From Desulfobulbaceae bacterium (lineage in GTDB: Bacteria; Desulfobacterota; Desulfobulbia; Desulfobulbales; Desulfobulbaceae): 38,659 bases of DNA. A program made the position numbers and the translations under genes. The stretch's first letter is position 1, and each line of letters begins with the position of its first letter. Below, piece by piece: positions 1 through 38,659 of the stretch. The stretch covers positions 1-38,659 of the forward strand of contig WFUT01000086.1 in the NCBI GenBank assembly GCA_015484845.1, in the 5' to 3' direction. A model generated the notes under the pieces. The model did no database searches. It saw only the letters and a program-made list of their open reading frames with translations, and was not told the DNA's origin.

Positions 1-120
1 GCACCGCAGAGCGGTGCAACAAGAGCAACCACCCTCAAGGTTCTCCCCTAAACTCCGGGCGTACCTCAACCTCGTGACACCGCTCTGCGGTGTCACGTTG
101 GTTGTGCCCGCTCTGCGGGC
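1..120. repeat. Cluster of three palindromes sharing a ctctg/cagag loop
   Basis: Three perfect hairpins lie within 120 bases. Positions 1-17 have 6-bp arms (gcaccg/cggtgc) around cagag. Positions 73-97 have 10-bp arms (cgtgacaccg/cggtgtcacg) around ctctg. Positions 106-120 have 5-bp arms (gcccg/cgggc) around ctctg. No T-tract follows on either strand that would make a typical intrinsic terminator, although they lie downstream of the minus-strand Trm112-like gene. They resemble REP-type intergenic palindromes. Confidence 0.7.
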
Positions 121-256
121 ATGGAGGATTATGGGTAAGGAATAATGAGAAATAGATTGTCCAAAAATACAACCATATTTATTGGTGTGTTACGAGGTCT
201 GTGTGAAGGATTTTTTTCTTCATTTTCTCGCCCGCAGGCATTGCCAACTGCAGGAT

Positions 257-454
257 TCAGGTGTCATTGTTTTTGTCCACCTCGGGCCCTTCCAGGGGTG
301 TGGCCTCGTCAATGAGCATGATGGGGATCTCGTCGCGGATGGCATAGAGCAGCCTGCAGTGCAGGCAGACGAGGCCGTCTTCTTCTTCATTGAGCTGCAC
401 CGGCCCCTTGCACTTGGGGCAGGCAATGATGTCGAGCAGTTCCTGTCTGATCAT
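257..454 (-). CDS. Trm112-family (UPF0434/YcaR-like) zinc-binding protein
   Basis: This 65-aa protein begins MIRQELLDIIACPKCKG. It has a CPxC pair near residues 12-15 and a CLHC pair near residues 31-34, then the conserved RDEIPIMLIDEA block. That is the complete bacterial Trm112-like (UPF0434) pattern at its normal length of about 60 residues. In eukaryotes and archaea Trm112 activates methyltransferases; the role of the bacterial form is not well settled. The frame stays open further upstream, but the ATG at 454 begins exactly at the family N-terminus and has an AGGA about 7 bases ahead, so the shorter start is preferred. It stands alone on the minus strand, diverging from the genes at its right. 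The last residues (PEVDKNNDT) are an acidic tail. Confidence 0.85.
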   Translation of the reverse strand: MIRQELLDIIACPKCKGPVQLNEEEDGLVCLHCRLLYAIRDEIPIMLIDEATPLEGPEVDKNNDT

Positions 455-602
455 GGTGTCGTCCTGTGGAGTCTGAATCGATGGGTGGTGGAATGGGAAG
501 ATGTTGCCATGCCCGTCCCGGGCCGGGGGAATGCCATGCAGCATCCAGGCATATCCGGTGGCAGGATGTTTCCCTGATTGACGGTTTCCCGCAAAGGTCG
601 TA

Positions 603-841
603 TAAACCAGCATGGCCGGACCAGATCTTCGGGTCACAGCCACAACCACCAATGAAAATGGGCCGCCGCCTTTACCTGACAGCGCGGAGCGGTGTCACCT
701 GGTTGAGGCGGCGCCCGGAGTGCGAGATGGTTGACGGCACGGCAAACAATGAAAACAGTGGCAGAGGGAGGGGACCATCCCCCGGGAAGCCGCCGCAGGC
801 GCAAACCGATCTGGTTGCTGGCCCTTGGCTTCTGTTTTCTG
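603..841 (+). repeat. Composite dispersed repeat, copy 1
   Basis: This intergenic stretch of about 240 bases is similar, in inverted orientation, to 8266-8498. Shared blocks in order are: a block of about 56 bases (603-658) containing accagcatggc and tcacagccacaac; a ccgccgcc block (about 662-670); a caaacaatgaaaacag block near 744; and a ccgccgcaggcgcaaac block near 790 followed by cttctgttttc. The middle (about 672-740) differs between copies and contains an imperfect hairpin. No coding capacity is credible. From 842 to the next gene at 1033 nothing recognisable is seen. Confidence 0.75.
677..697. repeat. Imperfect palindrome related to the 73-97 hairpin
   Basis: The outer arms tgaca and tgtca and the inner cg/cg pairs match those of the hairpin at 73-97. 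The loop reads cggag instead of ctctg, and one arm position is mismatched (g/g). It sits inside the variable middle of dispersed repeat copy 1. Confidence 0.45.
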
Positions 842-1032
842 TTCCCGAAACTGCAGGGGATTTTACCGGATATTGATCTAAACCGACAGCAAAACCAGCA
901 CGACCGTGTTGAATTTCAGGCCGGGAACCGGCCGGAAACCACCGGTCGCCGCGGTGGCCGGCAAGGGGAGAGCCGTTTTGCCGTTGCCTGTGTCCGCCCC
1001 GTGCACGTGCCGCTTCAACAAGATTCCAGTTC

Positions 1033-2061
1033 ATGAAAAAGACCATACCAGTGGAACAGGCCGTGGGCATGGTGCTGCCGCACGATGTCACCGAGATCAG
1101 GGGGGAGGAGTTCAAGGGCCGCGCCTTCCGGAAGGGGCATATCATCCGGGCCGAGGATGTCGAGCATCTCAGGCGCCTGGGCAAGAACCACATCTATGTC
1201 CTGGAGCTGGGAGAGGACGAGATCCACGAGAACGAGGCCGCGCGCCTCATGGCCGCCGCCCTGGCCGGCGAGGGAGTGGAATATCCCGGCGAGGTGGTCG
1301 AGGGCAAGATCACCATGACCGCGGCCCGGGACGGGCTGCTCAAGGTGGACCGCGAGCGGCTCCTTGCCTTCAACCTGCTCGGCACGGTCATGTGCTCCAC
1401 CCTGCAGGACAATACACCGGTGCGCAGGGGGGAGCAGGTGGCCGCTACCCGCCTGATCCCCCTGGTTGCCCAACGTTCCCTGGTCGAAAAGGCGGTGGCC
1501 ATTGCCGCTGCCGGCGAGGAGGGCGTGGTCCGGGTCCTGCCCCTGCGACGTGTCAGGGCGGGCCTGGTGATCACCGGCAACGAGGTCTTCTATGGCCGCA
1601 TCGAGGACCGGTTTGAACAGGTCCTGCGCGACAAGCTCGGCCAGCTGGGCTCCGGGGTGGGCACGGTGGCCTTTGCCCCCGACGATTCGGCCCGGATCGC
1701 GGCCGCCATCGGCCAGTGCCTGGAGGCCGGGGCCGAGCTGATCGTCACCTCCGGCGGCATGTCAGTGGATCCCGACGATGTCACCCGCCTGGGCATTGCC
1801 GAGGCCGGCGCCGAGGACATGGTCTACGGCACCCCGGTTCTGCCCGGTGCCATGTTTCTCGTTGCCAGGATCGGTGCCGTTCCCGTGCTCGGCCTGCCCG
1901 CCTGCGGCATGTTCCACCGGGTCACGGTCCTGGACCTGATCCTGCCGCGGATCCTCTGCGGCGAGACCATTGGCCGCAGGGAGCTGGCCGCCCTGGGGCA
2001 CGGCGGACTCTGCCGCAACTGCGCCCGCTGCCGGTACCCGGTCTGCAGCTTTGGCAAATAG
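1033..2061 (+). CDS. Molybdopterin-binding (MoCF-domain) protein, MoeA/MoaB-like
   Basis: This 342-aa cytoplasmic protein has a MoCF_biosynth fold in its second half. The stretch RAGLVITGNEVFYGRIEDRF begins near residue 175, and TSGGMSVDPDDVT near residue 240 is the family's phosphate-binding/catalytic loop. It is followed by a MoeA-like segment (GTPVLPGAMFLVARI, then VLGLPACGMF). The N-terminal half resembles the region preceding MoCF in MoeA-like proteins of anaerobes. The C-terminus is unusual: CRNCARCRYPVCSFGK has four cysteines and looks like a metal- or cluster-binding tail. The likely role is in molybdenum or tungsten cofactor handling, inferred from the fold; the exact substrate is unknown. 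It is a single gene with a weak ribosome binding site. It lies between dispersed repeat copy 1 and the surface-protein gene. Confidence 0.85.
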   Translation: MKKTIPVEQAVGMVLPHDVTEIRGEEFKGRAFRKGHIIRAEDVEHLRRLGKNHIYVLELGEDEIHENEAARLMAAALAGEGVEYPGEVVEGKITMTAARDGLLKVDRERLLAFNLLGTVMCSTLQDNTPVRRGEQVAATRLIPLVAQRSLVEKAVAIAAAGEEGVVRVLPLRRVRAGLVITGNEVFYGRIEDRFEQVLRDKLGQLGSGVGTVAFAPDDSARIAAAIGQCLEAGAELIVTSGGMSVDPDDVTRLGIAEAGAEDMVYGTPVLPGAMFLVARIGAVPVLGLPACGMFHRVTVLDLILPRILCGETIGRRELAALGHGGLCRNCARCRYPVCSFGK

Positions 2062-2135
2062 CGCCGGCGCAACTGAAGTGGTTCTTTTTTTGCACGTAGT
2101 TCATGAGATTTCCAGGAATCGTGGTATGCTGAACA

Positions 2136-2171
2136 GGCGGCGCCGGTGCAGGGGCTTTCTTTTGCGCCGCC
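2136..2171. other. GC-rich inverted repeat after the molybdopterin gene
   Basis: An 8-bp perfect stem, ggcggcgc (2136-2143) with gcgccgcc (2164-2171), encloses a 20-base loop. It could end transcription of the upstream gene or shape the leader of the downstream one, but no T-run follows, so a terminator call is not secure. The intergenic region 2062-2322 otherwise holds only a strong ribosome binding site. Confidence 0.3.
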
Positions 2172-2322
2172 GGGACGGTATATTGACTTTCCTGGTGCCG
2201 CCATGCCTGGTATCATCCAGGTATCCTGCCCAATATCCGGTATGTCGTATGTCGGACAAGCGGTTGCCGACCGGTGCCATGATGGCAGCTGACTCGTGCC
2301 GGCCGTGATGGAGGTGGCCTTT

Positions 2323-4872
2323 ATGTGGAAGAGATGTCTATATTCCGCCATCCTTGCCGCGGTTTTCCTGCTCACCGTGACCCAGGTCATGTACGGCGCA
2401 GACGAGGGCCTTGATGCGGGCTTCGGCACGGAGGGCCGCCTGGACGTGACCATCGGCGGTTACGGCGACAGGGCCAACGCGGTGCTCATTCAGCCCGACG
2501 GCCGGATCCTGGTGGGCGGTTCCAGCTCCAGCGCCGCTGACCTGGATTTCTCCCTGCTCCGCTTTCTGCCGGACGGCAGCCGCGACAGGTCCTTCAACTA
2601 TGACGGCAGCGTGGTGACACCGGTGGGCAAGGGCGATGACGAGATTCTGGCACTGGGCCTTCTTCCCGATGGCCGGATCATCGCCGGCGGTTACAGCAGT
2701 AACGGCAGGGACCGGGATTTTGCCCTGGCCTGCTACTTGCCCGACGGCACGCCGGACCGCGATTTCGGCCTTGACGGCCAGGTGGTGACCCAGGTCGGCA
2801 ACGGCGATGACGAGATAACGGCCCTGGCCATTGACAGCAAGGGCAGGATACTGGTGACCGGCTCCGCAGCCGGCACCTCGGGACGGGTCGTGGTCCTGGC
2901 CCGTTACCTGGACAACGGGACCCTCGATCCCTCCTTCGGCGTCCAGGGCATGAACCTGTCCGGCATCGGAACCGACGCCATTGCCGAGGGTATCGGCCTG
3001 CAGAAAGACGGCCGTATCATTGTCTCCGGATCCTACAGTGACGGCACCCGGAGCGGCATGATGGTGGCGGGCTTTACACCGGACGGCCAGCTGGACACCG
3101 CCTTTGGCAGCAAGGGCATCGGGGTCACCGCCGAGAGCGGCATGACCAGCGAGGGCTACGGCCTCCTGGTCCGTGGCGATGGTTCGATCCTGGTGGCCGG
3201 CTCGGTGGGGGCGCAGGGAAAGCGCGACGCCGCCCTGTTCGGTTTTACCGCCAACGGCCGCCCTGACCCGGATTTCGGGCAGAACGGCGTCCTGGTCAGC
3301 CCGGCCGGCCCGGAGGACGATGTCCTCTTTGCCGTGGGTACAGATGGTCACACCATCCGGGCATCGGGCTATGCCACCGAGGACGGCCGGCACCGCTTCC
3401 TGCTCGTCACCTATGACCGTGACCGGGCCGCGGCTTCCGCGCCGGCCGCGCCGGACCAGCCGGTCGCTGCGTCCGGGCCGGCCGCAACCGGCACGACCCT
3501 GCACATCGGCAAACTCCGGGTGGCCGATTCCATGGCCTCTTTGCCACTGCTGCAGGAAGAGAAGACTTCGGCGCGCCTGGTGCCGCGTCTCACCACCACC
3601 GCCTTTGATACCAGTGACGCCGTGAGCTATGCCCTGGCCATCCAGCCCGACGGCAAGGTGGTGACGGTCGGCGCGGGCAGCGACCCGGACGGGACCGACA
3701 GCGTGGCCATCGCCCGGTACGCGGAAACGTCCGCCGACGGGACAGGGACTGCCACGCCGTTCAACGGCTCCGTGCTCACCCGCAGTGTTTCCCAGGTCAC
3801 CCGGACCGGGGCCGTGGTTACCAGCGAGATCGTCACCGGCGAGACCATTGTCGAGCGGGGCGTGGTCTTCAGCACCACCCCCTATCCCGACCTGGAAGGT
3901 GTCTCGCCCGGCAATCCCGACACCCCCCCGGACGGTTCCCTGGGCGTGAGCATCAGCAGCCCGGCCAACGGCGCGACCCTGGGGGCGGGCACCACCCAGA
4001 CCACGCTTGCCGCCAGCACCAGCGTCGATGCCACCTGCGAGTACAGCATGACCTCGGACAGCGGCGCCACCGCGGCGCCGCAGACGAGCTTCACCACCAC
4101 CGGCGGCCGGGAGCATTCCACGACCCTGACCGGCCTGAGTGAAGGCAGCAGCTACACGGTGACCGTGACCTGCACCGGGGCCGATTCGGGTGAGCAGGCC
4201 AGCGCCACGGTGAGCTTTTCCGTGGCCACGGCGTCAAAACTGCTACGGAAAACGGCCCGGAGCATTGGTGATTTTCTCGTCACCAATGCCTACGCGGTGA
4301 GCACCATCACGGAGACCCAGTCCACGACGGATACAGCCGCCACCACCCCGGCGACGCCGCCCCTGTTCTCGGCCCTGGATGACAAGTTCGTCACCAGCGG
4401 CTCCACCAGTGACGGCTCCGGCTCCGGCATCTTCAGCTCGGTGCTCGACAACCTGCGGCCCGGCACCTTTTTCTATGTCCGGGCCTATGCCAAGACCGAG
4501 AGCGGCGTGGTCCATTACGGCAACCAGCTGGGATTCCGGACCGCGGATTCCTGTTTCATTGCCACGGCGGCCTTTGGTTCTATCCTGCATCCCTATGTGC
4601 GGATCCTGCGTGATTTCCGGGATCAATTCCTGCTCGGCAACGGGCCGGGCAAGATGCTGGTCGCCCTCTATTACAGGTATTCGCCGCGTATCGCCGACCA
4701 CATTGCCGCCGTGCCCGCCCTGCGGGCCGTCACCAGGATCCTGCTCCTGCCGGTGGTGGGCGCGGCCTGGATCGCCCTGCAGGCCGGCCTGGCCGGGGTC
4801 CTGCTTGTTGTCGCCGCCATGGTGGCGGCCTGGTGGTGCCTTGCCTCGCCGCGGACGTTTCGGAGGCGGTAG
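2323..4872 (+). CDS. Secreted delta-60-repeat protein with CFI-box C-terminus
   Basis: This is an 849-aa exported protein. The start at 2323 is chosen because GGAGGT lies 7 bases upstream and the next residues ([19 protein letters not shown]) form a signal peptide. Residues ~30-390 contain about six repeats of roughly 55-60 residues with the pattern LDxxFGxxG, then PDGRIxVxG, as in delta-60/beta-propeller-like surface proteins. Residues ~500-690 are Thr/Ser-rich and Ig/Fn3-like ([11 protein letters not shown], then [11 protein letters not shown]). Near residue 743 the motif [10 protein letters not shown] opens a C-terminal CFI-box domain ([13 protein letters not shown], then YYRYSP), followed by a hydrophobic segment and an RRR end. 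That layout suggests surface display with C-terminal membrane anchoring or sorting. It lies directly before the T2SS operon, so it could be a T2SS client (inference). Its true substrate or adhesion role is unknown. Confidence 0.85.
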
Positions 4873-4948
4873 GCGGCAGAAACCGGGAGTCCGGGGAGAA
4901 CGCTGAAATGACGCGGGATCTCCCGTGCCGCAGGGCGATGCCGCACGA

Positions 4949-4968
4949 GCACCCGGGCACCGGGGTGC
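4949..4968. other. Short GC-rich hairpin between surface protein and gspG
   Basis: The arms gcaccc (4949-4954) and gggtgc (4963-4968) pair around an 8-base loop. About 13 bases on (4982-5001) gacaccgtgctgcggggtgg looks like a degenerate copy of the 73-97 palindrome. The gap 4873-5123 holds no gene. These structures may separate the surface-protein transcript from the T2SS operon, but neither has a T-tract. Confidence 0.3.
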
Positions 4969-5123
4969 ATCCCAGCCCCACGACACCGTGCTGCGGGGTG
5001 GCACTGGAGACAGCGGGAGCGGAAAAAACAGGCCGGCCCGGGGCGGGTATGCACCCTCCGGTGCGAAACCCCGTGATCCGGCGGCAGCCTTTTACGGTAT
5101 CCTATCTATCCAGCAGAGTATCA

Positions 5124-5573
5124 ATGAAGAAGAAAGCAATATTTCGTGACACCCGGGGTTTCACCCTGATCGAACTCATGGTGGTCATGGTGATCCTGGG
5201 GATCCTGGCCGGTCTCATCGTGCCGAGGATCATGGATCGTCCCGAGGAGGCGCGGCGGACCAAGGCCGCCATCCAGATCCAGTCCATCGAACAGGCCCTG
5301 AAGCTCTACAAGCTCGACAACGGCCAGTACCCTACCACGGAACAGGGGCTGCAGGCCCTGGTGGAACCGCCGTCGGTGGGACGCCTTGCCAAGAAATGGC
5401 GCAAGGGCGGCTATCTTGAAAAAGGCAAGGTCCCCAAGGACCCGTGGGGGAATGATTTTGTCTACATCTCACCCGGTCTGCACGGTGATTTCGATCTCAT
5501 GTCCTACGGGGCTGACGGCGAGCCGGGCGGCGAGGGGAAAAATGCCGATATCAACAACTGGGAGCTCGACTGA
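5124..5573 (+). CDS. gspG: Type II secretion major pseudopilin GspG
   Basis: This 149-aa protein is the main subunit of the T2SS pseudopilus in the inner membrane and periplasm. The prepilin leader [12 protein letters not shown] is cut before [10 protein letters not shown], with the essential Glu at +5. Near residue 70 it has the GspG signature [19 protein letters not shown], then a KDPWGNDF loop. The C-terminus [18 protein letters not shown] is the typical calcium-binding loop. The length is normal for the family. The frame is open further upstream, but only the ATG at 5124 gives a proper leader, so that start is chosen. It is first in the operon and overlaps gspH by 32 bases. Confidence 0.97.
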
Positions 5574-6069
5574 TCCGGGGAATGCCGGTTTCACCCTGCT
5601 TGAACTGGTGGTGGTGATGGCCCTTATCGCGATCATGTTCTCCCTTGCCGTGCCCAACATCCGCAACGCCCTCTATACCGATCCTCTCAAGTCCACAGCC
5701 CGTCGTCTCACCGGCCTGGTGGCCGAGGCCGGGCAGGATGCCGTTGCCTCGCATTCGTCCAGGCTGCTGGTCTACGACGTCTCCATGCGGATGTTCCGCC
5801 TGCAGGCCGGCAATGACGAAAAGCATGCCGTCAGGCTGGCGGTCCCGGCTTCGATCCGGGTGACCGATTTCATGTCGGTCCATGGCGGCACCCGCTCCTC
5901 GGGCCGGATGGAGATCCGGTTCAGCCGCCAGGGCTACGTGGACAAGACCCTGATCCACCTGCAGGATACCGATGGCCGGGAGATGACGCTCATGCTGTCG
6001 CCGTTTCTCGGGGTGAGCAGGCTCTTTGCCGGCTATCTTGACCTGGAGAATGAACAGATCCGGTGGTAA
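5542..6069 (+). CDS. gspH: Type II secretion minor pseudopilin GspH
   Basis: This 175-aa protein starts inside the end of gspG. The ATG at 5542 is preceded by GAGGGG four bases away, giving the leader [16 protein letters not shown] before [16 protein letters not shown]. The leader is short of basic residues, which is unusual. Behind the N-terminal helix the sequence ([15 protein letters not shown], then a beta-rich C-terminus) fits GspH minor pseudopilins. In the T2SS these sit at or near the pseudopilus tip. The assignment as GspH rather than another minor pseudopilin rests on operon position and length, as sequence identity in this family is low. Confidence 0.85.
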
Positions 6070-6095
6070 GTGACGTGGATGCACGCATAGTGGCG

Positions 6096-6512
6096 ATGCG
6101 ATACCGGGATGTGGCAGCAGAGGGAGGCTTCACCCTGCTCGAGGTCATGGTGGCCGTGGCGATCCTGGCCATTGCCCTGGTCACCCTGATCGGTTCCCAG
6201 TCCCAGAGCGTCTCCCTGGCCGGGCTGTCCCGCTTCGATACCACCGCCGCCCTGCTGGCCCGCCAGAAGATGACCGGGCTGACCCTGGAGAGTTTCGATG
6301 ACCTGGCAGACGGGGAGGGGGACTTTGACGGCGGATTCTCCGGCTACCACTGGCAGGTCGCGGTCACCGATCTTGGCGAGGACGACACCGGCATCCCGGA
6401 CAGCGCCGGCATGCTCAAGATGGTTGCTGTCACCGTGTCCCTGCCCGGGGAGGCGAACATGCGGTACACCCTGCGGCAGGTGCTGGTGCGGCAGATGGAA
6501 GCGAAACCGTGA
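6096..6512 (+). CDS. gspI: Type II secretion minor pseudopilin GspI
   Basis: This is a protein of about 138 aa with the leader MRYRDVAAEGG before FTLLEVMVAVAILAIALV, so it carries the prepilin cleavage site and the +5 Glu. The body (ALLARQKMTGLTLESFDDL, then GYHWQVAVTDL) follows the GspI pattern of a short pseudopilin of about 120-150 residues. The frame is open from a GTG at 6063 that overlaps the end of gspH; the ATG at 6096 gives a more typical basic leader and is preferred, but no clear ribosome site decides between them. GspI is thought to nucleate the GspI-J-K tip complex. Its stop overlaps the start of gspJ. Confidence 0.88.
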   Translation: MRYRDVAAEGGFTLLEVMVAVAILAIALVTLIGSQSQSVSLAGLSRFDTTAALLARQKMTGLTLESFDDLADGEGDFDGGFSGYHWQVAVTDLGEDDTGIPDSAGMLKMVAVTVSLPGEANMRYTLRQVLVRQMEAKP

Positions 6513-7243
6513 TGCGTATGCCCTGGCGGTCCGGCGGCGGGTTGTGCATGGTGCGCGGATGCCGCGGCTTTACCCTGCTCGAGATCCTGCTGGCCATGGT
6601 GGTCCTGGCCCTGGTGGTCTCCATGATCGCGGTGGCCCTGTCCGGCTCCATGCAGGTCATTGACGCCACCGAGGAGCAGGGCGATATCTATTACCGGGCC
6701 CGCATCGCCATGCAGCGGATCAGTGACGACCTGGGCTCCGCGGTGCTGGCCGATGACGTGGATTTCACCGGCACCGGCCAGGAAGAGGGTGAGACGCGGC
6801 GGGAGCTGCTGCGGTTCGCATCCATGGCGCACGTGGTCTTTGTCCCGGAGAAACAGTTGCCGGGAATGGGGCTTATCCGGTACAGGATCGTCCCTGACCG
6901 GGACAGGGATGGCATGCTGGTGCTGCTGCGCAGTGACCGGCTCTACCGGCCCGGCGGCAAGAGCGGGCAGGAGGTGCCGGCCACGGACTGGTTCCTGCTC
7001 TGTGACCGACTCCGCTCGGTGCGTTTTACCTATATCGACCGGAAGGGGCAGGAACATGCGCAGTGGGATACCAGGAAGGTCGCCGGCGAGCCGGACAGGG
7101 AGCGGCGGCTGCCGGCCGCGGTCACCTGCCGGCTCGAGTTCTGGCTCGACCGGAAGGAGGAGACCTCGCTGAGTTTTTCAACCACTGTCCTGCTGCCGGC
7201 AGGAGTGATCCATGCCGAAAAGACTGCGGCAAATACTCGCTGA
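6512..7243 (+). CDS. gspJ: Type II secretion minor pseudopilin GspJ
   Basis: This is a protein of about 243 aa whose ATG overlaps the gspI stop (TGATG); a GTG one codon earlier is the alternative. The leader MRMPWRSGGGLCMVRGCRG precedes FTLLEILLAMVVLALVV. The body contains RARIAMQRISDDLGSA and a C-terminal LEFWLDRKEETSLSFSTTVLLP, matching GspJ in length and layout. It is a component of the pseudopilus tip together with GspI and GspK. The last 32 bases overlap gspK in another frame, which argues for translational coupling. Confidence 0.88.
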   Translation: MRMPWRSGGGLCMVRGCRGFTLLEILLAMVVLALVVSMIAVALSGSMQVIDATEEQGDIYYRARIAMQRISDDLGSAVLADDVDFTGTGQEEGETRRELLRFASMAHVVFVPEKQLPGMGLIRYRIVPDRDRDGMLVLLRSDRLYRPGGKSGQEVPATDWFLLCDRLRSVRFTYIDRKGQEHAQWDTRKVAGEPDRERRLPAAVTCRLEFWLDRKEETSLSFSTTVLLPAGVIHAEKTAANTR

Positions 7244-8264
7244 CCGCTCGGGCGTGGCCCTGCTGCTGGCCCTGCTCACCATCGCGTTTCTGGTCGCGGT
7301 GACGGTCCGGCTGACCAACTCCGTGGACCTGCAGATGCAGGGCGGCGTCAACCAGCGCGACGCGGTGAGCCTGGACGGTATGCTGCTTTCCGGCCTCAAC
7401 CTGGCCAGGGCGGCCCTGCTGGCCGATCAGCGGCAGAACAGGTTTGACACCAGCCGCGATGCCTGGGGCACGCTCGGGCAGGGGATCTCCGGCCTGTTCC
7501 CCGGCAACCGGCTGCGGGTGAAGGTCAGGGACCTGGGCGGGCTCCTGCAGATCAATGCCCTGGTCCTCTCCGATAGCGAGAGAAAAGAGCTGCGGCGGCA
7601 GGATCCGGCCGGGGGCAGCCGGCAGATACAAGATTTCGAGAAGCGGCAGCGGAAGGTATGGCTGCGGTTCCTGACCTCGGGCCGGTTCGCGGTCAGGGAC
7701 GAGGACGAGGCCCTGGCCCTGGTCGATGCCCTCAGCGACTGGCTGGACGCCGATGACGAGGAGCGGGATCATGGCGCTGAAAGCGGCTATTACGAAGGGC
7801 TTGCCACTCCTTACAAGTGCCGGAACGGTCCGGTTCTCTATCCCGAGGAACTCCTGCTGGTCAAGGGGTTTTCGAGAAAACTCCTCTACGGCGATGGCAG
7901 GCACCAGGGGATCATCGGCTACCTGACCACGGCGGGTCGGGATGGCAGGATCAATATCAATACCGCCCCGGCGCCGGTGCTGCAGGCCCTGGCCGACAAC
8001 CTGGATGCAGAGGACGTGCAGAAGCTGATCGAGTTCCGGCAGGACGAGGACAACCAGGATCTGCTGGCACGTCCCGACTGGTATCGCCGGGTGGACGGAT
8101 TTCCCGGTGACATCGTCCTGGACCGGCAGTTGATCACCTCTTCCAGTTCCTGGTTCCGGATCACTGTCACCGCGGCCATCGGCCGGATGCAGCGGACTGG
8201 ACAGGGTGTGCTGCACCGCCAGGACAACGAGGAGCAGACCCTGGTCTCCTGGTCGGTACGCTAG
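7212..8264 (+). CDS. gspK: Type II secretion minor pseudopilin GspK
   Basis: This 350-aa protein has GGAG about 6 bases before its ATG. The prepilin-like leader MPKRLRQILADRSG is followed by VALLLALLTIAFLVAVTVRL. GspK proteins characteristically lack the +5 Glu, and so does this one. The large globular part carries the family signatures ALSDWLDADDEERDHGAE near residue 175 and YLTTAGRDGRININTAPAPVLQAL near residue 235, the latter being the helix-hairpin-like SAM segment. It caps the pseudopilus. It is the last gene of the first T2SS block; dispersed repeat copy 2 follows immediately after its stop. Confidence 0.93.
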   Translation: MPKRLRQILADRSGVALLLALLTIAFLVAVTVRLTNSVDLQMQGGVNQRDAVSLDGMLLSGLNLARAALLADQRQNRFDTSRDAWGTLGQGISGLFPGNRLRVKVRDLGGLLQINALVLSDSERKELRRQDPAGGSRQIQDFEKRQRKVWLRFLTSGRFAVRDEDEALALVDALSDWLDADDEERDHGAESGYYEGLATPYKCRNGPVLYPEELLLVKGFSRKLLYGDGRHQGIIGYLTTAGRDGRININTAPAPVLQALADNLDAEDVQKLIEFRQDEDNQDLLARPDWYRRVDGFPGDIVLDRQLITSSSSWFRITVTAAIGRMQRTGQGVLHRQDNEEQTLVSWSVR

Positions 8265-8265
8265 C

Positions 8266-8498
8266 CGGAAGACAGAAGCCCGGGGACAGAAACCAGGCGA
8301 GTTTGCGCCTGCGGCGGGTTCATGGGCAGTTGCCTCGCTCTTTCTCTGTTTTCATGGTTTGTTGTGGCTGTGGGCTGAAAACCTGGTCCAGCCATGCCGG
8401 AGGAGCCGAGAATGGTTGCCCGTGGTGAGGGGGGCGGCGGTATTTTCATGGTTTGTTGTGGCTGTGAGCTGAAAACCTGGTCCAGCCATGCTGGTTTA
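8266..8498 (-). repeat. Composite dispersed repeat, copy 2 (inverted)
   Basis: This fills the gap between gspK and gspL and is the reverse complement, block for block, of 603-841. Inside it a 52-base module occurs twice in direct orientation (8349-8400 and 8443-8494, two mismatches, containing tggtttgttgtggctgtg). The shared caggcgcaaact-type block lies near 8299-8315 (read on the minus strand) with cttctgtctt beyond it. No ORF is credible here. It splits an otherwise tightly packed operon. Confidence 0.75.
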
Positions 8499-8526
8499 TC
8501 GATAACAGACGTCCCCTGATGGCGAC

Positions 8527-10029
8527 ATGGCGCAGAAGATCCTTGGCCTTGACATAAGCGACGAACTCCTGAGCGCGGTGATGCTCGGGCAGGGACGGGG
8601 GGAGCGTCGGATCCTGGCACGGGGCGTCGTGGTGGCCGGCGAGGGGGAATGGACCGGAGATGACCTGGCCCGGCTCCTTGATCAGGTTGGCTGGCAAGGC
8701 GGCACCTGTGTCTGTGGCCTTTCCCTGGCAGACCTGAGCCTGCGCAACCTGGCCCTGCCGTTCAGGGATCGGCGCCGGATCAGCCAGATCCTTCCCTTTG
8801 AACTGGAGGACCAGCTTGTCGTGCCGGTCGGGGAGCAGGTGGTGGAGTACCTGCGGACCGGTGGGGACGATGCCGGCAGCAACCTGCTGGTATTCTGCCT
8901 GGAGAAGCGGATCCTTGCAGAGAGGCTTGATCTCCTTGCCGCCGCGGGCATCGAACCGCGGCGGGTGGTCCCGGCCATGCTGGCCCTGGCCGGGCAGGCG
9001 GCCGGCAGGGAGGGCGGGGAAGAGATACTTCTTCTTCATGCCGGCCTCCATTCGCTGTCCATGGCCATCTGTCGCGCCGGGCGGCCGGTCTTTCTCAGGC
9101 GGCTTCCCTATCCCGAGGAGATGTTCACCCGGCCCCCCTTTGCCCTGCAGGACCTGGAGGTGCGCATTACTGACAGGCAGCAGGCCGCGGACTGCATCCG
9201 TGCCATTCGCCGGGAGGTGCAGCGGAGCCAGGATTTCTTCCGCATGGAGGTGGGCGGAGATACGGAACCTGACCGGGTCTTGCTCTCCGGAGCGCTTGCC
9301 ACCGCACCGGAGGTTGTCCGGCTGGTGGGCGAGGCCTTTGGCCGGGAGATTACGCTCCTGGACCTGCGCCGGGCCGAGGACCTGCAGGATCCCGGTGGCG
9401 AGGTCCCCTGGCGGTCCGGCCTGTTCGACCGTGCCCTGGCCCTGGCCCTGTCCGGCCTCGAGCGCAGGGCGAGCGTGGATTTCCGGCAGGGGGAATTCGC
9501 GGCTGCCCACGGTCTTTTTTCCAGCCGCCGGCGCATTGTTGCCGCTCTTGTCCTGTCCGGCCTGCTGGCTGCGGGGTGGCTGGGCTGGCTCTGGGCGGAC
9601 TGTCGCGGTCTCGATGCCCGCTACCAGGAACTGGGGGCGCAGATGCGCTCGCTCTACCGGCAGTCCTTCCCCGGCGCCACGCGCATCATCGATCCCCTGG
9701 CACAGATGAAGGCCAATCTCCGGCAGATGCAGGCTCCCCGCGTCTCCCTGCCGCTCTTCACCGGCAGGAAACGGATCCTTGATATCCTGGCCGATATCTC
9801 GGCGCGGGTTCCCAAGTCGGTCACCATCCATGTCTCCCGGCTGGTCATTGACGACGCGTCGGTTCAGATAAAGGGAACCACGGACACCTTCAACAATGTC
9901 GATACCATCAAGAACCGGCTTGTCGCCTCACCCCTGTACCGCGAGGTAAAGATCGTCTCTGCCACGGCCGGCAAGAAAAAGGGCGAGATCCGGTTCGAGA
10001 TCCGGCTGCAGCTTGGGGGGGCGTCCTGA
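8527..10029 (+). CDS. gspL: Type II secretion inner-membrane protein GspL
   Basis: This 500-aa bitopic protein links the GspE ATPase to the membrane platform. Residues 1-320 form an actin/PilM-like cytoplasmic domain beginning KILGLDISDELLSAVML, with PFRDRRRISQILPFELE near residue 80, a typical GspL/PilM signature. A single membrane segment (IVAALVLSGLLAAGWLGWLWA) lies near residues 338-358. The periplasmic part (residues ~360-500) ends in a ferredoxin-like PilN-type domain (LADISARVPKSVTIHVSRLV). At 500 residues it is longer than the usual 380-400, as in PilM-PilN-like GspL forms. It starts 29 bases after the dispersed repeat, without a strong ribosome site, and its stop overlaps the gspM start. 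Confidence 0.9.
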   Translation: MAQKILGLDISDELLSAVMLGQGRGERRILARGVVVAGEGEWTGDDLARLLDQVGWQGGTCVCGLSLADLSLRNLALPFRDRRRISQILPFELEDQLVVPVGEQVVEYLRTGGDDAGSNLLVFCLEKRILAERLDLLAAAGIEPRRVVPAMLALAGQAAGREGGEEILLLHAGLHSLSMAICRAGRPVFLRRLPYPEEMFTRPPFALQDLEVRITDRQQAADCIRAIRREVQRSQDFFRMEVGGDTEPDRVLLSGALATAPEVVRLVGEAFGREITLLDLRRAEDLQDPGGEVPWRSGLFDRALALALSGLERRASVDFRQGEFAAAHGLFSSRRRIVAALVLSGLLAAGWLGWLWADCRGLDARYQELGAQMRSLYRQSFPGATRIIDPLAQMKANLRQMQAPRVSLPLFTGRKRILDILADISARVPKSVTIHVSRLVIDDASVQIKGTTDTFNNVDTIKNRLVASPLYREVKIVSATAGKKKGEIRFEIRLQLGGAS

Positions 10030-10565
10030 TGGATCTGAGCCGGAGAGACCGCGCTGCCCTGGCCGCGGGTGTTGCGGCGCTGCTGCTGTTCGTGCTGTTG
10101 CAGTTTGTCCTCTTCCCGCTGCTGGACAGGCGGCAGCGCCTGGAACACGGGATCCAGGTCCGGGAACAGGCCCTGGTCGAGATGCGGCAGATGCAGGAGC
10201 GGTTCAGGAAACTGCATCGGCAGAACAGCAGCCTCAGCCGGCAGCTTGCCCGCAGGGACAGGAACTTCAGCCTGTTTTCCTTCCTGGAGAAGATGGCCAG
10301 CGCAACGGGTATCAAGCAGAATATCGCCTATATGAAGCCTTCCTCGGTGCAGGGTGACGACGCTGTCCGGCAGACCACGGTGGAGATGAAGTTCAAGGCC
10401 ATCAGTCTCAAGCAGCTGGTGAGCTTTCTGGAGCGGATCGAGGCGCCGGAAAAACTGGTGGCGGTGCGGCGGATCGCCATCCAGGAAAACAAGAAGGAAA
10501 AGGCGACACTGGACGTGATCCTGCAGGTGATCAGTATCGACCGGATGACCGGGGATGGGCACTAG
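10029..10565 (+). CDS. gspM: Type II secretion inner-membrane protein GspM
   Basis: This 178-aa protein starts at an ATG overlapping the gspL stop. A short cytoplasmic N-terminus (MDLSRRDRAAL) is followed by one membrane helix (AAGVAALLLFVLLQFVLFPLL). Next is a coiled-coil-like segment rich in Gln, Glu and Arg (residues ~38-80), then a ferredoxin-like periplasmic domain (FLEKMASATGIKQNI, then LVSFLERIEAPEKLVAVRRI). This is the GspM/PilO layout. It partners GspL in the inner-membrane platform. The name rests on topology, size and position, as GspM sequences diverge widely. Confidence 0.85.
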   Translation: MDLSRRDRAALAAGVAALLLFVLLQFVLFPLLDRRQRLEHGIQVREQALVEMRQMQERFRKLHRQNSSLSRQLARRDRNFSLFSFLEKMASATGIKQNIAYMKPSSVQGDDAVRQTTVEMKFKAISLKQLVSFLERIEAPEKLVAVRRIAIQENKKEKATLDVILQVISIDRMTGDGH

Positions 10566-10574
10566 GTGAGGGGC

Positions 10575-11510
10575 ATGGTCGGCCGGCTGGCGAAAATCAC
10601 GGGTATGACCCTGGCGTATGCGCTCTACACCCTCGCGGTGACAGCCATGCTCCTCTGGTACCTCTTCCCGGCAAACACGGTGCGGGACTGGCTGCGGTTC
10701 CGCCTGCACAGGGCCACGCCCGGACTGGAGTGGCGGATCGGTCAGCTCGGGCTCGCGTTGCCGGGCCGCCTGGTCCTGTCCGATGTCAGGATCAGCAGGG
10801 GACAGGGGCCGAAAGGGACCCTGCTGACACTCTCCCGCGTCTCCATGGGCCCGGACGTGATGGCCATGCTCCACAATCGGCAGGTGCGGGGCCTGCTGCA
10901 CGTTGGCCTGGCCTCGGGCAGTGTGGATGCGAAGCTGGCGCCGCGGGGTGCGGGCAGAGTGGAAGTGCAGGGACAGGTGCGGGGTATCAGGCTGGAGCAG
11001 CTCAAGGGGCTGCAGGCAGGGCTGGGCAGGAAAATGAGGGGTACCCTCTCCGGGACCTTCCATGGCCGGATCGACCCGGACAATCCCCGCCAGGGCAGGA
11101 TGCAGGCCGACCTGCTGCTGGAACAGGGAGAGCTGGCGTTCAGAAGGCCGGTCCTGGGGCTTGACCGCCTGCCCTTTGGCCGCATCGGCACCTCGGTTGT
11201 CATGGATCGGGGAAAGGTCAGGCTGGAGAAGGGAAGGGTGGAGTCCCGGCTGTTGCGCGGTGATTTTCACGGTTCGCTGGTCCCGGGCCGGGACCTGGCC
11301 GCCAGCGCCATCCGGGTCCAGGGCACGGTGCGGCCGCGGCCGGAGCTGTTTGCCCGCCTCGGCAGCAACACCATGTCCCGCCTGGTTCGCTCGCGGCTGA
11401 AAAAGGGCGCCCTGGCCTTTACGGTCAGCGGTACCCTGGCCGAACCCGGCATCCTCTTTCCGGCTCTTGCCGGGGCAATGGGCCGTAACCTGCCCGGGGA
11501 GGAGCGATAG
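10575..11510 (+). CDS. gspN: Type II secretion protein GspN (deltaproteobacterial type)
   Basis: This is a protein of about 311 aa. AGGTGAG lies four bases before the ATG at 10575; a GTG at 10566 in the same frame is the alternative. An N-terminal membrane helix (YALYTLAVTAMLLWYLFP, residues ~16-33) precedes a beta-rich periplasmic domain of AsmA/GspN type (LEWRIGQLGLALPGRLVLSDV, then GTLSGTFHGRIDPD). GspN is an accessory, non-universal T2SS part that may link inner and outer membrane components. It fits the GspN group found in delta-type T2SS operons. It is followed after two bases by gspC. Confidence 0.8.
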   Translation: MVGRLAKITGMTLAYALYTLAVTAMLLWYLFPANTVRDWLRFRLHRATPGLEWRIGQLGLALPGRLVLSDVRISRGQGPKGTLLTLSRVSMGPDVMAMLHNRQVRGLLHVGLASGSVDAKLAPRGAGRVEVQGQVRGIRLEQLKGLQAGLGRKMRGTLSGTFHGRIDPDNPRQGRMQADLLLEQGELAFRRPVLGLDRLPFGRIGTSVVMDRGKVRLEKGRVESRLLRGDFHGSLVPGRDLAASAIRVQGTVRPRPELFARLGSNTMSRLVRSRLKKGALAFTVSGTLAEPGILFPALAGAMGRNLPGEER

Positions 11511-11512
11511 CC

Positions 11513-12301
11513 GTGTGGCGCAGCCTGGTGATACTTTCCCTGCTTACTCTCCTGGCCTATGGCGGGGTACGTTTCATGTACGGTCGCCTGGAGGGGCGGT
11601 TGCAGAGCGAGATGGCCGGCACCGCGAACAAGGCGGTCCCGGTGGCCGGCGGCGGGCCGAAGCAGGTCCGGCGACCCGGCAAGCGGCCGGATTACCAGGT
11701 GATTGTCAGGCGGAACATCTTCCAGGCCCGGCTGGATCTGAAAAAAAAGGGGACCGCGGAAGGGCAGAAGCCGGAAGACCTGGCCGAGACCAGCCTGAAA
11801 CTGGCCCTGGTGGGAACGGTGACCGGCAGTGACCGGGATGCACGGGCGATAATTGTTGACGAAAAGAAGAAACGGCAGGATATTTACCAGATTGGAGACG
11901 TGGTCCAGGGGGCACTGATCAAGAAGGTTGAACGGGGACGGGTCATTCTCGAGGTGAACGGCCGCGACGAAGTATTGCTGCTCAAGGAGCGTAAGGGCGG
12001 GACAGGCAGGGAGAGCGGCTTGCCTTCCTTTGTGCCTCCTGTGTACAGGCCTCCTGTCCAGCAGCGCGATCCGTCCACGTCCAGGGAGAGAAAGGATATC
12101 CCGGTGGTCAGGCCGCACCGGCGAATCACCTTTCGCAAGGACCGGGCCCGCGAGATACGTGAACCGGTGGAACCCCTTCCTGCCGAGATTCTGCCTTCGG
12201 TGGATGATGTGACAGCGGGTGCGGCAGGGGCCGGGCAGGCCGGGGCCGGCGGGGAACAGGGAACAGGAGAAGATGAAGCTGCTCAATACCAACGACCATA
12301 A
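11513..12301 (+). CDS. gspC: Type II secretion protein GspC, HR domain without clear PDZ
   Basis: This 262-aa protein starts at GTG with GGGGAGGAG about 8 bases upstream. A membrane helix (residues ~4-22) is followed by a linker and the homology-region domain (YQVIVRRNIFQ near residue 62, then LALVGTVTGSDRDARAIIV, IYQIGDVVQGALIKKVERG, VILEVNGRDEVLLL, to about residue 157). In GspC this domain contacts the secretin N0 domain. The remaining 100 residues are Pro-, Arg- and Gly-rich and look disordered (SFVPPVYRPPVQQRDP). The stretch RRITFRKDRAREI resembles the start of a PDZ linker, but no PDZ fold follows. The end overlaps gspD by 29 bases. Confidence 0.85.
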   Translation: MWRSLVILSLLTLLAYGGVRFMYGRLEGRLQSEMAGTANKAVPVAGGGPKQVRRPGKRPDYQVIVRRNIFQARLDLKKKGTAEGQKPEDLAETSLKLALVGTVTGSDRDARAIIVDEKKKRQDIYQIGDVVQGALIKKVERGRVILEVNGRDEVLLLKERKGGTGRESGLPSFVPPVYRPPVQQRDPSTSRERKDIPVVRPHRRITFRKDRAREIREPVEPLPAEILPSVDDVTAGAAGAGQAGAGGEQGTGEDEAAQYQRP

Positions 12302-14558
12302 CGCCCGGCCGCGGGCGGCCGTGCTGCTGGTGTGCCTGCTCTGCTGGGTGCTCGTTGCTGCCGTCCCGGGAGCGCACGCGGCCGCGGCAGGGAAAAAGAG
12401 TCCCTCCGGCAGGTATGTGACCATTGATTTCAATGATGTCGATATCAACCTCTTTATCAAGTATATCAGTGAACTGACCGGAAAGAACTTCGTGGTTGAC
12501 CGGGCGGTGAAGGGCAAGGTCACCATCATCTCGCCGACCAGGATCTCCGAGGAAGACGCCTACCGGGTCTTCGAGTCCGTGCTCGAGGTGAATGGTTTCA
12601 CCACGGTTCCGGCCGGTTCGATCATCAAGATCGTGCCTGCGGTCAAGGCCCGGTCCAAGAGCATTGCCACCATCCTGAAGGGCGAAAAGACCTATCCCGA
12701 GGACAAGGTCGTCACCCAGATCATACCCCTGGCCCATTCCAATCCCGTTGAGCTCAAAAAGCTGCTGGCGCCCCTGGTCTCCAAGACCAGCGTGGTCATC
12801 GCCCACCCCGAGTCGGGTATCCTGATCATCACCGACGTTCTCTCCAATATCAAGCGGTTGCAGGAGATCATCAAGGCGGTGGACGTACCGTCCATCGGGG
12901 AGGAACTGGTGATCATGCCGCTGAAGTACGCCTCGGCCACCAATGTGGCCAAGTCGGTGGGACGGCTCTTCCTGCGGGTGGCCAAGAAGGACGCGCGGCG
13001 CGAGGTGATCAGGATCATTCCCTATGACCGGACCAACTCGCTGATCGTTTTTGCCCCCAAGTCCTATATCCGCAAGGTACGGAATCTCCTGAAACAGCTT
13101 GACGTGGAGATGCCCCGGGGCGAGGGCAGGATCCATGTCTACTACCTGCAGAACGCCAATGCCGAGGAACTGGTCAAGGTGCTGACCAACCTGCCGGACA
13201 AGCAGGGCAAGGTCAAGGGCAGGGCGCCGCCCATCTCGCGGGATGTCAAGGTGATGGCGGATGCCGAGACCAACTCGCTCATCATCACCGCCCCGCGCGA
13301 GGAGTACCAGGTGCTGGAGGGGGTGATCAAGAAGCTCGATATTCCGCGCCGCATGGTCTACATGGAGGCGCTGATCATGGAGGTGCACGTCAACAAGTCG
13401 TTCGAGATCGGTGTACAGTGGGGCGGGGCCGGCAACTTTGCCGACGAGACCGGCCAGATGTTTACCGGTTTTTCCGGGAATCCCGAGCCCAACCAGTACA
13501 ACGTGCTCAACGGCCTCAAGGCCAGTCCGCCGGTGCTGCCGGCCGGGTTCACCTTCGGTGTCATGAAGCAGGGGGTCAAGATCGGCAATGTCTACTTTCC
13601 CAACCTGGGTGCCGTGATGCGGGCCTACCGCAACGACTCTGACGTCAACATCATTGCCACGCCGCAGATCCTGACCACGGATAACAAGAAGGCCGAGATC
13701 AAGGTGGGCGAGAACGTGCCCTATATCACGAGCAAGAACACCACCGCGGCCCAGCAGGACTATACCAGCTACGAGTACAAGGACGTGGCCACCACCTTGG
13801 ACATCACGCCGCAGATCAACCAGTCGGACCTGGTGCGGCTGGATATCTCGGTGGAGGTGATCAAGCTCAAGAACCCCAACGACCTGAGTGGGCATCCGAC
13901 CACGTTCAAGCGCAGTGCCCAGACCACGGTGGTGGTCCACAACGAGGAGACCGTGGTCATCGGCGGCATGATCGGGCAGGACACGTCCAGCGGCGAGTAC
14001 AAGGTGCCCCTGCTGGGCGATATCCCGCTTCTCGGCTGGTTGTTCAAGACCCACACGAATTCCAAGGAGAAGACCAACCTGTTTATCTTCATTACCCCGC
14101 ATATTGTCGAGAATCCGGCCGAGATCGCCAGGATCTATTATCGCAAGCGCGACGTGATGGAAAAGGTCCAGAAGGGGTCCAGCAATATCCCGGACCGTTT
14201 TTTTCATCGCCGGCCCAATCCGGAACATGCCATGGCCCTGACCGATATCGGCTCTGCCAACCTGGAAAAAAAGGAGTATGGCCGGGCCAAGGAGTACTTT
14301 GAGCAGGCACTGAAGATCGATCCGAACAACCCCTATGCCCTGATCAACCTGGGCGTGGTCTATGAACACGAGGGTGACAGGGCGCGGGCCAGGTCCCTGT
14401 ACCAGAAGGTGCTCGAACTGGGACCGAAAAAGGGCGGCAAGGGCGGTGAAGGCCAGGCGGCCAGCGATTCCCTGCGGGAACTGGCCCGGGAGAACCTGCG
14501 CCATCTCGAGCAGGGGGGATCCGGAAAATCGGGCCAGGCCGGGAAGAAGGGCAGGTAG
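12273..14558 (+). CDS. gspD: Type II secretion outer-membrane secretin GspD with C-terminal TPRs
   Basis: This 761-aa protein is the T2SS outer-membrane channel. The ATG at 12273 has AGGAGA just upstream and opens a signal peptide ending near AAVPGAHA. The N0 domain (VTIDFNDVDINLFIKYISEL) is followed by N1-N3 modules (PLAHSNPVELKKLLAPLV, MPLKYASATNVAKSVGRLF, VYYLQNANAEELVKVL). The secretin barrel domain spans about residues 362-620 (MEALIMEVHVNKSFEIGVQW to IFITPHIVENPAEI), including VVIGGMIGQD. After it, residues ~645-725 form two tetratricopeptide repeats (LTDIGSANLEKKEYGRAKEY, then ALINLGVVYEHEGDRARARS) and a Lys/Gly-rich tail. That tail replaces the usual pilotin-binding S-domain. The frame is open upstream to 12219 without signal-peptide logic. 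Confidence 0.95.
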   Translation: MKLLNTNDHNARPRAAVLLVCLLCWVLVAAVPGAHAAAAGKKSPSGRYVTIDFNDVDINLFIKYISELTGKNFVVDRAVKGKVTIISPTRISEEDAYRVFESVLEVNGFTTVPAGSIIKIVPAVKARSKSIATILKGEKTYPEDKVVTQIIPLAHSNPVELKKLLAPLVSKTSVVIAHPESGILIITDVLSNIKRLQEIIKAVDVPSIGEELVIMPLKYASATNVAKSVGRLFLRVAKKDARREVIRIIPYDRTNSLIVFAPKSYIRKVRNLLKQLDVEMPRGEGRIHVYYLQNANAEELVKVLTNLPDKQGKVKGRAPPISRDVKVMADAETNSLIITAPREEYQVLEGVIKKLDIPRRMVYMEALIMEVHVNKSFEIGVQWGGAGNFADETGQMFTGFSGNPEPNQYNVLNGLKASPPVLPAGFTFGVMKQGVKIGNVYFPNLGAVMRAYRNDSDVNIIATPQILTTDNKKAEIKVGENVPYITSKNTTAAQQDYTSYEYKDVATTLDITPQINQSDLVRLDISVEVIKLKNPNDLSGHPTTFKRSAQTTVVVHNEETVVIGGMIGQDTSSGEYKVPLLGDIPLLGWLFKTHTNSKEKTNLFIFITPHIVENPAEIARIYYRKRDVMEKVQKGSSNIPDRFFHRRPNPEHAMALTDIGSANLEKKEYGRAKEYFEQALKIDPNNPYALINLGVVYEHEGDRARARSLYQKVLELGPKKGGKGGEGQAASDSLRELARENLRHLEQGGSGKSGQAGKKGR

Positions 14559-14561
14559 GAT

Positions 14562-16247
14562 ATGAAATCCCTTGGTACTATCCTGGTCGACTCCTTCGGC
14601 CTGTCCCCCGAGGCCTTGGAAGAGGCCCTGCTTGTCCAGCAGGAAAAGGGGGGCCGGTTGGGGGAGATACTTGTCCAGCAGAAGAAGATCAGCGAGGACG
14701 ACCTGCTCAGGGCCCGCAGCCAGCAGTGCGGCCTGGAGATCCGTTACAGCCTGCCGGCCGAGATCGATCCGTTTTTCACTGAGCGGGTGCCAATACAGTT
14801 TCTGAAGAAATTCAGGATGATTCCCGTGGCCACACGGCAGGAGTCCTACATCGCCATGGCCGAACCCTTTCACCTGCAGCAGCTCGATGACCTGCAGCGG
14901 ATCCTGCACTGGGAGGGAATGCGCCAGATCCTGGTACCGCAGAACGAGATCTTTGTCGCCATCAATACGGCCTATGATCTCAGCCGGGACGACGCCGACC
15001 AGGTCATGCAGGATATCGACGAGGAGGATCCGGAGTCCATCATCTCGGAGATCGAGGAGACCGCCGACCTGCTCGATGATACCAGTGACGCGCCGGTGAT
15101 CAAGCTGGTCAACCTGATGCTCTCGCAGGCGGTGCGCGACAATGCCAGTGATATCCACATCGAGTCGTGCAAGGACCGGGTCAAGATCCGCAAGCGGGTG
15201 GATGGCATCCTCTATGACATGTACTCTGCACCCAAACACGCCCAGGGCAAGCTGATCTCGCGGATCAAGATCATGGCCAGGATGGATATCGCCGAGCGGC
15301 GGCTGCCCCAGGACGGCCGCATCGAGATCCGCATCGCGGACAAGAACGTTGACCTGCGGGTCTCCACCCTGCCCACGGCCTTTGGCGAGCGGGTGGTCAT
15401 GCGGCTTCTCGACAAGTCAAGCGTTCTCCTGAGCCTGACCGATATCGGCATGTCGGATCGTGACCTGGCGATCTTCAACGACCTGATCAAGGCCTCGCAC
15501 GGTATCATCCTTGTGACCGGCCCCACCGGCTCAGGCAAGACCACCACCCTGTACAGTGCCCTCAGCGAGATCAACAGGCCTGATATCAATATTATCACGG
15601 TGGAGGATCCCATTGAGTACCAGATCGACGGCATCAGCCAGATGCAGGTCAATGCCAAGATCAACCTGACCTTTGCCAACGGCCTGCGCACCATTGTCCG
15701 CCAGGACCCGGATGTGATCCTCATCGGCGAAATTCGCGATCTGGAGACAGCCGAGATCGCGATCCAGTCGGCCCTCACCGGGCACCTCGTCTTTTCCACC
15801 CTGCACACGAACGACGCAGCCAGCGCAGTTACCCGGCTCATTGACATGGGCATCGAGTCGTTCCTGGTCACCTCCTCCGTGAATGCCATCCTGGCCCAGC
15901 GATTGGTGCGTAAGATCTGCGACAACTGCCGGGAGGAGTACGAGGCCACGGACGGGGAACTCGCCACCATCGGCCTTACCCGCGAACAACTGGCCGGAAG
16001 GCCGCTCCAACGCGGCAGCGGCTGTCCCGAATGTCTCAATACCGGCTACCGTGGCCGCCTGGGTATATTCGAGCTCATGCTCCTGGACCAGGACCTGAAA
16101 AGTCTCATTTTGGCGACATCCGATGCGGGCCAGATCAGTCGCCAGGCCAGGGAAAACGGTATGCTCACCCTGCGCGAAGACGGCATCAACAAGATCCTGG
16201 CCGGCATAACCACCATCGAAGAGGTCTTCCGGGTTACCCAGGATTGA
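14562..16247 (+). CDS. gspE: Type II secretion ATPase GspE
   Basis: This 561-aa cytoplasmic ATPase powers pseudopilus assembly. The N-terminal T2SSE-N domain (residues ~1-150) ends in an acidic linker (DIDEEDPESIISEIEE). The core has APVIKLVNLMLSQAV, the Asp-rich SDIHIESCKDRVKIRKRVDG, the Walker A GPTGSGKTTTL near residue 320, the Asp box ITVEDPIEY, the Walker B ILIGEIRDLETAEIA and the His box TGHLVFSTLHTNDA. A CxxC...CxxC zinc subdomain (CDNCREEY near 452, CPECLNTGY near 487) is intact. The length is typical. It starts three bases after the gspD stop and is the last gene of the operon; no gspF follows. Confidence 0.97.
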   Translation: MKSLGTILVDSFGLSPEALEEALLVQQEKGGRLGEILVQQKKISEDDLLRARSQQCGLEIRYSLPAEIDPFFTERVPIQFLKKFRMIPVATRQESYIAMAEPFHLQQLDDLQRILHWEGMRQILVPQNEIFVAINTAYDLSRDDADQVMQDIDEEDPESIISEIEETADLLDDTSDAPVIKLVNLMLSQAVRDNASDIHIESCKDRVKIRKRVDGILYDMYSAPKHAQGKLISRIKIMARMDIAERRLPQDGRIEIRIADKNVDLRVSTLPTAFGERVVMRLLDKSSVLLSLTDIGMSDRDLAIFNDLIKASHGIILVTGPTGSGKTTTLYSALSEINRPDINIITVEDPIEYQIDGISQMQVNAKINLTFANGLRTIVRQDPDVILIGEIRDLETAEIAIQSALTGHLVFSTLHTNDAASAVTRLIDMGIESFLVTSSVNAILAQRLVRKICDNCREEYEATDGELATIGLTREQLAGRPLQRGSGCPECLNTGYRGRLGIFELMLLDQDLKSLILATSDAGQISRQARENGMLTLREDGINKILAGITTIEEVFRVTQD

Positions 16248-16299
16248 GGACATAGAGGTTGATAGCCTTGAATGTGGCCTCCTGGCTGACCAGAGAACG

Positions 16300-16328
16300 T
16301 TGTTTTTCCGTCTTGGCAGTATTATAAT
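16300..16328 (+). promoter_or_regulatory. Sigma-70-like promoter downstream of gspE
   Basis: TTGTTT (16300-16305) and a perfect TATAAT (16323-16328) are separated by exactly 17 bases. Transcription would start near 16335 and run rightwards. No ORF of note begins for about 700 bases, so the first thing transcribed is the inverted repeat at 16339-16401. Confidence 0.6.
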
Positions 16329-16338
16329 GGATTCTCAA

Positions 16339-16401
16339 CAACAATAATGGTAGATGATTGCAAGGTCTGTAGGTTGTGGGGTACCCTGACCATTATTGTT
16401 G
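16339..16401 (+). ncRNA. Possible small RNA: long stem directly after a promoter
   Basis: A perfect 13-bp inverted repeat pairs caacaataatggt (16339-16351) with accattattgttg (16389-16401) around a 37-base G-rich loop. It begins within a few bases of the predicted start site of the promoter at 16300-16328. A smaller hairpin with accgc/gcggt arms around ttcgt follows at about 16418-16432. No T-run closes the structure, so the 3' end is undefined. It could also be a palindromic operator or an IS scar. No known riboswitch or sRNA family was recognised. Confidence 0.3.
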
Positions 16402-17042
16402 CAGGCATGAGGGGGAAACCGCTTCGTGCGGTCGTAAAGGCACAATGTGGTTTGATAGAGTGACCGCGGCCCCTGGCCCCTGGTCGGATACGGGATACGT
16501 CTTGAACTGCGCAGACGACATGTCAGGCTGGGGGATTCCCCGGTAGTGTGATTACCTGCTCGTTTCCCGAATTACATGAAGGCATGTTGTCGGAATAATA
16601 TTTATTTCAATTGAGGGAGATCCCCGCCCCTACCGGGGAGCAGGCTTAACCTGTCCCAGGGAGCACAATCTTTTGTTTTGAGGTGTTCCATACCGGATAT
16701 CGGAGACGGGACGGTGGTGGTCTGGTTTGCAGGGGCGCGCCTGGCCAGGAAATTTCACCAGGATGTGTCCTCCCTTATCAGCGCCCGTATGGCCTGGCGA
16801 GAGATGTGGAGAAGAAGCTGGTGCTGATCGATTCCTGTATGGCCACCGTCATGGTCGACTAGTTTTTTCGCCACATAGCTGTGTTTTTCATGGGGCTGGA
16901 TCCTGTCACCATGGTCATTGTTGGACATATTAATTCTCGTATTTCTTGGCCTATGTTTTGCAGGTTCTTGGGTGCGGTCAATCTACCTTGCTTCATTGGG
17001 GCCGGTTGAAAAAGTTTTCGGTTGTATCCGATCTGGGGCGTA
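16402..17042. other. Long non-coding stretch between gspE and the STN-domain gene
   Basis: No convincing gene is seen here. A GC hairpin lies at 16621-16639 (tccccg/cgggga, 7-base loop), followed by a smaller cagg/cctg hairpin. Short open frames between about 16690 and 16930 show no recognisable domain and may be remnants of an old gene. The last 150 bases become AT-rich and run into the leader of the gene at 17043. Confidence 0.4.
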
Positions 17043-17621
17043 ATGAAATTAGCTGTCTCGATATTAGTTTTATTTAGCTGTTTTTTCATTGGATATTCTC
17101 CGCAGTGCAATGCCGCTGAAAATGTTGGCGTGGTGAACCTGGATGTGGCGAACGAGCCCTTGGGGCAAGTGGTGAGGCGCATTGCTCATCAGACTGGTTA
17201 CAATATTGTGATTTTGGAGGATTGGAAAAAGGTTTCAATATCTGGTAAGTTCGTTAATGTGCCGGTTGATGCGTTTTTCCGGAGGGCATTAAAGGGGCGC
17301 AGTATTTTTCTGACGGTCGACGAGAAGCGCAAGCAAATCATAGTCCGTGCAGTTGGAAAAGATTCTTCGAGAAAGTTTGCAGTTGCCACAGTAAAAGGCA
17401 CCACAACAGGCAATGAACTGGACGTGACTCCCGGGATACGTCGTATGGACGTGGTTGATGGCCCGGCATATGGACCTGATGTTGATCCCATGGACCTGGA
17501 GGTTACACCGGGAATTCGGCGGAGAGACGTGATAAAGGGCACTGTAGGCCGGCTGGTTGTTCACGCTGAAGCGGTGAAGCCAATATTACCACCTTTGCAG
17601 AGTGCTGCCGATAATCGGTAG
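17043..17621 (+). CDS. Small periplasmic STN-domain protein with duplicated VTPGIRR motif
   Basis: This 192-aa protein starts at an ATG with GGGG a few bases upstream; a TTG seven codons earlier is less likely. The signal peptide MKLAVSILVLFSCFFIGYS is cut near CNAAENV. Residues ~28-105 match the secretin/TonB short N-terminal (STN, N0-like) fold: NLDVANEPLGQVVRRIAHQT, YNIVI, KVSISGKFVNVPVDAFFRRA, then a strand pair ending IIVRAVG. The tail carries two copies of a motif, DVTPGIRRMDVVDG and EVTPGIRRRDVIKG, about 28 residues apart. No beta-barrel follows, so it is not a secretin. Its nearness to the T2SS suggests an accessory periplasmic partner, or an independent regulator, but this is inference. 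It is AT-richer than gspE. Confidence 0.65.
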   Translation: MKLAVSILVLFSCFFIGYSPQCNAAENVGVVNLDVANEPLGQVVRRIAHQTGYNIVILEDWKKVSISGKFVNVPVDAFFRRALKGRSIFLTVDEKRKQIIVRAVGKDSSRKFAVATVKGTTTGNELDVTPGIRRMDVVDGPAYGPDVDPMDLEVTPGIRRRDVIKGTVGRLVVHAEAVKPILPPLQSAADNR

Positions 17622-17640
17622 CGCTATTTTATAATTTAGT

Positions 17641-17781
17641 AATCAGGGTTTGATGGTCCCGTAAAAAGTCTTCCAGTATCATTGACAACACTATATGTGC
17701 ACGGTTGTTACCAGGCAACAGGCACTATTGGTTGTGTCAAGCGTGGTCGGATCGGACTTTTTACGAGTCAATCAGGGTTTG
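17641..17781. repeat. MITE-like short element: inverted repeats inside direct repeats
   Basis: An 11-base inverted repeat, cgtaaaaagtc (17660-17670) and gactttttacg (17755-17765), bounds an AT-rich core of about 106 bases. Outside it the 12-base direct repeat aatcagggtttg occurs on both sides (17641-17652 and 17770-17781). The direct repeats are not flush with the inverted repeats (7 and 4 bases away), so a simple target-site duplication is uncertain. It lies between the STN-domain gene and the small secreted protein. Confidence 0.5.
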
Positions 17782-17876
17782 GGTTTCCGGGAAAATCTGG
17801 TTGGAGAGGATAGCATCCCGGGAACAACTCACCGAGTGCTGGGGCAAATAAAGTTATGAAAACGAGGAGGTTTTCT

Positions 17877-18206
17877 ATGAAATCAAAAAAGATAGCACTG
17901 GTCGTCTTTTCCCTTCTATTCTACTTGGTAGGAGTAGGCAGCGCCTTTGCCGCGCCAAAATGGTATGTCTGCAACCTCAAAGAGGTTGGACAGGATCTTG
18001 GCGGCGGTACGGCAACAGCATATCTCAGGCTGACGGATACCGCTGGTGCCTTCAAAAACAAGTGGTTTAAGCTGGAGACCGAGGTTGACAGGAGTCTGGC
18101 CACAGCCCTGACGGCCGGTAGCCTTTCGAAGCCCATCAAAATTTATACTGACTTGGCTTCTGGGGCAACCTATCCGACAGTTCTGAATCTCTATCTTGCC
18201 TTCTGA
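17877..18206 (+). CDS. Small secreted protein of unknown function
   Basis: This 109-aa protein is not recognised. The start at 17877 is chosen because a perfect AGGAGG lies six bases before it, which beats the ATG at 17856. The signal peptide MKSKKIALVVFSLLFYLVGV ends at AFA before APKWYVCNL. The mature part is about 84 residues, with one Cys near its start (WYVCNLKEVG), then GGGTATAYLRLTDTAGAF and LASGATYPTVLNLYLAF, a pattern of short beta strands. There is no lipobox. The excellent ribosome site and clean signal peptide argue that it is a real, well-expressed periplasmic or extracellular protein, possibly a T2SS cargo (inference). Confidence 0.6.
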   Translation: MKSKKIALVVFSLLFYLVGVGSAFAAPKWYVCNLKEVGQDLGGGTATAYLRLTDTAGAFKNKWFKLETEVDRSLATALTAGSLSKPIKIYTDLASGATYPTVLNLYLAF

Positions 18207-18526
18207 AATGCAGGGGGTATCCCTGTGATTGGCGGACAGGTCAGTGGCCCGGAAGCTGATCACAGGGAACGCCAGCAATGGTTTTGGGGTACTTACTCTG
18301 CCATTGACGCTGGGGCTTGTATAGCTGCCTCCGGTTTTGAGTGTGTTCGTCTGCTGAGGCTCTCTATAGCGCAAAGTAATCGTTTGAAATAGTACCTGTA
18401 ACACCTCGGTTCGGGTAGCCTTCTGTCGGTCAGATTGTTCCTTGCTATTTTCTATTACCTGCCTTTTCTTCCGTTTTTTCTTTTCCAATAATCATATCTT
18501 TGTGAGTTACACGATTATGTCCTAAT
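18207..18526. other. Non-coding stretch before the insertion element
   Basis: A 10-bp inverted repeat, tccctgtgat (18220-18229) with atcacaggga (18259-18268), lies just after the small secreted gene and could be a weak terminator or binding site, although no T-run follows. The remainder, ending in a pyrimidine-rich segment near 18440-18485, holds no recognisable gene. Confidence 0.35.
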
Positions 18527-18570
18527 CGTGACACCACGACACAAAATTCCCTGGACACAACCAACGGTCT

Positions 18571-18598
18571 GTGGCATGGTAGTGGCCGACCATGCCAC
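18571..18598 (+). promoter_or_regulatory. Hairpin burying the transposase start codon
   Basis: A perfect 10-bp stem, gtggcatggt (18571-18580) and accatgccac (18589-18598), encloses an 8-base loop. The ATG at 18592 lies inside the 3' arm, and the likely ribosome-binding bases lie in the loop. Such structures reduce transposase translation from read-through transcripts in IS10/IS50-type elements; this role is inferred here. Confidence 0.55.
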
Positions 18599-20658
18599 GC
18601 AGCCTCGAACGATTCAATCATGCCACCATTGAGTGGATAAAGACAACCATCGCCACCCGGCCTGAGTTGTCCCGCCACCAGCTTGCAGTGGAGGTCTGCC
18701 AACGCCTGGACTGGTGGACAGGCAGGGGCCTGCCTGCCACGGCTTCATGCTCCCTGGCCCTGAGGAAGCTGGAAAGATATGGCCTGATTACCCTGCCTCG
18801 ACCACGTACAGAGCGATGGAACGGGTCCGGAGAAAGACAACCGGTCCAGCCCTACCACCGGCCCGCATTCAGCGGAAGCCTTCAGGATCTGGGCACAGTA
18901 CGCCTGACCATGGTTGATGGGAACCGCGACAAACGGCACCTGTGGGAGAGACTGATGGAATCGTTTCATCCCCATGGTTCCGGACCATTGTGCGGAGCAC
19001 GTATTCAGTATATTATCGAGAGCAATCATGGTATCCTCGGAGCGATCGGGTTCAGCAGCGCTGCCTACCGGCTGCGGGACCGGGAGCGATGGATCGGCTG
19101 GGATGACAATACCCGGGACCGCCACCTCGGTCTGGTGATCAACAACAGCAGGTTCTTGATTCTGCCCCAGGTACGGGTCCCGAACCTGGCCTCGTTTCTG
19201 CTGGCCAGGGCCGTCAAGACGGTATGCCGTGACTGGCAGGCGACCTATGGCCAGAGACCGGTGCTGATCGAGACCTTTGTGGATCCTGTACACCACAGGG
19301 GAACATGTTACCTGGCCGCCAACTGGCGGCACATCGGGCGCACCAGCGGCCGGGGACGAAGGGACAACAATGACGATCTCTCCCCCAAAGAGATCTTTGT
19401 CCTGCCCTTGACCGCTGACTGGCGCAGTCGCCTCGGGGGCAGAGAGCCGACTCCGCCCAGGGACTGGATCGAAGCGGAACTCGCCAATACCGGGCTGGGT
19501 GACAAACGACTGCACCGCCGGGCAATCAGGTTGTGCCGTGAATTTTATGCCAACCCCCAAGCTCTGCTTCACCAGGCATGCAGGGGAGAAGCGGCCCTGA
19601 AAGGGGCATATCGGTTCTTCCGTAACCAACGGGTTGATATGGCATCGATTCTTCAGGGACATTACCACTCCACCACAGAGCGGGTCAGAAAGCACAAGGG
19701 CGTTGTCCTGGCCGTTCAGGACACGACCTCCCTGAACTATAACGCTATCCGCAGCGCCCAGGGGCTGGGACCCATCGATGCCAAGAAGACCCAGGGACTG
19801 CTGGTGCACGATACCATGGCCTTCACCGACCAGGGGGTTCCCCTTGGCCTGATCGATGTCCAGGCCTGGGCCAGAAAAAAGAAAGAATTCCGCAAGGTCC
19901 CCGAAGGCATCAAGTGGCTGCACAGCCTTGGTGCCGCCAGGACATTGCAGCAGACCTGCCCGGGCAAAAAAATCGTCAGTGTCGGGGACCGGGAGGCCGA
20001 TTACTATGAACTGTTTCTGGAGACACAACAACCGGCAAGCCCCGACCTGCTCGTCCGGGTTCAGCATGCCCAGTCCCTGGCCGACAGCGAGGAGAATCTC
20101 TGGACACACATATCAGATTGCCCCCTTGCCGGCATACAGGAAGTTCGTGTTCCGGCCAAAGCCGGGCGCAAGGCGCGGGTTGCCCGGCTGGATATCCGTT
20201 TCGATCAGCTAACCCTTGCTCCGCCGAAAAGCAAAACAGGCTCTGATCCCGTTACCCTGTGGGCGGTTTCGGCCCGTGAGCGGAAGAAACCTGCCCGTGG
20301 CAGGCGTCTCGAATGGCTGTTGTTGACCACGGTGGCCGTGGAGAGTTTCGAAGAGGCCTGCGAACGGTTGAACTGGTACGGTGTCCGCTGGGGAATCGAG
20401 GTTTATCATCGTACGCTCAAGAGTGGCTGCCGGATCGAGGATCGTCTTCTACGTCATGGTGACGCGATCAAATCATGCCTGGCCCTGGATATGATCGTGG
20501 CCTGGCGGGTTTACTTTCTGACCAAGCAGGGCCGCGAGATACCGGATTGGCCCTGCACCGAGCTGCTGGAAGAGACAGAGTGGAAGGCCTTGACCGCCCA
20601 CATCGATAACAATGCCTCTCCGGCGGATCCCCCACCTTGGGCGAGGCCATGGTCATGA
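18592..20658 (+). CDS. Fusion transposase: DUF4338 (DruA-like) domain plus Tn5/IS4 DDE domain, C-terminus frameshifted
   Basis: This 688-aa protein has two parts. Residues ~90-285 match DUF4338, the family of the Druantia protein DruA: a WERLM...HPHG segment, RDRERWIGWDDNTRDRHLGL, NNSRFLILPQVRVPNLAS, ETFVDP, GTCYLAANWRHIGRTSGRGR. Residues ~290-688 are a Tn5-type transposase: WIEAELANTGLGDKRLHRRA, AYRFFRNQRVD, then DDE residues Asp377 (VQDTTSLNY), Asp466 (VGDREADYY) and Glu603. The YREK motif is exact (Tyr596, Arg599, Glu603, Lys610), and the D-D-E spacings (89, 137) are close to those of Tn5 (91, 138). The C-terminus is off frame. From about 20634 the expected TLGEAMVMIARLDGYM and, after a TGA at 20694, GPPGTTTSWRGLVALDWLSG continue in another frame to a stop at 20777. 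The dimerisation end is therefore probably lost. Confidence 0.85.
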   Translation: MPRSLERFNHATIEWIKTTIATRPELSRHQLAVEVCQRLDWWTGRGLPATASCSLALRKLERYGLITLPRPRTERWNGSGERQPVQPYHRPAFSGSLQDLGTVRLTMVDGNRDKRHLWERLMESFHPHGSGPLCGARIQYIIESNHGILGAIGFSSAAYRLRDRERWIGWDDNTRDRHLGLVINNSRFLILPQVRVPNLASFLLARAVKTVCRDWQATYGQRPVLIETFVDPVHHRGTCYLAANWRHIGRTSGRGRRDNNDDLSPKEIFVLPLTADWRSRLGGREPTPPRDWIEAELANTGLGDKRLHRRAIRLCREFYANPQALLHQACRGEAALKGAYRFFRNQRVDMASILQGHYHSTTERVRKHKGVVLAVQDTTSLNYNAIRSAQGLGPIDAKKTQGLLVHDTMAFTDQGVPLGLIDVQAWARKKKEFRKVPEGIKWLHSLGAARTLQQTCPGKKIVSVGDREADYYELFLETQQPASPDLLVRVQHAQSLADSEENLWTHISDCPLAGIQEVRVPAKAGRKARVARLDIRFDQLTLAPPKSKTGSDPVTLWAVSARERKKPARGRRLEWLLLTTVAVESFEEACERLNWYGVRWGIEVYHRTLKSGCRIEDRLLRHGDAIKSCLALDMIVAWRVYFLTKQGREIPDWPCTELLEETEWKALTAHIDNNASPADPPPWARPWS

Positions 20659-20836
20659 TAGCCCGCCTTGACGGATATATGCCCCAATCTTCTTGAGGCC
20701 CACCCGGGACAACAACCAGCTGGCGTGGTCTGGTGGCCCTTGACTGGCTGAGCGGTGCCTGGAAGTTCTTCGGTTAACCACTACCCCATCGGGGGCAGGA
20801 TAACGTTCAGGGAGAGTTGTGGGTAAAAGCCAGTGT

Positions 20837-21205
20837 TCAAGGGAGCGTTGTTGTGAGGAAAAGGATACAGTGGTACAGGTCTTTTTCGTCTGGGTTATAT
20901 ATCTGAAACTGCGTTGTTATCATATCTGCCACCGTTTCGTCAACCGTCTGAAAAAGGTACTGATGATCATCCTGTTTGGTGCCTGGAATGTAGCGGAGAT
21001 CGTGACGCTGTAACTCCCGAATATGGGGTGCGTTGGAACTCACGCTATCTTCGATGACAATGGTCTTGAGGGACGGGTGCTCCCAGTGAAAATCATCCAG
21101 GTACCTTTTGGCGGCATTACGCTCACAGGCATTCTTGTTGCTCCCGTCCTGCCTGATGATCATCTCTGAACAGGAGGGGGGCACCTCGGAATGGTTATGA
21201 TAGCG
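20837..21205 (-). pseudogene. Transposase fragment, truncated at both ends
   Basis: Read on the minus strand this gives YHNHSEVPPSCSEMIIRQDG, then NKNACERNAAKRYLDDFHWE, IVIEDSVSSNAPHIRELQRH and LRYIPGTKQDDHQYLF. This is the middle of a large transposase family that I recognise by its QDG..KNDCERNAAKR and EDxxxSNxPHI blocks but cannot name. The N-terminal part is missing (stop at 21206-21208), and the C-terminal part ends at the right end of the DUF4338 element, which therefore probably inserted into it. The opposite flank of the element (18207-18526) shows no continuation, so a deletion is likely. Confidence 0.6.
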
Positions 21206-21254
21206 TTATTCAGTCTATCTGGAGCTATTAAGGAGAATAATGAGGTAACTTATT

Positions 21255-22283
21255 ATGAATAAATGGAGTAGTCAGCGTGTTCTCATTACTGGCGTATGCG
21301 GTACAATTGGAAAAGAGTTGCTTCGGCAGCTTGTTCTTCGGGAAGCTCTTGAAATTATAGGGATTGATAATAACGAGACCGAGTTATTTTTCCTGAGTAA
21401 TAAATATCAGGGATGCAAAAATGTGCATCTTTACCTGGGGGACCTGAGGGACAAGGATAAATTGATGAGGAAGACCCAGGGGGCCAATATTATTTTACAT
21501 GCTGCAGCATTGAAGCATGTTATTTTATGTGAAAAAACTCCGAGAGATCCTGTTTTGACCAATATTCTCGGCACACAAAATGTTATTGATGCTGCTACTG
21601 CAAACGGTGTAGATAGAGTTATTTTTACCTCCTCTGACAAGGCAGTGAATCCAACCAACGTGATGGGAACCACCAAGCTGATGGGGGAACGTCTTATGAC
21701 CGCAGCGAATGCTCATCGGCACAGGAGTGATCCTATTTTTGCCTCGGTACGTTTTGGCAATGTACTGGGGTCGAGAGGATCGGTGATTCCTATTTTCCGA
21801 AAACAGATTGAGGAGGGTGGACCGGTTACCTTGACGGATTCCGGCATGACCCGTTTTGTTATGACTGTGGAAAATGCTGTTTCTCTGGTTCTTAATTCTG
21901 TCTTCATGGCTTGTGGTGGAGAGGTTTTTGTCACTAAAATGCCCGCCATACGCATCCTGGATCTCGCCAGAGCAATGATCGAGTTGCTATCAGGCAGTAA
22001 TCGTGATATCGAGATCAGGATCATTGGCACTAAACCTGGTGAAAAACTCTATGAAGAATTGATGAACGAGGAGGAGACACGGCGAACACTGGAGTTGGAT
22101 AACTATTTTGTTGTTCTTCCTGCATTCAAGTCTGTATATGAGTCAATCAGGCATGAGTATCCAGGAATGGGCAAAGTCGGGATTGAAGCACCGTATAATT
22201 CCTCCATCCAACCCGTACTGGATGTGGAACAATTAAAAGAATACCTGTTTAAGAATAATCTGTTACTGGCAGAAGGATTATGA
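21255..22283 (+). CDS. Short nucleotide-sugar 4,6-dehydratase (UDP-GlcNAc type, SDR)
   Basis: This 342-aa soluble SDR protein is of the polysaccharide-synthesis (CapD/FlaA1-like) family. The NAD(P) loop is VLITGVCGTIGKELL (residues 9-23). The active-site region SSDKAVNPTNVMGTTKLMGE near residue 126 has Met in place of the usual catalytic Tyr, as in WbpM/PglF-type dehydratases. VRFGNVLGSRGSVIPIF and PGEKLYEEL are further family marks. It probably makes UDP-4-keto-6-deoxy-GlcNAc (or its C5 epimer) for the amino-sugar branch that uses the aminotransferase at 30910. GAGGTAA lies about six bases before the ATG. Its stop overlaps the next start (ATGA), so the two are translationally coupled. It opens the polysaccharide locus. 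Confidence 0.85.
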   Translation: MNKWSSQRVLITGVCGTIGKELLRQLVLREALEIIGIDNNETELFFLSNKYQGCKNVHLYLGDLRDKDKLMRKTQGANIILHAAALKHVILCEKTPRDPVLTNILGTQNVIDAATANGVDRVIFTSSDKAVNPTNVMGTTKLMGERLMTAANAHRHRSDPIFASVRFGNVLGSRGSVIPIFRKQIEEGGPVTLTDSGMTRFVMTVENAVSLVLNSVFMACGGEVFVTKMPAIRILDLARAMIELLSGSNRDIEIRIIGTKPGEKLYEELMNEEETRRTLELDNYFVVLPAFKSVYESIRHEYPGMGKVGIEAPYNSSIQPVLDVEQLKEYLFKNNLLLAEGL

Positions 22284-23428
22284 AGGTGCTTATCTTGGGA
22301 GGTGATGGCTACCTCGGTTGGCCAACGGCTATGAATTTGGCTGCAAAAGGTCATGAAGTCTACGTCGTGGATAATTATCTGCGCAGGAATATATCCAGGA
22401 TGACTTCATCCGAGGCTCTGGTACCTGTGCCTAATTTGAATGGAAGGGCAGAAATATTCAAGGCACTGACTGATAGGGAAGTTTTGGTGAAAATTGGAGA
22501 CTGTGCCGATTATCGCACCATGGAGCAGGTTGTAAGGGATTTTCTTCCTGATGCAGTTGTTCACTATGCTGAGCAGCCGAGCGCTCCCTACTCGATGAGT
22601 GGTTTTAACGAGGCGCGTCTGACGTTAAACAACAACCTAGGCGTAACATTCAATCTGATATGGGCTGTACTTGAACACGTGCCTGATTGCCACATTATCA
22701 AACTTGGTACCATGGGCGAGTATGGGACGCCGAACATTGATATTGAGGAAGGATGGCTGGATGTCGAACATAAGGGAAGAAAAGAAAGATTTCTTTATCC
22801 CCGTCAGGCAGGCAGTCTTTACCATACCACCAAGATTCTGGATACGGATCTGCTATGGTTTTATGTCAGGCTGTATGGCCTGAGGGTGACAGATCTGATG
22901 CAGGGTCCTGTGTATGGTCTTTCCACCGATGAGGCCGACCTAGACGTCCGCTTGCGTCCCCATTTTAATTACGATGATATTTTTGGTACTGTAGTTAACC
23001 GATTTTTGGTACAGGCTGTCGCTGGTGTTCCTTTGACTGTCTATGGCAAGGGTGGGCAGACTCGTGGATACTTGAATCTGAAAGATACCCTGCAGTGTGT
23101 GACGCTGGCCTTGGATTCTCCGGTGGAAAAAGGCGAATTGCGAATCCTCAATCAGTTTACTGAACAGTTTTCAGTCAACGAGCTGGCGCAAAGAATAGCC
23201 AGGGTCGGCAACCAGATGGGGCTTAAGGTGCAGATTCAGTCCATCGCGAATCCGCGTAAGGAAAAAGAAGAGCATTATTATAATGCCGCGCATTCAGGAT
23301 TGATTGATCTTGGGCTTCAGCCCCATTTTATGACAGATGATGTTATCCATTCCATGATCAAGCAAGTTATGGAATATAAAGATCATATTGACATAAAGAA
23401 GATTCTGCCTCGTGTCAGGTGGAGTTAG
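22280..23428 (+). CDS. sqdB: UDP-sulfoquinovose synthase (SQD1/SqdB/Agl3 family)
   Basis: This 382-aa SDR enzyme is expected to join sulfite to UDP-glucose to form UDP-sulfoquinovose. Similarity to plant SQD1 is extensive: GGDGYLGWPTAMNLAAKGHE and VVDNYLRR at the NAD site, EQPSAPYSM, KLGTMGEYGTPNIDIEEG near residue 143 (the SQD1 catalytic Thr), YHTTKILD near residue 180 (catalytic Tyr and Lys), DLMQGPVYG, VYGKGGQTRGYLNLKDT and LNQFTEQFSVNELA. The C-terminus also aligns (EEHYYNA, then LGLQPH). Length and all key residues match, so the activity is likely. Context is a polysaccharide locus, not sulfolipid genes, which suggests sulfoquinovose in a surface glycan, as with Agl3 in archaeal N-glycans. 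AAGGA precedes the ATG, which overlaps the previous stop. Confidence 0.92.
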   Translation: MKVLILGGDGYLGWPTAMNLAAKGHEVYVVDNYLRRNISRMTSSEALVPVPNLNGRAEIFKALTDREVLVKIGDCADYRTMEQVVRDFLPDAVVHYAEQPSAPYSMSGFNEARLTLNNNLGVTFNLIWAVLEHVPDCHIIKLGTMGEYGTPNIDIEEGWLDVEHKGRKERFLYPRQAGSLYHTTKILDTDLLWFYVRLYGLRVTDLMQGPVYGLSTDEADLDVRLRPHFNYDDIFGTVVNRFLVQAVAGVPLTVYGKGGQTRGYLNLKDTLQCVTLALDSPVEKGELRILNQFTEQFSVNELAQRIARVGNQMGLKVQIQSIANPRKEKEEHYYNAAHSGLIDLGLQPHFMTDDVIHSMIKQVMEYKDHIDIKKILPRVRWS

Positions 23429-23546
23429 GTGTGACCCCCTTCCTTTTGCTGTGTATCCAGGTAGCAGGCTGCATCTTGTTTTTCGGAGTGTAAGAGGATG
23501 AGGGCTAGGCTTGAGACATGAACTTTTAATAATTGGGTGGTTATAG

Positions 23547-24503
23547 ATGATTCATGAAGACTTGGCTCCATTATTTATCTTTGGATGTTATCGCTCTGGC
23601 ACATCCCTGTTGCGTCTTATTCTTAATTCTCATCCAAAAATTTTTGTTCCTGAAGAGACAGTATTTATCCCCTATATAGGTGCGAATCTGGAAAAATATG
23701 GATGTTTGGCGCAGCGGCGAAATCTTATGCGTCTATTGCAAGATATCTTGCTGATTCTACGTAAAAAATCTAAATGGGAGACAGTGCCTGACTCTCAGAA
23801 AATATTAAATTTTCTGACCGAAGATCCCGATTATGCCGAAGTGATTCGTGCCGTTATTTTAGCCATGGCAGAAGGCGATGTAAGCAGTTTGAAATATTGG
23901 GGGGATAAGACACCCAGGTACATTAACTCATTGCAGTATCTTAATTTTCTTTATCCAAACGCCAAGTTTATCAATATTGTGCGGGATGGCAGGGACGTGG
24001 CCGCCTCGGTGAAGAAAGAGCCTTTTTGGGGCGGTCGAACGCCGCTTATGGTTGCGGAAGAATGGAATTATCGGGTGCTGAACGGCCTTCTTGGAGAGTT
24101 GTCGCTGGGGCCGGAACGTTTTTTCACATTACAGTATGAGAAACTGGTTTCGGCACCTGAGGATACATTAAAGGATGTTGTTAATTTTTTAGACATAGAA
24201 TTTGATGAGAAGATGCTGATGTTTTACAAGACATCATCGGCAAAAAAGTTGACTCGATTTAAGCGTCATAAGAATGTAGAGAGACCAATTAGCACTAATT
24301 CTATAGCAAGATATAAAAATATGTTAACAAAAAAGGAGTTGGAAGTTTTTGAAAATGAAGCTGGAAATACTTTATTGGTATTAGGCTATGATGTTGATAT
24401 AAAATATTCTAGGTATATGAGGGTTTATCATAAGCTATACGATTATGTTATACGAATTTTTAACGGGGTGATGCATTTTGTTGCGGTAAAGGTGAAGGGG
24501 TAA
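23547..24503 (+). CDS. PAPS-dependent sulfotransferase (Sulfotransfer_3 family)
   Basis: This 318-aa protein has the 5'-phosphosulfate loop FIFGCYRSGTSLLRLILNSH at residues ~10-29 and the 3'-phosphate motif FINIVRDGRDVAASVK near residue 145. Further family marks are YWGDKTPRY and FFTLQYEKLVSAPEDTLKDV. It probably transfers sulfate from PAPS to a sugar of the exported glycan. There is no signal peptide, so the reaction would be cytoplasmic, on a precursor. GGGTGG lies about six bases before the ATG. The preceding 118-base gap (23429-23546) shows no clear promoter. Base composition turns AT-rich here and stays so through the next gene, unlike the operon to the left, suggesting separate acquisition. 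Confidence 0.88.
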   Translation: MIHEDLAPLFIFGCYRSGTSLLRLILNSHPKIFVPEETVFIPYIGANLEKYGCLAQRRNLMRLLQDILLILRKKSKWETVPDSQKILNFLTEDPDYAEVIRAVILAMAEGDVSSLKYWGDKTPRYINSLQYLNFLYPNAKFINIVRDGRDVAASVKKEPFWGGRTPLMVAEEWNYRVLNGLLGELSLGPERFFTLQYEKLVSAPEDTLKDVVNFLDIEFDEKMLMFYKTSSAKKLTRFKRHKNVERPISTNSIARYKNMLTKKELEVFENEAGNTLLVLGYDVDIKYSRYMRVYHKLYDYVIRIFNGVMHFVAVKVKG

Positions 24504-24509
24504 TTTGTG

Positions 24510-25853
24510 ATGCACAAGATCTGTGTTAATATTCTTATGATATTTATCTTTTTGATGCCATTGCAAGGTATTTTTATTTTTGACTCAATTGCCACGTATG
24601 CAGCAAAATATTTTGCAATTTCCATTTTGTGGATTTTTTCAGCCGTTATTTTTCTATATAAACCTAAAAAAATTTCATCTGAAGTATTTCATTTAGTATT
24701 ATTTGATCTGTGTTTTTTGGTTATTTCGTTAGTATCATTATGGGTTAATGGGTCTGGCTTACACGGCTATGCTAAATCATGGTTTACTTTTTTGACTATT
24801 AGTATTGCTCCTTTGGTTTTGTTAATTTTTTCTTATGAAGAAAATCTTCCTCGTGTTCAGAAAAATAGTATCAATATACTTTTACTTGGTATTTCTTTTG
24901 TTATTGTTGTCTCGTTTTTGTATTATTTTACTAGGTATTCTTGGTTAATCCCCAGTACTTTTCTGAATCGTTCCACCCGTCTTTATGGAGCCATCAAGAG
25001 TCCAAATGCACTCGCCCTATTCTCTGTTGTTGGTATTGGATGTGTAATTGTTGGCATTCAGTATAACTGGTTTGAGCGCAAGGTCTCCGCCACTTTTTTG
25101 TTTCTCTTCTTTTATGCCTTGATTACCTCATTAAGTAAATCGGTATTCATGTCAGGATGTTTGGCTGCTCTCGTCTGGTACTGGCTGGCCAGGCGCTGGA
25201 AAATACGCTGGCCAAAGGGTATGTCTTTGCTTTTATCTGGTGTGTTTGTTGTTGCTTTGTTTTTTGCCTCGGTTTCAATTTTGTGGAAACAGTATAAGAA
25301 ACCGCTGAAAAGCCCAAGACTTCAAGAGCATGTCGTATCTGTGAAAAACATACCCAAGTGGAAATACTTTAATCCTAACAATAAATTGCTAGGTATTCTG
25401 AGAATCAAACCTCAAGTTTTAAAGACCGGCAATAGATTGGGCGTCTGGAAGGCAGGGTTGCGTATCACCTCCGAACATTGGCTGGCAGGAATAGGACAAT
25501 TCAACTGGAAGCAAAGGTTGGCAGAAAAAGGCTACGAAGACTATGACTCGCCACATAATGGTTTTCTGGAGATAGCCGGTGGCCTTGGAGCCTTTGGTGC
25601 CCTCTTGTATTTCATTGTGCCTGTTTGGCTGATAAGAACGGCTAATAGACTGCTCAGTACAACTACTTTAAGTATTGCTGTCGTATCCATGGTAGTTTTT
25701 TATCTTGGCAGGGAGTTAACTACTGTAAGTGGAATATTCGCTTTTTCTATCAACGGGATGCTTTTTTGGTTTCTTGTTGGTTTTTTTCTATCATTTGCAT
25801 CTAGTTCAATGGGCAGCGCCAGGTCAGTAAGCCAACCTCATAGGTCCTGTTGA
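24510..25853 (+). CDS. Wzy-like O-antigen polymerase/ligase membrane protein
   Basis: This protein of about 447 aa has roughly ten to twelve hydrophobic segments, beginning ICVNILMIFIFLMPLQGIFI. The Wzy_C signature is present: LYGAIKSPNALALF in the middle, a large loop around residues 265-320, then ITSEHWLAGIGQFNWKQR and DSPHNGFLEIAGGLGAFGAL. It probably polymerises or transfers lipid-linked glycan repeats at the periplasmic face. A GTG directly before the ATG could also start it; AAGGGG lies 6-9 bases upstream. It follows the sulfotransferase after three bases and is equally AT-rich. The MITE at 25891-26136 begins 37 bases after its stop. Confidence 0.82.
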   Translation: MHKICVNILMIFIFLMPLQGIFIFDSIATYAAKYFAISILWIFSAVIFLYKPKKISSEVFHLVLFDLCFLVISLVSLWVNGSGLHGYAKSWFTFLTISIAPLVLLIFSYEENLPRVQKNSINILLLGISFVIVVSFLYYFTRYSWLIPSTFLNRSTRLYGAIKSPNALALFSVVGIGCVIVGIQYNWFERKVSATFLFLFFYALITSLSKSVFMSGCLAALVWYWLARRWKIRWPKGMSLLLSGVFVVALFFASVSILWKQYKKPLKSPRLQEHVVSVKNIPKWKYFNPNNKLLGILRIKPQVLKTGNRLGVWKAGLRITSEHWLAGIGQFNWKQRLAEKGYEDYDSPHNGFLEIAGGLGAFGALLYFIVPVWLIRTANRLLSTTTLSIAVVSMVVFYLGRELTTVSGIFAFSINGMLFWFLVGFFLSFASSSMGSARSVSQPHRSC

Positions 25854-25890
25854 ATTTTCTATATGATAGATTCTTTTTGTCCTACTATTC

Positions 25891-26136
25891 CCTGACAATT
25901 ACCCACAAATTGCCCTGGACAATACGCTGCAAATAAAGATACATTTTCAATGTGTTACGATAATCCATCCTTTAATAAAGCAAAAACAGCATGAATAACA
26001 ATATCGGGAGGCGGTTTATAGTCACAAGCAAACTACCATGCGTTACTGATCAACTTTTTGAAAATCAAAGCAAATATTCAAAAATTCCTGGATCGCCCCA
26101 TATGTTATCCAGGGAGAATTGTGGGTAGTTGTCAGG
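25891..26136. mobile_element. 246-bp MITE related to the DUF4338 insertion element
   Basis: Terminal inverted repeats of 28 bases (25891-25918 and 26109-26136) begin cctgacaa and share tacccacaa and ccctgg; they pair with about six mismatches. The element is flanked by the 6-base direct repeat ctattc (25885-25890 and 26137-26142). The core of about 190 bases is AT-rich and has no ORF. The ends match those of the transposase-bearing element at 18527-20834, so it is probably a non-autonomous relative. It fills the 308-base gap between the polymerase and flippase genes and ends 25 bases before the flippase start codon. Confidence 0.75.
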
Positions 26137-26161
26137 CTATTCCCCATAATGCAGATTATGC

Positions 26162-27493
26162 ATGAAATCATCAAGCCGTTTTAAGCGTAATATTTCCTTT
26201 AATGCACTCGCCACTGCCAGTGGATCGGTAATTCAGTTTATCCTTATTCTGGTTCTAACCAGGCTGCTTTCCGTCGATACCTTTGCTGGTTTTGTCACCG
26301 CTTCCGCTCTGGTGGGGGTGGCTGAAATGACATCGGATTTTGGTGTCCGCATCTGGGCGGTGCGCCGTTTTGCCCTTGGAAAGTCCATTGGTGAAACCTT
26401 GTTTCTCGCTCTTGTTGCCAAGGGAGTTTTCTCCCTGTTGATGGCAACTGTTGTTCTTTTGATTCCGTGGCAATTGTTAAATTTTATTGAGGCTGTCCTG
26501 TGTGTCCTTATTGCGGTCACCCAACCCGCCACGGATCCTCTTCTCTGGTTTTTACGAGGCACGGAAAGGCTGGATGTTGAAGCCGTTTCTGTTCTTTTGT
26601 GGCGGGTTGGCAATGCTCTGCTGTTGTCGATAACAGCCTGGTTTGGTGTTGATCTTTCATTGCTGTTGCTGTGCTGGCTGTCAAGCAACCTCTTGCGGCT
26701 TTTTTTTGTATCTCGCCTACCGCTTGTCGGTAAACTGGTGGTTAGCTGCCGGCAGATCATGGCCTCGGCGGTATTGCGGAAGGTTCCGGGAGTTCTTCAA
26801 AAGGCCTTCCCAATCGGCTTGGCGTTTTTGTTGATGGCCTTTTATCAACGGTTGGGTGTGTTCTCGCTGGGAATACTCGGGCAGACAAGAGATGTGGCAC
26901 TGTTCGGGGTTGCCTTTGTCTTGGTTACTTCGGCGGGATTTCTGGCTACCAGCATAACGGTTGCATCGTTTCCTTCCCTTGCCAGATGTATAGAGACCGG
27001 GCGCTACCAGGATGCAGAACTTATTGTCCGTCGTAAGATACGGCTGATAGCCTTGCTCTTTTTTCCTTCCTGCATATTGGGAGCACTGATCGCTCCCTGG
27101 TTTATACCAATTGCCTATCCTGCCGCGTATCTGCCGGCAGCCTCGGTGGTCATCGGATTGGCACCTGGGCTTTATATTTCAGCCATCAATTTTGCCTTGA
27201 AATATCTTCTTAACGCCTTGCATCTCAATTGGCTTGATGCCTGCTCTGTTGTGGTCGGTGTGACTACTTTTTTATGTGTTCTCGTCCTTCCAGAATGGAA
27301 ATCTTTGCTTGATGGTGCTGCATTTGCCTGGTGTGCAGGTGAAATGTCGATATTTATCGCAAAGTGTTATGCTCTTTATCGTGATGGTCGTCTACCTGTC
27401 TCAATCCTTATTGGTTACTTTTGCTTGTTTGTTTTACTCTGGGGGATCCTTGTTGCGATGAAGGATCATATCCTGGCATTTTACGGATGCTGA
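26162..27493 (+). CDS. wzx: Wzx-like polysaccharide flippase
   Basis: This 443-aa multi-pass membrane protein is of the MOP/polysaccharide-synthesis family. The N-terminus RNISFNALATASGSVIQFIL, then VLTRLLSVDTFAGFVTASAL and DFGVRIWAVRRFAL, is the usual Wzx opening. About twelve hydrophobic segments follow, with YQRLGVFSLGILG near residue 225 as in flippases. It should move undecaprenyl-linked glycan units across the inner membrane. No ribosome site is evident before the ATG at 26162, and the MITE ends only 25 bases upstream, so the native leader has probably been altered. GC content returns towards 50% here compared with the AT-rich polymerase gene before it. Confidence 0.85.
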   Translation: MKSSSRFKRNISFNALATASGSVIQFILILVLTRLLSVDTFAGFVTASALVGVAEMTSDFGVRIWAVRRFALGKSIGETLFLALVAKGVFSLLMATVVLLIPWQLLNFIEAVLCVLIAVTQPATDPLLWFLRGTERLDVEAVSVLLWRVGNALLLSITAWFGVDLSLLLLCWLSSNLLRLFFVSRLPLVGKLVVSCRQIMASAVLRKVPGVLQKAFPIGLAFLLMAFYQRLGVFSLGILGQTRDVALFGVAFVLVTSAGFLATSITVASFPSLARCIETGRYQDAELIVRRKIRLIALLFFPSCILGALIAPWFIPIAYPAAYLPAASVVIGLAPGLYISAINFALKYLLNALHLNWLDACSVVVGVTTFLCVLVLPEWKSLLDGAAFAWCAGEMSIFIAKCYALYRDGRLPVSILIGYFCLFVLLWGILVAMKDHILAFYGC

Positions 27494-27517
27494 TCAGGAA
27501 AGTTTATTGGAGGAAAA

Positions 27518-28402
27518 GTGGTTGCAGAAAATGATTATCCTTTGGAATACCTGGAATTTTGTCCATTATGCCATGATGAATCTTTTTCTCTTTTTGCCGA
27601 ATCAAATGGGTTTCGGATTGTAGAGTGCCCGAGATGTACTCTTAAGTTCGTAAATCCACGTCCTTCTGAACAGGAGATCAAGAATCACTTCGAGAACGAA
27701 TACATTGATGACGAGAAGAGGGTGGATGTTGACTTCACCAGTTATCGGGAAAAAAGTCTACATCGTGAAGCCGAGGCCATTAAAAAACTTTTAGATAGCG
27801 GGGGAAGACTTCTTGATCTTGGGGCTGCATCAGGATATTTCCTCTCCTGTTTCAGTGATTCACCAGAATGGGATGTAGAGGGGGTTGAGCCATCCCGTTA
27901 CGCGGCTGCGTCGGCACAACGCAAGTACGGCGTCAATGTACACCAGGGCTTTCTAAGCGACCAAAACTTTGCCGGAGAGGCCTTTGATATCATAACGTCA
28001 CTGGATTCGTTCTGCTTTCATCCGAATCCCGGGAAAGATCTCCGGGAAATAGTCAGGATTTTGAAACCGGGAGGTTTTTTTTGCGTCGAGATACCCGGGC
28101 TTAACTTTCGTCTCCTGAAAAACAAGGGCCTTGTCGCACGACTGGTGTATGGGGAGAGGGTCCGGCTGAATGCCGGCGTGCACCTATTTTATTATTCAAG
28201 ATCCACCCTGGGCGCATTTGCCGAAAAATTTGGTCTTGAAGAATCGTGTTTTTTCCCTGAACAGTCCCCGCTGTATGGAAACATTGCCATAAGGTTTCTT
28301 AATCATGCTTATTACTTGTTTTCTGCCGCGACGTATCGCCTGTCGAATGGAAATCTGAATGTAGTCCCCAAAGAATTTATCATTTATCGCAAAGTGATCT
28401 GA
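27518..28402 (+). CDS. SAM-dependent methyltransferase with N-terminal zinc ribbon
   Basis: This 294-aa protein starts at GTG four bases after GGAGG. The N-terminal zinc ribbon has CPLC (residues ~16-19) and CPRC (residues ~37-40), then LKFVNPRPSEQEI. The Rossmann methyltransferase domain shows motif I GGRLLDLGAASGYFL near residue 95, the acidic loop VEGVEPSRYAA, and IVRILKPGGFFCVEIPG. This architecture is common among methyltransferases in glycan and O-antigen loci that methylate sugars, so it likely caps or decorates the exported polysaccharide. The stop overlaps the next start (ATGA), indicating coupling with the acyltransferase-like gene. Confidence 0.85.
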   Translation: MVAENDYPLEYLEFCPLCHDESFSLFAESNGFRIVECPRCTLKFVNPRPSEQEIKNHFENEYIDDEKRVDVDFTSYREKSLHREAEAIKKLLDSGGRLLDLGAASGYFLSCFSDSPEWDVEGVEPSRYAAASAQRKYGVNVHQGFLSDQNFAGEAFDIITSLDSFCFHPNPGKDLREIVRILKPGGFFCVEIPGLNFRLLKNKGLVARLVYGERVRLNAGVHLFYYSRSTLGAFAEKFGLEESCFFPEQSPLYGNIAIRFLNHAYYLFSAATYRLSNGNLNVVPKEFIIYRKVI

Positions 28403-29280
28403 TGAGCTCAGAAAGTTACGCCTCTTTTCTCCGGTCAATGGGGCATGATGTCGTCCAGCAGGGTGATCTTTGGTGGTTTGATGTGCAGAGACACATTTAC
28501 ATGAGTTTTCCTTTCCACCGGGAGGTAGATGCCCGACATCTGGATAGGAATACCATTTTTCGCCAGGGAGCGTGGGTATTGCGTTTCCCCTGTCCTTTGT
28601 CCCAGGGACGCCAGAGTTACATATTGCTGGCCTCGAACAAGGATTATGATCTGTCGCACCTGTCCGGAAAGGCGAGAAATCAGACCCGCCGGGGTCTGGA
28701 GGCATGTACTGTTGAACAGGTCGATTTTGCTGACCTGTCTGAAACAGGAATTCTGCTGAATCGTGAAACCATGGAGCGTCAGGGCCGTTCTGTTCCCAAA
28801 GGGCATGATGCGTACTGGAAGAAATACTACCAGCAGGCCGCCAAAACGAAGGGTGCTGAGGCTTGGGCAGCTTTTTACAAAGGACAGATGGTGGCGTTTA
28901 TCATCTCCTTTCTCCTCGATGGATGTGCGAACATTCTTATCGTTCGTTCCAGTAGGGATTTTTTGAAGTATTACCCAAATAATGCCTTGATGTATGTATA
29001 CTTGCGTGAAACATTAAAGCGATCTGGTGTTGACAAAGTATCAATTGGCCTGGAGTCTTTGCAGCCGGGCCTTGAAGGTCTGGATCATTTTAAGCTAGGA
29101 ATGGGATTTGCCAGAAAACCTATTGGTCAACGAATAGAATTTAACAGAACTCTTTATTTTTTTATGAGAGGACCATTGTTAAGGTTTGCCTCGTCGCTCG
29201 CATCAAGAAAGCCCAATGATGAGCGTTACCGAAAAATTTCTGGACTTTTGCAATGGTATGGTGATCAAAAGATATTGTAA
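28402..29280 (+). CDS. FemAB/GNAT-like acyltransferase (Acetyltransf_6 type)
   Basis: This 292-aa cytoplasmic protein resembles the FemAB-like GNAT group often found in exopolysaccharide loci. Visible marks are LSGKARNQTRRGLEACTVEQ near residue 90, LNRETMERQGRSVP near residue 118, WAAFYKGQMVAFIISFLLDG near residue 155, and SSRDFLKYYPNNALMYVYLR near residue 185, with the C-terminal half matching better than the N-terminal half. A role in N- or O-acylation of the amino sugar made by the neighbouring dehydratase and aminotransferase is plausible but not shown. It overlaps both neighbours by a few bases, so it sits firmly within the same transcription unit. Confidence 0.65.
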   Translation: MSSESYASFLRSMGHDVVQQGDLWWFDVQRHIYMSFPFHREVDARHLDRNTIFRQGAWVLRFPCPLSQGRQSYILLASNKDYDLSHLSGKARNQTRRGLEACTVEQVDFADLSETGILLNRETMERQGRSVPKGHDAYWKKYYQQAAKTKGAEAWAAFYKGQMVAFIISFLLDGCANILIVRSSRDFLKYYPNNALMYVYLRETLKRSGVDKVSIGLESLQPGLEGLDHFKLGMGFARKPIGQRIEFNRTLYFFMRGPLLRFASSLASRKPNDERYRKISGLLQWYGDQKIL

Positions 29281-30515
29281 TGATATCTTGTCTATCGAGT
29301 GTTAATTGTTGTCGATTTATTTCGTCCGTCAATTTGATCAATTTTTCTAAAATGGATCTTGCTAATATGCCTCAGCTCATTTTTTGGCTGTCCCTTTTTT
29401 CTGTTTATTATGTTTATCATGGATACAGACTATTCCTTGAGCTGGCTTTGTTTTTTATGAAAAAAAAAGACCTTGCCGAGGAGACATCTGGTTCTGCGGT
29501 CCCTTCTGTCACTGTCTTGGTAACGGTTCATAATGAAGAAAAAGGCATTGGTGAAAAGATAGACAATATCCTAGAGCAGGGTTATCCTGAACAACAACTT
29601 GAGATTCTTGTTGCCTCTGATGGTTCAACCGATGCAACAGATTCCATCGTGGAGAGCCGGGCACGGAATGTCTCAAATGTTCGATTGTTCCGCCCTGCTA
29701 ACCGTAAAGGGAAGACTGATACGCAAAATCAGGCCATTGGTCATGCAAGGGGTTCGATAATCATATTCACTGATTGTGATACGTTGTTTTCTAAGGATTT
29801 TCTCGTCAACCTGGTACATGCATTTGTCCGTCAGGATGTCGGCTGCGCTACGGGTAGGTTGTTTTTTCTGGGTGAGCAAGAGAATAGTATTTCCACGAGC
29901 CAAGGCTATTATTGGAACTACGAGACCAGGCTCAGGGAACTTGAGAGTGAACTGGGTGTTCTTGCTGTTGCCAGCGGGGCCTGCATGGCGGTACGTAAAG
30001 AATTGTTCAGGCCAATGGAAGCCGCCTATGGGGAAGACTGTATACTGCCTCTTGATGTCGTCCTTCAGGGTTACAAGGTTGTGCATGTGCCTGATGCCAT
30101 CGCCTATGACCGTATGCCGTCGACGGTCTCGGGAGAGTTCCGTGCCAGGGTACGGATGACTCTCAGGAACTGGCAAGGGACTTGGGCCCGCGCCGAACTA
30201 TTGAATCCTTTTCACTACCCCGCCTATAGCTGGGCCCTCTGGTCTCACAAGATCCTTCGTTGGTTGTCACCATATCTGTTGGTCGCTCTGGCTCTGTCGA
30301 CCGCAATGCTCGCGAGTCGCTCGCCAATATTTCAGGCAGTTTATTATGGTCTTTGGAGCCTTTTCTTTGCAGGGATAATCGGGTACGTTGTGCAGCGGTG
30401 GAAAATCCAGGTTCCTCTGGTTGGTGCGATTTACAGTTTTTTATTGGCCAATGCCGGTTTTTTTTTCGGTACGATTCAGGCGGCTCTGGGGCGTAAGATT
30501 ACGAAATACAACTGA
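29280..30515 (+). CDS. Family 2 glycosyltransferase, membrane-anchored
   Basis: This 411-aa protein has an N-terminal membrane helix (LIFWLSLFSVYYVYHGYRLFL, residues ~34-54), a cytoplasmic GT2 domain and three to four C-terminal helices (residues ~325-405). GT2 marks are VTVLVTVHNEEKGIGEKIDN, the nucleotide-binding ASDGSTD, IIIFTDCDTLF (the DxD) and the acceptor Glu-Asp in AAYGEDCILPLDV. RNWQGTW stands where processive enzymes have QxxRW. It would extend or polymerise a glycan with a nucleotide sugar. The ATG overlaps the previous stop; the first 24 residues are unusual, and an inner ATG at codon 25 is possible but has no ribosome site. Confidence 0.85.
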   Translation: MISCLSSVNCCRFISSVNLINFSKMDLANMPQLIFWLSLFSVYYVYHGYRLFLELALFFMKKKDLAEETSGSAVPSVTVLVTVHNEEKGIGEKIDNILEQGYPEQQLEILVASDGSTDATDSIVESRARNVSNVRLFRPANRKGKTDTQNQAIGHARGSIIIFTDCDTLFSKDFLVNLVHAFVRQDVGCATGRLFFLGEQENSISTSQGYYWNYETRLRELESELGVLAVASGACMAVRKELFRPMEAAYGEDCILPLDVVLQGYKVVHVPDAIAYDRMPSTVSGEFRARVRMTLRNWQGTWARAELLNPFHYPAYSWALWSHKILRWLSPYLLVALALSTAMLASRSPIFQAVYYGLWSLFFAGIIGYVVQRWKIQVPLVGAIYSFLLANAGFFFGTIQAALGRKITKYN

Positions 30516-30579
30516 GTAGGACCACAAGACAAACTTTTCATGGATATATTCATTCCACCTCGGGCACCAGTCCGGTTAG

Positions 30580-30761
30580 GCCAAGGCTGTTTATGATCCG
30601 CTTCTGGACAAGGAACATCATGCGGTCATCCGTTCACTGGCCTTTACCTGGCTGTGAGTCATCCATCGTTGCTGGCACGTGCGAATCACGCATGATGAGG
30701 CAAAATATCCCTGGTCTCTGGTCAAAAAATCAGTCGCTGCTATTGCGGTGTATTCAGTGCG
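30580..30761 (+). pseudogene. Decayed transposase C-terminal fragment
   Basis: Translating from 30580 gives AKAVYDPLLDKEHHAVIRSL, AFTWL, a TGA stop where Arg is expected, then VIHRCWHVRITHDEAKYPWS. The RSLAFkWxRVxxRCW...YDEAKY pattern resembles the C-terminal end of IS110-like transposases; the family name is tentative. It has an in-frame stop at its start (30577) and no N-terminal part, so it is a dead remnant. It occupies the gap between the GT2 and aminotransferase genes. From 30762 to 30909 nothing else is recognised. Confidence 0.45.
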
Positions 30762-30909
30762 GTGCCAACATGTTGGGATTTGGCGGCTTTTTTGGTAATT
30801 TTTTGAAAGTACATGGGGAAAATCTGGCATGGCATTTTAAGATTGACGGCCTGCCGCTAGAAGTCTGTGACGACTTGGGGACTGTCAAGGCATACGGGTG
30901 AACTCTGCC

Positions 30910-32100
30910 ATGAGTCAAAGAGCATTTCTTCCTTTTGCCCTGCCTTATATTGGTCAGGAGGAAATTGATGAGGTCGTTGATTCGTTACGAAGCGGCTGGA
31001 TCACCACCGGACCAAAAACGAAGCAATTTGAAGAGGATTTTGCCGCTTACCTCGGAGTGGAGTATTGTATCGCCGTTAATTCCGCCACCGCAGGACTTCA
31101 TCTCGCTCTTGAATGTATTGGCGTTGAGGCAGGTGACAAAATTATTACAACTCCATATACTTTCACCGCAACTGCGGAGGTAATCCGGTATCTTGGTGCG
31201 GATCCTGTCTTTATTGATATTGATCGAGACACATGCAATATCTCCCCCTCTGCTATTGAGAGGTATCTTGAATGTCTCTCGTCGGCAGAACGTAGGAGGA
31301 TAAAGGCGATACTCCCGGTTCACTTCGCCGGTCAGGCATGTGATATGGATTCCATCTGTGATCTTGCAGATCGTTTTGATCTCCGGGTCATCGAAGACGC
31401 CGCACATGCCCTGCCTTCCACTTACAACAAGAGAATGATTGGCACGATAGGGGATATTACCGTGTACAGCTTCTATGTGACCAAGACTCTCGCCACTGGC
31501 GAAGGCGGAATGATTGTGACCGCGCGAGAAAAATGGGCTCGTCGTATGGAGGTGATGCGACTGCATGGCATAAATCGAGATGTCTTCGGCCGCTATACAA
31601 GCAGCCATCCTTCTTGGTATTACGAGGTTGTGGCGCCCGGTTACAAATATAATATGCCGGATATTGCCGCAGCCATCGGTATCCATCAACTTCGCAGGGT
31701 TGATACCTTTAGAGAACGCCGGTGGGCGATTGCCCGTCGTTACAGCGAGGGATTGCAGGGTCTGCCCATGAGACTACCTGTCAGTGTTCGTCCTGACGAT
31801 ATTCATGCATGGCATCTGTACGTCATTCAGCTGGAGCTGGAACAACTTACCATAGACCGGGATCGTTTTATTGAGCTGTTGAGTGAACAGGGCGTCGGGA
31901 CAAGTGTTCATTTCATTCCACTCCATCTTCACCCCTATTGGCGGAAACGATACGGATTCGCTGCCGATGATTTTCCGGTCGCGCGGGATGTCTATTCCCG
32001 GGCGATCAGCCTGCCGATTTATCCTGCCATGAGCGATGCGGATGTCGAGCGTGTGGTGGAGGCGGTTCGGAACGTTGCAGAGATGTATGGTAGTGGATAG
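30910..32100 (+). CDS. DegT/DnrJ/EryC1/StrS-family sugar aminotransferase
   Basis: This PLP enzyme of about 396 aa is fold-type I. It opens [20 protein letters not shown], then [23 protein letters not shown]-binding features are [28 protein letters not shown] and the Schiff-base Lys in [18 protein letters not shown] (near residue 194). The C-terminus has [13 protein letters not shown] and [13 protein letters not shown]. It probably aminates a 4-keto-6-deoxy sugar nucleotide made by one of the two dehydratases in this locus, giving a UDP-4-amino sugar. The ATG at 30910 with GGTGA eight bases upstream is preferred; a GTG at 30898 in frame is possible. The 3' end overlaps the next gene. Confidence 0.9.
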
Positions 32101-32752
32101 CGGGTCTTCGGCCAGCCGGCTCAGGAAGAATAAGAATAAAGCCTCATTTTACCTGCGCACAGGTAAGGGCATGTTTGATCGCGCCGCGGCGCTGGCAGGG
32201 CTTGTGCTTTTCTCTCCGCTCTTTCTGGTTGTCGCCGTAGCTGTCAAGCTTGATTCTCCTGGCCCTGTTTTTTTTGGCCACAAAAGAGTGGGACGAAATT
32301 TTATTCCTTTCAAGGTGCTTAAATTTCGTTCCATGGTCTGTGACGCTTCCCGTACAGGACCAGCGATTACCAGGGGAGGAGATCCGAGAATTACCCGGGT
32401 CGGCAAGGTACTTCGCGCCAGCAAGATTGACGAATTGCCCCAGCTTGTCAACGTGTTGCTTGGCCAGATGAGCCTTGTGGGGCCTCGACCGGAAGTTGCC
32501 CGTTATGTAGAAATGTTTGCCGAGGATTATAGGGAAATATTGACCGTATGCCCCGGCATAACTGATTATGCGGCTCTCGAATTCAGGGATGAGGAAGCCC
32601 TGCTGCAGGGCTTCAAGAGTATGGAAGATGCCTATATTAATATAATCATGCCTGCCAAGATTTCATTATATAAGAAATATATCAGTCGCATCGGCTTCTG
32701 CGAGGACCTGCGAATCCTGATGCGCACCTTTTTTCTGCTTCTCAGGCGATGA
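32087..32752 (+). CDS. Priming phosphoglycosyl transferase (bacterial sugar transferase)
   Basis: This protein of about 221 aa has one re-entrant membrane helix ([21 protein letters not shown], residues ~32-52). The monotopic PGT signature follows: [26 protein letters not shown], then the catalytic Asp-Glu in [20 protein letters not shown] and [13 protein letters not shown], and [14 protein letters not shown]. It transfers a sugar phosphate, probably a UDP-linked amino sugar, to undecaprenyl phosphate and so starts the repeat unit. The frame is open to 32036 inside the aminotransferase; the ATG at 32087 overlaps that gene by 14 bases and gives the usual length. A later ATG at 32171 would cut into the domain. 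Confidence 0.88.
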
Positions 32753-33034
32753 GCCCGTCGGTTGACGGACAGGTGCAGAAAACTCGTCCCCGGGTATTGC
32801 ACTATAGGGTTCCCCCCTGCCAGATGTGTAAAGGGTCAGGGCGTGCATAGTTGAAGGTACGATCGGCCAGGGGGGAGGCGGAGAGTAGTGAAGACTCTGG
32901 CCATCACCTCATCTGGGCAGGCGGTCGCTATGGTGCAAGAACGCAGCGATTCTGATTAGTTGATGTTAGCCCGCTGGACTCCAAAAACTTGAGGCGCCTT
33001 GGCGTGCACACAAAGATAACCTCGTGTACCTCGT

Positions 33035-34930
33035 ATGAATACACAGAGAATTAAGTTGATTTTGCTCAATCGCTGGGTTGCCTTTGTTCATGATATTCTG
33101 TGGATACCTGTCTCTTTCGTTCTGGCTGTATGGATCAGGTTCAACCTCGGGCATATTCCGGGCGATCAGATCCCGTTTCTTTATGAGGGAATAGCTATTG
33201 CTATACCTGTTCAGGGGGGGATCTTCTGGTTGTTCGGACTGTATAGGGGGATGTGGCGCTTTGCTTCGGTCCAGGATCTGGTCCGAATCATCAAGTCTGT
33301 TTTGCTGGGATTGCCGATAATTGCCACCATCATGGCATTGATGACGCGCCTGGAAGGTGTACCTAGGTCTTTTTTTTTACTCTATCCATTGTTGTTGGCA
33401 GCAGGACTGTGCCTGCCCAGGATCATGTACCGGTTGTTCAAGGATCACAGGTTTCACATTCCTTCTGATGTGGGAAAAAGAACATTGATCATCGGTGCGG
33501 GTTCGGCTGGAGAAATGCTGGCCAGGGACCTGCTGCACCGGGACGAGTATCAGCCGCTGGCCTTTCTTGATGACGATCCTGTCAAATGGAAGAAGGAGAT
33601 TCATGGGATTCGGGTCTTTGGTGACGGGGATCGTCTCGAGGAAATGGTTGATGTCCTGTCGATCGAACTTGTCGTGATCGCTATACCCTCTGCAGGCAAG
33701 GCTGTCATCAACAGATATGTCAACAAGTGCAACGAGCTGGGTGTTGAATACAAGATCCTGCCCTCGCTTTTTGAAATGCAGGGCAAAACCATAGATGCGG
33801 ACAAACTGCGTGCGGTGACGGTCGAGGATCTGCTCGGTCGAGATGTGATCACCCTGGACACAGAAGCCATTACCGAATACCTGCACAACCGGATTGTGCT
33901 GGTTACAGGAGGAGGCGGTTCGATCGGGTCGGAGCTCTGCCGTCAGATTGCTGCTCAGAATCCGAAGCAGCTTATTGTCTTTGATCACAGCGAGTATAAT
34001 CTCTACGCCATTGATCATGAATTGACGGAGAATTTTCCCGATCTGTCGCTGATCGGTGTTCTCGGGGATATACGGAACAGGGAGCGTGCGAAGTGGGTGT
34101 TCAGAAAATTTACACCAGAGGTTGTTTTTCATGCCGCGGCCTACAAGCACGTTCCCATGGTGGAGAGAAATCCTGCCGAAGGAGTACGGAACAATATCTT
34201 TGGCACGATTACCATTGCCCAGTTGGCTGATCAGTATGGCGTCGACAGGTTTGTTCTGGTGTCGACGGACAAGGCCGTCAATCCTGCCAATGTAATGGGT
34301 GCAACCAAACGGGTTGCGGAGCTGTTTTGTCAGAATTTCAATAAGCTGTCGGGAACAAAATTCATTACAACCCGATTCGGCAATGTCCTTGGCTCGGCAG
34401 GCTCTGTGGTGCCACTGTTCCAGAAGCAGATAGAGGCCGGTGGTCCTGTCACCGTGACGCACCCGGAGATAACCAGGTATTTCATGACTATTCCGGAGTC
34501 AGTGAGCCTGATACTCCAGGCCGGAGCAATGGGGGGGGGCGGGGAGATCTTTGTCCTGGATATGGGAGAGCCGATACTGATTCGAAACCTGGCAGAACAG
34601 ATGATACGGTTGTCCGGTTTCATTCCCGGTGAGGATATAAAGATCATTTACACCGGGCTGCGTCCGGGTGAAAAACTGTTTGAAGAGATACTGCACGAAA
34701 GCGAAGGACTTCAGCCGACCAATCATGCGAAACTGTTGCTTGCCAGGAGCAGGGAAGTGAGCTGGGACTGGCTTCTCCGCGAGCTGGATGTCCTCAAGGC
34801 CGCCGCAGTATCAAGGACAGTGGGAGACCTGAAAGAACATCTCAAGGCCATTGTCCCCGAGTATGCCTGGGAGGGAGGTGGAAGGGGGATTGAAACGAAG
34901 ATCAAGGCTGCCTGCGCGGACGAGAGATAA
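33035..34930 (+). CDS. Membrane-bound nucleotide-sugar 4,6-dehydratase (WbpM/PglF/CapD type)
   Basis: This 631-aa protein has four N-terminal membrane helices (residues ~12-140), a first nucleotide-binding domain (TLIIGAGSAGEMLARDLLHR near residue 150) and a C-terminal SDR catalytic domain. The SDR part shows RIVLVTGGGGSIGSELCRQI near residue 286, FHAAAYKHVPMVERNP, and VSTDKAVNPANVMGATKRVA with Met at the usual Tyr position, then TRFGNVLGSAGSVVPLFQKQ and GLRPGEKLFEEIL. This is the complete long-form architecture, which dehydrates UDP-GlcNAc to a 4-keto-6-deoxy sugar. It differs from the short paralogue at 21255. The 282-base gap before it (32753-33034) holds no recognisable gene or clear promoter. 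Confidence 0.93.
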   Translation: MNTQRIKLILLNRWVAFVHDILWIPVSFVLAVWIRFNLGHIPGDQIPFLYEGIAIAIPVQGGIFWLFGLYRGMWRFASVQDLVRIIKSVLLGLPIIATIMALMTRLEGVPRSFFLLYPLLLAAGLCLPRIMYRLFKDHRFHIPSDVGKRTLIIGAGSAGEMLARDLLHRDEYQPLAFLDDDPVKWKKEIHGIRVFGDGDRLEEMVDVLSIELVVIAIPSAGKAVINRYVNKCNELGVEYKILPSLFEMQGKTIDADKLRAVTVEDLLGRDVITLDTEAITEYLHNRIVLVTGGGGSIGSELCRQIAAQNPKQLIVFDHSEYNLYAIDHELTENFPDLSLIGVLGDIRNRERAKWVFRKFTPEVVFHAAAYKHVPMVERNPAEGVRNNIFGTITIAQLADQYGVDRFVLVSTDKAVNPANVMGATKRVAELFCQNFNKLSGTKFITTRFGNVLGSAGSVVPLFQKQIEAGGPVTVTHPEITRYFMTIPESVSLILQAGAMGGGGEIFVLDMGEPILIRNLAEQMIRLSGFIPGEDIKIIYTGLRPGEKLFEEILHESEGLQPTNHAKLLLARSREVSWDWLLRELDVLKAAAVSRTVGDLKEHLKAIVPEYAWEGGGRGIETKIKAACADER

Positions 34931-34938
34931 CCGTTTCC

Positions 34939-37464
34939 ATGCGTTTTCGCCATGTACAGACAAGGCTGGTTTTGCCCGGCATCCTGGTTTTTTCTCCAGT
35001 TCTTCTCTTCCTGGCCGCGAACCTGGCTGCGCATCTTGTGGTTGTCGCATACCTGCCTGCGCCCGTCCAGGCACTCGTCTTGGCGGCTGTTTCCTGTATT
35101 ATCTTTGTCATGTGCCGCCCCCGGTACCTCAACTACCTGGTTTTTTTTACATCCTTCTCTTTCCCCCTCTACGGGGTGCCGGCGTATCAGCCTCTGAGCC
35201 TCTTTTGCGAATTTGTTCTTTCTCTCGTCTGCCTGCTCCTCGTTTTTGAGGCGCTACGTTCCACCCCGCCTGTCGGTGGTTTCAATATTAATAGCCTCGG
35301 CCTTCTGGTGGGCGGCTATGTTCTGCTCGCGCTGCTTTCACTGCTGCAGATGCCTGTTGAGCACGCGATTCGGCTGGCCTCCCTGTGGGGCCTGTTTGAT
35401 TTTTCCGGCGCCCTGTTGCAGAGTACCCCGGGTTCCGGCCTGTATCCCTATGCCGCTGCAAACAGGCTGGTGCTTTTTTTCCTGTTCGGACACCTTCTGG
35501 CCCGCTCGCGGCATTCCGGTTCGATATTCAGGGCATTGTTTGCAGGCTTGGTTATGGGCATGTTTGCCGCCTCCGGTATCGGCATCCTGGAGCACTATCA
35601 CATGTTTTCTTTGGAATGGCTGCGCCCGGAGAGCATTGAGAGAGGCAGGCTTCAGTCCTTGTTCGGCAATCCGGGCTGGTTTGCTGAATACGTGGTTGTC
35701 ACTGTCCCTTTTGTCTTCGTTATTGCGGCAAAGGGTCGGGCATGGTTGGCGTCCGTATTGTATTTTTTAGTTTTTGTATGTTTTTTTGCTGTTATCTTGA
35801 CCAGGTCCAGGACGGCGTGGCTGCTGTATCCCCTGATTGTCGCCCTGCTGTGGAGCACCTGTCATTATTTTGCCAGTGCATACAAACAGGGTTTGCTGCG
35901 GGGCACAGTCCGATTGATCGGTGCAACTGGTATGTATACCCTGCTGTTTGTTCTTGTCGCAGGGGGGAGTTTTTCCCTGTTCCATATGGTAAAGGGAAGT
36001 GACGAGGGCCTGCTGGAGCAGCGTTTTGCCAAGTTGAGCACCATTGGCATGCGCGGCAAGATCTGGCAGGATGCCATGGCCATCGGTCGGGAATCCCCTC
36101 TGGTCGGGAGGGGCTACGAAAGTTACAAATACCAGGTTGTCACCCTGGCCAGCATCCCTGAATCCACCTATAGCAGGCAACATGAGAAGGTCGGTTTTCT
36201 GGCTGATACGCCGCATAACCTTTACCTCCAGCTTTGGGTCAGTAACGGCGTCGCCGGCCTGGCGATCTGGTGTATGGCAACCGGATACATGCTCATGCTC
36301 CTTTATCGTGATTTCAGGAGCACCGGGAATACCACGAGCCTTGCTGTCTTCTTTTCGGTGATCGCCTTTCATCTGTACGGCCTGACCCAGAGCATGCAGT
36401 ATATCGGCGTGACCTGGCTCCTGGTTTTTCTGTGCTTTGCCTATGCAATGACTATCGACGACTCGGTGCTTTCACCACGGGGGCGTAAGACAGGACGGCT
36501 TTTACTGTGGAGCACCGGAATACTGGTCTGTCTCGGTGGTGCCGCCTACCTCGCAAACTACCAGTCACGCGCCCTTGCCGCGAAATATGGTTTGCGGATC
36601 TATGCCCCGGACCAGGAACAGAGCAGGTATTTCGGGTTTTATCCCCGGGAAACATGGGCAAAGGGGGAGATCTATCGCTGGACGGGAAAGAGGGCCGTGG
36701 TGAAACTGGACCGGGCCGGGGTTTATGATATGAAATTCTTTTGCAATGCTCCTGGCATGGGCAGGGATCCCATTGTCCTGGATGTCTTGCTGGATGGTTC
36801 CCCCATTGATCGGATCACCTTCTGGAGACCCCGAACCGTGACAGGGAGATATGCAGTACCCGCGGTCAGTGGTAGATTGACGGGGCGGCTCGAGTTGCAG
36901 GTCTCGCGGACCTGGAATCCCCGCCGGGAAGGTATCTCCAGGGACAGCAGAAACCTTGGGGTTGCTGTCAGCGAGGTGCAACCCGAGAGTCCGGGGCCGG
37001 GAAGGGATCTTGGTTTTTACCGATGGCAGTTTGGCAAGGTGGCTGTGGAGGACAGCGAGGCCAGGCCGCTTGCGTACCGGTGGACACACTGGCAGGCCCG
37101 GATCGGCCCGGACGAAGGTCGCAGCCGGCCTGGTGTGATGCTGGTGAAAAATGAGCAACCGTTTCCTGAAAGGTTCCCTCTGGAGATCAGATTCCTGCAG
37201 AACTCGCAGGTGATTGCCACCCGCCGCCTGACCGGGCATGGCTGGAGTGCCATTGTCTTGCCTGCGGCGCTTGATTCCCGGCTTCCGCTTGTAATCCATG
37301 CCGGCCGGACGTGGAATCCTTTACGGGAAGGTTATGGTAATGACCCCCGTGATCTCGGGGTTGCCGTGGCATTGCTGTCAGCCGCCGGGGAGCGGAGAAA
37401 GAAAGAAGAAAAAACGATGACCGCAGTGCCAAGAGCGTGCGCCGGATGGTTGAATAACTTATGA
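34939..37464 (+). CDS. Large Wzy_C/O-antigen-ligase-like protein with extra C-terminal domain
   Basis: This 841-aa protein has about eleven to twelve membrane helices in residues 1-545. The Wzy_C region shows LQSLFGNPGWFAEYVVVTVP, then ESPLVGRGYESYKYQVVTL and TPHNLYLQLWVSNGVAGLAI near residue 430. Residues ~560-841 form a soluble, beta-rich domain that would lie on one side of the membrane. Within it the motif RTWNP.REG...D.R.LGVAV occurs twice (near residues 655 and 790), suggesting a duplicated carbohydrate-binding-like module (inference). It could polymerise or ligate the glycan or add a modification. It starts eight bases after the dehydratase stop and overlaps the next gene by four bases (ATGA). 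It is the second Wzy-like gene here. Confidence 0.82.
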   Translation: MRFRHVQTRLVLPGILVFSPVLLFLAANLAAHLVVVAYLPAPVQALVLAAVSCIIFVMCRPRYLNYLVFFTSFSFPLYGVPAYQPLSLFCEFVLSLVCLLLVFEALRSTPPVGGFNINSLGLLVGGYVLLALLSLLQMPVEHAIRLASLWGLFDFSGALLQSTPGSGLYPYAAANRLVLFFLFGHLLARSRHSGSIFRALFAGLVMGMFAASGIGILEHYHMFSLEWLRPESIERGRLQSLFGNPGWFAEYVVVTVPFVFVIAAKGRAWLASVLYFLVFVCFFAVILTRSRTAWLLYPLIVALLWSTCHYFASAYKQGLLRGTVRLIGATGMYTLLFVLVAGGSFSLFHMVKGSDEGLLEQRFAKLSTIGMRGKIWQDAMAIGRESPLVGRGYESYKYQVVTLASIPESTYSRQHEKVGFLADTPHNLYLQLWVSNGVAGLAIWCMATGYMLMLLYRDFRSTGNTTSLAVFFSVIAFHLYGLTQSMQYIGVTWLLVFLCFAYAMTIDDSVLSPRGRKTGRLLLWSTGILVCLGGAAYLANYQSRALAAKYGLRIYAPDQEQSRYFGFYPRETWAKGEIYRWTGKRAVVKLDRAGVYDMKFFCNAPGMGRDPIVLDVLLDGSPIDRITFWRPRTVTGRYAVPAVSGRLTGRLELQVSRTWNPRREGISRDSRNLGVAVSEVQPESPGPGRDLGFYRWQFGKVAVEDSEARPLAYRWTHWQARIGPDEGRSRPGVMLVKNEQPFPERFPLEIRFLQNSQVIATRRLTGHGWSAIVLPAALDSRLPLVIHAGRTWNPLREGYGNDPRDLGVAVALLSAAGERRKKEEKTMTAVPRACAGWLNNL

Positions 37465-38462
37465 AGAGTTCCTTTTTATCGGTCGGAACCAGGCTATACG
37501 TCGCCGGTCACAGGGGCATGGTGGGCTCCGCCATCGTGCGGAAGTGCAGACAAGAGGGCATGGAAGATATTGTGACCCGAAATCACACCGACCTCGATCT
37601 CCTCGACCAGCGGGCCGTGCACGATTTTTTCCAACAGGAGAAGATCGACTGCGTCATTCTCGCCGCGGCCCGGGTGGGGGGCATCCTGGCCAACAGTACC
37701 TGGCCGGCCGATTTCATCTATCAGAACCTGGTGATCGAGACCAATGTTCTTCATGCCGCCTGGCAGGCCGGGATCAAGGACCTGCTCTTTCTCGGCAGCT
37801 CCTGCATTTATCCGCGCCTGGCGCCCCAGCCCATGAAGGAGGAGTACCTCCTGACCGGACCGCTGGAGCAGACCAACGAGCCCTATGCCGTGGCCAAAAT
37901 CGCCGGCATCAAGATGTGCAAGGCGTGGAACCGGCAGTATGGCACAAACTACCTTGCCGTGATGCCGACCAACCTGTACGGTCCGGGCGATCACTATGAC
38001 CTGCATGATTCGCACGTGCTGCCGGCCCTGATCCGCAAGATGCACGAAGCAAAGGAGCAGGGCGCCGACGAGGTGGTGGTCTGGGGCACGGGAACGCCCC
38101 GGCGCGAGTTTCTCCATTGTGACGACCTGGCCGACGCGGTCGTTTTCCTGCTGCATCGCAGCCGCGATGAGGTCTTTTCCCTCTTTCCGGACCAGGGTGA
38201 TCCGCTCATCAACATCGGTTGTGGCCAGGATGTGACCATTGCTGAACTTGCCGGCATGGTCCGGGACGTGGTGGGATTTTCGGGCCGGATCGTCTGGGAT
38301 CACAGCAAACCGGACGGCACGCCGAGAAAGCTTCTTGATATCAGCCGGATCAGCAGCCTGGGCTGGAGGCCACGGATTCCCTTGCGCGAGGGTATCGAGC
38401 AGACGTACCGCCTGTTCCGCCAAGAGGTCGCTCCCCGGCTTGCCGGCCGCCATGAGGGTTGA
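37461..38462 (+). CDS. fcl: GDP-L-fucose synthase
   Basis: This 333-aa SDR enzyme performs the 3,5-epimerisation and 4-reduction of GDP-4-keto-6-deoxy-mannose. Marks are LYVAGHRGMVGSAIVRK at the NADP site, ILAAARVGGILANSTWPADF, FLGSSCIYPRLAPQPMKEEY, then the catalytic EPYAVAKIAGIKMCKAWNRQ (Tyr and Lys), LMPTNLYGPGDHYD-like VMPTNLYGPGDHYD, and GTGTPRREFLHCDDLADA near residue 214. Length and residues are normal. The ATG overlaps the stop of the preceding gene. Together with the gmd gene that follows it provides GDP-fucose for the glycan. Confidence 0.97.
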   Translation: MKSSFLSVGTRLYVAGHRGMVGSAIVRKCRQEGMEDIVTRNHTDLDLLDQRAVHDFFQQEKIDCVILAAARVGGILANSTWPADFIYQNLVIETNVLHAAWQAGIKDLLFLGSSCIYPRLAPQPMKEEYLLTGPLEQTNEPYAVAKIAGIKMCKAWNRQYGTNYLAVMPTNLYGPGDHYDLHDSHVLPALIRKMHEAKEQGADEVVVWGTGTPRREFLHCDDLADAVVFLLHRSRDEVFSLFPDQGDPLINIGCGQDVTIAELAGMVRDVVGFSGRIVWDHSKPDGTPRKLLDISRISSLGWRPRIPLREGIEQTYRLFRQEVAPRLAGRHEG

Positions 38463-38517
38463 CTTCTCACCTGATTCTTATATACTCCGATATTCTGCCA
38501 ACAGTACCATCCACTGA

Positions 38518-38659
<142 letters not shown>

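Follow-up and report, generated by a model that had tools for sequence, protein, structure and literature searches.

The insertion element and its fusion gene

The window, by which we mean the whole 38,659-nucleotide stretch of Desulfobulbaceae DNA that was analyzed, contains a decayed copy of an IS4/Tn5-type insertion element of 2306 bp (positions 18528 to 20833, forward strand). DNA similarity to a relative in HyVt-474 (L003/G440) is limited to these tips, with abrupt limits at 18528/18529 and at 20833. The element is located between type II secretion genes (secretin and GspE; 12219 to 16247) and a polysaccharide biosynthesis cluster (21255 to 37464). Its tips are imperfect terminal inverted repeats (GTGAC... 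and CTGGC...); the left repeat (18528 to 18556, forward strand) is GTGACACCACGACACAAAATTCCCTGGAC, where L003 has CTGACACC..., and the right repeat (20805 to 20833, reverse strand) reads CTGGCTTTTACCCACAACTCTCCCTGAAC inward, with L003 having CTGAC on both sides. Against the outside end of Tn5, the left end matches at 11 of 19 positions in the window and 13 of 19 in L003, and the right end at 14 and 15 of 19, respectively. The flanks of the window element, GTCCTAATC and TGTTCAAGG, show no target duplication, and the window genome has one copy of the element; these features, together with a broken C-terminus (see below), indicate that this copy is old, and it is probably no longer mobile. The region from 18528 to 23428, comprising the element and flanking polysaccharide genes, is nearly identical to a contig of MAG S143_11 (L004/L037; 98 to 99% for the element). 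S143_11 sits in another genus of the family, and the shared element region reflects either transfer or a binning error.

Intact relatives of the element are mobile. One of them, a 2406-bp element in genome G285, resembles Tn5 at its ends and is flanked by GTACTCCTC, a perfect 9-bp duplication. A 172-bp non-autonomous deletion derivative of the window element (L051; G429:C363:9964-10135) retains the two ends, and its flanks, GGCATCGGC and GGCATCGGG, form a near-perfect 9-bp target duplication (8/9). Retention of both ends in L051 and the duplication in G285 argue that the added domain described below travels inside the transposon. Within the fusion family, a subgroup (L008, L009, L222, and L224) has CTGCCC tips with CTAG or TAG a few nucleotides beyond the tip in both flanks, which suggests a preferred CTAG-centered target and an 8-bp duplication.

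The element encodes a single uninterrupted frame of 688 aa with an ATG start (18592 to 20658; this ORF and its parts are on the forward strand). As recognized in a preliminary description of this DNA, the frame joins a DUF4338 domain to a Tn5/IS4 transposase with exact D-D-E and YREK residues, and Pfam, NCBIfam, and the residues themselves agree on this; PF14236 (DruA/DUF4338) matches residues 63 to 259 (E 1.1e-35; 123.7 bits, cutoff 27). Residues 1 to 75 (18592 to 18816) form a winged-helix-like segment according to AlphaFold2 and alignments, with high-pLDDT helices at residues 10 to 22, 28 to 38, and 50 to 62; in the alignments, this segment is common to stand-alone DUF4338 proteins and is missing in ISAs1 fusions. 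It is followed by the core that carries the DruA/DUF4338 label and resembles a Mom-like GNAT (residues 90 to 285; 18859 to 19446), by the Pfam Tnp_DNA_bind domain (PF14706; residues 291 to 348; 19462 to 19635), and by an RNase H-like DDE domain, assigned by NCBIfam and alignment to residues 349 to 679 (19636 to 20628). The NCBIfam model for IS4 transposases, NF033590, matches residues 338 to 679 (305 bits versus a cutoff of 160; E 7.6e-91), and D377, D466, and Y596-R599-E603-K610 are all in place.

Comparison with the 86%-identical L003 reveals a 4-nt deletion in the window copy near 20620 to 20630, and the ancestral frame contains an in-frame TGA (20694 to 20696) ahead of its terminal TAA (20775 to 20777). 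The C-terminal Tn5 dimerization end, recognizable as PF02281 in the relative L054, has therefore been lost, leaving a broken C-terminal end from 20620 to 20777, and the ORF in the S143_11 copy (L004) is truncated identically. The span of 18592 to 20777 given previously is thus correct at its start, whereas its end is that of the ancestral frame. Between the window copy and L003, dN/dS is 0.16 for the N-terminal segment, 0.19 for the Mom-like core, 0.06 for Tnp_DNA_bind, and 0.15 for the DDE domain; the low values in both the Mom-like and DDE parts argue that the extra domain has been kept by selection just as the transposase has.

Relationship of the N-terminal domain to Mom and DruA

On sequence profiles and predicted structure, the core of the added domain (about residues 90 to 285) is a GNAT fold related to Mom of phage Mu. 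DUF4338 was noted earlier as a GNAT-like domain (PMC10853773), and Mom has been described as a GNAT acylating the N6 position of adenine, with nuclease fusions in jumbo phages (PMC7824862). The link to Mom was obtained via Pfam, HHalign, and fold comparison. In HHalign, a set of 26 stand-alone, IS-associated DUF4338 proteins matches 10 phage Mom proteins at 97.5% (E 5.8e-12, 165 columns), and a set of IS701 and ISAs1 fusions matches Mom at 97.6% (E 3.9e-12). With the Pfam Mom model (PF25680), 13 of these 26 proteins are hit at E<=0.01, and one ISAs1 fusion lies above its cutoff (31.8 versus 27.1 bits); with the window protein giving no match to the Mom HMM in the Pfam search and this fusion exceeding the cutoff, the IS-borne domains are best described as a sister group of Mom and not as Mom itself. 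Mom-like domains on five viral contigs (L145, L149, L152, L159, and L162) lie at the C-termini of longer, partly nuclease-like phage proteins and are intermediate in sequence between Mom and the IS-borne domain; another, L164, has a weak match to REase_MTES_1575.

AlphaFold2 models of residues 1 to 289 and 90 to 289, built from 12 input sequences, are confident for the helices of the N-terminal segment and as far as about the middle of the core, with pLDDT <50 beyond residue 230. Structural comparison places phage Mu Mom (8bv8) at the top of the PDB matches of both models (Z 9.7 and 9.8; rmsd 3.1, 122 residues). The rest of the list consists of GNATs, several of them less than 1 Z unit from Mom, and the fold alone thus identifies a GNAT and not Mom; assignment to the Mom side comes from the sequence profiles and residues. 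Foldseek alone gave weak GNAT matches (best E 2e-3), and probing PDB sequences with the DUF4338 profile yielded nothing credible. Window residues H126, R187, S201, D231, Y240, and N244 correspond to Mom H48, R101, S114, D139, Y149, and N153 in the numbering of the sequence record, and the columns of H126, R187, Y240, and N244 are invariant in 34 Mom, Mom-like, and DUF4338 sequences. PDB numbering of Mom appears to be that of the record plus 10, judging from the aligned ranges and the lack of a serine at record residue 124, so that S201 would be equivalent to S124 of the structure, the S124A mutant of which is titled as inactive. A conserved NLAS motif replaces the glycine-rich acyl-CoA loop, as it does in viral Mom-like proteins.

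The preliminary description had proposed that the domain supplies DNA recognition, that is, that it is a catalytically silent recognition or regulatory module helping the transposase to find its ends or targets. We consider this unlikely. Although the winged-helix-like segment of the Tn5-type fusions and stand-alone forms would fit such a role, and Druantia DruA shows that loss of the Mom residues can occur in this family, these residues are invariant in essentially all sampled IS-borne members, which is unexpected for a pure binder; moreover, the ISAs1 fusions keep the core without the winged-helix segment, and the transposase has a Tnp_DNA_bind domain of its own. Recognition by the core is therefore unsupported, with the predicted winged-helix-like residues 1 to 75 and Tnp_DNA_bind being better candidates for DNA binding. 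That the domain is instead an acyltransferase acting on a protein, whether a host factor or its own transposase, seems quite improbable: proteins and small molecules are indeed what most GNATs acylate, and many GNATs are among the structural matches, but both profiles and residues place the domain nearest to Mom, which modifies DNA, and the usual acyl-CoA loop is replaced by NLAS just as in the viral Mom-like proteins.

DruA proper, taken from annotated Druantia operons, matches the IS-borne family in HHalign (96.3%, E 1.5e-9) and has no detectable match to Mom (0.8%). It has lost the Mom residues except for the tyrosine; placement of the histidine column could shift by a few positions, but no histidine is conserved there in any case. 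The PADLOC DruA model matches the window protein at only E 0.009, and the window protein does not have the residue pattern of DruA proper (a GGK loop and no Mom residues) but has NLAS and the Mom residues. No Druantia genes (druB to druE) were found beside the window ORF, the scanned neighbors being type II secretion and polysaccharide genes. In terms of sequence, the IS-borne domains are a bridge between DruA and Mom, and since DruA is related to them but is without the Mom residues, the label is misleading as to the function of the window protein; a match to PF14236 does not by itself make a protein Druantia. Among the 258 genomes of the class that were sampled, 47 carry PF14236, with the majority of the inspected copies being IS-borne. 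The fusion had been put forward, on condition that DruA folds act on transposon ends or host DNA, as a direct clue to an anti-phage protein family; it is a real functional clue, but for Druantia, whose DruA lacks the Mom residues, an indirect one.

DUF4338 domains among transposon families

Association with transposases is recurrent. In a set of 94 distinct DUF4338 domains, partly collected by querying with the fusion protein and therefore biased toward its relatives, 73 are fused to or beside a transposase, and five transposase families are represented. Fusions account for 28 (14 Tn5, 8 IS701, and 6 ISAs1), and 45 adjoin transposase genes (32 IS66, 9 ISLre2, 3 ISAs1, and 1 IS701); 13 are without a transposase (one true DruA, and 12 stand-alone genes with none nearby using the seeds employed) and 8 lie at contig edges. 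Loci from a class-wide search with PF14236 alone (L166 to L193) give the same picture. In a matched subset of 40 larger loci, a same-strand transposase from one of these families is fused or within 700 nt for 29 of 40 DUF4338 ORFs; among control ORFs drawn from those loci, the figure is 1 of 43. Apart from the Tn5-type fusions, the fusion partners of the domain are IS701-type DDE_5 and ISAs1-type transposases, and stand-alone genes of ~300 aa lie beside or overlap IS66 and ISLre2 (UPF0236) transposase genes, with arrangements including tnpA-tnpB-DUF4338-tnpC in IS66. Units of a stand-alone DUF4338 gene and a transposase are present in multiple copies in the complete genome G331. In one locus (L073; G134:C39), ISLre2-type and IS66-type elements abut, each with its own DUF4338 gene (1831 to 2829, reverse strand, and 2853 to 3878, forward strand), the two frames being divergent and 23 nt apart.

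A tree built from 84 domains places the Tn5, ISAs1, and IS701 fusions in one clade each (SH-aLRT 94, 98, and 97, respectively), the IS701 clade including one split gene, and the IS66 association is scattered across the tree. The three separate fusion clades indicate at least three independent fusions, and, judged from these relationships, a probable Mom-type enzyme has been acquired repeatedly by insertion sequences. Our literature searches, with ISfinder and most subscription journals outside their scope, recovered no earlier account of insertion sequences carrying a DUF4338 or Mom-like domain.

There is a slim chance that the domain is cargo of benefit to the host or replicon, through defense or anti-restriction, and is merely IS-borne, as DruA is in defense islands. 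The family is shared with Druantia DruA, some stand-alone genes have no detected transposase, and Mom shields phage DNA from restriction (PMC6483171). Against this stand the three or more in-frame fusions, the close or overlapping same-strand position with the transposase gene, and the lack of Druantia genes in the surroundings. A search for inverted repeats flanking 10 stand-alone genes that lack a transposase found no convincing ends except at L124, where a 15/16 inverted repeat has an IS66-like remnant alongside.

Full-length fusion relatives, about 35 to 86% identical to the window protein, occur in many other genomes, including a sample of 395 from the phylum; L054, within the family, is 51% identical, and a second phylum-level sample, apparently from another phylum, contains four more. 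That similar fusions might already be in databases proved correct, as illustrated by WP_216644545.1, which is recorded plainly as 'ISAs1 family transposase'. In phage and plasmid collections, the query P0001 found no full-length fusion; the plasmid search gave one ISAs1 fusion and one solitary DUF4338 gene, and Tn5-like relatives on plasmids are without the ~290 extra N-terminal residues. The solitary gene lies on Thiodictyon plasmid pTs485 (L127:3974-4849) beside integrase, IS91, and IS4 transposase genes, with no transposase of its own recognized among these neighbors. Two paralogous Tn5-type fusions in G210 (L067:2115-4247 and L011:1348-3567) have open frames and a conserved Mom-like domain but have lost the DDE/YREK residues, with a dN/dS of 0.33 between them, and have perhaps been domesticated. 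The window contig comes from a fragmented MAG of 233 contigs, and an assembly chimera had been raised beforehand, but an assembly or annotation artefact can be dismissed because independent full-length homologues are present in many genomes and that in G285 is flanked by its perfect 9-bp duplication.

Proposed function and comparison with known systems

The best explanation, in which we have modest confidence, is that the domain is a Mom-type GNAT that puts a small group on DNA bases for its carrier transposon. The N-terminal domain would thus be a probably active, predicted enzyme, and by analogy with Mom, the modified site may be adenine N6, although a Mom-type enzyme might act on another nucleic acid or on protein. 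In the window element, the Mom-like domain would act while tethered to the Tn5-type transposase, and in IS66 and ISLre2 elements, the enzyme would be made from a separate adjoining gene; either tethering, or translation beside the transposase, would bring it to the ends or the target. The likeliest benefit would be that the DNA of the transposon, and of the surrounding replicon, is marked by its own enzyme, and the mark could confer protection from host nucleases or control over the ends and targets chosen by the transposase. Dam methylation controls transposition of Tn5 and Tn10, and such control, or protection from restriction as for Mu, are both possible.

The presence of the same domain in several unrelated transposon families suggests that they mark DNA chemically. 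More broadly, and held only tentatively, these may be self-marking insertion sequences, whose transposition complex modifies bases at its own ends, the target, or the surrounding replicon and thereby escapes restriction or controls transposition. Were they self-marking, DruA would be a relative of a mobile enzyme, and the Mom chemistry would have been lost on entering defense. This links insertion sequences, phage DNA hypermodification, and the anti-phage protein DruA, which are usually separate fields, and predicts an additional layer of transposon biology.

Among known systems, the element belongs with the Tn5/IS50 group of the IS4 family, with which it shares the DDE domain with YREK, Tnp_DNA_bind, ends of CTGAC type (13 to 15 of 19 matches in L003 to the Tn5 outside end), and, in its relatives though not at the window copy, a 9-bp duplication; it differs in having ~290 more N-terminal residues, comprising the winged-helix-like segment and the Mom-like GNAT core. 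This core shares with the phage Mu Mom family (PF25680; 8bv8) the GNAT fold and the H, R, S, D, Y, and N active-site residues, but is carried by insertion sequences and not phages, is fused to or beside transposases, contains an extra RDxxIGW segment, and has RFLILP around the arginine where Mom has ELNRMW. With Druantia DruA, it shares the Pfam family PF14236 and a motif of RDKWIGW type, but DruA has a GGK loop in contrast to NLAS and is encoded together with a helicase in an operon of several genes. The jumbo-phage Mom-nuclease fusions (PMC7824862) similarly join a Mom core to a DNA-cutting enzyme, with an REase-type nuclease as the partner where the IS-borne fusions have a transposase.
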